Assembly: GCF_014698065.1 (NCBI RefSeq)
Contig: NZ_JACJSI010000009.1
Span: 62,001 to 126,000 of the forward strand
DNA from: Nostoc flagelliforme FACHB-838
GTDB lineage: Bacteria > Cyanobacteriota > Cyanobacteriia > Cyanobacteriales > Nostocaceae
DNA: 64,000 nt
Direction of reading: 5' to 3'
Position numbers and translations under genes: made by a program. This document shows positions 1 to 64,000 of this stretch, piece by piece. Positions within the stretch are counted from its first letter, which is position 1. Each line of letters opens with the position of its first letter. The notes under the pieces were generated by a model, which did no database searches, had not been told where the DNA came from, and worked only from the letters and a program-made list of their open reading frames with translations.

Positions 1-295
1 TACCACTTGTCTCGTATTAGTATCCAGATTTCTTTTTCTAAGTAAGTCTGTAGTAGAGTTTTCATAATGCCTAAGATAATGAGTAATACTGTGCTACATA
101 TTAAATAAGCATTAAAAGCTAAGACAACAGTTAAAATACTGAAAGTGTTTTAAGAAAATCAAAGGCTGGTTATTAGAGAAAGTTTTTGAAGAAGAATACA
201 TCCTTATCTCCAAAGGGGAAAAGGGTCAAGGCTAAAGAATGATGGTAATTACTTAACCCCACAAGGTACAGATAAAGTGTTTTTAAATATACAGA

Positions 296-346
296 ATAGT
301 AAACTACTTAGACTTAGCCGTAGGCTAAGTCTAAGTAGTTTACTAT
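296..346. repeat. Perfect 24-bp inverted repeat (hairpin)
   Basis: Two 24-nt arms (296-319 and 323-346) are exact reverse complements separated by a 3-nt loop. The transcript would fold into a very stable hairpin. There is no T-run directly after it and no intact gene next to it, so a terminator role is uncertain. It could equally be a palindromic mobile or dispersed element. Confidence 0.85.
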
Positions 347-418
347 AGACCCGTTGCGCTGCACCTGAATCTGACATCTGGTATCCAACACCCAGTTTTC
401 TTCTGCCCCGCGCTTACC

Positions 419-568
419 CTACTTGATTCCATTGGCAATAACTCTAGCCCAAAAATCTGATTTTACTGTTAAGGTAGGTTCCCAATCTGGTTTGATCCTT
501 CCAAGGCTCACCCTTCTATAATCCTTACTTGATAAGCCTTTGAAATAAAATTGCCATTCCCTAAGACC
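419..568 (-). pseudogene. Eroded gene fragment, unknown protein
   Basis: On the minus strand 49 codons read without interruption to a TAG stop, and the translation looks protein-like (starts GLREWQFYFKGLSSKD, ends SDFWARVIANGIK). It is bounded upstream by a TAA and has no start codon. The composition (W, F, charged residues) is unlike the surrounding AT-rich DNA, which suggests the C-terminal remnant of a real gene. I do not recognise the family. Confidence 0.4.
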
Positions 569-3100
569 TTAACTTCTCACCTATGATATCCATAAAGTTA
601 AAAAATAAAAAAATATGTGTTTTAGTGTAAAGAAGGCAAAAAGCAGGTATGCTGAACATAGAGGAATGCAATAAACGTGTAGACCTCTGTGCCACACTGA
701 CTAATAGCTCCAAATCAAAGATTTTGGTAGGGAAATTAAAACCTTGGCTATTCTCACTCGCCATTCTTGGGTTCTGGCATTTCAGTAAAGGAGTAAATCT
801 CTTATGCCCTATGTCTTTAGGTATACAACGGAAAGTTAAGTTTTTAAACTTAATGATCTAACCTAAGAAGTGTTGCATTAACCATCAAATAACTGTATTG
901 TTTAGATTGGTTTTTCTAAAAGATCACTAAAAATAAACAGATGAGGAGGAATAAAAATTGTTTTGATTGATTCACAAAAACTATTAATCAGCCCTTTCCA
1001 GGCTTCACCTTTCGGAAGTAACTACTTAATAGGCGCTACTTTCAAATTTTGCAGCAATTACATTTATTAAAAGGTTCTATGGGTTGGTAATTACCTTCTA
1101 ACCCTAAGATTTTCAACCTTTATAATACTTGTGTTCTCTGATTTCAATGTAATTTTAGCTACGAGTATTGATCTTAAATTGGAAATCTATTATGTTTATT
1201 TATAAGTAGCAAATATTCAACAATTAACAAAAAGCCATAGCGAACTTAGATATTCCTTTAGCAATCCCCAATGATAGCAGGTAAAATCTAAGTCCTTATT
1301 TAAACCGGGAGTTAACCCCCCTAGTCTCCGAAAATGCCAGAGGGATTATCCCAGTTTTAGTTGTTTATCAGGCTATTAATAAGTTAACCTTTGTGGCTAA
1401 CTTACTTATGTACTTTTCTGCAAATCTCGGGCAAGAGAAATTCAGAATTAGCTGGCGCACTTTCGTGCAGCCGCTTTTTACCATGAATAACAACTAATAG
1501 CAATTATGACACAAACTCTTCGTCAAAATCAAGCTATAGTAAATCAACCTTTTGTAAGTTGTAACACTTGCAAGGGCAATTTATTCTACTTAGGGCAAAC
1601 TCATCTAAAGTATAAGAATCCTTTAACGGTACAGCAAGGATTGGGGCTTTTGATGATGATTCAGGCTATTGTTTTCATCAATAACCTGTCCAACAAGGAT
1701 TTCAGAAATTACGTGCGTTTGCCCTGTCATTCTACCAATCAACCGCAACGAAAATTTTGGCTCAAAGATCAGAATTTTCGCTCAATAAATAAATTTAGAT
1801 TTTTCTCTAGCAGCATAATTTTTATGAGGGTGCGAAATACGGCGGCTAACAACTTTGGTTAGTTAATCTGAGAATTTTAGTAGTTGTTTCTCACCTATGC
1901 ATCTCTAATCAAGAGAAATACACGGATGTTGTAATTGCTTGTTCAGCATTGATTGTATTTTTAGGCTCAAAGCAGGACAGGTGCATAGAAAACTGGGATC
2001 AAAAATTCTAAGTTTGTAGCGCGTTCTTTGAGGTGAGATAGAGCTATCCATATTTTCCAAGTATCAATATATTTGCGATACCTATTTCGCGATGAACTTT
2101 GGGATTTATCGCTAGTTTATTGTCGTAGATATTCTGCAATCATTCTCATTTGAAGGCTGCAACATTGAATATAATTCACATTTTTCACAAACGTTGATAC
2201 AGCACCTATTGCTATGGTTAACTTGCAAATCCACCTTAGTTGGTTGATTATAACCACACAATGAATTAGTATTTGCAACTAATTAGTAATTACATTACAA
2301 CTAGGCAAAGGCTGATTTTCCTATGTAGTAGCTCGATAAGGAAAATTTTCCTAAAAAGTATTTGAGTTAAAGAAAATATATGTTATCAACACTAAAATAC
2401 TTTTCAAGTCATCATTCCAAAACAAATCTAATCAGGGTTATCAAGTCTTTTTAGAATACAATTGCAGCAAAAATCTGGAATAAATGCAGATGCAGATGCA
2501 ACATATTAGACCAAAAAAAGGCTTAAATCATGTTTTTCCAGGTTTATCTGCCTATATTTTCTAAGTTGAATTCACTGTACTTTGAGAAACATAGATTTTA
2601 AAGAACATGATAAACTCACTTGATTATTTTGTTCAACTTTGTTATGTCATTGAGTTTTTTGCTAGTAGCTAAAAACTAAGATATAGATAAAGTTTTTGCA
2701 TATACTTCATTAGATAGATTCATAAAAAAGTTTTAAATAGTGTGTTGACTTATGAAGAAATTAACTATATTCTAATTCCATGAAACACAAACAAAATCTG
2801 TAACACTTGTCACATCATTTTAGCTTGTGTAATCGAATAAACCCATCTAAATAAATATAGTTCGCATCAACCTTAATCAGCAATGAATAAATCATTATCT
2901 CTAATTTGATTTATTTCCTTAAGCTTCAAACCCATCATTTAAATCTTTGTTAATGAATAGGGTTTAGTGAGATAAACTTAGAATCTATAAATAATAAGAT
3001 AGTCTGATTGACATCATGCGATCACTCTAATTTCTTAACGCAGATTTAAGTATCACATCTGCCTGACACAAATAACTGTAATTGAATAGAGGCACATTGA

Positions 3101-4957
3101 ATGAGTGTTTATTCCAACAGCTTGATAACTCCGGATCATTTTTCAACGTTAGTTGAATTGCTGATTTATAGAGCAAAAAATCAGTCTGACCAGAAAGCTT
3201 ATACTTTTTTACAAAGTACAGAGACAGAAGCAGCATCATTGACTTATGGAGAGTTACATCTGCAAGCACAAGCGATCGCAGCTAGTCTCCAGGCTCTAAA
3301 TCTTGGCGGTGAACGTGCTTTGCTGCTATATCAACCGGGTCTAGATTTTATCGCTGCTTTCTTTGGATGTTTATATGCCGGCGTTATTGCTGTTCCTGCA
3401 TATCCACCCAGACGAAATCAAAAATTGTCCAGGTTGCAGGCAATAGCTAAAGATGCCGAAGCCAAGATCGTACTTACTTCTAAATCTATTTTAGATAACC
3501 TCCAAACTAGCTCCAATCAAGAAGATTTAGAAATTTCTGGATTGCATTGGCTAGCTACCGATGAGTTGAGCAACGATCTAGCACAAGCATGGCAACCGCA
3601 GGAATTGACCGGTAATACCTTAGCTTTCCTCCAGTACACATCTGGCTCTACAGGGACACCAAAGGGCGTGATGATCACTCATGGGAATCTGCTGCACAAC
3701 GAGCGGATGATCGAGAAAGCCTTCGGACATACAAACAAAACTATCGTTGTTGGTTGGCTGCCTGTTTTCCATGACATGGGACTCATTGGAAATGTCTTGC
3801 AACCTTTATATTTAGGGGTTCCTTGTATTCTGATGTCTCCAGTAGATTTTCTCCAAAAACCAATTCGCTGGTTACAAGCAATATCTCACTACAAAGCTAC
3901 AACTAGTGGTGGGCCAAACTTTGCTTATGATCTTTGCATTCGCAAAGTGACACCCGAACAGTTAGCGACTCTCGATCTCAGTAGTTGGGAGGTTGCCTTT
4001 ACCGGTGCTGAACCTGTTCGTGCTGAGACTTTAGAGCAGTTTGCTTCTACTTTTGCGCCTTGTGGCTTTCGCAAGGAAGCATTTTACCCCTGCTACGGTA
4101 TGGCAGAAACCACTTTGATAGTAAGTGGGGGTGAGAAAACAGCTTTACCAATCACTTGCAAGGTAGAAAAAGCAGCATTAGAGCAAAACCGAATTGTCAA
4201 GGAGCACAAGGCTCAGGGAGATACCCAGACAATAGTAGGTTGTGGCCAGAGTCCTGCTGATCAGAAGGTGATCATTGTTGATCCCCAATCCTTAACGATG
4301 TGTGCGTCTGAACAAGTTGGGGAAATTTGGGTAGCAGGCCCGAGTGTTGCTCAAGGTTATTGGAATCAACCTGAGCAGACAGAGAAGAGTTTCCATGCCT
4401 ATTTAGCAGATACAGATATTAGCGATAGTGCAACCTCAATCCCATTTTTTCGCACTGGAGACTTAGGATTTTTGCAAGATGGGGAGTTGTTTATCACAGG
4501 GAGATTGAAAGATGTAATTATCATCAGAGGGCAAAATCATTATCCACACGATATTGAACTGACTGTCGAAAAGAGCCATCCAGCCCTGAAACCTGATTCA
4601 GGAGCAGCATTTTCCATCGATTTTAAGGGTTCCGAACGACTAGTTATTGTTCAGGAGGTAGAGCGGAGTTACTTGCGGAAGTTAAACGTTCAAGAAATTC
4701 TTGGAAATGTGAGACAAGCAGTGATTGCACATCATGGACTGGATATATTTGCTACGGTACTCATCAGGACTGGAAGTATCCCTAAAACCTCTAGTGGTAA
4801 AATTCGCCGTCAAGCTTGTCGAACTGCATTTCTTGCCGGCACCTTGGATGTCATGGAGGATTGGAGTGAGAATCCTCAGAACAAAGCCAAGTTTAAGGAT
4901 CTAGAAGCAGAGGTTGATTCTGTTCTCAAGCAGTTAATACCTACCAAGCAACTATAA
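3101..4957 (+). CDS. Fatty acyl-AMP ligase (FAAL)
   Basis: Activates a fatty acid as acyl-adenylate and passes it to a carrier protein, the usual starter step of lipid-type cyanobacterial polyketides. The 618-aa length fits FAALs. The ATP-binding signature YTSGSTGTPKG is at about residues 179-189, the adenylate motif CYGMAETT at about 331-338, and the C-terminal lysine motif SSGKIRRQ has Lys567. ATG at 3101 follows AGAGG at 3088-3092 with 8-nt spacing. It is the first gene of the cluster, with a 295-bp gap before the carrier gene. The FAAL rather than acyl-CoA ligase call rests on overall resemblance and the carrier protein next door. Substrate chain length cannot be read from the sequence. 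Confidence 0.93.
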   Translation: MSVYSNSLITPDHFSTLVELLIYRAKNQSDQKAYTFLQSTETEAASLTYGELHLQAQAIAASLQALNLGGERALLLYQPGLDFIAAFFGCLYAGVIAVPAYPPRRNQKLSRLQAIAKDAEAKIVLTSKSILDNLQTSSNQEDLEISGLHWLATDELSNDLAQAWQPQELTGNTLAFLQYTSGSTGTPKGVMITHGNLLHNERMIEKAFGHTNKTIVVGWLPVFHDMGLIGNVLQPLYLGVPCILMSPVDFLQKPIRWLQAISHYKATTSGGPNFAYDLCIRKVTPEQLATLDLSSWEVAFTGAEPVRAETLEQFASTFAPCGFRKEAFYPCYGMAETTLIVSGGEKTALPITCKVEKAALEQNRIVKEHKAQGDTQTIVGCGQSPADQKVIIVDPQSLTMCASEQVGEIWVAGPSVAQGYWNQPEQTEKSFHAYLADTDISDSATSIPFFRTGDLGFLQDGELFITGRLKDVIIIRGQNHYPHDIELTVEKSHPALKPDSGAAFSIDFKGSERLVIVQEVERSYLRKLNVQEILGNVRQAVIAHHGLDIFATVLIRTGSIPKTSSGKIRRQACRTAFLAGTLDVMEDWSENPQNKAKFKDLEAEVDSVLKQLIPTKQL

Positions 4958-5252
4958 GCTAGGCAGAGGTAGTGCAGGAATCCTCAGTAATTTACCGATC
5001 ATGATATCAGAGGCAAAAGAAAGCGATCCCAAGTAGATACCTGCAAACTCTCTATAGGTCTATCTATAGGCAGTTAGATTGACAAAAGCTCAGTTGCAGT
5101 GGTCGCAGATAGCTCCAGATACGGGGATCATTTATCTTCTAGAGTTTTTTAGCTTGGTTAGGAATATTCATATTCCTAAGACAGGTATGGTTGCAGTGAA
5201 AAATTGAACACATTTGATTGTTGAAACATCTACATAGACGAGGACTTAAATT

Positions 5253-5558
5253 ATGACAATGCAGAATCTTGAATTGAATACCACATCTACAGTTGTAACT
5301 AAGCAGATCCCAACAGCAACAGAGATTCAAGCATGGATAGTCTTATATCTAGCTGACTTACTGGAAGTCGATTTAGAAGAAATCGAAGTCACAATACCCT
5401 TTGACCGCTATGGTTTAGACTCTTCAGCAGCAGTCGGTTTGACAGGTGATTTGGAAGACTGGTTGGGATGTGAACTCGATCCAACCCTACTATACGATTA
5501 CCCAACTGTTGAGGCTCTAGTTAAGCATTTAGTCTCAGAATTAAAAGTTGAAAAATAA
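5253..5558 (+). CDS. Stand-alone acyl carrier protein
   Basis: 101-aa carrier protein that probably receives the acyl chain from the upstream FAAL and presents it to the dimetal enzyme. The phosphopantetheine site is Ser57 within RYGLDSSAAV, followed by the usual helix and the LYDYPTVEALVKHL end. The type resembles ACPs fused to or paired with FAALs. ATG at 5253 follows AGGA at 5241-5244. A second in-frame ATG lies 6 nt downstream. It sits 40 bp before the dimetal enzyme gene. The C-terminal ACP of the second PKS protein (start 12032) is noticeably similar, which suggests a common origin. Confidence 0.92.
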   Translation: MTMQNLELNTTSTVVTKQIPTATEIQAWIVLYLADLLEVDLEEIEVTIPFDRYGLDSSAAVGLTGDLEDWLGCELDPTLLYDYPTVEALVKHLVSELKVEK

Positions 5559-5598
5559 TCTCAATTCTCTTCATATTTAGTGCATTCAGGAGAAAATC

Positions 5599-6996
5599 AT
5601 GGTAACTGTAAACAAGACTTTCGAACCATTAGAAGCGCAGGAGCGAACGCACTTCCATCGGATTGAAAAAACTTACCAAAATAATAAAGACTCAGATTAT
5701 ACTGAGAAACTTAAAGAACTGGGTCAAGAATTTAATTACGCCAAAAACAGCAATTATTATTGGAGTAAACCTGACCTTTCGCTTCTGTATGGGACTCCTC
5801 TTTATGATGCTGCTTCTGACAGCCAAAAGCTAGCGCTTAACCATCTTTATTGGGTTGGTAATTATAACCATACTGCTGTTAGCGAAGCCAGTACAAGTAT
5901 TTACAACATGGTAACGTCTGGTGTATTTCGTGCCGTTGGTGGCTATGAAACACTTTGTGATGAACTGGACTTTGAAACCGAGCAGGAAAGCTACCACATT
6001 CGTACCTTTCAAAAGATAGGCTACAAATCGAAAATGGCTATTGTTGGCAAAACCATATTGGGTAATTCCCTTTATGGCAAAACAGCAAAAGACAATAATA
6101 GTTGGCTTAATCTTTTAATTCCTCAACCTGTGCGAGAGTATTTCACCTCTAGTCAAGGAAGTTCTCCCTTTTCAATACAGCGAGACAATACCTTAAGCGC
6201 GATCGCTAAGACAATGTTGAGCAATAAAAAACAGTATTACTCTCAGTATTTGAGAAATTTAGAAGAAAAAGGTGAGCCGATTCCTGCACCAGCAGATGGA
6301 CTAGCAGGACGAATCGCACCCCGCCACTGGTTACGGTTTTTTACTGTTCACTGGGGTATGTCGCCGTTTATGGCGTGTCAGTACTATTCCTTGCGCTACA
6401 CCGCTAATGCGATTCTCAAGAATCAAGAATATCCTTATGTCAGGTATTACCGAGAGTTAGAGCAAAAAGGCGAATATATTCCGGCCCCAACAGCTGTTTC
6501 TTATTACCACTTATTGGATGAGGCTTTCCATACCACAATCTCTCAAACCATTGCCAGAGATATGTATAAAGATTTCCCGAAGCCAACTGCTTACGAGAAA
6601 TTTATCTCTGGTTCCATAGTCTATCAAATCCAACGCAACCTTTTGAGCGGACTTTCTGGAGTCTTACCTGGTCGTTGTGTTTATGATGACCAGATGTTAA
6701 TGCTCTTTTACTACAAGCTCTTGAAGTCTCCTTTATTTGAGATGGAAACAAAAGAAGCACTTGATTGGATGGAAAAATGCTTCTGCCAAGAACACGAAGG
6801 TTATCAAACCGGACTGAAATATCATCAAAGTCTTTTGGAATTGATGCGGAGATTATTTAATCGCCTAGATTATCAGTGGGCTGTCAACCGTAACATGGGG
6901 ATTATGGCTGCTGGAGCCTCAATTGACAAAGCAATTCAAAACAATATTCCGGTCTTTAAAGAGTTCAAAAAATCGGTTCTAGCTCAAGACAGTTAA
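5599..6996 (+). CDS. Ferritin-like dimetal enzyme, CylC-type halogenase candidate
   Basis: 465 aa. Two ExxH motifs, ESYH (Glu130/His133) and EAFH (Glu308/His311), are the hallmark of carboxylate-bridged dimetal oxidases. Glu96 or Glu126 could supply further ligands. In the cylindrocyclophane pathway the order FAAL, ACP, dimetal halogenase CylC, PKS is the same as here, and such halogenases act on carrier-bound acyl chains. From this context and the length I infer a CylC-like halogenase, but a hydroxylase, desaturase or AurF-like oxygenase cannot be excluded. The protein has an internal repeat: RNLEEKGEPIPAP (219-231) and RELEQKGEYIPAP (285-297). ATG 5599 follows AGGAG at 5588. Confidence 0.68.
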   Translation: MVTVNKTFEPLEAQERTHFHRIEKTYQNNKDSDYTEKLKELGQEFNYAKNSNYYWSKPDLSLLYGTPLYDAASDSQKLALNHLYWVGNYNHTAVSEASTSIYNMVTSGVFRAVGGYETLCDELDFETEQESYHIRTFQKIGYKSKMAIVGKTILGNSLYGKTAKDNNSWLNLLIPQPVREYFTSSQGSSPFSIQRDNTLSAIAKTMLSNKKQYYSQYLRNLEEKGEPIPAPADGLAGRIAPRHWLRFFTVHWGMSPFMACQYYSLRYTANAILKNQEYPYVRYYRELEQKGEYIPAPTAVSYYHLLDEAFHTTISQTIARDMYKDFPKPTAYEKFISGSIVYQIQRNLLSGLSGVLPGRCVYDDQMLMLFYYKLLKSPLFEMETKEALDWMEKCFCQEHEGYQTGLKYHQSLLELMRRLFNRLDYQWAVNRNMGIMAAGASIDKAIQNNIPVFKEFKKSVLAQDS

Positions 6997-6999
6997 AGC

Positions 7000-7188
7000 A
7001 ATCCGTAAGGGACTTCCCAATAAAAAATATCCCAAAAACTCTCTCTTCTTTATTCCTGTGTGTTCTCTGTGTTCTCGGCGTCTAGGTTTATTTGGGTAAT
7101 TTATTTCTTGGAAATCCCTAATTCGCAATTCGTAATTTAATTCTTAACTACGAATTAGTAATTAGTTAAAAAGAGGCATAATATTTTG
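7000..7188 (+). other. Intergenic leader before PKS1
   Basis: About 190 bp with two common dispersed patches: a run resembling 'tgtgttctctgtgttct' near 7059-7075 (its complement recurs near 17003) and self-complementary ATTCGTAATT/CGAATTAG pieces at 7120-7165 that could fold. AAGAGG at 7171-7176 is the likely ribosome binding site for PKS1. Confidence 0.4.
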
Positions 7189-10100
7189 ATGGAAGCCATA
7201 GCAATTGTTGGCATTGGTTGCCGTTTTCCCAAAGCTAAAAATCCTGAATCATTTTGGCATCTCTTGCGTGATGGAGTAGATGCGATCGCACAAGTACCAT
7301 CAGAACGATGGGATATAAACGCCTTTTATGAATCTAAGCCAGCGACACCAGGAAAAATGAACTCCCGTTCGGGCGGTTTTTTAGATCAGGTAGATTTATT
7401 TGATCCCAACTTTTTTGGAATTTCTGCCCGCGAGGCAGAACATCTAGACCCCCAGCAAAGATTAGTCTTAGAAGTAGCTTGGGAAGCTTTAGAAAATACT
7501 GGACTTGTGCCAAAAACTTTAGCTGGTAGCCAAACAGGGGTGTTCATCGGTCTTACCAACGCTGACTACCACAAACTGATCTACAAAAACTCTTCCCAAA
7601 TAGGTGCATATAGTGCTACAGGGACTACCCCTTGCATTGCCGCCAATCGTCTATCCTACTTGCTGAATCTGCGTGGCCCCAGTATAGCTATAGATACGGC
7701 TTGTTCTTCATCATTAGTAGCAATTCATTTAGCTTGCCAAAGTTTGCGAAACGGAGAGTCTAATCTCTGCCTAGCTGGAGGAGTTAACTTGATGTTAGCT
7801 CCAGAGCCTGCAATTTCTTGCTCCCAAGCTCAGATGATGGCTCCTGACGGGCGTTGTAAGACTTTTGACGCTAGTGCTGATGGTTATAGCAGAGGAGAAG
7901 GTTGTGGCGTAGTCGTACTTAAGCGTCTAGAAGATGCTCTCCGTGATGGAGACAACATTTTGGCGTTAATCAGAGGCTCGGCAGTTAACCAAGATGGTAC
8001 GAGTAATGGACTGACAGCCCCTAATGGGCCTTCCCAGCAAGCAGTTATTCGCCAAGCTCTAGAACAGGCTGGAGTCGCCCCAGCGCAGATTAGCTATGTA
8101 GAAGCTCACGGGACTGGCACTTCTTTAGGAGATCCCATTGAAGTCAAATCCCTCAAAGCTGTACTGATGGAAGGTCGTTCTCCAGAGCAACCCTGTTGGA
8201 TTGGCTCAGTCAAAACCAACATTGGTCATTTGGAAGGTGCTGCTGGCATGGCTGGCCTGATCAAGGTGGTCTTACAAATGCAGCAACGGGAAATCGCCCC
8301 CCATCTGCACCTCAAGCAGCTTAATCCTTATATTTCTCTAGAAGGCACACCCTTTGCCATTCCAGTTGAGCGTCAGCCTTGGTCTTCCTCTGGAAGTCGC
8401 TTGGCAGGGGTCAGTGCTTTTAGTTTCGGTGGCACCAATTGCCACATAATTTTAGAAGAAGCACCGCTCCCAACCCCAGTCACGAGTGAAGTTGAACGTC
8501 CCCAGCACATTCTGACCCTATGGGCGAAAACTGCTCCGGCTCTAGCGGAACTAGCACAAGAGTATCAAGATTTCTTTGCGTCTCATCCAGAAGTATCGTT
8601 GGCGGATATCTGCTTCAGTGGAAATACGGGGCGATCGCATTTTGAGCATCGCCTGGCTGTTGTTGGTGAATCTGCTGTAGAAATTTGTCAGCAATTGAGT
8701 GCTTTTGAGGCTGGAGAAGATACTTCCGGTCTTAGGAGTGGGCAATTAAAGAAAAAGAAATTGCCGAAGTTAGCATTTTTATTCACCGGTCAGGGATCGC
8801 AGTATCTAGGTATGGGTCGTCAACTCTACGATACCCAACCGATTTTTCGGGAAGCTATTGACAAATGCGCCCAAATTCTCCATCCATATCTTAAGCAACC
8901 TTTAGTTGAGATTCTTTATCCCGAAGCAGGCAAATCTTCGCTTTTAGATGAAACAGCTTACACTCAACCAGCCTTGTTTGCTCTGGAATATGCTCTATTT
9001 CAGTTATGGGAATCCTGGGGGATCAAACCAGATGCAGTGATGGGGCATAGCGTAGGTGAATATGCAGCTGCTTGTATTGCCGGGATATTTAGTTTAGAAG
9101 ATGGTCTAAAGTTAATTGCCGAACGCGCTCGTCTCATGCAAGCATTGCCCCAAGATGGTGAGATGGTGGCGGTAATTGCGTCGGAAGCTTTAGTAACCTC
9201 AATTATTGAACCTTATGCCCAAGTTGCCATTGCTGCTATTAATGGCCCTAAGAATATAGTAATTTCTGGCGATCGCCACGTTATAGAAACAGTTACCAAC
9301 ATTCTGCGGACACAAGGAATCACGACGAAAAAGTTACAAGTTTCTCATGCTTTCCACTCTCCCTTAATGGAACCAATGCTAGGTGAGTTTGAGCAAGTAG
9401 CCAAAAATGTTACCTACTCTTCACCTAAAATTAGCCTAATTTCCAATCTCACTGGTCAACCAATTACAGATGAAATGGCTACCCCTGAGTATTGGTGCAA
9501 TCATGTGCGGCAGGCAGTAAGATTTGCAGACAGCATGGAGGCTCTGTATCAGAGGGGCTACAAAATATTTGTCGAGATTGGCCCCAAGCCTATACTAATG
9601 GGAATGGGTCGTTATTGCTTACCGGACGGAGAGGGAACTTGGCTACCTAGCCTGCGGACTGGGCGTGATGATTGGCAACAAATCCTTGACAGTTTAGCGG
9701 CATTGTACATTAGTGGCGCGATCGTAGACTGGAATGGTTTTGATCGAGACTATGCCCGTCGTCGAGTTGTTTTACCAAATTATCCATTTCAACGCCAGCG
9801 CTATTGGTTTGAAGCAGTTAAGAATGGGCATTCAAAAACAGAGTCTTTATCCCAAGATTGTATTCAGACTCAAATCTTCAATCTCTTACATCAAGGGGAG
9901 ACTCAAGAACTAGCCAAATACTTACAAACTGCAACAGAATTCTCCCAAGAAGAAATTAAAGTACTGCCTAAGCTGCTAGAAATATTAGCCAAGCAACATC
10001 AGCAACAACTAACAGCAGCATCTTACAAAGATTGGCTCTACGAAGTTAGTTGGCAGCCCAAGCCCCGTCAGTTGACACAAATCAGCGATCAAGAACCTGG

Positions 10101-12027
10101 TAGCTGGCTGATTTTAGCTGACAAACGGGGTGTTGGACAAGCTTTAGCGCATCTTTTACAAGAGCAAGGTGAAAGTTGTTTTCTGGTCTATCCTGGGGAC
10201 AGCTATGAAGTTAAACAGCCTGGAACTTGGAGTGTTAACCCATCGAATCCAGCCGATTTTGAGCGGCTTTTCCAGGAGGTAGTGGGAACTAACAACTTAC
10301 CGTTAAAAGGAGTTGTTCACCTGTGGAGTTTAGAAGCAGGATTGACTTCAGAATTAACCGTCCCTTTAATAGAAAAGATTCAGGTTCTTGGTTGTGCCAG
10401 TACCTTGCATCTAGTGCAAGCTCTTGCCTCACGCCTCGCCTTGCCCCGTTTGTGGTTAGTAACTAGAGGAGCAGTACCAGCAGTATCTTCATTGCAAGCA
10501 CCAGCCCAGGCTTCTTTGTGGGGATTGGGTAAAGTTATTGCTTTAGAGCATCCCAAGTTGTGGGGAGGACTACTAGATTTAGCTCCCGATGCTCCCACAG
10601 ATGAAGCAGTAAATCTGTTAGCAGAGATTTGGGATTCTCAAGGGGAAGACCAAATCGCCTTCCGAGAAGGACGGCGTTATGTGGCTCGTCTCATCCGCAG
10701 CGAAGTACCAGAGGCTCGCTCAATATCTCTGCAATTGGATAGCACATATCTAATTACTGCAGGATTGGGAGCATTAGGTCTAAAAGTAGCACAGTGGATG
10801 GTAGAGCAAGGGGCGCGGCACTTAATGCTGACTGGGCGCAAACAGGCATCAGCTGAAGTACTCCAAGCGATCGCTCAGATGGAAAATCTGGGAGCTAAGG
10901 TAGCGATCACTCAAGCTGATGTTGCCCACTGGAGCGATATGGTTAGAGTATTCGAGGAAATTAAAACCTCAATGCCGCCTCTGGGAGGAATTATCCACGC
11001 TGCTGGGATGCTTCAAGATGGCATCCTCCGACAGCAGGAGTGGAAGTCCTTCGAGCAAGTTATGGCAGCCAAGGTTAAAGGAACTTGGATTCTGCACACA
11101 TTGAGCCAGCAGTTACAACTGGATTTCTTTGTCACATTTTCCTCGGCTGCGGCGTTATTAGGTTCGCCAGGTCAAGGAAATTATGCAGCCGCTAATGCTT
11201 TCATGGATGCGTTAACCGATTATCGCCGAGCATCGGGACTGCCAGGATTGAGCATCAACTGGGGACTCTGGAAAGATGCTGGCATGGCTACAAGTCTGGG
11301 AAACCGCGACCAAGCGAGATTAGCAGCTCAAGGGATGGAGTCAATACCACTAGAACAGGGATTGCAGATATTAGGAAATTTACTAAAACAGGATAGAAGT
11401 CAGGTAGGAGTATTGCCAGTTAACTGGCCTAAGTTCTGCGAACAATTTCCTGAAGGTGTGGTTTCACCATTTCTGGAATCTTTCATTGCCATAGATAAAA
11501 AACCATCGTTGCAGCGAACACAATTTTTACAACAGTTAGAGGCAAGCCCTGTAAACGAGCGGCAAACTCTTTTAATTGCTCATATCCAAACTGAACTTGT
11601 TAAGCTTTTAGGGATTGATGCATCGGAATTAGAGCCGCAACAAGGTTTTCTTGATCTCGGCATGGATTCTCTGATGGCGGTGGAGTTGAAAAACCGTTTG
11701 GAAAACACTCTGAGTTGTTCTCTACCTTCAACTTTAGTTTTTGACTATCCCACGATCGAAGCACTTGTCGATTATCTACTTAAAGATGCGATACCTTCTC
11801 TACGAGAGGCTTCTCTTTCAGAGACGCTAACGCGAACGCCAACGGTAAGCTTCTCTACGAGACGCTCCGGGAACGCTAACGCATCTTTAATTTCTGATGA
11901 ATCTGCTGTCGAGTCACAAGAAACCAACCATGAGGAGCAAGTTGTAACTGATTCATATTTAGACGATTTATCAGACAGCGAAGCGGAAGAACTGCTGCTT
12001 GGTAAATTAAATAGCATGAGGTACTGA
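7189..12027 (+). CDS. Type I polyketide synthase, KS-AT-KR-ACP
   Basis: 1612 aa, one extension module. KS (about 3-425): active-site Cys172 in DTACSSS, His307 in HGTGT and the NIGHLEG histidine are all intact. AT (about 525-830): Ser621 in GHSVGE, and HAFHS near 720, which indicates malonyl-CoA. KR (about 1185-1365): Ser, Tyr (NYAAANAF) and Asn are present, the first glycine of the nucleotide loop is alanine (TAGLGALG), and LQD at the LDD position keeps the aspartate of B-type ketoreductases. ACP: Ser1494 in GMDSLM. No DH, ER or thioesterase. The last ~80 residues include a segment translated from a dispersed repeat (11798-11882). A TTG lies one codon upstream; ATG 7189 is preferred. PKS2 follows after 4 nt. 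Confidence 0.95.
11798..11882 (+). repeat. Dispersed Nostoc-type repeat inside the PKS1 coding region
   Basis: Two adjacent copies of the motif TTCTCTACGAGACGCT / GAACGCTAACGC lie inside the reading frame of PKS1, just after its ACP. The same motif is intergenic at 14964, 35741, 38866 and 51015. Translation gives a low-complexity Ser/Thr/Arg stretch ([13 protein letters not shown]...), so the insertion has been tolerated in the linker before the C-terminus. Confidence 0.8.
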
Positions 12028-12031
12028 AGAG

Positions 12032-14926
12032 ATGTCAGAACAAGAAAATAGTGTATCACCCATCAAGCGGGCACTTCGGGCGATTGAAGACCTGGAAGCC
12101 AAAGTTAACCAGTTGGAGTATGCCAAACGAGAACCAATTGCAATTATTGGTATGGGTTGCAGATTTCCCGGTGCTGAGAATCCAGAGGCATTCTGGCAAC
12201 TGTTACGCAACGGAGTTGATGCTATTACTGAAGTTCCTGCCGATCGCTGGGATATTGAAAAATTCTATGATCCAGATCCTGATGCTCCTGGCAAGGTGTG
12301 TACCCGCAAAGGTGGTTTTTTAACTCAGGTAGATGGCTTTAACCCAGAATTTTTTGGAATTTCAGCTAGGGAAGCAGCAAGTATAGATCCTCAACAACGG
12401 CTGTTACTAGAAGTTGGTTGGGAGGCTTTAGAAAATGCAACTCAAGCACCAGAGCATTTGTATAACAGTTCTACAGGAGTGTTTATCGGCATTTACCTCA
12501 ATGATTACAGCAAGGTAATGTCCTTAGTAGGAGATTCAACCCAAATCGACGCTTTTAGCGCGATCGGTAACTCCTTGAGTGTAGCGGCTGGGCGCTTGTC
12601 GTATATTTTAGGGCTAAAAGGCCCGAGTATGGCGATCGATACTTCTTGTTCTTCTTCATTAGTTTCAGTGCATTTGGCTTGTCAAAGTTTGCGGCTGGGA
12701 GAGTGCAATTTAGCCTTAGCTGGCGGAGTTGGTTTGAATCTCGTCCCAGACACCAGCATTGCTCTCTCCAAGTCACGGATGTTAAATCCTAACGGTCGCT
12801 GTCAAACCTTTGATGCTGCTGCCAATGGTTTTGTGAAAGGAGAAGGGTGTGGTGTCGTCGTCCTTAAGCGCCTCAAAGATGCTTTAGCTGACGGGGATAA
12901 TATCTTAGCCTTGATTCGGGGTTCTGCGGTGAACCACAATGGGCGTAGTAGTAGCTTGATTGCTCCTAATGGGATGTCTCAGCAAGCTACGATTCGCCAA
13001 GCTTTAGAAAATAGTGGCGTAGACTCAGCCCAGATTGACTATGTAGAGGTTCAGGGTACTGGGACATCAGTTGGAGAACCAATTGAAGTGGCAGCTTTGG
13101 GGGCAATATTTGGTAAGAATCGTCCTCAAGATCAGCCTTTAGTTATTGGTTCAGTAAAAACCAACATTGGTCACTTAGAACCCGCTTCTGGGATCGCCAG
13201 TTTAATTAAAGTGGTGCTGGCTTTGCAACATGGAGAAATCCCACCACATCTGCATTTTCAGCAGCCTAATCCTAACATTAAATGGAATGAATTCAGGCTA
13301 AAAGTTCCAACTGAGCGGATGCCCTGGACTGTAGGAGCAAAGAGCCGACTGGCGGGAGTTAATACCTTTGGCTTTAGCGGCACTAACGCTCATGTGATTT
13401 TGGAAGAGGCTCCAATTTCAGAAGTAGCGCCAAGATCAATAGAACGCCCCTTACATTTACTAGCACTATCAGCTAAGACAGACGAAGCTCTAATTCAACT
13501 AGCCGAACGGTATGAGAAGCACTTGGCTGCTAACCCAGACTTAGCTTTAGGAGATATCTGCTTTAGTGCCAATAGCGGGCGATCGCACTTTCAGCATCGG
13601 TTAAGTGTGGTAGCATCTTCATCTAACGAACTTTATGAAAAGCTAGCCGCCTTCCGCACTGGGCAAGAAGTAACAGGGTTATTTAAAGGAAAGGTCGCAG
13701 GTTCTCCGAAAATAGCCTTCATTTTCACAGGTTTGAGCTACAAGCATCTAGGAATGGGGCGTAAACTCTACGAAACTCAACCTACCTTCCGTGCTGCCCT
13801 CGACCATTGCGATCAAATCCTGCGTCCTTACTTAGAGCAACCATTACCAGAGTTACTTTTCTCTCAATCTTCCCTCACCCCCCCTGCCCTCTTCTCCTTA
13901 GAGTATGCCCTTTTCCAGTTATGGAAATCTTGGGGTATACAACCCACCACAGTTATGGGTAACGATATCGGGGAATACGTTGCTGCTTGTGTAGCTGGAG
14001 TTTTCAGCTTGGAAGATGCCTTAAAGTTGGTTGTCAAGTCCCAAGTAGACGAGTTTGAAAAAATCGCTAAGGAAGTAACCTACTCTCAACCACGAATTCC
14101 CGTAGTTTCTGATCTAACTGGTGAAATAGCTACCCCTGAGTATTGGTCTGAGCAAGTACGAAAACCCGTAAATGCAGCCAGCGTATATATTTTAGCTCAA
14201 CAGGGGTACGAAATATTTGTAGAAATAGGTAGCGATCGCTTATCTAAGAATCAAAAAGTTTCGCTTCCTAGTTTGCATCCAGAAAAAGAAGATTGGCAAC
14301 AGCTACTAGAAAGTTTGGGGACTTTATATGTACATGGGGCAAAAGTAGACTGGTTAGCTTTTGACCTAAATCACTCCCGTCAACGTCTGCAATTACCAAC
14401 CTATCCCTGGCAGCGAAAGCGTCATTGGTTTGGAGCTAATCGTAATGGGCACGAGAAAGTTGAGAGCGTCTCCCCGAATAAATCTCTCAACAATGCAGAC
14501 TTCAAGCAATTAGTCAAGCAGTTAGAAATGACCGCAGAACTTTCACAAGCAGAGTTGAATTTGCTGCCGAGACTGCTTGAGCTATTAGAGAAGCAACACC
14601 AGCAGACCGAAACTCAGGAGGAAACTAACATAACATTGCAGCAACTGAGTCTTAAATCTCTGACAGCAGAAGATATTCAAGCTTGGTTAGTTAATCAAAT
14701 TGCCCAAGAACTGGGAGTCAAACCCGATGAAATCAATGTCCGGCTACCTTTTGACAGTTACGGCTTAGATTCTGTGCTAGCGATCGCGATCGCTAGTACT
14801 GGAAAACAATTTCTCGGACTTGATATGTCTCCACTTCTCTTGGTGCATTATCCCACTATAGAGTCACTTTCACAGCACTTAGCCAAAGAAGTAGAAGCTT
14901 CTGAATCAGAAACCTTTGAAATTTAA
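12032..14926 (+). CDS. Degenerate type I PKS: inactive-looking KS and AT, intact ACP
   Basis: 964 aa. An N-terminal coiled-coil docking segment (about 1-30) is followed by a KS with Cys206 (DTSCSSS) and the second histidine ([10 protein letters not shown]) present, but the HGTGT histidine is Gln341 (VQGTGT). In the AT remnant GHSxGE is Asn644-Asp645 (GNDIGE), so both the nucleophile and its neighbour are lost, and the core including the HAFHS region is deleted (DALKLV runs straight into a late AT segment). The C-terminal ACP is intact (Ser914 in SYGLDSVLA) and resembles the stand-alone ACP at 5253. Known families with KS lacking this histidine are non-elongating. I infer a transfer or scaffold role. 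Start ATG 12032, 4 nt after PKS1. Confidence 0.9.
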
Positions 14927-14963
14927 GTTAAGCATTTATTTCTTCCTTTGTGTTCTTTGCGCC

Positions 14964-15020
14964 CTTCTCTAACGAGACGCTGCGCGCAGGTTGCTTCTCC
15001 GTAGGAGTATGCGGTTCGTT
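14964..15020. repeat. 57-bp dispersed repeat
   Basis: The stretch beginning CTTCTCTAACGAGACGCTGC and ending GTATGCGGTTCGTT is almost identical to 38928-38984 and related to the reverse complement at 51015-51080. It separates PKS2 from the TubC-docked gene. Confidence 0.8.
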
Positions 15021-15116
15021 CAAAAAACTGCCTTTTAGCCAAGCCTATTGATACATAATTCATTCTGACTCGTGACCCCTGAATTCTATTTACATAACAA
15101 CAAAAATGGTGAATCT

Positions 15117-16982
15117 ATGAACGTATCAGAACTTTTGGAAAATCTTAATCATCAAGGCGTTCAGTTGTGGGCTGATAATGATAAACTCAAGATTAATTCC
15201 CCCAAAGGATTACTAACAGCAGAGATCCGCACAGAACTAGCTCAACGCAAAACAGAAATCCTCGCATTTCTGCAAAAAAGTAACGATGTCGTTAGTGATA
15301 GTTCTACAACTAAAGCTCAAGACCTGAGTTTGCAAACAATTGGGCGTTTGATTGGTGGTTATTGTCGTAAAATTACAGGCTTTATCCCTCCTGTCATCGA
15401 TCCAAAACTGATGGCAAATAAGCTAAAAGTTACCTTTAGACCTTTGCCTAATGGTTACAAAGAAGAAACAGTTTTACAGTTTAGAAAAGAGCTAGAACAT
15501 AAACTGCAAGAAAACGGAGTTCAGATATTATCTTGGGAAGAAGCAACTAAAGAGTTTAACTACGAAATTACTATTCCTTTGATTAATTGGAAAAAGAATA
15601 TTACCACAAGAGTAGTTAAATCAGGTGTGAATGCTGTAGTAGATGTTGAAAAGCATCCTTCTTTATTTGGTAAAGTAAAGATACTTTTAGCAGAATTGCT
15701 CTATCGATTATATTCTCGTTTTGTTTTCAACAATAGCCCGATATCTGCTTCTAAAATCATGCAATTTATCAGTTGGGCTGAAGAGAGTGTTCAACCACTT
15801 GAAGACCCAACAAATACTCAAGCGATCGTTTTAACAAAACTGAATCCAAAGCTAGTCGATCCAAAGATACCTTATCAGCAAAAAATTCCAATTGGTGTAA
15901 ATACTCTCATCAAGAACTTTTCGGAAATTGTGATTGGGGTTGATAACACCAATATCTCTATCTTAAACATGAACCTCTCAGACTCAGTATTTTCTACAGA
16001 GTTGCTTGATGAGTTCGTTTCTAAGTCTTTAATTCCTAAAATATTTGTACCAATTCAACCATTACCTTTAAGTCGATTTGAAATTGGTGAATATGACGCG
16101 AAAGCATCTCTATATGCAGGCCAATTAGTCAAATTGGGTAAAGAATTAGCATCAACAGACTTACTACCTTCTGGTTTTAAAATTAACGATGTGATGAAAA
16201 GAAAGTCTCATCGTGATATTGTAGACTGGATGATAAATGGCAGAACCGGAGTTTCTTACGGTTTTGTTGCTTACGCTGAACCGCCACAATATATCGGTGC
16301 TGTAGAAATATCCGAGAGGGAGTGGGACAGCTTATCAACGATCGCAGGATTCAGCCGTGATGAACTGCGTCAGAATGAAATTGGTAGAAGGTATATCAAA
16401 ACCAAGATTGCCGAAAAATACGTATTTAAACAAATCCCAGATATCTGGCTTGCTAGTTCTCGTTCAGGCTCAAATAAAACAAACCTGAATTTAGAAACAG
16501 ACGTGTTTAGGGTTGGATTACAAGATAGGTTATTACTCCAGTTACCAAAAGGACTTGATTCTGTAGTAGGCGATATCAAACCCTCTTATGATATCTATGT
16601 CATGGTGGCGATCGCACTGGCTGCTGCTTTATACGCACCAGAGTTAATTGAAAATGGGATGCCAATGATTCATTTCCACGGATATCCTTCAAAAGAATGG
16701 TTGCAACCCCATGAATACTGCACTGGAGTTCAAAATCCCTCGGTTCCTTGTGGAACTTATGAATCAGGAGTTTTTAATTTCTTAGGTATATACAATCTAG
16801 TGAATAAATATGGCAGCAATATTGCCTTAGCTAGTTTGATAGAACCAGATCATGGCACAAATATCATCGCCTCTGACTGGAAATATTTACTCGCCAGAAT
16901 CAAAACTGGAGTTGAAGAGGAACAAATTGAACTGGGTGGTAAGCATTTCCCTTCTCTCAAAGAGAGCGTTGCTACTTCCTAG
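15117..16982 (+). CDS. TubC-docked protein with an unrecognised ~560-aa body
   Basis: 621 aa. Residues 1-52 (MNVSELLENLNHQGVQLWAD...) match the TubC N-terminal docking domain that normally heads NRPS or hybrid subunits and binds the tail of the preceding megasynthase protein. What follows is not a condensation, adenylation, KS or thioesterase domain that I can recognise: no HHxxxDG, GxSxG or nucleotide-binding loop is evident. Conspicuous patches are HFHGYPSKEW and CTGVQNPSVPCGTYESG near the C-terminus. An in-frame GTG at 15072 would add 15 residues; ATG 15117 is chosen because the docking domain begins there. Directly after a PKS with dead KS and AT, it is the prime candidate for an unknown release, transfer or modification step. 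No function is assigned. Confidence 0.75.
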   Translation: MNVSELLENLNHQGVQLWADNDKLKINSPKGLLTAEIRTELAQRKTEILAFLQKSNDVVSDSSTTKAQDLSLQTIGRLIGGYCRKITGFIPPVIDPKLMANKLKVTFRPLPNGYKEETVLQFRKELEHKLQENGVQILSWEEATKEFNYEITIPLINWKKNITTRVVKSGVNAVVDVEKHPSLFGKVKILLAELLYRLYSRFVFNNSPISASKIMQFISWAEESVQPLEDPTNTQAIVLTKLNPKLVDPKIPYQQKIPIGVNTLIKNFSEIVIGVDNTNISILNMNLSDSVFSTELLDEFVSKSLIPKIFVPIQPLPLSRFEIGEYDAKASLYAGQLVKLGKELASTDLLPSGFKINDVMKRKSHRDIVDWMINGRTGVSYGFVAYAEPPQYIGAVEISEREWDSLSTIAGFSRDELRQNEIGRRYIKTKIAEKYVFKQIPDIWLASSRSGSNKTNLNLETDVFRVGLQDRLLLQLPKGLDSVVGDIKPSYDIYVMVAIALAAALYAPELIENGMPMIHFHGYPSKEWLQPHEYCTGVQNPSVPCGTYESGVFNFLGIYNLVNKYGSNIALASLIEPDHGTNIIASDWKYLLARIKTGVEEEQIELGGKHFPSLKESVATS

Positions 16983-17120
16983 TGAGTGTGGTTAGCGAAC
17001 CACAGAGGCACAGAGAACACGGAGAAAAAGAGAGAAAGATTCTAAAACTTGGTTTACTTAAGCATTGTTGACTTGGCGGACTGATAGGTTGGTACTGATG
17101 AAAGAGGATGTTAAGCAATC

Positions 17121-18014
17121 ATGTCAATTATTGCAGGTCAGACAGTACTTTTGACAGGAGCCTCACGCGGGATAGGAGTCTTTATTGCTCGTGCTTTGGC
17201 AAAAGAAAAAGCAACTATAGTTGGGGTTTCGCGATCGCAAGAGGCACTAAATCAAGTAGCTACCGAAGTCAAAGCTTTAGGAGGTCGCTGGTTAGGTATT
17301 AAATATGACCTCAGCAAGCTTGAGGATCTGCCAAACCTCATTCAGCAAATTAATCAACTTGCAGGGCCAATTGACATTTTGATTAACAACGCAGGTATAG
17401 AGATATACAAAAAATTTCAAGATTATTCAACTGCGGAGTTACAGTCAATATTAACAATTAACTTGCTATCGGGGATGGAATTAAGTCGTTTGGTACTACC
17501 AACCATGTTAGCCCAAAACAGGGGTCACATTGTTAATCTTGCTTCTCTGGCTGGTAAAAAAGGAAACCCTTATAACAGTGTTTACTCTGCTAGCAAAGCT
17601 GGTTTTCTTATATGGACTGATGCACTTAGACAAGAACTAGCTAGTACTGGCGTGGAGATTTCTGCAATCTGTCCGGGATATGTTTCTAACGAGGGAATGA
17701 TTGCCGATACTGGCGTACCTATACCAAAGTTAGCAGGTGCATCTACACCGGATGATGTCGCAAAAGCCGTCATCCGCGCTATTAAGCAGAATGAAGCAGA
17801 AGTGATTGTCAATCAAGATCCGACAACAGAAACTATATCAAAACTGCTGATGGGGCTATGGCAAATTTTTCCCCTATTTGGCGATGCAGTTTATCAGTGG
17901 ATGGGAGTAGGTAAGCTCAATCAACTCCGTATCGAGAATCAAAAGCCCGTTGCGTTGAAATTTAATGGAAGTAAATCAATGGTAGCAGCAACAGACAAAA
18001 CTACTGAAAGATAA
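17121..18014 (+). CDS. HetN-like short-chain dehydrogenase/reductase (first copy)
   Basis: 297 aa classical SDR: cofactor loop TGASRGIG (13-20), NNAG at about 89-92, catalytic Ser142, Tyr155, Lys159 (YSASKAG). The sequence, including the C-terminal part with QWMGVGKLNQ, resembles HetN, the ketoacyl-reductase-like protein coded beside the heterocyst glycolipid PKS genes in Anabaena. HetN carries the patterning motif ERGSGR just before IVN. Here the equivalent position reads AQNRGH, so a patterning role is unlikely. It probably reduces a keto group on the lipid or sugar product. It is a paralogue of the SDR at 19290. A GT28 gene follows after 70 bp. Confidence 0.88.
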   Translation: MSIIAGQTVLLTGASRGIGVFIARALAKEKATIVGVSRSQEALNQVATEVKALGGRWLGIKYDLSKLEDLPNLIQQINQLAGPIDILINNAGIEIYKKFQDYSTAELQSILTINLLSGMELSRLVLPTMLAQNRGHIVNLASLAGKKGNPYNSVYSASKAGFLIWTDALRQELASTGVEISAICPGYVSNEGMIADTGVPIPKLAGASTPDDVAKAVIRAIKQNEAEVIVNQDPTTETISKLLMGLWQIFPLFGDAVYQWMGVGKLNQLRIENQKPVALKFNGSKSMVAATDKTTER

Positions 18015-18084
18015 TCTTGTTGAATTTAGATATGAAATTTAAAAAGATTGTCTCGAACCCAAATACAAACCCAATGGAAAAGCC

Positions 18085-19260
18085 ATGAAAAAAGTATATT
18101 TGATGATTTATGATTTAGGTGCAGGTCATCGCAGCACAGCCAATGCTTTGCAAAAAGTGATCGAGAAGCGGCAATTGCCTTGGGAAATTCATATAGTCGA
18201 TGCTTTCAAAGAAATTATTGGCACAACTGCTCCCCACTACGTTTATAATCAGCTAATCCTCAAAAAGAATTGGGCAAAAATTATTAATGACCCTTTCTTA
18301 GTTCCTTCATTCAAATTACAAATACGCCTTTCTCGTTTTGCTTGGTTAGGACGTTTTAAAAGATACTGGCAGCAGCATCAACCTGATATGGTGGTTTCAT
18401 TACTGCCTTATATCAACGGTCTGATTAATCAAAGCTTGCAAGTAGTATCGCCTAATGTGCCTTTTACAACGGTAATGACCGATCATGCCGATTGTCCACC
18501 CAACTTCTGGATTGATCCACAAGGACAATTTTTAATTTGTCCTACTCAACGAGCAGTTGAACAAGCAAAAAATTTGGGTTATACGCAAGAGCGAATTTTC
18601 AGCACTTCAGGAGTAGTAATTCATCCTCGATTTTCTGAACCCGTAAATAGCGATCGCAAAATTGAAAGAAAACGCTTAGGTCTAAATCCAGATTTACCTA
18701 CAGGTTTAATAACTTTTGGTAGTCAGGGATCAAAAGCAATGCTAGAAATTGCCGATTCTCTAGAGAAATCGTCACTGAATCTACAACTTATTTTTATCTG
18801 CGGACGCAATGAAGAGATAGCAAATACTTTGCGCGGTCAAAAGAGTCGTTTACCAAGGTTCATTGAAACTTTTACTAGTGAAATTCCCTACTATATGCAT
18901 CTATCGGATTTCTTTATTGGTAAATCAGGCTCTGTAGGTGTTAGCGAAGCTGTGGCAATGAGCTTGCCAGTAATTACAGATTGCAACGCTCTAAGTATGT
19001 TTCAAGAACGACCTTCGGCTGAGTGGATTGCAGAAAATGAGATTGGAATTGTAGTCCCCAATTTCCGCGATATTAACCAAGCTGTAGCAAAGCTAATCCA
19101 ACCGGAAACCCTAGCTCAGTACCGTGCCAACGCCGCCGCGATCAACAATCAAGGAGTATTTGAAGTTGTTGATATTTTGGAACAAATACTTGAAAACTCC
19201 TGTTCAGTTGCGCCTTCTCCAACGGTTGAGACAAATAAGCAGTTATCCTCAACAGTTTGA
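18085..19260 (+). CDS. GT28-type glycosyltransferase (MGDG synthase/UgtP-like), copy 1
   Basis: 391 aa. The N-terminal glycine loop DLGAGHRSTA (10-19) and the C-terminal donor-binding stretch with GKSGSVGVSEA (about 278-288) place it with MGDG synthases, processive diacylglycerol glucosyltransferases and MurG (GT-B fold, membrane-associated, lipid acceptor, UDP-sugar donor). In this cluster the acceptor is probably the PKS-derived lipid rather than diacylglycerol. It is distantly similar along its length to the enzyme at 23331 (shared LQLIFICGRNEE/LQLVFICGRNEE and PYYMHL), so the pair arose by duplication or joint recruitment. The SDR that follows starts 29 bp downstream. Confidence 0.85.
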   Translation: MKKVYLMIYDLGAGHRSTANALQKVIEKRQLPWEIHIVDAFKEIIGTTAPHYVYNQLILKKNWAKIINDPFLVPSFKLQIRLSRFAWLGRFKRYWQQHQPDMVVSLLPYINGLINQSLQVVSPNVPFTTVMTDHADCPPNFWIDPQGQFLICPTQRAVEQAKNLGYTQERIFSTSGVVIHPRFSEPVNSDRKIERKRLGLNPDLPTGLITFGSQGSKAMLEIADSLEKSSLNLQLIFICGRNEEIANTLRGQKSRLPRFIETFTSEIPYYMHLSDFFIGKSGSVGVSEAVAMSLPVITDCNALSMFQERPSAEWIAENEIGIVVPNFRDINQAVAKLIQPETLAQYRANAAAINNQGVFEVVDILEQILENSCSVAPSPTVETNKQLSSTV

Positions 19261-19289
19261 TGGATATATAAAAGTTTTGGAGGGTGAAT

Positions 19290-20123
19290 GTGAAAACAAT
19301 AGCAGGTAAAACAGCAGTTTTGACTGGTGCTTCCGGTGGCATCGGAGTATTTATTGCTCGTGCTTTAGCAAAAGAGCAAGCAACCGTAGTTGCCATTTCT
19401 CGTTCTCAGGAAGGTCTAGAACAAATATGTGCTGAGATTGAAGATGAGGGCGGTAAAGCTATAAGTATTCCCTTTGACATTAGACAATTAGAAGAATTAC
19501 CCTCCTTAGTGCAGAAAATTAAGCAACTTGCCGGTCCCATTGATATTTTGATTAATAATGCAGCAATAGAAAAATTCCGACCTTTCCAGAATTACACCTT
19601 AGAGGATATCCAATCTATATCGACAACTAATCTTCTAGCACCAATAGAGTTAGCTCGTTTGGTATTACCAACCATGCTAGAGCGTAATAGTGGTCATATT
19701 GTAAATATTTCCTCTACAGCTGGTAAAAAAGGAGCGACTTATAACAGCATTTATTCAGCCAGTAAAGCTGGTTTGATTATGTGGTCAGATGCAATCCAGC
19801 AAGAATTAGCTAATACCAACGTCGGGGTTTCAATAATTTGTCCTGGAGTTACCGATGCTGGAATGTTTCATGCTCTTGGCATAACAGCACCCAGTGTAGC
19901 TCGCCTCGCCCATCCGACAGAAGTAGCAAACGCAGTGCTTCAGTCCATTCAGCAAAACCAGAAGGAAGTAATACTTGATGGACTGACCTCTAAAATCTTC
20001 TTTGCCATTTCACAACTTTCTCCACAACTTGGGGATGCAATTATTCGACGAGCTGGCTTGGTAGAACTGAATCGAAGCTGTGCAGAAAACCAAATGCAAG
20101 TGAGGAATCTTGTGAAAAAATAA
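19290..20123 (+). CDS. HetN-like short-chain dehydrogenase/reductase (second copy)
   Basis: 277 aa SDR with TGASGGIG loop, NNAA, and Ser/Tyr/Lys of the catalytic set (YSASKAG; Tyr155, Lys159). The start is taken as GTG 19290 because GGAGG (19279-19283) then has 6-nt spacing; the upstream GTG 19284 abuts the ribosome binding site. Close paralogue of the SDR at 17121. The position of the HetN patterning motif reads ERNSGH, which differs from ERGSGR at two residues. The probable role is a second carbonyl reduction in product formation. Alternating SDR-GT-SDR order suggests the genes function on the same intermediate. Confidence 0.87.
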   Translation: MKTIAGKTAVLTGASGGIGVFIARALAKEQATVVAISRSQEGLEQICAEIEDEGGKAISIPFDIRQLEELPSLVQKIKQLAGPIDILINNAAIEKFRPFQNYTLEDIQSISTTNLLAPIELARLVLPTMLERNSGHIVNISSTAGKKGATYNSIYSASKAGLIMWSDAIQQELANTNVGVSIICPGVTDAGMFHALGITAPSVARLAHPTEVANAVLQSIQQNQKEVILDGLTSKIFFAISQLSPQLGDAIIRRAGLVELNRSCAENQMQVRNLVKK

Positions 20124-20193
20124 GTTACACGAATTCTTCGAAACAAGGTAGATTAAATCTGATTTTATTAGTTACAAATTACGAATTAGGCAA

Positions 20194-21738
20194 ATGGTTC
20201 ATGAACATTATGATGTCATTATTATTGGTACGGGTGCAGGTGGTGGAACTCTGGCACAAGGCTTGGCATCAAGTGGAAAGAAAATTTTAGTTTTAGAGCG
20301 AGGCCCTTTTCTTTCCAAAGAAAAAGCCAATTGGGATTCTCAAGAAATCTATGAAAAAGGTCGCTACCGCACTTCTGAGGTATGGTACAACAAAAACGGC
20401 AAACCAATGGATACGCCAACATACTATTACGTTGGTGGCAATACGAAATTATACGGTGGCACTTTGTATAGATTTCGTGAGCGGGATTTTGAAAAAGTCA
20501 TTCATAAAGATGGTATCTCTCCAGAATGGCCGTTGAAGTATCAGGATTTTGCCCCCTACTATGCTCAAGCTGAAAGGCTTTATGAAGTACATGGTATGCG
20601 AGGTCTTGACCCGACTGAACCTCCAAGCAGCGAAGACTATCCCTATCCAGCCATCAGTCATGAACCATACATTGAACAAATTTGCTATGCTCTCAAAGAT
20701 AGAGGATTTCATCCTTCTTACCAGCCATTGGCGATCAAACTCAATGAAGTCGATCGTTTTTTAAGTGCATGTATTCGTTGCAACACATGCGATGGCTTTC
20801 CATGTTTGGTCAATGCCAAAGCCGATGCTGACATTAACGGTGTACGTCCAGCAATGGTCTATCCCAATCTGACTTTGATCACCGAAGCCAAAGTTTTATG
20901 TTTGCATACCAGTCCATCTGGTCGTGAAGTAACTGGCGTGGAAGCAGAAATCGCAGGTAATAGCCAGATTTTCTCTGGAAATATAGTTGTTGTTGCTTGT
21001 GGTGCAATCAACTCAGCAGCATTATTGCTCAAATCTGCCAATGACCAACACCCAAACGGACTAGCAAATAGTTCCGATCTAGTGGGACGCAATTATATTA
21101 AGCATAATATTGCGGCAATTGTGGCTTTGAGCGTAAAACCCAATCCGACAGTTTTTCCCAAGACACTTGCTGTTAATGATTTTTATTGGGGAGAGAAAGA
21201 TTTTTCTTACCCAATGGGGCATGTACAGACACTCGGCGACATAAATCAAGATAGAGCTGCCGCGAATACACCACCTTTTATTCCAAAAGCAATTCTTCCC
21301 AAGAGAGTGTACAAAGCAGTAGCAGATCGTACCACTGGTTGGTTTCTCATGGGTGAAGATTTACCAGATCCCAACAATCGAGTACGTGTTAAGAATGATA
21401 AAATTTTTCTCGAATATACAAATAACAACGAAGAAGCATTTAATCGGTTTATTAAGCGTTGGATTCAAGTATTAAAGTCCATTGAGTCACATAGTAATAG
21501 CTCATTTTCAATTTATGTAACTACAAAAATGCCCTTTGGGTATCAATGTGGTACTTGTCGTTTTGGTGAAGACCCCAAAAATTCTGTACTCGATCTCAAT
21601 TGTCGTACTCACGATATTGATAATTTGTACGTTGTTGATGGTAGCTTTTTCCCGTCTAGTGGCGCTGTGAACCCAACGCTAACAATGATGGCCAACGCTT
21701 TGCGGGTTGGAGAACATCTACTTGAAAGACTAAGATAA
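20194..21738 (+). CDS. GMC-family FAD oxidoreductase
   Basis: 514 aa. The N-terminal FAD-binding loop is DVIIIGTGAGGGTLAQGL (about 6-23), with LVLERG following. The C-terminal GMC signature region DGSFFPSSGAVNPTLTMMA contains the conserved Asn-Pro. A cysteine-rich patch CIRCNTCDGFPC lies near 192-203. GMC enzymes oxidise alcohols to aldehydes or ketones. Here it may oxidise a hydroxyl of the lipid or sugar and act together with the SDRs to invert or reposition oxygen functions (inference). It starts 70 bp after the second SDR and is followed by the Glf gene after 89 bp. The substrate is unknown. Confidence 0.88.
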   Translation: MVHEHYDVIIIGTGAGGGTLAQGLASSGKKILVLERGPFLSKEKANWDSQEIYEKGRYRTSEVWYNKNGKPMDTPTYYYVGGNTKLYGGTLYRFRERDFEKVIHKDGISPEWPLKYQDFAPYYAQAERLYEVHGMRGLDPTEPPSSEDYPYPAISHEPYIEQICYALKDRGFHPSYQPLAIKLNEVDRFLSACIRCNTCDGFPCLVNAKADADINGVRPAMVYPNLTLITEAKVLCLHTSPSGREVTGVEAEIAGNSQIFSGNIVVVACGAINSAALLLKSANDQHPNGLANSSDLVGRNYIKHNIAAIVALSVKPNPTVFPKTLAVNDFYWGEKDFSYPMGHVQTLGDINQDRAAANTPPFIPKAILPKRVYKAVADRTTGWFLMGEDLPDPNNRVRVKNDKIFLEYTNNNEEAFNRFIKRWIQVLKSIESHSNSSFSIYVTTKMPFGYQCGTCRFGEDPKNSVLDLNCRTHDIDNLYVVDGSFFPSSGAVNPTLTMMANALRVGEHLLERLR

Positions 21739-21827
21739 CTCATTTCAATCCAAAACTTTAAACAGTAATATCGCCGAATTTAACACTATCAAACGCGCTG
21801 TCCAAAAAATAACCGGAGTGAAATGAA

Positions 21828-22955
21828 ATGCTATTTGATTGGCTAATCGTAGGGGCTGGATATTCAGCCTGTGTAATGGCTGAACGCCTAGCAACTCAGC
21901 TTGGACAGAGAGTACTGATTGTAGAGCAGCGAGATCACATCGGGGGTAATGCCTACGATTACTACAATGAGCATGGCATTCTCGTTCATAAATATGGGCC
22001 TCACATCTTTCATACTAAGTCTAAGAAAGTTTGGGATTATCTCTCTCAATTCACAGAATGGAGACATTACTATCATCATGTACTGGGAGTTTTAGAGGGT
22101 AAGAAAGTCCCTATCCCTTTTAATCTCAATTCTCTCTATGCACTTTTTCCTGAGAAATATGCAGAGAAGTTGGAGAATTTGCTTCTAGAAAACTTCGGTT
22201 TTGGAGTGAAAGTACCCATTTTGAAACTGCGAGAAAGTGCTAGTGGCGATCTCAGTTTTTTAGCTGATTACATTTATGAAAATGTTTTTCTCCATTACAC
22301 AATCAAACAGTGGGGGATGAAACCAGAGGATCTGGATCGGGGAGTAACGGGACGTGTTCCAGTTTATATCAGTCGGGATAATCGTTACTTTCAAGACCCC
22401 TATCAGGCTATGCCTAAGTTAGGCTATACAGAAATGTTCCGGCGAATGCTTGCTCATCCCAACATTAAGGTACTGCTAAACGCAGATTACCGCGAGATTA
22501 TCAAAGATGTGAAGTTTCATCGTTTACTTTGCACTGGGCCGATTGACACCTTTTTTGATTATATGTATGGTGAATTGCCCTATCGTAGTCTGCGCTTTCA
22601 ATTCGACACTTTGGATCAAGAACAGTATCAAGAGGTCGGTACAGTTAACTACCCCAATGACTACGACATCACTCGTATCACTGAACAGAAGTATTTGTCA
22701 GGACAAACTTCTCCTAAAACTACCTTGGTGATGGAATATCCCCAGGCTTATGTACCAGGGAAAAATGACCCTTATTATCCTATTCTCAATGAAGAGAGCC
22801 GCGATCGCTTGAGCTTATACCTTAAAGAGGTAGAGAAACTCAACGGTACAGTACTGTTCGCAGGGCGACTTGGAGATTACAAGTACTATGACATGGATCA
22901 TGCAGTACTTCGGGCACTTGGTTTGTTTGAGAAAGAAATAGCCAATTCTATGTAA
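21828..22955 (+). CDS. glf: UDP-galactopyranose mutase
   Basis: 375 aa flavoenzyme that interconverts UDP-galactopyranose and UDP-galactofuranose. The Rossmann loop DWLIVGAGYSACVMAERLA (about 4-22), the EQRDHIGGNAYD motif and YGPHIFHT are characteristic, and the length equals the family norm. Its presence in the cluster strongly suggests that galactofuranose is attached to the product, with one of the two GT28 proteins as transferase (inference). Downstream lie 105 bp of non-coding DNA and then a broken gene. ATG 21828 is preceded by CGGAGTG. Confidence 0.93.
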   Translation: MLFDWLIVGAGYSACVMAERLATQLGQRVLIVEQRDHIGGNAYDYYNEHGILVHKYGPHIFHTKSKKVWDYLSQFTEWRHYYHHVLGVLEGKKVPIPFNLNSLYALFPEKYAEKLENLLLENFGFGVKVPILKLRESASGDLSFLADYIYENVFLHYTIKQWGMKPEDLDRGVTGRVPVYISRDNRYFQDPYQAMPKLGYTEMFRRMLAHPNIKVLLNADYREIIKDVKFHRLLCTGPIDTFFDYMYGELPYRSLRFQFDTLDQEQYQEVGTVNYPNDYDITRITEQKYLSGQTSPKTTLVMEYPQAYVPGKNDPYYPILNEESRDRLSLYLKEVEKLNGTVLFAGRLGDYKYYDMDHAVLRALGLFEKEIANSM

Positions 22956-23060
22956 AAAGTGTCAAAAAGATGCGATCGCGCTTGGATGAATAAAAAAACA
23001 TAGAATTTCCCTAAAATTCTGACTAAAAAATTGTTAATGTTTTTTAACATAAGGATTATA

Positions 23061-23269
23061 GTGGAACAAAAACTCGTTAGTAAAACCAAGCAACGCCTTG
23101 AATGTTTGATTTGCAATTCTCGCGTCGACCCAAATAATGAATCTGCATTTTCTACGTTCCCATGCAACGTCAGAGCCTTTATGAATGAAACTGGGATGAG
23201 CATCATTTTCCGCAAAAGCATTTAATCCAACAATCGCCTCCTTATGGAGTTGCTGGAGAAGTGAGTTGA
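23061..23269 (+). pseudogene. Broken gene, probable methyltransferase remnant
   Basis: GTG 23061 with AAGGA upstream opens a protein-like segment with LECLICNSRVDP and FPCNVRAFMNET, which reads like the cysteine-containing N-terminus of a class I methyltransferase seen in cyanobacterial clusters (family call from memory, not certain). Coding character then shifts frame near 23190: the frame reading WDEHHFPQKHLIQQSPP...VAGEVS continues to a TGA at 23269. The simplest reading is an internal deletion joining the first ~44 codons to the last ~24 out of frame. The intact ancestor would have tailored the product; this strain probably lacks that step. Confidence 0.5.
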
Positions 23270-23330
23270 ATAGAAGTTCCCCCAGCAGGATAACAAAAAA
23301 AGTTTAGTTTTTAAGAGATATTTTGTATTT

Positions 23331-24554
23331 ATGGAAACAATGCAATCACCGTCATATCCGAAAAAAAAGTTTTTGATCAATGTTGTCACCGGAAATAGTG
23401 GTGGAGGGCATATTGCTACTTCTAATGCGATATCTTCAATCATTGAGCAACAACTCCCCTGTCAAACTAGTATTACCGATGTAGACGTATTAGCACAGCG
23501 TTTAGCAGAAGGACAAAAAACACTGGATATCTACAAGTTATTCGGAACTAGTGGAGATCAAGTTCTCAATCAGATTATGCAAAGCGGTTGGACATGGATT
23601 CACCATCTGACCATGCCCTTCAATAAGCTACTGATCAAACTAAATCACGATGCTGGTGTGAGGATATTTGAGGAAGAATGGCGCGAGCAACAGCCAGACA
23701 TGGTAGTTTCTGTAGTGCCGTTGTTTAATAAAATGATCTGGGAAAGTTTACAGAAAGTAAAACCAGGCACACCTTTAGTGACAGTTCTGATAGATTTTGC
23801 TGATTTTCCGTCGGCCTATTGGATAGAACCAGAAACGGGAAGTTATGTTGTTTGTGGCACGCAAAAAGCAGTTGAACAAGCTCATTCTCTAGGAGTAAAG
23901 GAGGATCTGATCGTCAAAACTTCGGGAATGGTAATTAACCCTCGCTTTTATGAACCGATTGTCAGCGATCGCTCCCAAGAAAGGCAACGCTTGGGTTTAG
24001 ATCCAGACTGTCTCACCGGACTTGTATTATTCGGGGGTAATGGTTCCAAAGCAATGCTAGAAATTGCCAAGCGTCTGGAGCGTTTTCAACAAAAGCTACA
24101 ACTCGTCTTTATCTGCGGACGCAATGAAGAACTAGCTTTAGCTTTACGTGAAAGCCAAGATATCCAGAAGAGGTTTGTCACCACCTTTACAAAAGACATT
24201 CCTTACTATATGCATCTTTGTGATTTCATGATTGGTAAACCAGGCCCTGGTAGCATCAGCGAGGCGTTAGTCATGAAGCTACCAGTGATTGTGGAACGCA
24301 GTGCTGCGACAATGCCACAGGAACGATACAACACTGACTGGGTTCAACAGCAGCAGGTGGGTTTGGTTATCCCCAGTTTTCGAGATATTGATCGAGCAGT
24401 TGAGCAGTTTCTTCAGCCGGAGAATTTTGCCCGCTACCGTGCAAATGTCGCTGCGGTAAACAATAGAGCCGTATTTGAAATTCCCGATATTTTGGAGAAG
24501 ATTCTAGCTAGTAATTATAAAACAACAGTGGCAGAACCACTCCAGCAGAGGTAG
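23331..24554 (+). CDS. GT28-type glycosyltransferase (MGDG synthase/UgtP-like), copy 2
   Basis: 407 aa. Glycine loop GNSGGGHIATSNAI (about 21-34), central VVSVVPLFNK, FICGRNEELA and the C-terminal donor site with IGKPGPGSISEA, the standard MGDG-synthase/MurG-type arrangement. It probably adds a second sugar or acts on a different position than copy 1. Its last bases overlap the GTG of the exporter gene (TAGTG), so the two are translationally coupled. There is no clear ribosome binding site before ATG 23331; a second ATG is at 23340. Confidence 0.85.
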   Translation: METMQSPSYPKKKFLINVVTGNSGGGHIATSNAISSIIEQQLPCQTSITDVDVLAQRLAEGQKTLDIYKLFGTSGDQVLNQIMQSGWTWIHHLTMPFNKLLIKLNHDAGVRIFEEEWREQQPDMVVSVVPLFNKMIWESLQKVKPGTPLVTVLIDFADFPSAYWIEPETGSYVVCGTQKAVEQAHSLGVKEDLIVKTSGMVINPRFYEPIVSDRSQERQRLGLDPDCLTGLVLFGGNGSKAMLEIAKRLERFQQKLQLVFICGRNEELALALRESQDIQKRFVTTFTKDIPYYMHLCDFMIGKPGPGSISEALVMKLPVIVERSAATMPQERYNTDWVQQQQVGLVIPSFRDIDRAVEQFLQPENFARYRANVAAVNNRAVFEIPDILEKILASNYKTTVAEPLQQR

Positions 24555-26128
24555 TGAAAGCGATGAATCAAGATCGTGTTAAAGCAGTTACGCTGGCGGC
24601 AATGTGTTTCGCCCTCTTCATGGCCAATCTTGACGACACTGTGATGAATATGGCGCTTCCCAAGATTCAGACAAGTCTGGGTTCTGGTCTGTCAGGATTG
24701 CAGTGGATTCTTAATGCTTACACCCTACCTGCGGCTAGTCTAGTGTTGCCAAGTGGAACATTAGGAGACATTTATGGACGAAAGCGAGTCTTCCTCTCAG
24801 GACTAGTCATCTTTACGATCGCTTCTTTAATTTGCGGTCTAGCTCCAAATTTGAGTATCTTGATTACTGGGCGAACCCTTCAAGGAATTGGATCTGCTGC
24901 CCTAATAACTGGTTCTCTCTCGATCATTGCTGATACATTTCCTGAACCAAAGGAAAAAGCTAAAGCCCTTGGTATTTGGGCTGCGGTGTCAGGACTCGCC
25001 CTGGTTGCTGGCCCTGCCCTAGGTGGACTGCTAGTAGATACTCTGGGATGGCAAAGCGTGTTTTTTCTCAACTTACCACTGGGAGCGATCGCTTTTCGGG
25101 TGACTTCGCGTGTTGTTAAGGAAAGTAAAGATCCCAACAAGCAACGTCTTGATGTGCCTGGTTTACTGCTCAGTGTAATCTTTTTGGCTTCACTTACCTA
25201 TGCACTGACCGAGGGTAATGCTGGGCTGTGGCGATCGCCGCTCATTGTCTTGCTGCTGATGGTTGCTGGACTTAGCTTTGTAGCATTTTTATTTATTGAG
25301 TCCCGCAGTAGCCACCCAATGCTGCCATTATCCTTATTTCAAAATTCAACGTTTACTGTAGTCAATATCGTTGAAATTTTGGTATTCTTCACCCTTGTCA
25401 GCTTGCTTTTTATCTTCAGCTTATTCTTGCAGCAAGTGCAGGGGTACTCGGCAACGGCGGCGGGCTTGCGCTTCCTCCCGATGAATGGAGCTTTTGTCAT
25501 TGCATCTATATGTTCTGGGTGGTTTGCTGCTCGCTTAGGGTGGCGCTTTACGATCGCGACAGGACTGATGTTAGCAAGCATAGCTACGTTTTCCTTGATC
25601 CGAATCAATGCCAATACAGAGTATGGAGCAATTTTGTGGAGCCTGGTTCTTTCGGGGTTCGGTAGCGGCTTGACACTCGCACCTTTAGCAGCAGTAGGTC
25701 TGAGTTCTGCACCCTCCACAAAAGTGGGAATTGCCTCAGCAGTAATCAACGCTAGTAATCGTCTCGGCACTATTTTAGGAGTTGCTATACAAGGAACAAT
25801 TCTCACGCAACAGGTAGCCTCAAATTTGGCGCGATCGCTCTCTACTTGGGGCCTCCCCTCAAACCTCCAAGATCGCCTCATCGCTGATGTTTTGCATGGT
25901 GGATTTAAAGTCCCCAGCGACCTGCCAATCAACATTTCGGGCCAAGCTATGCATCAGGCGATTAGTAATGCATTTGTGTCGGGTCTACACGCAACTGTGC
26001 TTGTAGCTAGTATTGCCCTCTTCGGTGGGGCATTTTTGATTCTGGTGTTTGTTCAGCCAACTTTTAACCAAGTCACTAAAAATTCTTTTCTTTCTATTAA
26101 ATATAAGAAACAGGATAAGCGCATCTAA
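24554..26128 (+). CDS. MFS exporter, DHA2 (EmrB/QacA) family
   Basis: 524 aa with about 14 hydrophobic segments, as in the 14-helix DHA2 family of proton-driven exporters. The N-terminus has NLDDTVMNMALPKI (typical DxTVVNVALP) and motif A GDIYGRKRVF follows helix 2. The last gene of the cluster, it likely exports the finished glycolipid or protects against it. GTG 24554 overlaps the preceding stop; ATG 24563 is an alternative. Downstream lies a 126-bp imperfect palindrome. Confidence 0.9.
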   Translation: MKAMNQDRVKAVTLAAMCFALFMANLDDTVMNMALPKIQTSLGSGLSGLQWILNAYTLPAASLVLPSGTLGDIYGRKRVFLSGLVIFTIASLICGLAPNLSILITGRTLQGIGSAALITGSLSIIADTFPEPKEKAKALGIWAAVSGLALVAGPALGGLLVDTLGWQSVFFLNLPLGAIAFRVTSRVVKESKDPNKQRLDVPGLLLSVIFLASLTYALTEGNAGLWRSPLIVLLLMVAGLSFVAFLFIESRSSHPMLPLSLFQNSTFTVVNIVEILVFFTLVSLLFIFSLFLQQVQGYSATAAGLRFLPMNGAFVIASICSGWFAARLGWRFTIATGLMLASIATFSLIRINANTEYGAILWSLVLSGFGSGLTLAPLAAVGLSSAPSTKVGIASAVINASNRLGTILGVAIQGTILTQQVASNLARSLSTWGLPSNLQDRLIADVLHGGFKVPSDLPINISGQAMHQAISNAFVSGLHATVLVASIALFGGAFLILVFVQPTFNQVTKNSFLSIKYKKQDKRI

Positions 26129-26356
26129 ATTAAACTTTACAAAAAAGATGACTTATGGATAAACGGAAAAATCAGGATTTATCGTTTATTTGAGACTGTT
26201 AAGGAAGCTGCGAAAAATAAATCATTTACTATTTAGTCTAATTATTGGATACTATTCTTTGGAGATACCTAAATATAACCACCAAAGCATCCATCGATAG
26301 CAGCTAACGAAAATTAGTAAAAGGATGTTTTAAGGTAATTTTTCTTTTTCCCACTT

Positions 26357-26482
26357 TCGCAAATTTATCGCTCATACTCTTGATAAAATCATAATCTTAT
26401 CGAATGAAACAGCCCTGCCCTAGTCCCCAGGGACGTTTCATTCGAGTAAGTAAAAATTCTATCAAGATAGTATATTTTGCGA
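26357..26482. repeat. 126-bp imperfect palindrome with nested perfect hairpin
   Basis: The ends read TCGCAAA (26357-26363) and TTTGCGA (26476-26482), and much of the interior is complementary (CTTGATA / TATCAAG). The core is perfect: CGAATGAAAC (26401-26410) against GTTTCATTCG (26435-26444), with CCCTG/CAGGG inside. It may be a small non-autonomous element, or a structured RNA or terminator between the exporter gene and the beta-propeller gene. The rest of 26129-26563 is AT-rich and shows nothing else. Confidence 0.65.
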
Positions 26483-26563
26483 CTTTTAAAGCATCCTCAC
26501 ATAAGTCCGAAACTGAGTCTCGAAAAAATCTAGATTGTTTTTCAAATAAAGGATTTCAACAAA

Positions 26564-28753
26564 ATGGCTGATGAAAAATTAGCAATCTCATTATTGACAC
26601 CTGCCAGCGATATAGTCCTTGGAGGGGGTACAAATGATTCTGAAGCCCTTTTTGGCCGTGCCGGAAACGACACCATTTATCCTGACAATCCGATTGCAAG
26701 CGCGACTCAAGCAACAAATGTAGATTATTTGTTCGGTGATATATTTGACAACTCTGCTGAAGAGTATGAGATTATTCTGAATATTCAGAATGCTCAACAA
26801 GGTGGTAATCCATTTCTGATCTTAGATAGAAATATCCCATCTGTAGGGGCAGACAGATTTGTTCTTGGTGATACAAGTCAGCCCTACTACACTACCTCTA
26901 ACCCAGATACTCTACTAACCACAAACTTCCTTGGTTTGAACGAGTTTGCTGTCATTTATGATTTCGGTATCAATAATGATATCATCCAGCTAAATGGTAA
27001 ATCGACAGACTATCGAATCGTAAAAATTAATGGATTACAGATTGCAGGAGTAGCACAACCTCTTTCTGGAGAAGCGATATTTTCACTGCAACAGGGAGCA
27101 CCTGACCTTGTAACTTTTGTAGTTGCCAAGCCGGAAGTCAATTTAGATTTGACATCGAATAATTTCCGATTTGTTGGTGAAAAACCACCTAAAAAACCAA
27201 CAGAAAACAATAAAATTCAGCAGTTAGGGACTACCGGAAACGATCTCAGTCTTGCTACGGGTGCAGATGCTGCTGGCAATGTTTATATATCAGGAACTAC
27301 CAACGGGCCATTGTTTGGAACAAATCTTGGTTTTGGAGATGCTTGGCTAGCAAAATATGACAGCAATGGCAACCAGGTTTGGGGTAGACAGTTTGGCTCT
27401 TCTGGGGATGAGTCTAACTTTGCGATGGTTACAGACAAGGATGGTAACTCCTACATGACAGGTGGCATGTCGGGTAACTTGTTTGGAACCAAGCAAACAG
27501 AAACTGATGTTTGGGTGGCTAAATATGACACCAATGGTAACCAGGTTTGGGGTAGGCAGTTTAGTGCTGGTGGCTTTAGTAGTGGAGCCTTTGCCATTGA
27601 TCTAGATCCAACAGGGAATGTCTACTTATCAGGAATAGAAATTAACAACAATGATAGAACAGACATTTTCAATTTTGCCGTTCAGGATAATTCCTGGGTG
27701 TCTAAGTTTGACACCAATGGCAACCAGGAGTGGCTTACCCTGATTAAAGATCCTTCAGCGACCTTTCCTTTTGATATAACTCCCTTTTTTGATGAATGTT
27801 ACGACCTTGCCGTTGATAAGGATAGCAACAGCATAGCTGTAGGCTGGACTCAGGGCTTACTCAGAGAGTCAGACCCATCACGACAACTTTTGAAGTACGA
27901 TGCTTGGGTGTCAAAAGTCAATACCGCAGGGGAGATACAGTGGGTTCAACAGCTTGGAAGTACAAATCAGGGACTTGATTTTGCTTGGGGTGTTGATACT
28001 GACAGCAAGGGCAATATTTATGTTACAGGATGGACTACAGGGGATATTGGCACAACGGTAGGAAAAAAGGGAATTGGGGGTCGTGATATTTGGATTAGCA
28101 AACTTAACCCAGATGGCTCTCAAGTGTGGGCTAAACAGTTTGGTTCTCCAAATGATGATGGCATGTACTTGTCAGATATGCAGATCGATGAAAATGACAA
28201 CATCTTTATTATCGGAGAATCTAATGGGAAGTTAGGAAAAGGCCAAAAAGAAGAATCTTATAATGCCTGGGTGGCGAAGTTCGACACTGATGGCAATAAC
28301 AACTGGATTCAACAATTTGGAAGCAAAAATAATCTTGACTACGCTACAGGTGTTACTATTGACGGAAAAGGTAGTCTTTTCGTGACTGGAGCTACTGATA
28401 GCTTATTAGGGAACAGTGGTGGCGTTAATACCTCAGCTCTGGACGGTTGGTTGGCTAAACTTGACGTCAAGGACGGAAAACTGCAAAAATTTATCGGCGG
28501 TTCAGATGTCATCAGTATTGCCGCTCCTGAATCAATTCCCACCATTGATATCACTAACGAACTTGTAACTAGCGAAAGGCTGCCTGAAGGCGATAACCGG
28601 ATTAACCCTGCTGCGGGAATCAGTACTAGCCGCAGTGCATTCAACTATGGACAGATCACTTCTAGTCTTGGTGACATATTTAACTCTCAGTCTGAAGGTT
28701 CTTTTCCTTTAGCTTTGGCTGAGGCAGTTAATAAGGGCGATATAGTTATTTGA
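26564..28753 (+). CDS. SBBP-repeat beta-propeller protein with RTX-like N-terminus
   Basis: 729 aa. Residues ~15-50 contain GRAGNDTIYP, reminiscent of calcium-binding RTX nonapeptides, followed by a ~150-aa segment resembling cyanobacterial extracellular proteins (FVLGD..., YDFGINNDIIQLNG). From about 220 to 640 at least six beta-propeller (SBBP) repeats recur with the pattern GN.Y..G...G...G....DAW.AKYD.NGNQVW.RQFG. There is no classical signal peptide, so secretion by a type I system would fit RTX proteins (inference). ATG 26564 is preceded by AAAGGA. It is same-strand with the cluster but separated by 435 bp, and functional linkage is unproven. Confidence 0.8.
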   Translation: MADEKLAISLLTPASDIVLGGGTNDSEALFGRAGNDTIYPDNPIASATQATNVDYLFGDIFDNSAEEYEIILNIQNAQQGGNPFLILDRNIPSVGADRFVLGDTSQPYYTTSNPDTLLTTNFLGLNEFAVIYDFGINNDIIQLNGKSTDYRIVKINGLQIAGVAQPLSGEAIFSLQQGAPDLVTFVVAKPEVNLDLTSNNFRFVGEKPPKKPTENNKIQQLGTTGNDLSLATGADAAGNVYISGTTNGPLFGTNLGFGDAWLAKYDSNGNQVWGRQFGSSGDESNFAMVTDKDGNSYMTGGMSGNLFGTKQTETDVWVAKYDTNGNQVWGRQFSAGGFSSGAFAIDLDPTGNVYLSGIEINNNDRTDIFNFAVQDNSWVSKFDTNGNQEWLTLIKDPSATFPFDITPFFDECYDLAVDKDSNSIAVGWTQGLLRESDPSRQLLKYDAWVSKVNTAGEIQWVQQLGSTNQGLDFAWGVDTDSKGNIYVTGWTTGDIGTTVGKKGIGGRDIWISKLNPDGSQVWAKQFGSPNDDGMYLSDMQIDENDNIFIIGESNGKLGKGQKEESYNAWVAKFDTDGNNNWIQQFGSKNNLDYATGVTIDGKGSLFVTGATDSLLGNSGGVNTSALDGWLAKLDVKDGKLQKFIGGSDVISIAAPESIPTIDITNELVTSERLPEGDNRINPAAGISTSRSAFNYGQITSSLGDIFNSQSEGSFPLALAEAVNKGDIVI

Positions 28754-28836
28754 AATGATTTAACAATACCTTTGCCAATTTACAAAGTTTTAACACTGAT
28801 GGCAATAGAGTGAATACGACACAAATCTGTAAGTAA

Positions 28837-28885
28837 GCTTCCAGAAAATCTTAGCCTATTTTATTGGCTTAGATTTTCTAGAAGC
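28837..28885 (+). terminator. Probable terminator after the SBBP gene
   Basis: Inverted repeat of 20 nt per arm with two mismatches (28837-28856 and 28866-28885; core AGAAAATC/GATTTTCT), 9-nt loop, followed by ATTTTTATG. It lies 84 bp after the stop of the beta-propeller gene and is well placed as its terminator. Confidence 0.65.
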
Positions 28886-29055
28886 ATTTTTATGATTTCA
28901 TAGACATATTGAAAGCCGTGACAGTAAGTAGGCTTTAAGTTATGGAATTTTGTTTAATTTCTTCACTTATCCCCTTGCCATTATCAGCAATTAATATTTG
29001 TAGATGTATAGGCAATACTGGCTATAGTTTCTAAGCGATTGAAGTTGAATTCTTA

Positions 29056-29316
29056 CTATTGCAAAATGCGTTTGAGTAGTTGGGGATAGCGTTTTTCTAA
29101 GTCATCAGTTTTGGCTTTTGCTCCCCAAGGGGCATAGCAGTAATATGCTTATTGCAGATATCCTTCTGCGGTTTTGGGGAATAACAGCATATCGTAAAGC
29201 TCTTTCAGCCTCATTATAGTAGGTGGTAATTGCGGATGATAAAAACACGCAACCACAGCGTCCCAATCGGCTAAAATCTCATTTGCTAGAGCCTTTAACT
29301 TGGAGTAGTTAGTCCG
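29056..29316 (-). pseudogene. Degenerate gene fragment with one internal stop
   Basis: The minus strand reads about 86 codons ending at TAG (29056-29058), with one in-frame TAA in the middle. The translation is protein-like on both sides (ANEILADWDAVVACFYHPQL upstream, YYCYAPWGAKAKTDDLEKRY downstream). No start codon; upstream frames are closed. It could be the tail of a transposase, but I do not recognise the family. Confidence 0.45.
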
Positions 29317-29391
29317 CTACTTCTAAGCCACAAAAGTGCATTTCGTCACGAGAAGTTTGTCACTAGTGAATTTACAGCACTGGTAATACGT

Positions 29392-29520
29392 GAACCTATC
29401 CCACTATTCCAAAAAACCCTACTTCGTTTCGTAAAATGTGCTTGAAAACCTTAATTTTTCGTTTTTAGTTCTCAATAAGCTTAAGCTTTGTAGCACAAAT
29501 ATTATTAGTGGGATAGGTTC
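29392..29520. mobile_element. MITE-like element, 129 bp with 15-bp perfect terminal inverted repeats
   Basis: GAACCTATCCCACTA at 29392-29406 and its exact reverse complement at 29506-29520 bound 129 bp of AT-rich DNA without coding capacity. I do not see a convincing target-site duplication in the flanks. The size and structure fit a small non-autonomous element, but a fortuitous or regulatory inverted repeat cannot be excluded. Confidence 0.5.
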
Positions 29521-30287
29521 GTCGAGTCATTAAAGCTCCTTAAATAAATATGAGTCTTCTATTTTTGCTCATACTTAGTTCTATATCTGTTGTTTGCAAA
29601 TAAAAAAGCACTAATTTAGAAATATAGTCAATGATATTACGTAATTCAATACCTTAAATCGAGGTTAGATGGTTTAGCTTCCGATATGGGGACAGGCAAA
29701 ACTGAAATCTTGGTGATTGTAAGAAAAGATAATTCCCAACTCAACTTTTTGAACAACGGGCATTGGGTAAATCTGCTCAAGAATCTCAGCGTAGGCGTAG
29801 CCCGCCGTAGGCATCGCCTGCAAACAGCAATTTACTCCACACATTAATTTATCCTTGCCGACTTTTTACCTAGTTTAAGTAATTTCCCCATACCAATTTC
29901 AACTTAACAGTGTAATATTAGTGTCCAGTTGAAAAAGTGTCCAGTTGATTCCCAGATTTTCTTCAAGTATTATTATGTAATGATTGTAACCACAATGAGT
30001 TTCCTTTATTGCTTAACAAGTGACACCTATAGCAAGCCATAAGAGCGTTTTTGGCATCAATCTAGTTAAATTTTATGCTCATTGTCAATTTCACTACGCC
30101 TTAGTTATTAGAGCTAAGGCCAATTCACTAAAAATTACAAATAAAATGATTCGCCCTTGTAATCCATAAATACCTGGAGAATTTCCTAAAATTTATAGTT
30201 GTCAACAACATTGGCTTCAAACAGGAAACACTGGCGATAATAAGCTAGTCTATTTTCCAACACAAGCAAGGGATCTTTTGTAGTTCT

Positions 30288-31223
30288 ATGATTATTGAGA
30301 ATAGCGCTAGTAGTTTAAACAAAAAGTTGCTCGGTTTTGATGTCAAAAATTTGACAGTCAATCGCTGTGCAATAAATGTATTAAAGGGTATATTTGCTGT
30401 TTTCCCGATCACCTTGGCACTACCCGTAGATGCCCTACAAGTAAAGGTGACTCCAATTAATCCGAAATTAGGGGATACACTCTCGGTGGAGATTAATGTA
30501 GATAATCCAGATAATAGTACAAATCCGACAGTAGCTAGTGGTAAAAATACGTATCCAGCCTTTGAAATTGCACCCAATCAATATCGGGCTTTTATTCCCA
30601 CAACTCCACTAGAAAAAGCTGGAACTAGAACAGTTCGGGTTGCAGGGGATGGTCAAGTACAAAACTTGGCAGTGAATGTGCTTAATCGCAAATTCCCCGT
30701 ACAACGCATTACTTTACCACCTGGCAAAGCCGGAGTGGGTGCCACAGAATATGAACTGAAGCGCGTGGCAGCTTTTAAGGCACTGCAAACACCAGAAAAG
30801 TATTGGAATGGAGTATTATTGAAGCCAAATGCAGGGCGGATGAGTACAACCTATGGTGTTCGTCGCTACTATAATGGTACATTTGCAAAGGACTACTATC
30901 ATCGTGGTCTTGACTACGCTGGTGCTGCCGGTTCACCAGTGATTGCCCCAGCTGCTGGGCGAGTTGCTTTGGTAGGTAGGGTATCCCAAGGGTTTCGGGT
31001 ACACGGTAACGTAGTTGGCATTGACCACGGTCAAGGAGTAACCAGTATTTTCATGCACCTGAGTCGTATTAACGTTAAAGAAGGTGATTTTGTGAAAGCT
31101 GGCCAACAAATTGGTGCAGTAGGTTCAACGGGCGCTTCTACGGGGCCGCACTTACACTGGGGTTTATATGTCAACGGACAATCTGTTGATCCAACACCTT
31201 GGCGAACTAAGGCTGTTAACTAG
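30288..31223 (+). CDS. M23 (LytM) peptidoglycan endopeptidase
   Basis: 311 aa. A hydrophobic segment at about 36-55 indicates export. A central domain of about 90 residues is followed by the M23 metallopeptidase domain (about 180-305): His205 and Asp209 in HRGLDYAG and the HLHW motif (His288, His290) are the zinc and catalytic residues, so the enzyme should be active on cell-wall cross-links in the periplasm. ATG 30288 has a weak ribosome binding site. An internal start cannot be ruled out, but this one keeps ~35 residues before the signal helix. It is followed on the same strand by the ComFB-like gene. Confidence 0.88.
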   Translation: MIIENSASSLNKKLLGFDVKNLTVNRCAINVLKGIFAVFPITLALPVDALQVKVTPINPKLGDTLSVEINVDNPDNSTNPTVASGKNTYPAFEIAPNQYRAFIPTTPLEKAGTRTVRVAGDGQVQNLAVNVLNRKFPVQRITLPPGKAGVGATEYELKRVAAFKALQTPEKYWNGVLLKPNAGRMSTTYGVRRYYNGTFAKDYYHRGLDYAGAAGSPVIAPAAGRVALVGRVSQGFRVHGNVVGIDHGQGVTSIFMHLSRINVKEGDFVKAGQQIGAVGSTGASTGPHLHWGLYVNGQSVDPTPWRTKAVN

Positions 31224-31343
31224 TAGAGGCGGAATTGATCGCGTCTTTGCATAATTTGTGTTTTTTCTGCTGATAATTGAGCAAAATAAATTGGATTGAT
31301 ACCGTCCCTACCTTGCTTGGCTAACATAAAGATGATAAGCGTT

Positions 31344-31883
31344 ATGAGCATCGAAAAAATTGTAGAACAAGCTCTCCAGGATGGTTATTTAACACCAGCA
31401 ATGGAAGCAGAAGTCGGTAGAATCTGTGATAACGCCTCAGAACTCTCAATTGAAGAGTATATGGCGCTGGATCGGTTGATGGGTGCGCTATTGACTGGTG
31501 AGGTAGTGGCGGTACCTCGCAAACAATTCATTAACGTTATGGAAGAATTGGTACTGACGGAAGCGATCGCCCGAGTTGCAGAAATTGAAGCCACCAGCGA
31601 AAGTTCTTTAGATGTTGGGGATATTGCTGCTTACGCTCTCAATCGGCTACCACCTTTGTATGCTACTACAGAAGAAGGTGCTAGCTTCCAACGCCAAAAC
31701 GCTCAGGCGCAATTGCAAGACTTAATTTCTCAGCAAGTAAGTGAAGCGATTAACCGTTACCTAGATCGACCCAATTTCTTTCCAGAACGGCAGGCCTTGG
31801 GTAAAAACAGTGGTAATGAAGTTGTACGCCAAGTTAGTGCTTTACTCCAAGCATACGCACCTAACTTTGAGCAAAAATTATAA
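31344..31883 (+). CDS. ComFB-family (late competence) protein
   Basis: About 179 aa, soluble. The central part with TPAMEAEVGRICDNA, MALDRLMGALLTGEV and VMEELVLTEAIARV matches the cyanobacterial family annotated as late competence development ComFB; recent work on that family in cyanobacteria links it to second-messenger binding (family knowledge). The start is ambiguous: in-frame starts also exist at 31332 and 31296. I chose 31344 (MSIEKIVEQAL) because conservation-like sequence starts there. It converges on the L,D-transpeptidase gene, with a shared hairpin between them. Confidence 0.75.
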   Translation: MSIEKIVEQALQDGYLTPAMEAEVGRICDNASELSIEEYMALDRLMGALLTGEVVAVPRKQFINVMEELVLTEAIARVAEIEATSESSLDVGDIAAYALNRLPPLYATTEEGASFQRQNAQAQLQDLISQQVSEAINRYLDRPNFFPERQALGKNSGNEVVRQVSALLQAYAPNFEQKL

Positions 31884-31885
31884 TT

Positions 31886-31962
31886 TTAAGAGTCATCAGT
31901 CATTGGTCATTGGTCATTTGCAAAGAATAACTGACAAATGACAAATGACAAATGACTCTTAA
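31886..31962. terminator. Heptamer-repeat hairpin between convergent genes
   Basis: Tandem copies of TTGGTCA on the left and TGACAAA on the right form a long inverted repeat bounded by TTAAGAGTCAT (31886-31896) and ATGACTCTTAA (31952-31962). Such short tandem heptamers are common in Nostoc intergenic DNA. The position between convergent stops suits a bidirectional terminator. Confidence 0.65.
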
Positions 31963-33000
31963 TTAATCACGTACTAACACTGTTGTTCCTAAACTTACTT
32001 GCTCATACAACAATCGCACATCAGAATTACGCATTCTTAAGCAACCGTGGGATACAGCAGTTCCCACTAGGTGAATCTCTGGCGTTCCATGAAAGCCAAT
32101 TTCATTCCGTCCATCTGACCAAAAACCAATCCATCTATCTCCCAAGGGACTATCAGTACCAGCTTCAAAAACTTTGCCCGTAATTGGGTGACGCCAGATT
32201 GGATAGTGTCGCATGTGGATCACCTGGAAAGAACCTGTAGGTGTTTCCCAACCTTTCTTACCGATAGCAATTGGGTAGCTGGCTATCACCTCCTCTCCTG
32301 CATATACATAGGTGCGGCGATCGCTTAAATCAACTACAACTTGCGTCTTGGCATCTGCCAGCCGATTAGATGCTACTTGTTGGGCTGAAGCCTTAGACCA
32401 TAAAGCTTTTGGCCAACTATCCGCAATTGGATTTTGTCTTTCTACTTGCGCCACCAGCCGTGTCTGAGTTGGTAGGTCGGTTACTTTAGCTACATTTTTC
32501 TTAATATTTTTGGGCTGACTTTGCGGCTTAATAGTTGAAGGCTTAAGTGTAGAAACCCTATTAATGGTTGCTTTAGCTACATTCTTCTTAATTGTTTTTG
32601 ACTTTGTTTGAGACTTAATAGTAGAAAGCTTGAGTGTAGAAGCTTTACCAGTATTTGCTTTGGCTACATTCTTCTTAATTATTTTTGACTTAATAGCAGA
32701 GGACTTTGGTGTAAACGTCCTCTGGGCAGTTGAGCCTTGGTTAACTTCATCAGGTGGCACAGATGCACCCAGTGCAATTTCTCCTAAACTCACTTGGGAA
32801 AGATTTTTGTAGACTGCCTCTGGGCGGCTTCCCTTTGGATTGGTTAGGGTAGAATCTCGCCGCATTGAAGTAGATACAGGCTTCTCAGACTGCCGTTCCG
32901 CCGTAGTAATGCGCCAATGGACAGCTAAAGATAAAAATGCTGTGCCGAAACAAAGCAACATTACCATACGCCCTACAGATTCGTTTCTTACCATTGCCAT
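31963..33000 (-). CDS. L,D-transpeptidase (YkuD)
   Basis: 345 aa. N-terminal membrane segment (about 10-28), a long Lys/Ser/Thr-rich linker with repeated TIKKNVAKA-type units (about 110-180), then the YkuD domain (about 215-345). The signature HGTPEIHLVGTAVSHGCLRM is complete, with catalytic Cys320 in SHGC. It forms 3-3 cross-links or attaches proteins to peptidoglycan outside the inner membrane. The repeat linker probably spans cell-wall distance. The gene converges with the ComFB-like gene. Confidence 0.9.
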   Translation of the reverse strand: MAMVRNESVGRMVMLLCFGTAFLSLAVHWRITTAERQSEKPVSTSMRRDSTLTNPKGSRPEAVYKNLSQVSLGEIALGASVPPDEVNQGSTAQRTFTPKSSAIKSKIIKKNVAKANTGKASTLKLSTIKSQTKSKTIKKNVAKATINRVSTLKPSTIKPQSQPKNIKKNVAKVTDLPTQTRLVAQVERQNPIADSWPKALWSKASAQQVASNRLADAKTQVVVDLSDRRTYVYAGEEVIASYPIAIGKKGWETPTGSFQVIHMRHYPIWRHPITGKVFEAGTDSPLGDRWIGFWSDGRNEIGFHGTPEIHLVGTAVSHGCLRMRNSDVRLLYEQVSLGTTVLVRD

Positions 33001-33273
33001 CGCCTATTGTTTATCCCTGACATATCCAGCCGAGTAATTGGATGAGTTCATCATCTGATTATCAAAAATTTATCAATACTTATCATTTCCGATATAAATC
33101 TGCCAACACCTCTGGGCAAACTAAGACTATACAAATTGTCCCAGTGGCAAAACTCTATATGAGCAACCTCATTCTTCAAAGGTTCTGGGCATCGTAAGTC
33201 AATATTTAGACTTTCTGATAAAACTTTTGAAATGTAGGAATCAATCATTAATGGTGTAGGTGGAAGAAAAACC

Positions 33274-33426
33274 ATGTTTGAAAAACTATTACTAGCAGTC
33301 ACAATTACATTTTCCCTCAATTTCTTTTTTCAAGTTCGTATCCCAGGGCAACATAACTCTAGTGCTGCTTACGGGCCACAACCAGAACAATCAGCAACTA
33401 TTATGGTCACAAAAGCAAAAAAATAA
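33274..33426 (+). CDS. Small exported peptide, 50 aa
   Basis: ATG 33274 opens a 50-codon frame preceded by a purine-rich GGTGGAAGAAAAA. The product has a typical hydrophobic signal-like segment (LLLAVTITFSLNFFFQ) followed by a short polar tail rich in Gln, Ser and Lys (ending TKAKK). No family recognised. Coding status rests on start context and composition only. The rest of 33427-33792 up to the sigma-factor gene shows no gene and should hold its promoter. Confidence 0.45.
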   Translation: MFEKLLLAVTITFSLNFFFQVRIPGQHNSSAAYGPQPEQSATIMVTKAKK

Positions 33427-33792
33427 ATCATCATCTTAACAACTACAGCCACCCAACTTCCAGAAATTATTACCTGAATTTAAAAAGTATCAAGAAGTTA
33501 GAATTACAAAATTTTATCTTCATCCTTATAACCAAATTTAATTATTTTTATCAAGCGTATATACTCAGTTGCTAAAAGTACGAAATTGTGCATATCACAG
33601 CGTCTTTGTTCGTCGATGGGTTTCGGGCAACTATGCAAGTAGTATAAGGAAAAAGTGGCTCTCGTTATTGCTATAAATGTATCCAAAATTGTTTGCCTCA
33701 GTGTTCCAGTCATAAATCCGTCACCTTAGCATGGAACTTCTGTCCCATTAGCAGGTCTAATAGATAGGGATGATTTAGAGCCAGTACGATCT

Positions 33793-34449
33793 ATGAGTCA
33801 GTCGATCTCTGTATCCTGGTCAACGGTTGATGCAAAGTATCCAGAAGCATCAGTGCAAGTTGACAAACTCCCTAACCACGATTTAATTTTGCGCTGTCAA
33901 GCGGGACTGCGACCAGATCGTGTTGCGTTTGCAGAACTATTACGCCGCTATCAAAGTCAAGTTGATAGAGTTCTATATCACCTAGCTCCAGATTGGGCTG
34001 ACAGAGCCGATTTGGCTCAAGAAGTTTGGATTCGAGTGTATCGGAATATTAACCGATTACAAGAGCCTGCCAAATTTCGGGGCTGGTTAAGCCGCATTGC
34101 CACCAACTTGTTTTATGACGAGTTGCGGAAACGCAAGCGGGTTATGAGTCCTTTGTCGCTGGATGCTCCCCGTTCCTTAGAGGACGGCGAGATGGATTGG
34201 GAAATCGCTGGCGATACTCCCGGCCCTGAAGAAGAACTGACAACTAGAGAATTTTACGAGCAACTGCGAGAAGCGATCGCGGATTTACCAGAAGTTTTTC
34301 GTACTACCATTGTCCTGAGAGAAATTGAAGGCATGGCTTATGAAGAAATCGCTGAAATCACTGGGGTTTCCTTAGGAACTGTGAAGTCAAGAATAGCCAG
34401 AGCTAGAACGAGGTTGCAAGCTCACTTGCAGAATTATCTAGATTCCTAA
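33793..34449 (+). CDS. sigG: ECF RNA polymerase sigma factor, SigG type
   Basis: 218 aa. Region 2 (about 60-120, with DRADLAQEVWIRVYRNINRL and FRGWLSRIATNLFYDELRKR) and region 4 (about 160-212, with LPEVFRTTIVLREIEGM and SLGTVKSRIARAR) are complete, region 3 is absent as in ECF factors, and there is a ~35-residue N-terminal lead. The sequence matches what I recall of the conserved cyanobacterial SigG group. The next gene is a membrane-anchored anti-sigma factor 157 bp downstream, the usual pairing. Confidence 0.88.
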   Translation: MSQSISVSWSTVDAKYPEASVQVDKLPNHDLILRCQAGLRPDRVAFAELLRRYQSQVDRVLYHLAPDWADRADLAQEVWIRVYRNINRLQEPAKFRGWLSRIATNLFYDELRKRKRVMSPLSLDAPRSLEDGEMDWEIAGDTPGPEEELTTREFYEQLREAIADLPEVFRTTIVLREIEGMAYEEIAEITGVSLGTVKSRIARARTRLQAHLQNYLDS

Positions 34450-34606
34450 TTTACAGTATCTTGCCTCTGCCCAATAGCAGAATTTAAGCATAGATTAAGA
34501 ATTTCCAGAAAGACGTAGATCGCTTCTGCCCTTAGGAGGAAAATTGGCTAATTTCTCCGAAATTCCCGCCCAGTTTTCCCGTGTATGAGTTGGTAATAAT
34601 GTTAAG

Positions 34607-35221
34607 ATGACTACTGATTCTCAGTTTTACGACCGTTCTCCTTTGCAACTTCCTCAAGATTTGTCAGATGGAATGGCCAATCATACCAATGAATCAACGG
34701 GTCTTATGGATATGGTGAAGCGCGATCGCTTCGAGTTATTGAGTGCTTATCTCGATGGTGAAGTCACAGCCACCGAACGCAAACAAGTAGAAGAATGGCT
34801 GGCAAATGATGCCTCAGTTCAATGCTTGTATGCCCGACTGTTAAAGCTGCGCCAAGGCTTGCGGACTCTCCCAGTGCCAGCATCCCAACAGTCACCAGAA
34901 GTAACAGTTCAGCAAGTATTGACACGTTTGCGCCGCCGCTCTCGTCTAAACTGGATGGCGGGAGGTGCAGCTGTTGCTGCTTGTGTCATCAGTGCAGTAT
35001 CTGGCTTAGTACCTATTGGTTTGAGTTCGCCGCAACTGGCGCAACGAACACAAAAAGAACCGATACAAACCTCCTCAGCCTCTATAATTCCGCCTTCCCC
35101 GCTGATGGTGGGACTAAATAACCCGGTAATTGAAATTCCTAAAGCAGCAGTAGCTTCTCCAGAAAATTCAATCTATCCGGTACAGCCGCAACGCCACGAC
35201 TCCAAACAGGACATAAACTAA
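34607..35221 (+). CDS. Membrane-anchored anti-sigma factor
   Basis: 204 aa. The N-terminal cytoplasmic domain (about 38-95, with ELLSAYLDGEVTATERKQVE) is an anti-sigma fold lacking the HxxxCxxC zinc site. One transmembrane helix (about 118-142) and a periplasmic Pro/Ser-rich tail follow. It likely holds the SigG-type factor inactive and releases it on an envelope signal (inference from position). It is convergent with the next gene, 13 bp away. Confidence 0.8.
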   Translation: MTTDSQFYDRSPLQLPQDLSDGMANHTNESTGLMDMVKRDRFELLSAYLDGEVTATERKQVEEWLANDASVQCLYARLLKLRQGLRTLPVPASQQSPEVTVQQVLTRLRRRSRLNWMAGGAAVAACVISAVSGLVPIGLSSPQLAQRTQKEPIQTSSASIIPPSPLMVGLNNPVIEIPKAAVASPENSIYPVQPQRHDSKQDIN

Positions 35222-35234
35222 TTGCATTAACAGT

Positions 35235-35687
35235 TTACTCATAACTGTACTTTGCGGTTAAACCACAGCCACTCCACCAGCCGTCAGGTTGGAGGAAGCC
35301 TCCTAATTGGTCAACTCGGTCTAGAGTCATTAAATAAACCCAAGCCCAACCCAGAGAGAGCGACTGTGGCTCATAAACCTCGGTAATTTGTCGATTATAG
35401 AGGTTTTCTGGCATTTGTCTATTGGGCTGGTAATCTTCCAGCACATCTAGCTCATTTAAAATCCTTGGGTTGGAAAAAGAGAGTAAATATCCGTGAACTT
35501 GGCTATCCCCTAGCGTCATTGCTGGGTAGCCTATTGGCAGAGCAAACAATTTGCCTTGTACAAAGGCTCTTTTGACATCAACTACTTTGTCAGCACAGTA
35601 TTTTTGATAGTTAGTTTCACCTGGTTTGAGCGTGCCGTAAACAAAAACTTGTATTAAATCAGAAAATTCTATATTTGATTCAATCAT
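35235..35687 (-). CDS. Gamma-glutamylcyclotransferase-fold protein
   Basis: 150 aa. The N-terminal VFVYGTLKPGE motif and PAMTLG/VHGYLLSF pattern are typical of the GGCT (AIG2-like) fold, which eliminates pyroglutamate or amines from gamma-glutamyl compounds. The size is normal. The substrate is unknown. It reads toward the anti-sigma gene. Confidence 0.8.
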   Translation of the reverse strand: MIESNIEFSDLIQVFVYGTLKPGETNYQKYCADKVVDVKRAFVQGKLFALPIGYPAMTLGDSQVHGYLLSFSNPRILNELDVLEDYQPNRQMPENLYNRQITEVYEPQSLSLGWAWVYLMTLDRVDQLGGFLQPDGWWSGCGLTAKYSYE

Positions 35688-35740
35688 TTAAACCTTTATC
35701 AAATCAGGGCTTACGCATACTCTACGAACTCTTGGGGTTA

Positions 35741-35800
35741 TTCTCTAACGAGATGCTTTGCGTTCACGTAGTGCCTCGTAGAGAAGGCGACTTGGCGGTT
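35741..35800. repeat. Dispersed repeat, TTCTCTAACGAGATGCT type
   Basis: Diverged copy of the family found at 11798, 14964, 38866 and 51015. It sits in the 327-bp gap between the GGCT gene and leuS. The remainder of the gap (35801-36017) contains two direct copies of GTTGACATAG (35968 and 35982), the first within the perfect inverted repeat CTATGT-TG-ACATAG (35964-35977), an operator-like site just before leuS. Confidence 0.65.
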
Positions 35801-36017
35801 CGATAAATTAAGCTTTCTGCGATTTTTGCGTAAGTCCTAAAATGACTTTCACTATATCATCTGAAAAGGTAGCAGTTTGGGCATAATCAGGCTGAAGCTC
35901 AATCGCACTTATCGCTTATATATAAATCTGTGAGTAGTTGACCTACAATATTAGATTAACCTGCTATGTTGACATAGGTAGGTTGACATAGTAAGTAGAC
36001 TCAGTAGGAGAATTTTG

Positions 36018-38639
36018 GTGGATTTCCGATATAACCCAGCAGCGATTGAGGAAAAATGGCAAAAAACATGGGTAGAACTTGGCTTAGACAAAACACCGAC
36101 AGCTACTAACAAGCCAAAATTCTACGCTCTTTCCATGTTCCCTTATCCATCGGGCAGCCTACACATGGGTCACGTCCGTAATTATACAATTACCGACGTA
36201 ATTGCCCGCCTCAAGCGAATGCAAGGGTATCGGGTAATACACCCAATGGGTTGGGATGCTTTTGGCTTGCCAGCAGAAAATGCCGCCATTGACCGTGGTG
36301 TACCGCCAGCAAAGTGGACTTATCAGAATATGGCCCAGATGCGGCAACAATTGCAGCGTCTTGGTTTATCCATTGATTGGGAATGTGAAATTGCTACCTG
36401 TTCACCAGATTATTACAAGTGGACACAATGGATTTTCTTGCAGTTTTTGCAAGCGGGGTTAGCTTACCAAAAAGAAGCAGCAGTAAATTGGGATCCCATT
36501 GACCAAACTGTATTGGCAAACGAGCAAGTTGATAACGAAGGACGTTCCTGGCGCAGTGGCGCAATAGTTGAGCGCAAATTGTTGCAACAATGGTTTTTTA
36601 AGATTACCGACTACGCTGAAGAATTACTCAATGACTTGGATAAATTGACAGGTTGGCCGGAACGCGTCAAATTGATGCAGGCAAACTGGATTGGTAAATC
36701 TACAGGTGCTTACCTAGAATTTCCCATCATTGGAATAGATGAAAAAATCGGCGTGTATACTACACGTCCAGATACCGTTTATGGTGTCAGCTACCTAGTC
36801 TTAGCACCAGAACATCCCTTGACAAAGCGTGTCACCTCAAAAGAACAGCAAGCAGCCGTAGAAGCCTTTATTAAAGAGGTTTCCAATCAAAGTGAGTTAG
36901 AACGTACTGCTGAAGACAAACCTAAGCGGGGTATCCCCACAGGTGGGGTGGCAATTAACCCATTTACAGGGGAAGAACTGCCGATTTGGATTGCTGACTA
37001 TGTACTGTATGAGTATGGTACTGGGGCAGTGATGGGTGTACCAGCACACGATGTCCGAGATTTTAAGTTTGCCAAAAATTACGACTTACCAGTTGATTTT
37101 GTCATCGTTTCCCCAGATGATGTTGTAGGTTTTGACTTAACTCCAACATCAGAGATTGATGAAGTCACACAACTCATCCAAATTGAATACAACCAGGCAT
37201 ACACTGAACCAGGAATTTTAATTAATTCTGGGGCTTTTACTGGCATGAATTCCACAGATGCTAAACAAGCAATAATTGAACACGCCGAACAACAAGGTTT
37301 TGGTAAAGTAAGAGTGCAATATCGCTTGCGGGATTGGTTAATTTCGCGGCAGCGTTACTGGGGCGCACCAATACCTGTAATTCACTGTCCCAACTGTGGG
37401 ATAGTCCCAGTGCCTGATAAAGATTTACCAGTCCAGTTGCCAGAAGAAGTGGAATTTACTGGACGTGGCGGTTCACCTTTGACTCAGTTGGAAAGCTGGG
37501 TAAATGTCTCTTGTCCAACTTGTGGCACTCCAGCGAAGCGGGAAACTGACACGATGGATACTTTTATTGATTCCTCATGGTATTTCTTGCGCTTCCCTGA
37601 CGCTAAAAATGAACAACAGGTTTTCGATTCTAGTAAAATTAATGACTGGATGCCAGTTGATCAGTACGTGGGTGGGATTGAACACGCGATTTTACATTTG
37701 TTGTATTCGCGGTTCTTTACTAAGGTTCTGCGGGACAGAGGGTTACTGAATTTTGATGAACCCTTCCAACGCTTATTAACTCAAGGTATGGTACAGGGTT
37801 TAACTTACCTAAATCCCAACAAGGGCGGCAAAGATAAATGGATTCCTTCTAATTTGGTAAATTCAGGCGACCCCCGCGATCCCCAGACAGGCGAATCACT
37901 GCAACGTCTCTACGCCACCATGTCTAAATCAAAGGGCAACGGTGTAGCCCCAGAAGATGTAATTTCCAAATACGGTATAGATACAGCGCGGATGTTCATC
38001 TTGTTCAAAGCGCCGCCAGAAAAAGATTTGGAATGGGATGAAGCTGATGTGGAAGGACAATTCCGCTTTTTAAATCGGGTTTGGCGTTTGGTGACAGATT
38101 ATGTTGCAGCTGGGGTATCCCGTAAGCAAGCCCAACTCGCTGATTTAACTAAGGTAGAAAAGGAATTGCGGCGGGCGATTCACACGGCGATTCAAGCGGT
38201 AACAGAAGACGTGGAAGACGAATATCAATTCAACACAGCTATTTCAGAATTGATGAAGTTGAGTAATGCCCTAACTGATGCCAACGGAAAAAATTCACCA
38301 ATTTATGCAGAAGGTATTCGGACTTTGGTGGTATTGCTAGCACCATTTGCACCACACATTGCTGATGAATTGTGGCATTTATTGGGTGAAAGTAATTCAG
38401 TCCACACTCAAACTTGGCCATCATTTGACCCGGCTGCTTTGGTTGCGGATGAAATCACTTTAGTGATTCAAGTTATGGGTAAAACTCGCGGCTCGATTCA
38501 AGTACCAGCACAAGCAGATAAAGCAGCGCTGGAGAAATACGCCCGTGAATCAGAAATTGCCCAACGTTACATCGAAGGTAAGGAGATTAAAAAGGTAATT
38601 GTGGTGCCTGGAAAGTTGGTGAATTTTGTAGTTAGCTAA
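36018..38639 (+). CDS. leuS: Leucyl-tRNA synthetase
   Basis: 873 aa, the bacterial LeuRS length. The HIGH-type motif HMGH follows PYPSGSL near residue 45-52. The editing domain sits in the middle and MSKSKGN is near 635. The anticodon-binding and C-terminal domains are complete to [14 protein letters not shown] 36018 is preferred over TTG 36015 because TAGGAG (36005-36010) then has 7-nt spacing and the protein starts [14 protein letters not shown]. Monocistronic by position. Confidence 0.97.
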
Positions 38640-38802
38640 GTACAGCTTTGCCTAAAATCGTGGCGAATTGAAGGTTGAAATTTCACCACAGATGCTGTTC
38701 GCCTTCCCGCAGGGTAGGGGTGCAGAGAATTCGCTACTAATTATTAATGAAATGTTGTACCTATACCAATTCAATTAATGATTGCAACACATCCTTGGGT
38801 AA

Positions 38803-38822
38803 AGACGCGATGAATCGCGTCT
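38803..38822. repeat. Dispersed palindrome AGACGCGATGAATCGCGTCT
   Basis: 20-bp palindrome with one central mismatch pair. Same family as the perfect palindrome at 46689-46708 and a diverged copy at 62553-62572, all intergenic. Possibly a protein-binding or mobile repeat unit. Confidence 0.7.
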
Positions 38823-38865
38823 CTACAGCAATATGCTTGGGTTAAGCATTTCTTTCTTCTCTTTA

Positions 38866-38984
38866 CGTCCTACCCTGCGGGAAGCCACTTCTCTACGAGA
38901 CGCTCCGCGAACGTCTCTATGTGTCCTTCTCTAACGAAACGCTGCGCGTAGCTTGCTTCTCCGTAGGAGTATGCGGTTCGTTAA
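38866..38984. repeat. Cluster of dispersed repeats
   Basis: Contains TTCTCTACGAGACGCTCCGC and then, from 38928, a 57-bp unit nearly identical to 14964-15020. Typical of Nostoc short repetitive elements. No coding. Confidence 0.75.
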
Positions 38985-39023
38985 AAAAAATTGACTTTGG
39001 CAAAGAGTTTTAGCCTTAACTGA

Positions 39024-39143
39024 ACTGTATTTAATTATAACCACTTGGGTATTATTGTTTGTACAAACAATCGTAATTGGCAACAGTTTGCAGCATGGAT
39101 AGATGAAGCTGTAACAGCAGAAGAACCGTTGCAAGGAAACTAA
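39024..39143 (+). pseudogene. C-terminal gene remnant, possibly PIN-like toxin family
   Basis: An open plus-strand stretch after a TGA reads VFNYNHLGIIVCTNNRNWQQ... to GN and TAA. The segment HLGIIVCTNNRNW resembles the tail of DUF5615/PIN-like toxin proteins, a weak resemblance judged by eye. No start codon or upstream domain, so only a decayed end survives. Confidence 0.35.
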
Positions 39144-39318
39144 TTCGTGTGGTACGTCCAGTCACTTAAAAAGATTTTGATAGAACGCACAAATACTAAA
39201 GTTATGAAGAATGTATTATAAAAATTATTACAAAAGTAGTTTACTTTTTTGGTATATGTGTATTTAAAAACATTTTTAATTATCGTCCAGAGAGTTTAAC
39301 TGTTTTATTTATACACGA

Positions 39319-39355
39319 AAAAACGCTTGAGAGTTTTGCTCACTCAAGCGTTTTT
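39319..39355. terminator. Strong hairpin with T-run
   Basis: 13-bp perfect stem AAAAACGCTTGAG / CTCAAGCGTTTTT (39319-39331 and 39343-39355) with an 11-nt loop. It has terminator shape in both directions, but no intact gene ends next to it, so it may serve a lost gene (remnant at 39024) or an unseen small RNA. Confidence 0.6.
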
Positions 39356-39655
39356 CCGTAAAAGCTTATACCAACTCACTCGTTTGATGCAACATTTGAA
39401 ATCTGCAACACTCCCTGAGGAGGGAAAATTGCGGGGATAACTTGTGACAAACATGTGGTGAAATGGTATCACTCCTTGCACTAATTAAGAATATCTCTTT
39501 TGCAAGAATACCGGGGATCTGGTGAGTGACAGTTTATAAACTGAACACTAGTTAAAAACGACTCACCATGAATAGTAACTAAGAAGACTACGCACGATTG
39601 TAGCAATTTTGTAAGTGTAGTATAAAAACTTATAGTTTATTAGTGTAAGTGTAGC

Positions 39656-39811
39656 CTACCGTAGGCATCGTTTACTACTGAGTGTAGTTTTATAATGTGC
39701 AGCAATTAGTAGCATAAATATCTCAACTTCGGCGGCAAATGCATCGCCATTGAGTCAGCCAAAGAAAGCTTTGATATTGGCATCGAAGCGATTTTGAATC
39801 AAATAAATCAT
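39656..39811 (-). pseudogene. Short broken gene with good ribosome binding site
   Basis: On the minus strand GAGGAGGTG precedes ATG 39811. The frame reads MIYLIQNRFDANIKAFFG, hits TGA, then continues in frame (LNGDAFAAEVEIF...) to TAG at 39656. The strong ribosome binding site suggests a once-translated gene now interrupted. Family unknown. Confidence 0.35.
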
Positions 39812-39913
39812 CACCTCCTCTATAGATAAAGATATTCTTTGGAGAATGGCAACCCAAGAACAAATCATTGACCTAAGCACATTGAAAAGTTTGGGTTGGG
39901 TATCTTATATCTC

Positions 39914-40054
39914 TTAGCAAACGGTGACATCCAAGTCTTCCGCATAGTGTAGGCGGTTACTTTCTTCGTGGAACCAAAACACCTCTTTTTCATCGATGAT
40001 TTCCGCGATATGCAAGACGATTTCGCGTGTTTTTATAAAAACAATAGGGAGGGA
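39914..40054 (-). pseudogene. C-terminal gene remnant, unknown
   Basis: 46 codons without a start codon read TREIVLHIAEIIDEKEVFWF..., ending YAEDLDVTVC then TAA. The acidic, amphipathic composition is protein-like. It lies 103 bp beyond (upstream on the minus strand of) the start of the remnant at 39656-39811. No family recognised. Confidence 0.35.
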
Positions 40055-40402
40055 TTATGGGTAAATTTAAAAATTTATTATTCCTGTGCCTCATCTGGAT
40101 AGACGTTTCGCCTTTGGCTAAAATAGCCACTCTCCTACGAGCAAACGCCTTAACCTGGTGTCTAGGTGTGTGGTAAGATTGCCTGGAACAGGGGTTTTAT
40201 CTGAGTTGAAGTCTCGTATAAATTGCAAAGGTCAAGCTGACCGATCATTAACTCCCACGATACTTTTCCTATGGACTTGGAAAATATACAACAAGGCTGG
40301 TGACGAACTGAGTGGAATTTGTAGATAAATATCTAGAATTTGCTATCAGACTTAACCAACTTCCCACAATTTTGACTTTTATTTGATTTTTAGGATACAC
40401 AC

Positions 40403-41557
40403 ATGAACGATAAGCTGATGCTGATGATTCCAGGCCCTACCCCGGTGCCAGAAGCTGCTTTACTGGCATTAGCCAAGCATCCGATTGGGCACAGGACTAG
40501 TGAATTTAGCAACATATTGGCAGAGGTGACAGAAAACCTCAAGTGGCTGCACCAAACTCAAAGTGATGTGCTGACGCTGAATGTCAGTGGTACGGGTGCT
40601 GTAGAAGCGGGAATAATTAATTTTCTCTCTCCAGGCGATCGCATTTTAGTTGGTTCTAATGGTAAATTTGGCGAACGCTGGGTAGAAGTTGGCCAAGCCT
40701 ACGGTTTGAATGTAGAAGAAGTTAAGGTTGAATGGGGAAAACCCTTAGACCCCGCAGTATTCGCCGAAAAACTCCAAGCAGATACCCAAAAGCAAATCAA
40801 AGCCGTAATCATCACCCACAGCGAAACCTCGACGGGTGTGTTGAATGACCTAGAAACTATCAATCGCCACGTCAAAGAACACGGTGAAGCTTTAATTATC
40901 GTTGATGCGGTAACTAGCTTGGGTGCATTCAATCTACCCGTGGATGCTTGGGGCTTGGATATCGTCGCCTCTGGTTCCCAAAAAGGTTATATGATTCCGC
41001 CAGGATTGGGTTTTGTCTCTGTCAGTCCCAAAGCTTGGGAAGCTTACAAAACTGCGAAGCTACCGAAATATTATTTGGATTTAGGCAAATATCGTAAAGC
41101 CACAGCCAAAAATACAACCCCATTTACTCCACCTGTAAATTTGATCGTAGCGCTGCACACCACGTTGCGAATCATGAAAGAGGAAGGCTTGGAATCAATC
41201 TTTGCTCGACATGAACGGCTTAAGAATGCTACCCGCGCCGCCATTCAAGGGTTAAATTTACCCCTGTTTGCAGCAGATAGTTCCGCTAGTCCGGCGATTA
41301 CGGCTGTAGCACCACAGGGAATTGAACCGGATAAGATTCGGTCATTGATGAAAAAACGCTTTGATATTGCCCTAGCAGGTGGTCAAGACCATTTGAGTAA
41401 CAAAATATTCCGCATTGGTCACTTGGGTTTTGTGAGTGATCGCGATATCCTCAGTTGTATAGCATCCTTAGAAGTTACCCTCTCAGAACTTGGTCACGAA
41501 AACTTTACCCCTGGGTCTGGTGTAGCAGCAGCAGTTAGAGTATTTAATAATTCCTGA
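40403..41557 (+). CDS. Class V aminotransferase (alanine/serine-glyoxylate type)
   Basis: 384 aa PLP enzyme. The N-terminal MIPGPTPVP and IGHRTSEF are characteristic of the serine-pyruvate/alanine-glyoxylate aminotransferase group also annotated as soluble hydrogenase small subunit in cyanobacteria. The PLP lysine is Lys194 in ASGSQKGYM. The full-length C-terminal domain is present. It probably acts in glyoxylate/photorespiratory metabolism. It ends 49 bp before a perfect terminator hairpin. Confidence 0.9.
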   Translation: MNDKLMLMIPGPTPVPEAALLALAKHPIGHRTSEFSNILAEVTENLKWLHQTQSDVLTLNVSGTGAVEAGIINFLSPGDRILVGSNGKFGERWVEVGQAYGLNVEEVKVEWGKPLDPAVFAEKLQADTQKQIKAVIITHSETSTGVLNDLETINRHVKEHGEALIIVDAVTSLGAFNLPVDAWGLDIVASGSQKGYMIPPGLGFVSVSPKAWEAYKTAKLPKYYLDLGKYRKATAKNTTPFTPPVNLIVALHTTLRIMKEEGLESIFARHERLKNATRAAIQGLNLPLFAADSSASPAITAVAPQGIEPDKIRSLMKKRFDIALAGGQDHLSNKIFRIGHLGFVSDRDILSCIASLEVTLSELGHENFTPGSGVAAAVRVFNNS

Positions 41558-41606
41558 ATACTAAGCTGTGAATGATGAGTATGATTTTTACTCATTACTC
41601 AGCACT

Positions 41607-41650
41607 AAATCAAAAGAGCGAGTTAAATTATCAACTCGCTCTTTTGATTT
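41607..41650 (+). terminator. Rho-independent terminator after the aminotransferase gene
   Basis: Perfect 18-bp stem (41607-41624 with 41633-41650; AAATCAAAAGAGCGAGTT) and 8-nt loop, ending in CTCTTTTGATTT, 49 bp after the stop codon. Confidence 0.8.
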
Positions 41651-41971
41651 GGATATAAATGAGTAGAAACTGTCAGAGTCAACAGAGCTAAATACCAACC
41701 TTTGCAGAAGATAAAGTGGATGTGACATACCTTAATTCTCTTAAATCATACCAAGTTGCCCTAGATAGTATTATTTGTTTAGAAGACAGTCGCACAGAGT
41801 CTTTTACACCAAACAAGAGTAACTTTGGCAACTTAGTATGATACCAAATTAGTATAAGTAGTATTGTTTGAGATTGCAGTAACAGTCTTTTGGTAGAGAC
41901 TTTTAATCCAAAATCCAAGTTGGGTTGAAAGCGCACCAAAGGCGCGACCTAAAATCCAAAATTGGGATAAT

Positions 41972-42199
41972 CTATGCTGTTTCAAGCCAATCATAAATTT
42001 GTTCTAACTGTTCTAGAGTAATCAACCCATACTGCCAGAGAATCATTGCCAAAGGGCCTGGGTCTTGCTCCCGATGGCGAAGCGCCAGCGCTAGTGATGC
42101 TGTGGAAATTGCCAAATCTTCTTGCAAAAAATGAATCAGTCGAGAATATTTTGATGGTGACACTTGTATCTCACCTCCTTGTACAGAATGTATTGTCAT
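41972..42199 (-). CDS. DUF2949 family protein
   Basis: 75 aa cyanobacteria-specific small protein. SRLIHFLQEDLAISTASLAL, REQDPGPLAMILWQYGLITL and LEQIYDWLE match the DUF2949 family. Soluble, acidic, helical, function unknown. Start ATG 42199 is preceded on its strand by a sequence that could fold (42249-42289 region). The ~320 bp between this gene's end and the aminotransferase terminator contain nothing recognisable. Confidence 0.8.
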   Translation of the reverse strand: MTIHSVQGGEIQVSPSKYSRLIHFLQEDLAISTASLALALRHREQDPGPLAMILWQYGLITLEQLEQIYDWLETA

Positions 42200-42709
42200 A
42201 TATCAGTTCACCATTTCTTGGTAGCCAGTAGCCAGTATTTTATTTGTCACTGTGCCGTTATCGGCTATACACCCCGGCACAGTTTTTTTAATTCGCCTTC
42301 AAGAGAGGCTTTTCATAAAGCGTCTGAGAAATAGAAATTTTCGTACAAATCACCTGCTCAATTTTTCAGCAGTATTTTTACTTAATTAAATTGGCTCCAT
42401 TTTGTTTACTTTTCTGCTTTATTTAATTACACAGGTAGTAACAAAGATTCCATAGCCTATACTCTCTTATTGGCGACTATTTACACTTACGCCCAAGGGA
42501 ATATTTTTGCGACCAAACCTTAAGACTGCGATTTTAGGTCGGAGACAGGCGAGTTTTACATTATTACCACAGTTTTTAAATAGTAACGTTACAGATGACT
42601 TTTTTGCCACAATACGTGACATTTTTTACAAAAAAAACATATATTTCGACCGTGTAGGTTTTCAACCGAGTAACCACTCAAATTTGTATCCCCACAAAGC
42701 ACCGAAGTC
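42200..42709. other. Intergenic region between divergently placed DUF2949 and DUF192 genes
   Basis: 510 bp, AT-rich after 42300. It contains the terminator-shaped hairpin at 42249-42289. A 101-codon open frame at 42507-42812 overlaps the DUF192 gene on the other strand and is not credible. Nothing else seen. Confidence 0.5.
42249..42289 (+). terminator. Plus-strand terminator without an obvious gene
   Basis: ACTGTGCCG (42249-42257) pairs perfectly with CGGCACAGT (42275-42283) and is followed directly by seven T, the classic intrinsic terminator in plus orientation. No plus-strand gene lies upstream; the DUF2949 gene is on the other strand. Confidence 0.6.
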
Positions 42710-43216
42710 TCAAAACTCAATTTTGACAATATCGCCCACTTTCAACTTCAATTCGGCAGCTCTTCCAGAGCGAAGTTCAATCACCTTATCGATTGGTGTC
42801 TTGGGGCCATAAGTAGGACAAGGTTCAGCTGCACAAGGAGGCGCAGATGCTTGAATATATTTAACTACACCGTTATGTAAAAATACCATATCTAATGGCA
42901 CTGGTACATTCTTCATCCAGAAGCTGACTGGTCGCGCAGAAGGGAACCCAAACAGCATCCCCCGATCATCTGGCAAAGCTGGTCGATACATTAACCCCAT
43001 TGCCTGTTGTTGGGGGGTTTGCACTACCTCTAATTGAATTGTTGTGCCATTAGGAATAATGGCTTTAGCAGAGATTGGTAGTGTTTGACCTAAATTCTCT
43101 GGTGCTGGAGTTTGAGAAGCAGAGGTGGGCGTGGGAGGGTTAGCTGTTGTTGGCACAGAACAGCCCATTAGGAAAATACTGAGCAACATCGAAAGCAAAC
43201 TTAGCCGACGAGTCAT
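42710..43216 (-). CDS. DUF192 lipoprotein
   Basis: 168 aa. The N-terminal lipoprotein signal LLSIFLMGCSVPTT places the lipidated Cys at about 19, followed by a Pro/Thr linker and the DUF192 domain (about 50-168; MGLMYRPALPDDRGMLFGF, PVSFWMKNVPVPLDMVFL). Family function unknown; it is a small beta-barrel protein, here anchored in a membrane facing the periplasm. Confidence 0.87.
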   Translation of the reverse strand: MTRRLSLLSMLLSIFLMGCSVPTTANPPTPTSASQTPAPENLGQTLPISAKAIIPNGTTIQLEVVQTPQQQAMGLMYRPALPDDRGMLFGFPSARPVSFWMKNVPVPLDMVFLHNGVVKYIQASAPPCAAEPCPTYGPKTPIDKVIELRSGRAAELKLKVGDIVKIEF

Positions 43217-43394
43217 ATAGTTTTTCTATTTTGTAATTTAGATTTCAATTTTACAGTGTTGTCAGCAGAAAAATATGGCAGCAGCCCCCAAGTGTGCATT
43301 CCCAGTTTGACACTGGAAACGAGGTAACGAAGTAGGCAAACTTCCATCACAGTATACTAATAGTCTGTAAAGTTTAAATTGATGGGTAAGCAAG

Positions 43395-43426
43395 TTTGTA
43401 GTAAGGACTTTGGTGCTTACTACAAA
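43395..43426 (-). terminator. Hairpin downstream of the response regulator gene
   Basis: TTTGTAGTAAG (43395-43405) and CTTACTACAAA (43416-43426) form a perfect 11-bp stem with a 10-nt loop, 26 bp beyond the stop of the minus-strand regulator. No strong T-run follows, so termination strength is uncertain. Confidence 0.45.
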
Positions 43427-43452
43427 CCCTCAAAACTAGCTTAGACATTGTA

Positions 43453-44139
43453 CTAAGATTCTCTTAAAACGTACCCTACACCGCGCACTGTTTGAATGAG
43501 GCGCTTTTGACCTTCATCTTCGATTTTTAACCGCAAGTAACGGATGTATACTTCAATTACATTCGACTCACCTAGGAAGTCGTAACCCCAAACATTTTCG
43601 AGAATTTGCTCGCGGGTTAATACCTCACGAGGATGTTCCATTAAGAATTTTAAGAGTTCAAACTCCTTCATTGTCAAGTCAATTGCCCGTCCGTTGTGTA
43701 TCGCACGGCGAGTTGCTATATCTAAAATCAAATCTCCAAAGCGTAATTGCTCTGTGGTATCGATATCGGGTTTTAAATAGAGGCGAATTAACTTTAAAAA
43801 GTCTTCTGAGCGATAAGGCTTGAGGATGTAATCATCTGCTCCAGCTTCTAGACAAGCTACACGATCATCGACTGTATCTCTTGCCATTAAAATCAATACA
43901 GGCGATCGCAGACCAGTGCCTCTCAGATTTTTGCACAATGAGAGTCCTGATTCTCCTGCTAGCATCCGGTCTAAAACAATTAAAGCAGGCTGGCGATCGC
44001 GACAATGTTCTAAACCACCTGCTGCATCATGAACCACAATTGATTCATAGCCGGCTTCTTGCAAGTCGCAAGAAAGTTGATTTGCTAGGCTCTCATCGGT
44101 TTCAACCACCAAAACACAGGGACTTTGAGCAACTGTCAT
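43453..44139 (-). CDS. Atypical OmpR-family response regulator, NblR-like
   Basis: 228 aa: receiver domain (about 8-122) and winged-helix DNA-binding domain (about 132-226, with LTMKEFELLKFLMEHPREVL and LIQTVRGVGYVL). The phospho-acceptor Asp in LIVLDRMLAG and the switch Lys in LKPY are present, but the acidic pair after VLVV reads Glu-Thr instead of Glu-Asp (VVETDES). The whole sequence resembles cyanobacterial NblR, an atypical regulator of phycobilisome degradation and stress survival known to work without normal phosphorylation; the specific assignment is from memory. No histidine kinase gene is adjacent. Confidence 0.82.
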   Translation of the reverse strand: MTVAQSPCVLVVETDESLANQLSCDLQEAGYESIVVHDAAGGLEHCRDRQPALIVLDRMLAGESGLSLCKNLRGTGLRSPVLILMARDTVDDRVACLEAGADDYILKPYRSEDFLKLIRLYLKPDIDTTEQLRFGDLILDIATRRAIHNGRAIDLTMKEFELLKFLMEHPREVLTREQILENVWGYDFLGESNVIEVYIRYLRLKIEDEGQKRLIQTVRGVGYVLRES

Positions 44140-44463
44140 AACAATTTGGGATATTAGATTTAGGATTGTAAAGGTATTCGAGTGAAAATCTTTACATCAG
44201 TTATAAAGTGCAACTACGAATTTTTCTTGATGGAGCAATCCTGATTCGACATACTGTTAAGGATCTTTTAGCACGTTCAGGTGTCAGCCATCGAATTCTT
44301 CGATGCAATCTTAATTAACTAAATCCAAATACCATATTTACACCAGTAATTCTGGAAGGAAACAGTAAGTTGGGGAGTAGGGAGTGGGGGATGAGGGAGA
44401 AATAAATTCAAAAATCAAAAATCAAAAACTCCTACCTCCTGCCTTCTACCTCCTGCCCAATCC

Positions 44464-45387
44464 CTATGGCAATTCTACCGAAGTTGGTTTGGCGATATGT
44501 GGCAAACCCCAACCTAATTTTTCTCGCAAAATTCGGAAAAACTCAGGGGTTTGTAGGCGAATAAATCGGGCACTATATTGCGATCGCTCCATATATACTC
44601 GATCTTCTGGTAGGATGTAGCACCCTCCATTGCCATCTACCACCATCACCAATCGAGGAATATTGACTGGGTAGATGTTCACCGATTCAGTATCTGGAAA
44701 CACTAATGCTCTAGAAGCGAGAGAATGGGGACAAATGGGTACTAACTGTAAAACAGGTACGCCAGGAGTCACCACCGGGCCACCAGCACTCAATGAGTAA
44801 GCTGTAGAACCAGTGGGCGTAGAAACAATCACACCATCCGCCGCAATATCTACTGGCGCATGACGCCCTATAGCTATTTCAAAATGGCACATAGAGGTCA
44901 AAGGTTCCCGATGCAACACCATTTCATTCAAGCAGAGGGCTTCCCATAGTACTGAATCTCCCCGAAACACTTTGACGGTGAGCATGACTCGTTCTTCAAT
45001 TTCATACTCACCCGCCATCACCTGTTCTAATGCTTGAGGCAATTGATTTAAGAAAGTTTCTGTCAAAAATCCCATGTGGCCAGTATTCACTGTTAACAGT
45101 GGAATACCACAGGGGGCGACCTGACGAGACGCTGCTAAAACAGTGCCGTCTCCCCCTAATACCACTGCAAACTTCATATCTGAGTCAAAACCAGGGGGTG
45201 TCAGACCGTCAATGGGGGTGTGGCATACAGAACTCTCTGGGGTAGAGTAGCCCAATATTCCACCGATACTCGATGTGATACATACATTCCAACCGGCTGC
45301 GGTTAGCTTGTCTTTCAACTCGATAGCGACACGGCCCGCTATCGGTTTAATGTCATTGTAGATAATGCCTGCTTTCGGCACACTCAA
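44464..45387 (-). CDS. nadK: NAD kinase
   Basis: 307 aa. Phosphorylates NAD to NADP using ATP. The signature [13 protein letters not shown] (about 71-83), the GHMGFL region and [20 protein letters not shown] are all intact. The length is typical of the longer of the cyanobacterial NAD kinases. The 3' end overlaps nothing. Between this gene and the regulator there are ~320 bp with short repeats but no gene. Confidence 0.93.
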
Positions 45388-45512
45388 ATATCCAAGTTTA
45401 GGCGATGCTCTGTATTATGTAATCCTTACACATTTTTGGTCATGTAGTCATTAATCTAGAGTCAAATATCTTAGAGTCTAGAGTTTAACGACTAATGTCT
45501 GTTTTGTAATGA

Positions 45513-46511
45513 CTATTGACTATTAGCTTTTGAAGACTGTTTAAAAGGAGTTTTTTTAGGTTTCTGCTTTTTATTTTTATTTTTCTGGTAGTCTACCTCT
45601 TTAAGCTTCTTCATTATTCGGCTGAAGTACTCTTGTAGATAGCTTTCTAAGGTTGTGGTTTGTTGCTGATCTAAACCGAACACTGTATATACTTCATCCA
45701 TTGAAGCATTTAACTGTTTACCACTAGCCAATACTTCTGTAAACGCTAGTCTGTCTGCTACGTTCCATCCCCACTGGAAGAACCGCATTAAGCCCCGCAC
45801 AGCACGCAGTAAGCTTATTGGCATCCGCGTTACTCTAGCATCTTTTCCAGATAAGCGTTCGCATAGGTTGATGATTTCTTCTGCACTCCATGCACGAGTA
45901 CCGACTACAGGGAAAGCTTGGTTTTCCGTTTCTGGTACACTCAATGCTCGGATCGCAAACTTAGCAATGTCTTGAGTGTCCATATAGGCGATAGGAGAAG
46001 AATTACCTGTTACCCAAACTGGCTGTCCTTCTAAAATAGGAATCCCGTACTGACCGATTAACCCTTGCATAAAGCCAGCTAGCCGCAAGATGGTATAATT
46101 CAAGCCTGACTCAGCCAAGAAGAGTTCTGTACATCGCTTAATTTCCATTAGCGGGACTTCTGGGTATTTATCAGCATCTAAAATCGAAAAGAAGATAAAA
46201 CGCTCTACACCAGCTGCTTTTGCTGCTTGAATCAATGCTACTTTGCCTTCCCAGTCCACTTGTTTGATGCTCAGTGAATCTGTAGGGCGAGATGTTGACG
46301 CATCAATAACTTGGGTTACACCAACTAAAGCTTCCGCTAGGCTATCGGGGTAACGTAAATTTCCGGGGACGAGTTCTGCACCCCATTCTTTGAGAAAAGC
46401 TGCTTTTTTACTGCTGCGGACAAGACAGCGTACTTTATACCCCTCATCGATTGCACGACGAGCCACTTGTCTTCCTAAGGTGCCAGTGGCACCGACAATT
46501 AATAATGTCAT
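45513..46511 (-). CDS. ycf39: Ycf39, photosystem II assembly protein
   Basis: 332 aa atypical SDR of the NmrA type: N-terminal NAD(P) loop VGATGTLGRQVARRAIDEGY, then VRCLVRSSKKAAFLKEWGAE and VTQVIDASTSRP. Ycf39 acts with Hlips in chlorophyll delivery to newly made D1 during photosystem II assembly (family knowledge). The last ~25 residues are a Lys/Gln-rich tail. It is followed, on the minus strand upstream, by petM 257 bp away, a plausible photosynthesis neighbourhood. Confidence 0.92.
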   Translation of the reverse strand: MTLLIVGATGTLGRQVARRAIDEGYKVRCLVRSSKKAAFLKEWGAELVPGNLRYPDSLAEALVGVTQVIDASTSRPTDSLSIKQVDWEGKVALIQAAKAAGVERFIFFSILDADKYPEVPLMEIKRCTELFLAESGLNYTILRLAGFMQGLIGQYGIPILEGQPVWVTGNSSPIAYMDTQDIAKFAIRALSVPETENQAFPVVGTRAWSAEEIINLCERLSGKDARVTRMPISLLRAVRGLMRFFQWGWNVADRLAFTEVLASGKQLNASMDEVYTVFGLDQQQTTTLESYLQEYFSRIMKKLKEVDYQKNKNKKQKPKKTPFKQSSKANSQ

Positions 46512-46688
46512 GAGGGTTGTAATAAATTTTAATGTTTTATGAAAAGAATGTTATCAGAATAACCTATGCAAACAAAACTTTACATATTTTCTCAGAAAAT
46601 CTATTTATTTGGATAGACTTATGGGAGAATCACTGTCCGGTTAATAGACAAGATTTTTTTCATTTCGATCAATAAAGGGAATGGGGAG

Positions 46689-46708
46689 AGACGCGATTAA
46701 TCGCGTCT
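46689..46708. repeat. Perfect 20-bp palindrome AGACGCGATTAATCGCGTCT
   Basis: Exact palindrome in the intergenic DNA between ycf39 and petM. Near-identical copies at 38803-38822 and (diverged) 62553-62572. Confidence 0.75.
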
Positions 46709-46767
46709 GTACTAGAGAGTGGGGAGAATAATAACTCCTAACTCAGTACTAAGGACTCAGTACTCTA

Positions 46768-46872
46768 TTATTCTTCTGTGCCCTGAATTTTCAGTAACAA
46801 CGCGCCTAAGCCCCAGCCCACGAAGATTAAACCGAAAGACAATAGAGCTGCATTCAAAATTTCGCCGCCCAT
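46768..46872 (-). CDS. petM: Cytochrome b6f complex subunit PetM (subunit VII)
   Basis: 34-aa single-helix membrane protein, [18 protein letters not shown] followed by [16 protein letters not shown], which matches PetM in length and sequence. It is a peripheral small subunit of the thylakoid cytochrome b6f complex. AAGGAGAATC lies just upstream of ATG 46872. Too short for many gene finders. Confidence 0.93.
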
Positions 46873-47079
46873 TAGTGTGATTCTCCTTATGCAAAGTGGT
46901 GTGTAAACTAGGTCTACCAGAAGCTTTTCAATAGTTGCTGTAGGATTAGACCTGTGTAAATAATTTTAAACTAGTTTAGCAGGTTATCCCTACTAGTTTG
47001 GGGGGCAATCCCTACTGTTGAGGCAGGGAGAGATGGGGAAATTGAGAAAATTTGATAATACTAATTATGAAGAGATTTT

Positions 47080-48168
47080 ATGTATCAAAATTATCAAAGT
47101 AATTTAATCAATTTTGGCAAAGAAAATCGTCCGCATTTGGCGCTGACGCTGGGTGATCCGGCGGGAATTGGGCCAGAGGTGATTTTGAAAGCTTTAACAG
47201 ATTTGGAAATTAGTCAAAAATATGACATTACAGTGGTGGGAAACCGAGATTTGCTGGCACAGATTTATCACAAACTGAATTTAATCGAGAATTTAGCACC
47301 TTTGGCAAATCCAGACGAGTTGTCAGTTATTGATGTGCAATTGGATGGGGAAATTAAAGGTCAAATTATCCCAGGAATAGGTAATGCGGCCAGTGGTGCG
47401 GCTAGTTTTGCGTATATGGAATATGCGATCGCTCAAACACTGGCTGGTAAATTTGATGCTATTGTCACAGGGCCGATCGCTAAATCTGCTTGGAAAGCCG
47501 CAGGATATAATTATCCAGGGCAAACGGAACTTTTGGCGCAAAAGTCAGGTGTTGACCGTTTTGGGATGTTATTTGTGGCGCGATCGCCCCATACTAATTG
47601 GACACTCCGCGCTTTACTTGCGACCACACATATACCCTTGCGTCAAGTAGCTGATACGTTGACACCGCAGTTGTTGACACAAAAACTAGATTTGCTAGTG
47701 GAGTGTTTGGAGAAAGATTTTGGTATAGATAGAGGGAGAATTGCGATCGCAGGTTTAAATCCCCACAGTGGCGAACAGGGACAATTAGGACATGAAGAAC
47801 AGGATTGGTTAATTCCCTGGTTGGAGGAAGAACGACAAAAACGCCCACAATTCCACTTAGATGGGCCGATACCGCCAGATACCATGTGGGTTAAACCAGG
47901 TCAAGCTTGGTATGGAAATTCTTTAGTACAAAATCCAGCTGATGGCTACTTGGCACTTTATCACGATCAAGGCTTAATTCCTGTGAAGCTGATGGCGTTT
48001 GATCGGGCAGTTAATACTTCTATTGGTCTTCCTTTCGTTCGGACTTCACCAGATCACGGAACAGCATTTGATATTGCAGGTAAGGGAATTGCTGATGCTA
48101 CGAGTATGAAAGCGGCAATACATTTGGCGGGTGAGTTAGTTAGTCAAAGGCTAGCGCAGAAAAAGTAA
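47080..48168 (+). CDS. pdxA: 4-hydroxythreonine-4-phosphate dehydrogenase
   Basis: 362 aa. Converts 4-phosphohydroxy-L-threonine toward pyridoxine phosphate (vitamin B6 synthesis). The N-terminal [33 protein letters not shown] and C-terminal [19 protein letters not shown] and [12 protein letters not shown] motifs are complete, including the metal-binding histidines. The N-terminus has ~18 extra residues before the core. ATG 47080 is used. Confidence 0.95.
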
Positions 48169-48315
48169 TGATGATGTAGGAGAATTCAGAATTCTGAATT
48201 CTGAATGGGCTATGCCCCGCTACGCTAACAAGAATAAAATACTTTTTATAGCTGGCTTTGAAATGGAATCGTTGTCTACTTCACCTTCCTTGAAATCTGC
48301 TGTATGTAACGATTC

Positions 48316-48981
48316 TCATTGGGGTAGGGGCGCAAAGCTGGCTGCCTCTAATGCTTTTGCAAGTAAGTCGCGCACTTCTTGATCCGTAGTTTGAGGAAAA
48401 TCTTCGTACCAAAGACCGACGCTATTGAAAGGGCTAGGTGTCGAGACGCAAACGATTTTGTCTACCTGAGTTTCTAATTCTTGGCAACTTTCAAGGGCAG
48501 CGACAGGCACAGCAATCACAATCTGAGCCGGTTGCTGTTTTCGCACAGCCATAACAGCGGCCCACATAGTTGCACCCGTAGCTAAACCATCATCTACCAA
48601 AATAACAGTGCGTCCTTGTAAATCTCTTAAGGGGCGATTTGCGCGATAAAGCCCTTCTCTCCGCTCTAACTCCCGTTCTTCTTGCAATGCAACCCTGGCA
48701 ATTACTTCATCGGATATCTTCATCAGACTGATAATATATTCATTGACTATCCGTACACCACCAGAAGCGATCGCTCCCATCGCTAGTTCTTCTTGCTCAG
48801 GTACACCTAATTTACGTACTACCAAAATATCTAAGGGAGCATTTAAAGCTTTGGCAACTTCAAAGGCTACGGGTACGCCACCCCTTGGTAGCCCCAATAC
48901 CACAACATCTGGGCGGTTAGCATAAGCGCCTAACTCCCTAGCCAAAACTTGACCTGCAAACCTCCGATCTTTGAATAGCAT
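48316..48981 (-). CDS. Phosphoribosyltransferase-family protein
   Basis: 221 aa. The PRPP-binding loop VILVDDGLATGATMWAAV (about 130-147) and the N-terminal FKDRRFAGQVLARELG / LGLPRGGVPVAFEVA match the widespread stand-alone PRTase family often found near hydrolases or stress genes. The nucleobase substrate is unknown. Convergent with pdxA. Confidence 0.85.
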   Translation of the reverse strand: MLFKDRRFAGQVLARELGAYANRPDVVVLGLPRGGVPVAFEVAKALNAPLDILVVRKLGVPEQEELAMGAIASGGVRIVNEYIISLMKISDEVIARVALQEERELERREGLYRANRPLRDLQGRTVILVDDGLATGATMWAAVMAVRKQQPAQIVIAVPVAALESCQELETQVDKIVCVSTPSPFNSVGLWYEDFPQTTDQEVRDLLAKALEAASFAPLPQ

Positions 48982-49962
48982 GGTGTGACATCCTGATTGG
49001 TTTCCAAAAAATTAATTATTATTTACACACGTTTTTTCTTAGCTATCCACCTCAAACAATGGATTAAATTTCAAACTTGGTGTTATGGTTAAATCTTCTG
49101 AACTAATCTTAGAAAGCTAAATATTCCCTGTCCTCTGACTAACGGAACGACATCTTCCATCTCAAGTTCTATCAAAAGAATGAGTTAGCTTTAATGGACA
49201 AAGATTTTTGCATCTTAGGCTGATATCACTTCACACCGCGCACTCAACAATTAATTAAGAATTGTTAATAGCCGTCTCAAACTGGCTGGCGGCTGAGAAG
49301 ACATGATGACGCGGTAAATCAGCCTTATAGGTGAGTGATGTTAGCGTGAAGCAAAGCTATAACGAGAGTAGGGAGCGCGTCACTCATACCGTTGCTCTTA
49401 AAGCCTGCTACGCGCAACAACGACAAGAAGAGAAGCGTAATGCAAAGAAACCCGTGTCTAATAACATTTTCAAAAATCTATGCAACACAATGAATCAGCT
49501 TTAGATAGGTACATTTGTACTGTACGCCCCACCCATATATTTGTATTAGCTATTTAGTGAAATGGTGCAAGTATAAGCGTAATTTAACACTGTTATAAGT
49601 TTTTTCCCACTTGCTAGTCTTTACTGTTAAACTTTTATTGAGCATTTTTTTTAACCGCATCTTTGAAAAAAATTACTTAACTGCGAACAGATGCGAAAAT
49701 TTATAAAAATACAATGAAAATTCAATTGCTAATTTTTTGCCTACACTCTTTTACTTACATTGTGTTAACAGTACCTTTACATTATCCCTTGATTGTAAAT
49801 ACGAGATAATACATTGTTATGCTTATTTGTCATATAATACCTAGTATTACAGAGAAAAAGGTCATCAAAGTTACCCCTTTAACACTTTTGAAGAAAAATT
49901 AATACGGTAGAATCACTGAATATTGCTAAACCATTCTTTAAAATTAAAAGTAGGATTTTTTA
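48982..49962. other. 980-bp intergenic region
   Basis: No convincing gene. 49261-49460 is GC-richer than its surroundings and contains self-complementary pieces (GAGTGA near 49332, TCACTC near 49381), so a small structured RNA is possible but unsupported. 49560-49960 is AT-rich and probably holds the promoter of the next gene. Confidence 0.45.
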
Positions 49963-50466
49963 ATGATCAGTTTAAGTAATTCGGAAAACAGCACAGTTAG
50001 CAGCATAGCAGCCACCAAGAGGTTGGCAAGAGCGATGATGGTTTCTGGTGGACAATTCTCACTGTTATTAGCGTGTTGTAACTGTGTTCATAGGCAGCAG
50101 CAAGTGCTGAATTTGCTAACAGAATTTTCATCAGCAGATATCCACGAAGTTTTGCTCTCACCTGCGGCTGACAAACTGTATACGGCTATTACAACTGAAA
50201 TTGATGCTACTCAGCCCGAAGCTTTAATGGTACGGGGGTTAGAATCTGTGGTGGCAATCAACCAACTAATCATCAGTACCAATATCATGCGAGATGAGTT
50301 TCGGAAGCAGTTTCGGTTTCCCTTAGTGTTGTGGGTAAATGATGAAATCCTTCGCAAGCTAGTCTGGCTAGCACCCGATTTCAAAGATTGGGCAGCTAGT
50401 ACTATTAGATTTGATGTACCTAATAGTCAGTTAGTTGAATCTGAACAACAAGCTATCAGCGCCTGA
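49963..50466 (+). CDS. Stand-alone conserved domain, truncated relative to large TPR proteins
   Basis: 167 aa, no signal peptide. The sequence (MMVSGGQFSLLLACCNCVH, GLESVVAINQLIISTNIMRD, FPLVLWVNDEILRKLVWLAP) resembles the N-terminal domain of long Nostoc proteins that continue into TPR or NACHT-like regions (recollection, to be verified). Here it ends at a TGA directly after the domain, and downstream DNA shows no continuation, so it is either a stand-alone version or a truncated gene. Function unknown. Confidence 0.6.
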   Translation: MISLSNSENSTVSSIAATKRLARAMMVSGGQFSLLLACCNCVHRQQQVLNLLTEFSSADIHEVLLSPAADKLYTAITTEIDATQPEALMVRGLESVVAINQLIISTNIMRDEFRKQFRFPLVLWVNDEILRKLVWLAPDFKDWAASTIRFDVPNSQLVESEQQAISA

Positions 50467-51177
50467 TATTGCCTGAGATGACTTTTAAAACCTTGGATAC
50501 CTTAGGTTGAACCGAGCAGTAGCATTCTTTTTAAAATTACTTTTATAGAGTCTTCCCTTACCAAAGTGAAGCAGAAACTGTTGCAACACTTTGCTTGCAA
50601 TCTATTTTCTAAGACAATTGTGTGGGTTGTCTTCTCCAAGAAACTTCTTAGCTTAAGAGAACTCCAAAAAACAAATTATCTAATTTCTTGACTTAAAACG
50701 ACTTTTCCTCCTGCTGCCCTCAGAGCGATGGGATATTTTTTTATTTGGAAGCCCTTAATGAAGCCTTAGCTTTTAAGTTCTTAATTGGTTATCGCAAGGT
50801 TACAGGGCGTTTTGATTGAGTGCATCTGCATAAAAAATTTGCATAAGGAACAAACAATCAGTTTGTCAACGTCTGTCTTTATATATGTTTCAAAAACAGA
50901 TAATAAAGTAATTCCAACTGGCGAAGTTATGAAATTATATACTTTATAGAAACAGAATTCAGGAGCCAGAAGTCAGAATGCAAGAAGGGTATTCTGTACA
51001 AATGGTGGAGCACTGTTAGCTATGCGTACTCCTTTGGAGAAGCAAGCTACGCGCAGCGCCTTGTAGAGAGCGTCTTAATTCTGACTCATGAATTCTTCTT
51101 TAATATCTATTAGTGATTAAATTCTATTTCTAAGCTGTGTAACTTTTGGGTAACATCACTACATTTTTAAGAAAAAT
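50467..51177. other. Intergenic region with dispersed repeat
   Basis: 710 bp. 51015-51080 is a reverse-oriented relative of the repeat at 14964 and 38928 (contains GAGAAGCAAGCTACGCGCAG). The rest is AT-rich without gene-like sequence. Confidence 0.55.
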
Positions 51178-52311
51178 ATGTTGAAAAACTACTTAAACAC
51201 TAATCAAAGGCGCATTTTCACTGCTTTGATTTTGACTGGGATTTTGTCTGTTGCTAGCGGTTTAACAGTTATCCAAAATGCTACGGGTGCTTCTGCAAAC
51301 TTATCACTAGAAATAAGCAACGAAGTCATCAAAGACAATATTAAACTAAACCGCTTGCCACGTCCAGTAGCTAGAGCGGTACTGCGAGATTTAGCCCGCA
51401 GACAGGGAATTTCAACCAGACAGCTGCAAATTATTGATTATAATCAACAGACTTGGCGCAATGGGTGCTTAGAACTGCCTCAACCTGATGAATTTTGTAC
51501 CCAAGCGTTAATTCCGGGTTGGCGAATTGTGGTATCTGATGGCAAAGAAAACTGGATTTATCATACCAATAACAATGGGCGATCGCTACGTTTAGCTTCG
51601 GCAAAAAATCCCTCAGAAAATCTGCCAGCTAAGTTACCCGCATCTGTAAAAAACGCTGTTTTGCAAGCTGCCTCCAAACGTTTGCAACAGCCAATTTCTC
51701 AGCTAACTATCATTCAGGCTGAACAGCAAACTTGGAGTAATGGTTGTTTGAGCCTACCACGCCCTGATGAAAACTGTACTGAGGCTATAGATAGTGGCTG
51801 GCGGGTGGTTGTCGGCGCGGTTGAGCAAACCTTGGTTTATCATACCAATCAAACAGGTTCCGCAGTTAGGCTAAATGAAAAAGCTAGCAATAGTACACTA
51901 GCCTCTGTGCAAATTCCAGCCAGCGAGTTACCACCACCCTTAGATCGGGATATAGTATTTCGGCAAATCTCCAGTGGTGGTTTTACTGGTAGAACCTACG
52001 AGACTGTTTTACTCAAAGATGGACGACTGATTCGCGTGCGGATTGGTGATGCCAATGATTCTGAACGTAGTGTTCGCCGCGTTTCTGTGCAACAGGTGCA
52101 ACAATTTGTGCGATCGCTAGAACATTCTAAGTTTAGTAAATTTCAGAATTTGAGTTACCCCGCCCCTAGTGGTGCTGCTGACTATATCACCTACACTCTC
52201 ACCAGCCAAGAGGGTACGGTTCGATACAACGATATTTCTCAAAATAATTTGCCTAAAAATTTACAGACAGTAGTTAAAGCCTGGAATCAGATCATAGTCA
52301 GCGCCCAATAA
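51178..52311 (+). CDS. Exported protein with two tandem Cys-pair repeats
   Basis: 377 aa. N-terminal membrane/signal segment (about 12-38). Two ~80-residue repeats (about 60-140 and 152-232) share the pattern NGCL.LP.PDE.CT.A, GWR.VV and YHTN..G; each has two cysteines that could form a disulfide. A third, different domain (about 255-375; FRQISSGGFTGRTYETVLLK) resembles small extracytoplasmic domains seen in other cyanobacterial proteins. No named family recognised; likely periplasmic or secreted. Confidence 0.72.
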   Translation: MLKNYLNTNQRRIFTALILTGILSVASGLTVIQNATGASANLSLEISNEVIKDNIKLNRLPRPVARAVLRDLARRQGISTRQLQIIDYNQQTWRNGCLELPQPDEFCTQALIPGWRIVVSDGKENWIYHTNNNGRSLRLASAKNPSENLPAKLPASVKNAVLQAASKRLQQPISQLTIIQAEQQTWSNGCLSLPRPDENCTEAIDSGWRVVVGAVEQTLVYHTNQTGSAVRLNEKASNSTLASVQIPASELPPPLDRDIVFRQISSGGFTGRTYETVLLKDGRLIRVRIGDANDSERSVRRVSVQQVQQFVRSLEHSKFSKFQNLSYPAPSGAADYITYTLTSQEGTVRYNDISQNNLPKNLQTVVKAWNQIIVSAQ

Positions 52312-52577
52312 TAAACCTCAGTTGATATGATTTTAAGATATCCTGAAAGCTATACTAATAGGGGAAAAACAACTGTTTTAATTACAAAAAATTAACCGAT
52401 TTTTAGGGCATAAAACCCATATATTATGATATATATATTATCGGTTAACAGCAGAAAAATAAATGAATAGTTTTGATAGAAGATGTTGCCGATAGGCTTG
52501 TTTTAAAGTAAAAGTTATCAAAACAAGCCAAGAAAACCAATCTGCTATCAAGTGCTTTAATCTCGTGCGAGAATTAC

Positions 52578-54482
52578 ATGGAACAAGTAATTACTTCAAT
52601 TGCAGATGCTTTATTAGTAACTAGTAATGCAGGAAAAATCAAAAAAGTCAATCGTGCTGCTCAAGAATTATTTGGTTTTAGAGAAGAAGAATTAATTAAT
52701 CAACCAATATCACTGATAATTGATAACGATCAAGTATTAATAGAAGCTATTTATCAACATTCGTATTTGAAGCAAAAGTTACAGAATTTAGAGGTAGTGT
52801 GTCGAACAAAAACTAGAGAAAAGCTGTTGATTGCTTTTTCTTGTTCGGTGATTGCGAAAAAAACAGAAGAACTAGAAGATATTGTCTACATTGGTCGTGA
52901 TATTACTGCTTGGCAACGACGGGAACAGCGTACAAGTGCCCAGTATGCTATCACTCGTATATTATCAGAATCCCAAAACGTAAAGCAGGGAATTCCCCAA
53001 ATTTTGCAGTCGATTTGTCAAAACTTGGGATGGGATCTAGGCGAACTTTGGACACCAAGCCAGTATATTGGCACTTCCGTACAAGGAGACAGCTTGAATG
53101 CAGTATTAAGGTGTGTGGAAATTTGGTCAAGTCGATTAATTTCTGGCCGAGAGTTTAAAGCAATCACCTGGCAAACTACCTATGCACCTGGTATTGGCTT
53201 ACCTGGTCGAATTTGGATCAGACGTTTGCCCTTATGGATTAAAGATATTACAGAAGATGGAGACAAAAGGCGATCGCTACCTGCTGCTGAGACTGGGTTA
53301 CATGCAGCTTTTGGCTTCCCGATCTTAGATGATAGTGAAATCTTAGGAGTAATGGTTTTCTTTAATCGGGACATATTACCAAAAGATAAAGACTTATTAC
53401 AAATGATGGGTTCCATAGGTAGTCAAATTGCCCAATTTATCAAACGCAAACAAGCAGAAGATGCTCTTGTAGAAAGCGAAGAACGATATCGTGATTTATT
53501 TGAAAATGCTAATGACTTGATTCAATCTGTCAACCCATCTGGCCATTTTTTGTATGTCAATCGTGCATGGCGAGAAACTTTGGGATATAGCGAAACTGAA
53601 ATTGCGAATATGAATCTTTTCGATATTATACATCCAGACTTTAAACAACACTGTTTGCAAAGGTTTTATCGCGTGTTATCTGGAGAAAAGCTTGGGCAAG
53701 TAAAAGCCGCATTCGTTACTAAAGATGGTCAAACAATCTTTCTAGAAGGTAACATTAATTGTAAATTTGTTGAAGGTCATCCAGTTGCGACTCGTGGCAT
53801 TTTTCGCAATGTAACTCAGCGACTAGCAGCAGAAAAAGCATTGCGTCATCAGCAGGAAGAAACTGAACGCTTATTACTGAATATTTTGCCAGCCGCAATT
53901 TCTCAAGAACTGAAAGAAGAACCAGCCAGTATTTCCGAAGACTTTGCTGATATCACAGTTTTATTTGCAGATATCGTCGGCTTTAAAGAAATTGCTGCTT
54001 CTATAAGTGCAATTCAACTAGTAAACTTACTCAACTCAATTTTATCAGCTTTTGATCGCCTCACTCAACAACATGGTTTAAGAAGAATTAAGACCATTAA
54101 CGATGCTTATATGGTGGTTGGTGGCTTGCACACACGCCGCCTAGATCATGCTCAAGCGATCGCTCTTATGGCACTGGATATGCAAACTGCGATCGCTCTA
54201 TTTAATACTGATAACAATCAAAATTTCAGCACCCGTATCGGCATCCATACTGGTTCCGTAGCGACGAGAGTAATTGATCTCAACGAGTTTACTTATAATA
54301 TCTGGGGAGACACGGTAAACATTGCTAGCTGCATAGAATCTCAAGGTGTTGCTGGCAAAATCCAGGTTACAGAAGATACTTATAAGTGCTTGTGTAATGA
54401 ATTTTTCTTTGAAAAACAAGGCGAAATCGAAGTTAAAGACAAAGGGAAGATAACAACTTATTTGTTGATTGGACGGAAGTGA
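52578..54482 (+). CDS. PAS-GAF-PAS-class III nucleotide cyclase, catalytic residues altered
   Basis: 634 aa, no membrane helix. PAS (about 1-110), GAF (about 125-285), PAS (about 295-410), cyclase (about 440-632). Metal-binding Asp465 and Asp509 and the adenine-type Lys505 are present, but the loop before Asp509 is TIND instead of TIGD (Asn508), and the transition-state arginine expected in NIASR is Cys585 (NIASC). Asn581 and WGDT are intact. It should bind nucleotide, but catalysis is probably weakened, or it acts as a partner or sensor. PAS and GAF domains imply ligand, redox or light sensing. Confidence 0.85.
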   Translation: MEQVITSIADALLVTSNAGKIKKVNRAAQELFGFREEELINQPISLIIDNDQVLIEAIYQHSYLKQKLQNLEVVCRTKTREKLLIAFSCSVIAKKTEELEDIVYIGRDITAWQRREQRTSAQYAITRILSESQNVKQGIPQILQSICQNLGWDLGELWTPSQYIGTSVQGDSLNAVLRCVEIWSSRLISGREFKAITWQTTYAPGIGLPGRIWIRRLPLWIKDITEDGDKRRSLPAAETGLHAAFGFPILDDSEILGVMVFFNRDILPKDKDLLQMMGSIGSQIAQFIKRKQAEDALVESEERYRDLFENANDLIQSVNPSGHFLYVNRAWRETLGYSETEIANMNLFDIIHPDFKQHCLQRFYRVLSGEKLGQVKAAFVTKDGQTIFLEGNINCKFVEGHPVATRGIFRNVTQRLAAEKALRHQQEETERLLLNILPAAISQELKEEPASISEDFADITVLFADIVGFKEIAASISAIQLVNLLNSILSAFDRLTQQHGLRRIKTINDAYMVVGGLHTRRLDHAQAIALMALDMQTAIALFNTDNNQNFSTRIGIHTGSVATRVIDLNEFTYNIWGDTVNIASCIESQGVAGKIQVTEDTYKCLCNEFFFEKQGEIEVKDKGKITTYLLIGRK

Positions 54483-54636
54483 AATGCTACAACCTTCTTG
54501 GCATTTGTGGGGTAAAGGGGAAAGGGATGGAATTTCCCCTTTACCTTTAACCTTTACCCTTTCCCCAACATCTTGCAAAAGTTACTTTTGCAAGATGTCT
54601 AATGTCCAATGCCCAATGTCGCCTTGCGTCTTTAAT

Positions 54637-56850
54637 CTACGATGCCAATACCTTTTGAGAATTACTCACTTCGTTAGCGATAATCCCAATTAAATTCAAC
54701 TTACTCAAAATTTCTATAGCTTGAGTCAGTTCAGTTCTGGTCACTTTTCCCATGCGTTCTACCATTACAATACCATTACAAAAAGATGCCACAATCCTGG
54801 CATCAACTGTGCCCAAAATAGGTGGAGCATCTATCAGTACTAGGTCATAACTTTGCTCAAACAACTCTATTAGTTCTTTCATCCGTTTAGAACTGAGCAA
54901 CTTTACCGTGTCTTCTGGTTCGGGCCCAGCAGTCAAAATATCAATAGAAGGGTGAATGGGCTGGATGTAATCTTGAAAATCAGTAGTTGTCTCATCAACT
55001 AATAACAGAGATAGTCCCCAGTCATTGGATAGTTCTAGGATTTTGTGCAAGCTAGGATTGTGCAAATTAGCATCAATAACTAATACCCGTCGATGCATCC
55101 GGGTAGCGCTAGCCACAAGCCCTAATACTAAGGTTGTCTTCCCTTCCCCTGGTAGCGCCGAAGTAAACATCAGAGACTTAAAAGGCAAAGGATATTTTAA
55201 TATTTGAATATTTTGATAAACCATGTCCAGTGTTTCATGGACAGGCAATTTAGTTGTGGCTTCTATTACAGAGGTATCAAAGCTTCGCCGCCCATTCCAA
55301 GGCAGTCCCAGCCGCCGCTTTTTCACGTTAGGCAATCTTAGTTTTGGTACTGACCCTAGTACACGTAGATTCGTTAGTTTATTTAAATCTCCCGCACAAT
55401 AAATAGCGTCATTAAACTTTTCTAAAATCAGTGTTATTAAGATACCTAAAATTGGGCCAATTACCGCTCCCCCAAGCAAAAACAATAATCTGTTGTTTCC
55501 CATATAAGTACCCAGATTAGGTTCTGTCAAAACTTGCCAGTTATATCCTTCCTGAGCAATTTTTAGTCCCAAAGACTGTTGCGTTTGGAGCAGTTGCTCA
55601 AGGGTTTTTCGACTAGTTTCTACCTTTGGCAACAGACGGTTGTATTCTGCTATTAAGCTTGGGTATGTGTTTAGTTCAGAGCGAAGTCGTTGTTCTGATT
55701 CAGCTAGATTTTTTTCATTAGCAGTTAGTCCTAAGACAGTTGTTTGCACCAGAATTAACTCGTCTACTAGCTTTGGCTCAACACCTAGCATTTGACCTTT
55801 TAATAGTGGTTCTCCATTACTGCTAGTAGTAATCTGTCTCACCTCTTTTCTTAATAGTGACAGTTGACTTTGACGTTGCTGCTTTAATTTTTGTACCGAT
55901 GGGTAATCTTCTGTATAACGCAGTCGCTCCTTAGCTAATGCTAGTTCAGTCTTTTGAATTTCACTCAATAATGCTTGGTAGCGGTTTGACTTATTTAAAC
56001 GAGAAGAAATTAGTGCATTCTGCTGTGACGAAGACGCTATTTGTTGCTCTAGATTACTGTAGCGAGCGTTGACATCTTGAAGGTTAGCACGAGTGGTTTG
56101 TAACTGTTGTTGAATATCTGCTAGAGATTCTAGCAGGATTTTACTTTGAACTTCGGGATCGAGTAATTTATGTTTCTTGCGAAACTCTTCCAAATTTTTC
56201 TCGGCTTTACTCACCTCTTTTTTTATCTCAGGTAGGCGAGCATTTACAAAAGCCATCCCCTGATTCAGACGTTCTTTTTGTTGCTGTTTGTTGTAATTTT
56301 GATAGACTTTCTGTAAAGCTTGAAGTACTCTTTGTGCTTTCACTGGATCATTATCATTGAAAGAAACTTCAAATACTTGACTAAAAACTTTATTAGCTCC
56401 CATTCCTCCTTCTTCTGGGATCACTTTCAAAGGAGTTTTTTTGCTTGGTTCTTTTTGACCATTGATATCTTCTAAGGTAATATCAGGATAATCAGAATGA
56501 AGTAAATCTACGGCTTTCTGGAGCAATTTAGAACTCAGCATGAGCTTCATCTGAGTCGTGGAATTAACAACTTGAGAATTGGAATCAGTTACCTGAGTAT
56601 TTGCCCCTACTGGGATTTTATTTGACTTTGCTCCTTCAGATAAATTGGCACTTACCAATATCTGCATATTGCTTTGGTAAGTAGGTTTAGAAATAATAGC
56701 CAAGAGGCTAGCAGCTGACATGACTACGCAGGAAACCCCAAAGATCAGAAAGCGTCGGCGAAACAAAATAGTAGATAGTTGTCTTATGCGACCTACGCTT
56801 TGTACTGAAGTAGTAACCTGTTGCTCTTGATTCAGACTAGTCTTAGCCAC
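54637..56850 (-). CDS. Polysaccharide co-polymerase/BY-kinase (Wzc-like)
   Basis: 737 aa. Wzz domain with two membrane helices (about 34-54 and near 455-475) flanking a long periplasmic coiled coil (about 190-400), then a cytoplasmic ATPase: Walker A around GEGKT (Lys571), Walker A' VLVIDAN (Asp593) and Walker B LVLIDAPP. The C-terminus (IANEVSNSQKVLAS) lacks the tyrosine cluster that BY-kinases autophosphorylate. It controls chain length and export of an exopolysaccharide. No glycosyltransferase genes adjoin it. The 705 bp upstream are AT-rich with a repeat at 57407-57534. Confidence 0.87.
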   Translation of the reverse strand: MAKTSLNQEQQVTTSVQSVGRIRQLSTILFRRRFLIFGVSCVVMSAASLLAIISKPTYQSNMQILVSANLSEGAKSNKIPVGANTQVTDSNSQVVNSTTQMKLMLSSKLLQKAVDLLHSDYPDITLEDINGQKEPSKKTPLKVIPEEGGMGANKVFSQVFEVSFNDNDPVKAQRVLQALQKVYQNYNKQQQKERLNQGMAFVNARLPEIKKEVSKAEKNLEEFRKKHKLLDPEVQSKILLESLADIQQQLQTTRANLQDVNARYSNLEQQIASSSQQNALISSRLNKSNRYQALLSEIQKTELALAKERLRYTEDYPSVQKLKQQRQSQLSLLRKEVRQITTSSNGEPLLKGQMLGVEPKLVDELILVQTTVLGLTANEKNLAESEQRLRSELNTYPSLIAEYNRLLPKVETSRKTLEQLLQTQQSLGLKIAQEGYNWQVLTEPNLGTYMGNNRLLFLLGGAVIGPILGILITLILEKFNDAIYCAGDLNKLTNLRVLGSVPKLRLPNVKKRRLGLPWNGRRSFDTSVIEATTKLPVHETLDMVYQNIQILKYPLPFKSLMFTSALPGEGKTTLVLGLVASATRMHRRVLVIDANLHNPSLHKILELSNDWGLSLLLVDETTTDFQDYIQPIHPSIDILTAGPEPEDTVKLLSSKRMKELIELFEQSYDLVLIDAPPILGTVDARIVASFCNGIVMVERMGKVTRTELTQAIEILSKLNLIGIIANEVSNSQKVLAS

Positions 56851-57406
56851 TATTAAACTCCTCTAATATCGAAACAGTATATTTATTTGGAAGATGTATG
56901 ATAAATATGGAATGTTTTTACACCTAGAGCTGCAATAGCATACTTAATTATTCTTCCAAAAATGACAAGATTACTTGGCAAAATCTTATGCCAACTACCT
57001 CTTTCATGTTCATCAATTCATGCATATAAATTCTTAATCAGTATTGGAAGAATAAATTTTTAATAAATATTTTATTGAACGAAGAAAAATCTTGACGGAA
57101 AATTAATTATTTTTCTTAAAAATTTCAGTAAAAAATTCTCTGATTCACAACATAACTATATATTAAAGTTATTTTGCTAACTTGTAATCTAAAAAACACA
57201 TTGAGAATTTAAATTATACTACTTGTATATTTCTATATCCTTAGTAAGTCGTAAATTACTGGTTAGCTAGTTTACTTAGTCGTGAAAGTAAACTGCTGTC
57301 TATTTGCTAGACGCTATAATTTGGATTACTAAACTCTAAGGTAGAGCCTAGTTAATTTTAGATTTTAGATTATAAGGGTAAGATTCAAAATCTCTCTTAG
57401 AAAGTT

Positions 57407-57534
57407 CTGATCGGATAGCGTAGCGTAAAGCCTTTTCTTCTTTGGAGGCGCTAACGCAAACGCCGACCTCATAGCTACGCTACGCGGCGCGATCGCTTAA
57501 AGCGAGTCCATGAGCATCGGAAACCTCCGATCAG
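57407..57534. repeat. 128-bp element bounded by inverted repeat CTGATCGGA
   Basis: CTGATCGGA (57407-57415) and TCCGATCAG (57526-57534) bound GC-rich DNA containing GCTACGCTACGC and a HIP1 octamer, in contrast to AT-rich flanks (56851-57406). Likely a dispersed repeat; it could also form the terminator of RNase Z. Confidence 0.6.
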
Positions 57535-57555
57535 ACTTTCTGCAAAATCTAAAAT

Positions 57556-58515
57556 CTAAACGCTTACCTTGCTTAACTCTACTTCCCGTCTTCTAGGTAC
57601 GTCATAAATCATGAAGTCAAAAGCCATATCAGTACGCGGAAAAATTGCCCGGGCTTCCTTGAGGAGATCCTTCAACTCCAAGGTATTGCCGGGAGCATAG
57701 CGGGGACTGAAATGACTCATAATCAGCCGATGTGCCCCAGCCGTTAAAGCTGTTTGTGCTGCCATTGTGGTTGTGGAATGCAACCGCTGAAAAGCCATAT
57801 CTGCATCTTGATGGGCAAAGGTTGCTTCATGAATTAGTACATCTGCATCTTTTGCTAATTCCACTGCACCATCACAATAAATTGTGTCTGTACAATAGGC
57901 AATCTTTCGACCAATTTCTGTGGGGCCGCATAATTGCGTGCCATCAATTACCCGTCCGTCAGTAAGGGTAACAGTTTCACCGCGCTTGAGTTGACCGTAA
58001 ACCCGACCGGGAGGAATTTGCAACGCTTTGGCTTTTTCTATATCAAAGCGTCCTGCTCGGTCTTTTTCGGCTACGCGGTAGCCGAAAGCTGTAATGCGGT
58101 GATGCAAATTACCGCAGCTAACGGTGAAGTCCTCGTCTTCATAAATTACCCCTGGACGGATGGCGTGAACTTTGATCGGGTAAGAAAAGTGCGTGTAGGA
58201 GTAACGTGAGGCGGTTTGAATATAATCATTTAATCCAGATGGGCCATAGATATCAATTCGCTGCACATTGCCAGCCAAGCCGCAAGTAGCAAGAAGCCCC
58301 ATCAAGCCAAAGATATGATCGCCGTGCATGTGGGTAATAAAAATTCTCGAGAGTTGACTGATTTTCAGCTCACTCCGCATAATTTGATGCTGGGTGCCTT
58401 CACCACAGTCGAATAACCACAGTTCTGCCCTTTGGGGTAGTCTCAGGGCGACGCTGGAAACATTGCGCGATCGCGTGGGTACACCGGAACTCGTCCCTAA
58501 GAATGTTATCTGCAC
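57556..58515 (-). CDS. rnz: Ribonuclease Z
   Basis: 319 aa. Metallo-beta-lactamase-fold endonuclease that trims tRNA 3' ends. The zinc motif HMHGDHIFGLMGL (about 61-73) is intact and FLGTSSGVPTRSRNVSS at the N-terminus is typical. Full family length. The start ATG 58515 is followed upstream by 890 bp (58516-59406) of AT-rich DNA with no gene seen. Confidence 0.95.
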   Translation of the reverse strand: MQITFLGTSSGVPTRSRNVSSVALRLPQRAELWLFDCGEGTQHQIMRSELKISQLSRIFITHMHGDHIFGLMGLLATCGLAGNVQRIDIYGPSGLNDYIQTASRYSYTHFSYPIKVHAIRPGVIYEDEDFTVSCGNLHHRITAFGYRVAEKDRAGRFDIEKAKALQIPPGRVYGQLKRGETVTLTDGRVIDGTQLCGPTEIGRKIAYCTDTIYCDGAVELAKDADVLIHEATFAHQDADMAFQRLHSTTTMAAQTALTAGAHRLIMSHFSPRYAPGNTLELKDLLKEARAIFPRTDMAFDFMIYDVPRRREVELSKVSV

Positions 58516-59406
58516 AATGTTCTTTAGTCTTCCTATTGCTCAATTTGCAGCTCTATTTTCTATAGTGGCACGCTTAATGAGCAAAATACTTAGGACTTAT
58601 GCAAATCAAGCAAAAAGCAGGGCATTTCTATCTCAAGCGGCTTAAGGCAATTTGCGTTTGTTTTTCCCAAGCGATCGCAAGTGCTTAAGCTTTTTCACCA
58701 TCTCTTTGAGCAAAAGAATTTGTTACTGACTCAATATTTTTTGTTTCCTTGGGCACTCTTTAGCTATGAACGTGATTCTATTTGGTTAAACAAGTAGCAG
58801 GGGTACACAGATGTGTGTCCTTACTTTTAGTATATTTTTATCAATCCTTAACCTTGAGTTAATTAATTTTTATATTCTTAAATAATTCCTAAATATTATT
58901 TTTTGTTTATACCTAATCTTGCTCAAAATTGCATTTATTAAACGCTCCAAGTTAAGCTACTACCTAGCTTATACTGCGCTAACAGCAGTCGCAATCTAAT
59001 ATCGGAAAGTAACTTAATAACCAGTTGATAAATATCAAATAACTGCTGTATTATTGCTATAACATCTTTTTGCAAATCTCAGTACACTTCATAATCAAAA
59101 AGCAAACTGGCACTCAATACTTAATTGTGAGTTAAACAAATACATTGTTTTTCTTAGCCCAATGGCTTGAGAAAAATTTAGAGATTGTGTAAAAAATGGC
59201 TGGCTGTAATTTTAGGTAATTATTTATCCCGCCTATCCTCCCTTTTGAAAGTGGAACTTAAATTAAATTCCTCGATAACTTAGGGGTATTTAGAATGTTT
59301 TGCTACCAATAAAGGAATTTTTAAAACATCCTCTAGATTTATTTATTTCTCATATCTTTGGGATAATTGTCCAACTGAATTTAGTCTCTATCTACAATTA
59401 AGGACA
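58516..59406. other. AT-rich intergenic region between divergent genes
   Basis: 890 bp between rnz (minus) and the nuclease gene (plus). No gene-like open frame, no strong hairpin noticed. It presumably holds both promoters. Confidence 0.5.
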
Positions 59407-61161
59407 ATGTTCATGAGTTCTATCCGAAAAGTCTTACAGACGCTATGCCTTATTATTTTTCTTGCATTCTGCCTTCCTTCAGAAATCGCTCATGGTGTAC
59501 AAGTTACATCTTTGGTAGGAAGTCCTACACAACTAACGCTTGCTACTTTTAATGTCGAAAATCTTGATCCTAAAAAGGAAAGTGTCTCTAAGGTTGATGG
59601 TAATACGAGCAGAAACGTCGATGATGATGTGACAAGCGGTAAGTTTACAGCTTTGGCAAACCAGATTGTTAATAATCTTGAAGCACCAGACATTATTGCT
59701 TTGCAAGAAGTACAAGACAATGATGGGGCTGAGTTGAGTTCAGTAGTTGATGCTGCTCTGACTGCTGACACTCTAATTGATTCTATTCAATCTGTAGGAG
59801 GCCCAGCTTATGAATATCAAGAAATTCCGCCTCAGAACGGACTTGATGGAGGCCAACCAGGTGGCAATATCCGCGTAGGCTTTTTGTTCAATCCTCTACG
59901 AGTTAAACTACAGAACCTTGAACGCTTTGCAAACGATTCAGCTTTTTTAGAAAGTCGCAAACCTTTAGTGGGTGAATTTACTTTCAACGATATTCCCATT
60001 ACCTTGATAAACAATCACTTTGCTTCTAAAAGCGGCGGAGCGGCTTCTAACCCAAAACGGATAAAACAGGCAACAATTGTTAACGAATTTGTTGTAAATC
60101 GCTTAACTACTGACCCAAATGCAAATATTGTTGTTCTTGGCGATTTGAACGATACTCCAGACTCCCAGGCAATAAAAGCTCTGGAAGGAAACAAGCTGGA
60201 AAATTTGGTAAACAAAATTCCTCAAGATGACCGCTTTTCTTATATCTTTCGAGGAAGTAAAGAACAAATTGACCAGATCCTCGTTACCGCAAATTTGTTT
60301 AATAAAGCAAATCCTGAGATAAATGCTGTTCACGTTAACGCAGGGTTTTCTAGAGCAACCAGTGATCACGACCCTGTGATTGCTCGGTTTACTCTATCAC
60401 CTGTTGGTGAGACTACTCCTATTCCATCAATTCCAGATACCACTTTTGAACCACCAGTTACATCAAGCACAATTCTTTCTGGTGTTACAGGAGACGATTT
60501 ACTGAAAAAACTAGATAGCCTTTACTCTCCTCGTATTAGCCTCGGATATGGTAGCGCTCGTGATTTTCTCTACACCAAAATAGATAACCAAGGCGGTATA
60601 GTAACAGACATCTACGCTGGTTATAGTGTTCCGATCAACCCAAATTCAGATAAACCCAGAGAAGAAGCTGCACAACGCAGAATCAATGCAGAACACGTTT
60701 GGCCGCAGAGTATGGGAGCTGAAGGCCCAGCAAAAAGCGATTTGCATAACCTCTTTGCTTCACGCGTGGAAGTTAACAGCGATCGCGCAAACTTTCCATT
60801 TGGAGATATTCCTGATGATCAAACTACGTCTTGGTATCTTGACGATGATGAACTAAGTTTCAAACCGAGTCCGCAGGATATTGACAAATACAGCGAATTC
60901 AAACGGGGATTCTTTGAACCACGGGAGGCAAAGAAAGGAGACGTTGCTCGGGTAATTTTCTATTTCCGCACAGTCTACCCAGAACTGGCAAATGCAAGGT
61001 TTTTTGAAGCCCAAAAGGATACTCTCTGTAAGTGGCAAGCAGACGATCCAATTGATGCTGGTGAGATAGCACGCAGTCAGGCGATCGCTAAAACACCCCA
61101 AGGTAATGAAAATCCTTTTGTATTAGATCCTAGTCTGCCACAACGAACCTACTGCAAGTAA
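59407..61161 (+). CDS. Secreted two-domain nuclease: EEP (DNase I-like) plus endonuclease I
   Basis: 584 aa. Signal peptide (about 8-30, IIFLAFCLPSEIAHG). Domain 1 (about 40-335) is an endonuclease/exonuclease/phosphatase fold: TLATFNVENLD, DIIALQEVQDND, VVLGDLNDTPDS, SDHDPVIARF. Domain 2 (about 360-583) is an EndA/Vvn-type endonuclease I with the catalytic HVWPQSMG and DLHNLFASR...NFPFGDI. Both active sites look complete. It probably degrades extracellular DNA for phosphate or nucleotide salvage. Fusion of two separate nuclease folds is unusual. ATG 59407 could be replaced by ATG 59413 (MSSIRKV). Confidence 0.88.
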   Translation: MFMSSIRKVLQTLCLIIFLAFCLPSEIAHGVQVTSLVGSPTQLTLATFNVENLDPKKESVSKVDGNTSRNVDDDVTSGKFTALANQIVNNLEAPDIIALQEVQDNDGAELSSVVDAALTADTLIDSIQSVGGPAYEYQEIPPQNGLDGGQPGGNIRVGFLFNPLRVKLQNLERFANDSAFLESRKPLVGEFTFNDIPITLINNHFASKSGGAASNPKRIKQATIVNEFVVNRLTTDPNANIVVLGDLNDTPDSQAIKALEGNKLENLVNKIPQDDRFSYIFRGSKEQIDQILVTANLFNKANPEINAVHVNAGFSRATSDHDPVIARFTLSPVGETTPIPSIPDTTFEPPVTSSTILSGVTGDDLLKKLDSLYSPRISLGYGSARDFLYTKIDNQGGIVTDIYAGYSVPINPNSDKPREEAAQRRINAEHVWPQSMGAEGPAKSDLHNLFASRVEVNSDRANFPFGDIPDDQTTSWYLDDDELSFKPSPQDIDKYSEFKRGFFEPREAKKGDVARVIFYFRTVYPELANARFFEAQKDTLCKWQADDPIDAGEIARSQAIAKTPQGNENPFVLDPSLPQRTYCK

Positions 61162-61380
61162 TATACTCCTACACTGTATTCTTTTCTCAGAGACGCTCCA
61201 CGAACGATTACAATGTAGGCTGCTAAGGTTGGGGATTACTGCTACACCCCGACCATTCGGAACCGTGCTTGCGACTTTCACTGCACAAGGCTAAGAATAA
61301 AACGACATTTAATTAGTCAGCCAACCCCTATTAAGGACTTGTACCAATTCTTAATTACGAATTAGTACAAGTCCTATTAT

Positions 61381-62004
61381 TTATGAATTTGCAAGTTGTT
61401 GGTAGCGTTCCTGAACTTCCTGAATCGAAAACAAAGTTTCAAATTTCAACCCAGCTGATTGGTACAACTCACCTCCCCCTTGCTGTCGATCTATCAGTGA
61501 AATTATTTGATTTACGGTATAACCCGCATCCTTAAGACGCTCAACCGCTTTCAGAGCAGATTGCCCAGTTGTAACCACATCTTCCAAAACTACTACTTTT
61601 GCACCCTCTGGCAAACTGGGGCCTTCTATATAAGCTCTTGTCCCATAACCCTTGGCTTCCTTGCGAATAATCAGCGCTGGTATCGGTCGGTTTTCATAAA
61701 CAGAAACTATACTCACCGCTGTCACAATTGGGTCAGCCCCCATTGTTAAACCACCGACAGCCTGTGTATCTACAGGTAACAAAGGAAACAGCAACCTTCC
61801 AACTGCCAAAGCGCCTTGAGGATGGAGTGTTACCTGTGTCTTGTTGACGTAATAAGAACTACGCAGCCCAGAAGAGAGGAGAAAATCACCCTCTTGATAA
61901 GCAAGTTGGCAAAATAAATCTAGTAGCTTGTGGCGCAAGGTAGCCAAATCAGTAGTAGTTGCCCAAATATCTGAGTGAGCAAGAGTTTCAGTAGGATACG
62001 TCAT
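61381..62004 (-). CDS. pyrE: Orotate phosphoribosyltransferase
   Basis: 207 aa. Forms OMP from orotate and PRPP in pyrimidine synthesis. The PRPP loop VVVLEDVVTTGQSALKAVE (about 135-153), SSGLRSSYYVNKTQVTLHP and GLTMGADPIVTAV are typical. The 5' end is ~100 bp from a divergent gene. Confidence 0.93.
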   Translation of the reverse strand: MTYPTETLAHSDIWATTTDLATLRHKLLDLFCQLAYQEGDFLLSSGLRSSYYVNKTQVTLHPQGALAVGRLLFPLLPVDTQAVGGLTMGADPIVTAVSIVSVYENRPIPALIIRKEAKGYGTRAYIEGPSLPEGAKVVVLEDVVTTGQSALKAVERLKDAGYTVNQIISLIDRQQGGGELYQSAGLKFETLFSIQEVQERYQQLANS

Positions 62005-62104
62005 TACAAAACATTAAAAATTGTGCTACACCAAAGGTTGAACTCATCAGAGTTCTGAACTTAAGCATAAATTAAGATTGCCCAAAAACTGAGGAGTCAG
62101 AAAC

Positions 62105-62539
62105 GTGCGTATAAAATTCAAACCCTTTGGTGGTTTATTAGTGGTGCTTGCTGCTGGTATTGCTTTTCCCTCTATTGCATCTGCCCAAACCGCAACACCC
62201 AAAACTGAAACTACGAATGATGTATTTGAACGAGCTTATTTTCGTCACGATCGCAATTTCTACGAAAATGGTAGCCTCAAACGTCAGCTAGACTCATTTT
62301 TAGGATCTGGTTCTGGTTTCGGTGGTTCCTTCCCAGAAAATGAAATTGCCCGAGATGCTGAGTTGGTTAACACTTTATATCATGATGTCCTGACTCAACA
62401 AGTTGGCAACGATCCTTATATTCGCACTCCTGATTTACCAAATCCTTATGACACATCCCTAATGATGTCTCCTCGCTTGAATAGCAGCAAACTTAAAGTA
62501 GGAACTGAATTCAGGTTTGAAACTTTACCATCTCGGTAA
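62105..62539 (+). CDS. Small exported protein, unknown
   Basis: 144 aa with a clear signal peptide (FKPFGGLLVVLAAGIAFPSI, cleavage near ASA-QT). The mature part is polar, with FERAYFRHDRNFYENGSL and a glycine-rich GSGSGFGGSFPE segment. GTG 62105 is the start, preceded by GAGGAG about 10 nt upstream. Family not recognised. Divergent from pyrE. Confidence 0.65.
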   Translation: MRIKFKPFGGLLVVLAAGIAFPSIASAQTATPKTETTNDVFERAYFRHDRNFYENGSLKRQLDSFLGSGSGFGGSFPENEIARDAELVNTLYHDVLTQQVGNDPYIRTPDLPNPYDTSLMMSPRLNSSKLKVGTEFRFETLPSR

Positions 62540-62552
62540 TCTTGGGGAGGAA

Positions 62553-62572
62553 AAACGCGATTAATCGTGTCT
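62553..62572. repeat. Diverged copy of the ACGCGATTAATCG palindrome
   Basis: AAACGCGATTAATCGTGTCT, same family as 46689-46708 with two changed bases, 13 bp after the small exported protein gene. Confidence 0.55.
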
Positions 62573-62667
62573 GTAATGGAAAGCAGGGGATAATAATTAC
62601 TAACCAACACTTCAGCAACTTCAGCAAAATTGCCCATGCTCTCTATTACTGCTTTTTGATAATTCAG

Positions 62668-62740
62668 TGCGCCCTGCTGGAATCGAACCAGCCTGAAGAC
62701 GAATTATGAGTTCGTTGCCTCCCCAATCGGCCAAAGGCGC
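62668..62740 (-). tRNA. tRNA with anticodon CAU, probably tRNA-Ile2
   Basis: 73 nt. Acceptor GCGCCTT pairs with AGGGCGC, the D stem is GCC/GGC, the anticodon stem ACGAA/TTCGT encloses loop CTCATAA (anticodon CAU), the T arm is GCTGG-TTCGATT-CCAGC, and the discriminator is A. CCA is not encoded. The loop AACTCATAATT resembles chloroplast trnI-CAU more than elongator trnM, so isoleucine tRNA with lysidine-modified CAU is favoured. Genome annotations often call such genes tRNA-Met. Confidence 0.93.
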
Positions 62741-63036
62741 TTGTTTTCTTGACTTTCGGGTTGATATGAGTAAATTATTTTAACTTTTAATCAACCTTAT
62801 TTGCTAATTTTAGACTGAGGAAAGTACTTTATGCACTGACTTTATCCAATTATATACTTATATCACAAATTTACCGCTTGTGAATACCGGATAATAGTTT
62901 ACCAGATTTTTATACTACATAATTTGATCATGGATATAGTGCAAACTAATATTGATTAAGTTCCTTTAAGGATTGAGGTCAAAAGCTTCACTATTCTTAA
63001 ATAGACCAGCATTCTATTTGTGATAGCTTGTCAACG

Positions 63037-63738
63037 ATGAAAATAAATTCTACTGTACTTCTTACTTTGGTTTTGTTAATTCTGATGATGGGAGCAGGTT
63101 CTGTGAGCGCGTTTTTGGGTTTTGAACTGGGGAGTTCAGCACTTAAAGGCGTTACCACACCAGATGGGCGTCCTACAACCAAATTTGCCAGCAATAAGTC
63201 AAATAGCTCCCAACAGGCAGGGCTGGTGCTATTAAAAGAGGAAGAGATTCTGAAAATTGTCAAGGCGCGAGTTGAGGGTAAGACCAAGCCTGCTAAATCA
63301 GAAAAGCTAGAGGAAGACGATGAAGAAACCAATAGCAGCAAGCAGAAGCCAGAGGAAAAACCCCCAGAAGTGGTTGAAGAAAAACTCCAACCAGGTTTTC
63401 CGGTTACTGCCCAGAGTGAGGGTGTAACCATGTCTGTGCAATCTGTCCGCTACTCTGGTGGTGATTTGCTACTGAAAGTGAAAATGCAGAATAAAGGTAA
63501 GGATTCTGTGCGCTTCCTCTATAGTTTTTTAGATGTTACCGATGACAAAGGACGAACTCTGAGTGCTAGTACAGAGGGTTTACCAACAGAATTGCCTGTA
63601 AATGGGCCAGCTTTTTCAGGTACAGTAAGCATTCCTACAGCTTTACTTGATGATGTCAAGAAAATATCACTTGCCCTCACCGATTATCCCGCTCAAAAAT
63701 TGAAGCTAGAAGCATCAGATATTCCTGTGGAAAGGTAG
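63037..63738 (+). CDS. Membrane-anchored or exported protein with Ig-like C-terminal domain
   Basis: 233 aa. An N-terminal hydrophobic anchor or signal (about 5-24, VLLTLVLLILMMGAGSVSAF) is followed by a charged low-complexity linker rich in Lys/Glu (about 70-120). The C-terminal ~110 residues (MSVQSVRYSGGDLLLKVKMQ, FLDVTDDKGRTLSAS) resemble beta-sandwich domains of the DUF4352 type, by eye. A TTG at 63028 would add three residues; ATG 63037 is preferred. A long antisense open frame (62997-63431) is a shadow. Confidence 0.65.
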   Translation: MKINSTVLLTLVLLILMMGAGSVSAFLGFELGSSALKGVTTPDGRPTTKFASNKSNSSQQAGLVLLKEEEILKIVKARVEGKTKPAKSEKLEEDDEETNSSKQKPEEKPPEVVEEKLQPGFPVTAQSEGVTMSVQSVRYSGGDLLLKVKMQNKGKDSVRFLYSFLDVTDDKGRTLSASTEGLPTELPVNGPAFSGTVSIPTALLDDVKKISLALTDYPAQKLKLEASDIPVER

Positions 63739-63838
63739 ATTGAGTATTGGGGGCTGGGGATTGGAGATTGGGTATGGGGCATGGTTATTCTCCTTGTTTT
63801 CTCATCTCTCCCTATTCCCCATTCCTCAATTCCCCTAA

Positions 63839-64000
63839 ATGGAGGACGTGAGTTTTACACAAGCTTTGGCAGTGAGTGGTTTTCCTAATTTAATGTGGAC
63901 AGATGTGGCGCTACGGTTGTTGTCAGTGCTACTACTGATTGCCATAAATGCCTTTTTTGTGACTGCGGAATTTTCGATGGTGAGCGTGCGGCGATCGCGT
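63839..64000 (+). CDS. CorC/HlyC-type (CNNM domain) membrane protein, 5' part only
   Basis: The frame opens at ATG 63839 and runs off the window after 54 codons. The last part LLLIAINAFFVTAEFSMVSV followed by RRSR is the hallmark first helix of the hemolysin/CorC family (DUF21/CNNM domain, divalent-cation transport related). GTG 63848 is an alternative start, but the GGAGG before it is too close. Confidence 0.7.
   Translation, partial: MEDVSFTQALAVSGFPNLMWTDVALRLLSVLLLIAINAFFVTAEFSMVSVRRSR

Follow-up and report, generated by a model that had tools for sequence, protein, structure and literature searches.

What does a protein do that joins a docking domain to a body of no recognised family at the end of a lipid assembly line? 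The question arises from TubC-X (X for short), encoded in the window, the stretch of 64,000 nucleotides of Nostoc flagelliforme FACHB-838 DNA analysed here. The sequence-only reading had seen in it an undescribed carrier-dependent enzyme. As the best explanation we propose, with a probability of roughly 0.36, that two kinds of cyanobacterial lipid assembly line end in TubC-X as their dedicated terminal enzyme. The parts of this proposal differ in strength. The family, docking domain, ACP tail, KS0 and genomic contexts are very probably as described below, and X probably acts on an ACP-bound chain as the last assembly-line step; that its catalytic step adds or processes an extra carbon is a tentative proposal. 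What stood of the earlier claim is an undescribed docking-domain protein at the end of an assembly line. A carrier-dependent enzyme is its best reading, and action as an enzyme is the part that we infer. The genes and motifs of the cluster are as follows:

3101..4957, + strand: fatty acyl-AMP ligase (FAAL), for loading (Pfam, NCBIfam)
5253..5558, + strand: stand-alone ACP of 101 aa, the probable loading ACP (ORF list; groups in the ACP cluster)
5599..6996, + strand: AurF-like protein in place of the halogenase CylC (AurF match at E 1e-4, below the Pfam cut-off)
7186..12027, + strand: PKS1, an elongating KS-AT-KR-ACP module (Pfam, NCBIfam; HGTGT and GHSVG intact)
12032..14926, + strand: KS0-AT0-ACP protein of 964 aa, probably a non-elongating transfer module delivering the chain to X (Pfam KS, partial AT, ACP)
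13052..13066, + strand: QGTGT replacing HGTGT in KS0 (motif inspection)
13958..13978, + strand: GNDIGEY replacing GHSxGEY in AT0 (motif inspection)
14897..14923, + strand: ASESETFEI tail after the KS0 ACP, a putative short linear motif for the TubC domain of X (sequence tail comparison)
15117..16982, + strand: TubC-X protein, 621 aa (ATG start at 15117, stop at 16982)
15123..15275, + strand: TubC_N beta-hairpin docking domain, residues 3-53 (Pfam PF18563)
15300..16979, + strand: X body, residues 62-621 (about 560 aa), an undescribed family (no family match; all-or-nothing distribution)
16248..16262, + strand: invariant GVSYG, a GxSxG pentapeptide, residues 378-382 (G378, S380 and G382 in 76/76)
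16671..16682, + strand: invariant HFHG, residues 519-522 (H519 and H521 in 76/76)
16734..16769, + strand: NPSVPCGTYESG, residues 540-551, with invariant Cys545 and Glu549 (C545 and E549 in 76/76)
16842..16856, + strand: EPDHG, residues 576-580 (E576, D578 and H579 in 76/76)
17121..18014, + strand: SDR directly downstream of X, candidate reducer of the X product (Pfam)
18085..19260, + strand: glycosyltransferase, MGDG synthase-like (Pfam)
19284..20123, + strand: second SDR (Pfam)
20194..21738, + strand: GMC oxidoreductase (Pfam)
21828..22955, + strand: UDP-galactopyranose mutase (Pfam, NCBIfam)
23331..24554, + strand: second MGDG-like glycosyltransferase (family scan)
24554..26128, + strand: MFS transporter (family scan)
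26564..28753, + strand: SBBP beta-propeller protein, the NglO/CylK counterpart (Pfam SBBP; groups with the NglO-like protein of L055)

The mechanical ORF of X begins at a GTG at 15072. Homologue alignments begin at the ATG at 15117, which was therefore preferred as the start. Pfam TubC_N (PF18563) matched residues 3-53 with 77 bits (cut-off 26; E 1.2e-21), and the best PDB matches, the docking domains of AerJ, EpoB and TubC, covered only residues 2-54 or 5-54. For the body, Pfam gave nothing of note, NCBIfam and PHROG gave no match, and single-sequence, 12-row and 38-row profile queries of the PDB returned nothing better than E 0.11. The description of a TubC_N domain joined to an unrecognised body of about 560 aa was thus confirmed. 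Matches to immunomodulatory proteins in the PDB (E 0.11), to SCO1 (E 1.8) and, among family members, to 15 Pfam families (none of them in more than 5 of 38 members; lowest E 0.0048) look like chance.

Searches for particular activities were also negative. The HHxxxDG motif of NRPS condensation domains is absent and Pfam Condensation did not match; no thioesterase or alpha/beta-hydrolase profile of Pfam or NCBIfam matched; an NAD(P) thioester reductase such as HglB was indicated neither by a GxGxxG in the window protein nor by a Pfam NAD_binding_4 match. None of the common cofactor motifs looked for was present, and X has no internal repeat. Two AlphaFold2 models were built from window and related-locus sequences rather than from the full set of 76 homologues, and their alignments were therefore shallow. 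One covered the full body (12 close sequences, pLDDT 41.7) and the other residues 228-621 (13 close sequences, pLDDT 45.6, pTM 0.52); both were unusable, and comparisons made with the second returned noise (no Foldseek match under E 0.4; best VIA-align 2 Z 2.9). The profile search and fold comparison that the sequence-only reading had proposed as a check gave no PDB relative better than the E 0.11 above and, from two poor models, no assignable fold.

In a phylum sample of 386 genomes, searched with a deeper profile (A3) at E <= 1, X matches occurred in 34: 32 were full-length (at least 968 bits), two were at chance level (12.3 and 10.6 bits) and none lay between. The order sample matched in 64 of 388 genomes, a few via partial copies, and the genus sample in 28 of 53. 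Altogether 107 copies were gathered, 76 of them distinct, with 53-99% identity to the window protein; a pattern-based scan of genome contigs, which finds close relatives only, gave 12 loci. Plasmid records held two true copies among 72,556, both cyanobacterial (a match on a Pseudomonas plasmid at E 6 was taken as chance), and 0 of 19 candidate stretches on viral contigs contained X. X is a sharply bounded, all-or-nothing family, so far met only in cyanobacteria, the phylum within which, together with plasmids, the profile was searched. Because it is conserved across 76 distinct homologues with 132 invariant alignment columns, 129 of them within the body, X is taken to be a real protein.

The sequence-only reading had asked whether homologues always carry the docking domain: TubC_N is kept in 76 of 76 distinct homologues. 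An ACP signature, in either the DSYGL or the DTYGL form, was searched for within 1.3 kb upstream of X and found at 53 of the 76 loci, and all 53 ACPs carry an acidic tail. The pattern is an acidic residue, any residue, F/L/I, E/Q and then I/L/M/V, with an extra L in one case. Among the 23 loci with no ACP inside 1.3 kb, a gene for a PapA-like acyltransferase stands upstream of X in 19; at two of these with longer flanks (L049 and L052) the ACP beyond the PapA gene also bears an acidic tail. As a control, neither the loading ACP nor the PKS1 ACP of the same clusters ends in this way. Other TubC proteins of the window genome are preceded by the tails DREEIAI, DREEIEL and YEEGEL in three of five cases; the remaining two upstream ORFs have no such end.

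Beta-hairpin (TubC-type) domains bind upstream tails of fewer than 15 residues (PMC9113145, in the portion drawn on here). X is like the systems described there in its N-terminal TubC_N domain and in an upstream carrier with a short acidic tail. Unlike the usual TubC-type systems, its docking domain is fused to a family-less body and occurs in lipid assembly lines; no NRPS module was met among the cluster ORFs scanned. Capture of the acidic tail of the last ACP by the TubC domain of X, a putative binding event, is supported by sequence.

The protein before X had been called a dead PKS module, which was confirmed and refined. The window KS0 retains its Cys (DTSCSSS) and has QGTGT for HGTGT, the AT site GHSxG has become GNDIG, and the serine motif of the ACP is intact. 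Across 15 terminal modules before X, the HGTGT His is replaced in every one (14 Gln, 1 Asn) and intact GHSxG is found in none; two show no such site, and in one the Ser survives as GQSVG. In the L011 module the search pattern did not recognise the KS Cys motif, and one further module outside the 15 (L014) also has Gln for the His. In contrast, 16 of 17 PKS proteins longer than 1500 aa keep both HGTGT and GHSVG, the exception (L122) belonging to a PfaD-type locus. KS0 domains, which hand chains on unextended, are marked by loss of the HGTGT His.

X does not always follow a KS0-ACP protein, a point that the sequence-only reading had put up for checking. Upstream similarity splits the 76 loci into 19 of KS0 type (L081 loosely) and 57 others, where X mostly comes after a stand-alone ACP or PapA-like acyltransferase: an ACP lies within 320 bp in 36 and a PapA-like gene within 420 bp in 20 (one has both). 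The exceptions are L059, with a methyltransferase gene in between, and L100, with no marker. At L081 a shorter KS-AT protein, with no HGTGT by pattern, precedes an ACP encoded on its own, whose tail is LETFEI. The X tree shows a single change between the two contexts (SH-aLRT 92, by a quick method). All KS0-type loci were found through X, so its presence in every one is not independent evidence.

Seventeen KS0-type loci have long flanks. FAAL, CylC-like protein and SBBP protein, one or more of them, are encoded at 15; L011 and L015 show none in the flanks covered. Where a KS0-type locus has 1 kb of flank or more, an SDR gene directly follows X (18 of 18; 15 classical, 3 extended type), and one locus has an additional extended-type SDR further on. 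In the non-KS0 class an SDR gene adjoins X at 19 of 56 loci, a few of these by weak or partial matches. Because two distinct SDR types are swapped at the same place, the X product may carry a carbonyl group. Homologues with long flanks sit in lipid or polyketide clusters, and no confident match to a known enzyme class was found, both as the sequence-only reading would have it; the fold itself is unassigned.

The ngl pathway makes chlorinated glycolipids with a C21 tail (PMC10849952, in the part used here). In these nostochlorosides product C-12 derives from palmitate C-7, which places palmitate C-1 at product C-6, and a vicinal (1,2-) diol lies at the glycosylated end (same part of PMC10849952). 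For the odd chain the ngl authors hypothesise cleavage of a larger PKS product, and the main text of PMC10849952, in the sections drawn on, names no role for an X protein. The window has in common with ngl (pks3) of Nostoc punctiforme ATCC 29133, a strain reported to be genetically tractable, as far as those sections describe it, a FAAL, a CylC-like protein, PKS, an inactive KS, a glycosyltransferase and the CylK homologue NglO; the CylC label is weak (AurF E 1e-4) and rests on cluster context and PMC10849952. Unlike ngl, the window has no DH-ER second module among the ORFs scanned, and its NglO counterpart differs from NglO in having neither the peptide ETFNPSST nor a DFRIV end. N. punctiforme was not found among 217 genomes of the family (one primer, no mismatches), and we therefore infer X in the real ngl cluster from its relatives; the locus tags Npun_F3360 to F3365 had no match in the literature searched.

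One of these relatives, G278, carries an ngl-like line that includes the DH-ER module. Its first half encodes FAAL, ACP, an AurF/CylC-like protein, KS-AT-KR-ACP, KS-AT-DH-ER-KR-ACP and a KS0-ACP protein without AT, after which come X, an SDR, a glycosyltransferase, two methyltransferases and an NglO-like protein. The likeness to ngl, as given in the part of PMC10849952 available, extends to the reductive module and to the NglO-like protein, which contains ETFNPSST and ends in DFRIV as the published NglO primers encode. Two elongating modules acting on C16 give C16+2+2 = C20, and KS0 should not extend. The modules would give a 6-OH and a reduced C-4; the thioester carbon would then equal product C-2, leaving C-1 over. 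From FAAL to NglO, X is the only gene with no family assignment. Because C-1 is left over and X, the sole family-less gene, stands at that step, X is proposed to supply or process C-1.

The flanks of the G278 line hold a thioesterase gene on the upstream side and reductase and saccharopine-dehydrogenase-like genes downstream, and given these neighbours other enzymes could release or trim the chain. Our confidence in the main reading was slightly lowered because of the adjacent thioesterase gene. The window cluster had been described as lacking a thioesterase. This held for the 20 ORFs scanned, out of 22 that reach 150 aa in the 3.1 to 41.6 kb part of the window: none of the 20 matched a thioesterase family; the related G278 cluster, with a thioesterase gene beside it, qualifies the description.

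A terminal role for X would run as follows. In the steps that sequence supports, the finished acyl chain would rest on the last ACP, brought there by a KS0 module without extension (ngl-type) or held on a stand-alone ACP (hgl-like), and the TubC domain of X would capture the acidic tail of that ACP, by putative binding. X may then detach the acyl chain, perhaps via invariant Cys545 with His519/His521/His579 and Glu549, and may supply or process one extra carbon (product C-1) to leave a ketone or aldehyde-level head. The adjacent SDR would reduce the carbonyl to the C-2 alcohol, and the glycosyltransferases would act on the C-1 hydroxyl. For the window, a C16 starter and one elongating module are predicted to lead to a C19 chain that is chlorinated and glycosylated, has a 1,2-diol as its head and bears a hydroxyl at C-4. 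If X is a finishing enzyme, chain release here would be of a new kind and would come with its docking pair ready-made.

In its most far-reaching form the proposal makes X the founder of an unrecognised enzyme family that releases carrier-bound fatty chains and adds one carbon, giving odd-chain 1,2-diol or hydroxymethyl-ketone heads. We regard this full form as unlikely. If true, it would account for the C21 tail of the nostochlorosides, and the orphan hgl-like islands would be expected to make odd-chain 1,2-oxygenated lipids. A methyltransferase as source of the extra carbon was set aside: the flanks covered of L014, L015 and L017 contain no ORF of such a family, and a remnant is all that the window shows.

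The strongest alternative, itself rather unlikely, is that X is a plain release enzyme, an analogue of a thioesterase or acyltransferase with Ser380 or Cys545 as nucleophile, and that the extra carbon is provided by other enzymes. All 76 homologues keep the GxSxG pentapeptide at 378-382 and Cys545, X is terminal after a non-elongating module, and the window ORFs scanned gave no thioesterase match. However, no alpha/beta-hydrolase or thioesterase model matches X, a GxSxG pentapeptide is not rare by chance, and in the very low-confidence model (pLDDT 45.6) GVSYG lies at a strand and not before a helix. The G278 cluster is already adjoined by a thioesterase gene, and the fifth carbon of the nostochlorosides would stay unexplained. 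Even as a plain hydrolase, X would supply the release step that descriptions of these lines lack.

Cleavage offers another account of the odd chain, in which X would be a metal enzyme that cuts a larger, further-extended PKS product, in agreement with the cleavage hypothesis in the part of PMC10849952 cited. The invariant HxH, Glu549 and EPDH residues could bind metal, and from FAAL to NglO the G278 line shows no oxygenase-type family match except the AurF/CylC-like protein. This account needs a third extension, yet the last KS has lost the HGTGT His in 15 of 15 modules and the AT motif is degenerate or absent; no metal-enzyme model matches X. We consider it quite unlikely.

Instead of catalysing a reaction, X might serve in docking or gating and keep the loaded ACP in place for the SDR, the glycosyltransferase or an acyltransferase. 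No known enzyme fold or motif was found in X, and the link between TubC domain and ACP is the best supported part of the analysis. The 129 invariant columns of the body, which include H519, H521, C545, E549, D578 and H579, suit an active site better than a scaffold, and a purely docking role appears improbable.

CylI acts at the end of the FAAL/CylC/CylK-type cylindrocyclophane pathway, and X is like it in this terminal position, with no sequence relation to any condensing enzyme detected. That X is a highly diverged ketosynthase/thiolase-like condensing enzyme in place of the type III PKS CylI, the resorcinol-forming enzyme of the cyl pathway (PMC10849952, in the part drawn on), is very improbable: HFHG, CGTYESG and DHGTNII loosely resemble motifs of the C-terminal half of ketosynthases by eye, but when the 76-row X alignment was compared profile to profile with 186 ORF clusters, including KS/PKS, no cluster other than X itself exceeded 2.9% probability, so that such a C-half was not supported, and no PDB condensing enzyme matches X.

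A terminal enzyme would also have to serve the second genomic context of X. PfaD is encoded beside X in all 23 non-KS0 loci with long flanks. The gene sets comprise an HglE/PfaA-like synthase, a KS protein and an ACP, often with a PapA-like acyltransferase or an ACP-thioester reductase (the latter encoded in three PfaD-type loci), and HlyD, FtsX/MacB and ABC-ATPase genes are present at the PfaD-type loci inspected. Heterocytous cyanobacteria have a widespread extra hgl-like island, its product unknown, for which 19 Anabaena hgl genes were queried; the portion of that paper used here mentions no TubC protein (PMC11804610). The PfaD-type X loci share with these islands, as far as that portion describes them, the HglE/PfaA-like synthase, the KS protein, PfaD and exporter-type genes (HlyD/FtsX/ABC), and by this gene content they look like the hgl-like islands of PMC11804610. 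X joins two open questions of these two papers: the odd carbon number of the nostochlorosides (PMC10849952) and the product of the hgl-like islands (PMC11804610).

Within the genus the association is confined to one kind of PfaD island. There, 85 PfaD matches were compared for proximity to X, with coordinates copied by hand into the script. Of these, 19 matches formed one class of at least 86% identity, all 19 with X within 12 kb; the other 66 matches (a few partial), including the PfaD of the window genome, had X within 12 kb in no case. In the genus X is thus a marker of this one class of PfaD island, and no other PfaD copy has it close by.

Several genomes carried two copies of X, the TubC-X protein with a docking domain and a body of no recognised family. 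In G382 both copies were of the PfaD type (L049 and L050), whereas G278 (L055 and L109) and G625 (L069 and L108) each had one copy per context, KS0-type and PfaD-type. X profile matches crossed a single in-frame TAA in several genomes of genus g5 (G048, G103, G153, G245 and G660); this codon probably does no more than terminate a protein that is somewhat shorter in these genomes.

One X locus falls within a cluster already listed in the literature. The region enclosing this locus in HT-58-2 was listed by antiSMASH as a carbamidocyclophane-like T1PKS cluster (PMC8073705):

CP019636.1 1102939-1124615, HT-58-2, X locus L015

The ngl-like cluster of G278 had the following genes nearby:

L112:8841-9578 (-), thioesterase (PF00975, E 8e-41), upstream of FAAL
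L113:405-2671 (-), saccharopine-dehydrogenase-like and NAD_binding_4 reductase-like genes, downstream of NglO

A further KS0-type cluster with X was found on plasmid Cy782201 of Gloeothece verrucosa PCC 7822 (L111). There, a sulfotransferase-annotated gene directly follows the SDR gene, and the cluster product may therefore be sulfated.

Gene content also varied among the hgl-like islands. In L058, L061 and L122, a member of an ACP-thioester reductase protein cluster occupies the position held in other islands by the PapA-like acyltransferase; the L061 member showed a Pfam match to NAD_binding_4. Between PfaD and ACP, four islands (L049, L052, L053 and L056) encode members of a 432-aa protein family, and a Pfam scan of the L052 member, the one scanned, gave no match.

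Within the window, a remnant of a Methyltransf_23-family gene was seen at 23031-23222, flanked by genes for UDP-galactopyranose mutase and a second glycosyltransferase. The remnant keeps approximately the first 53 codons and perhaps also about 11 of the last codons, whereas three relatives (L007, L018 and L110) possess a full-length ORF.
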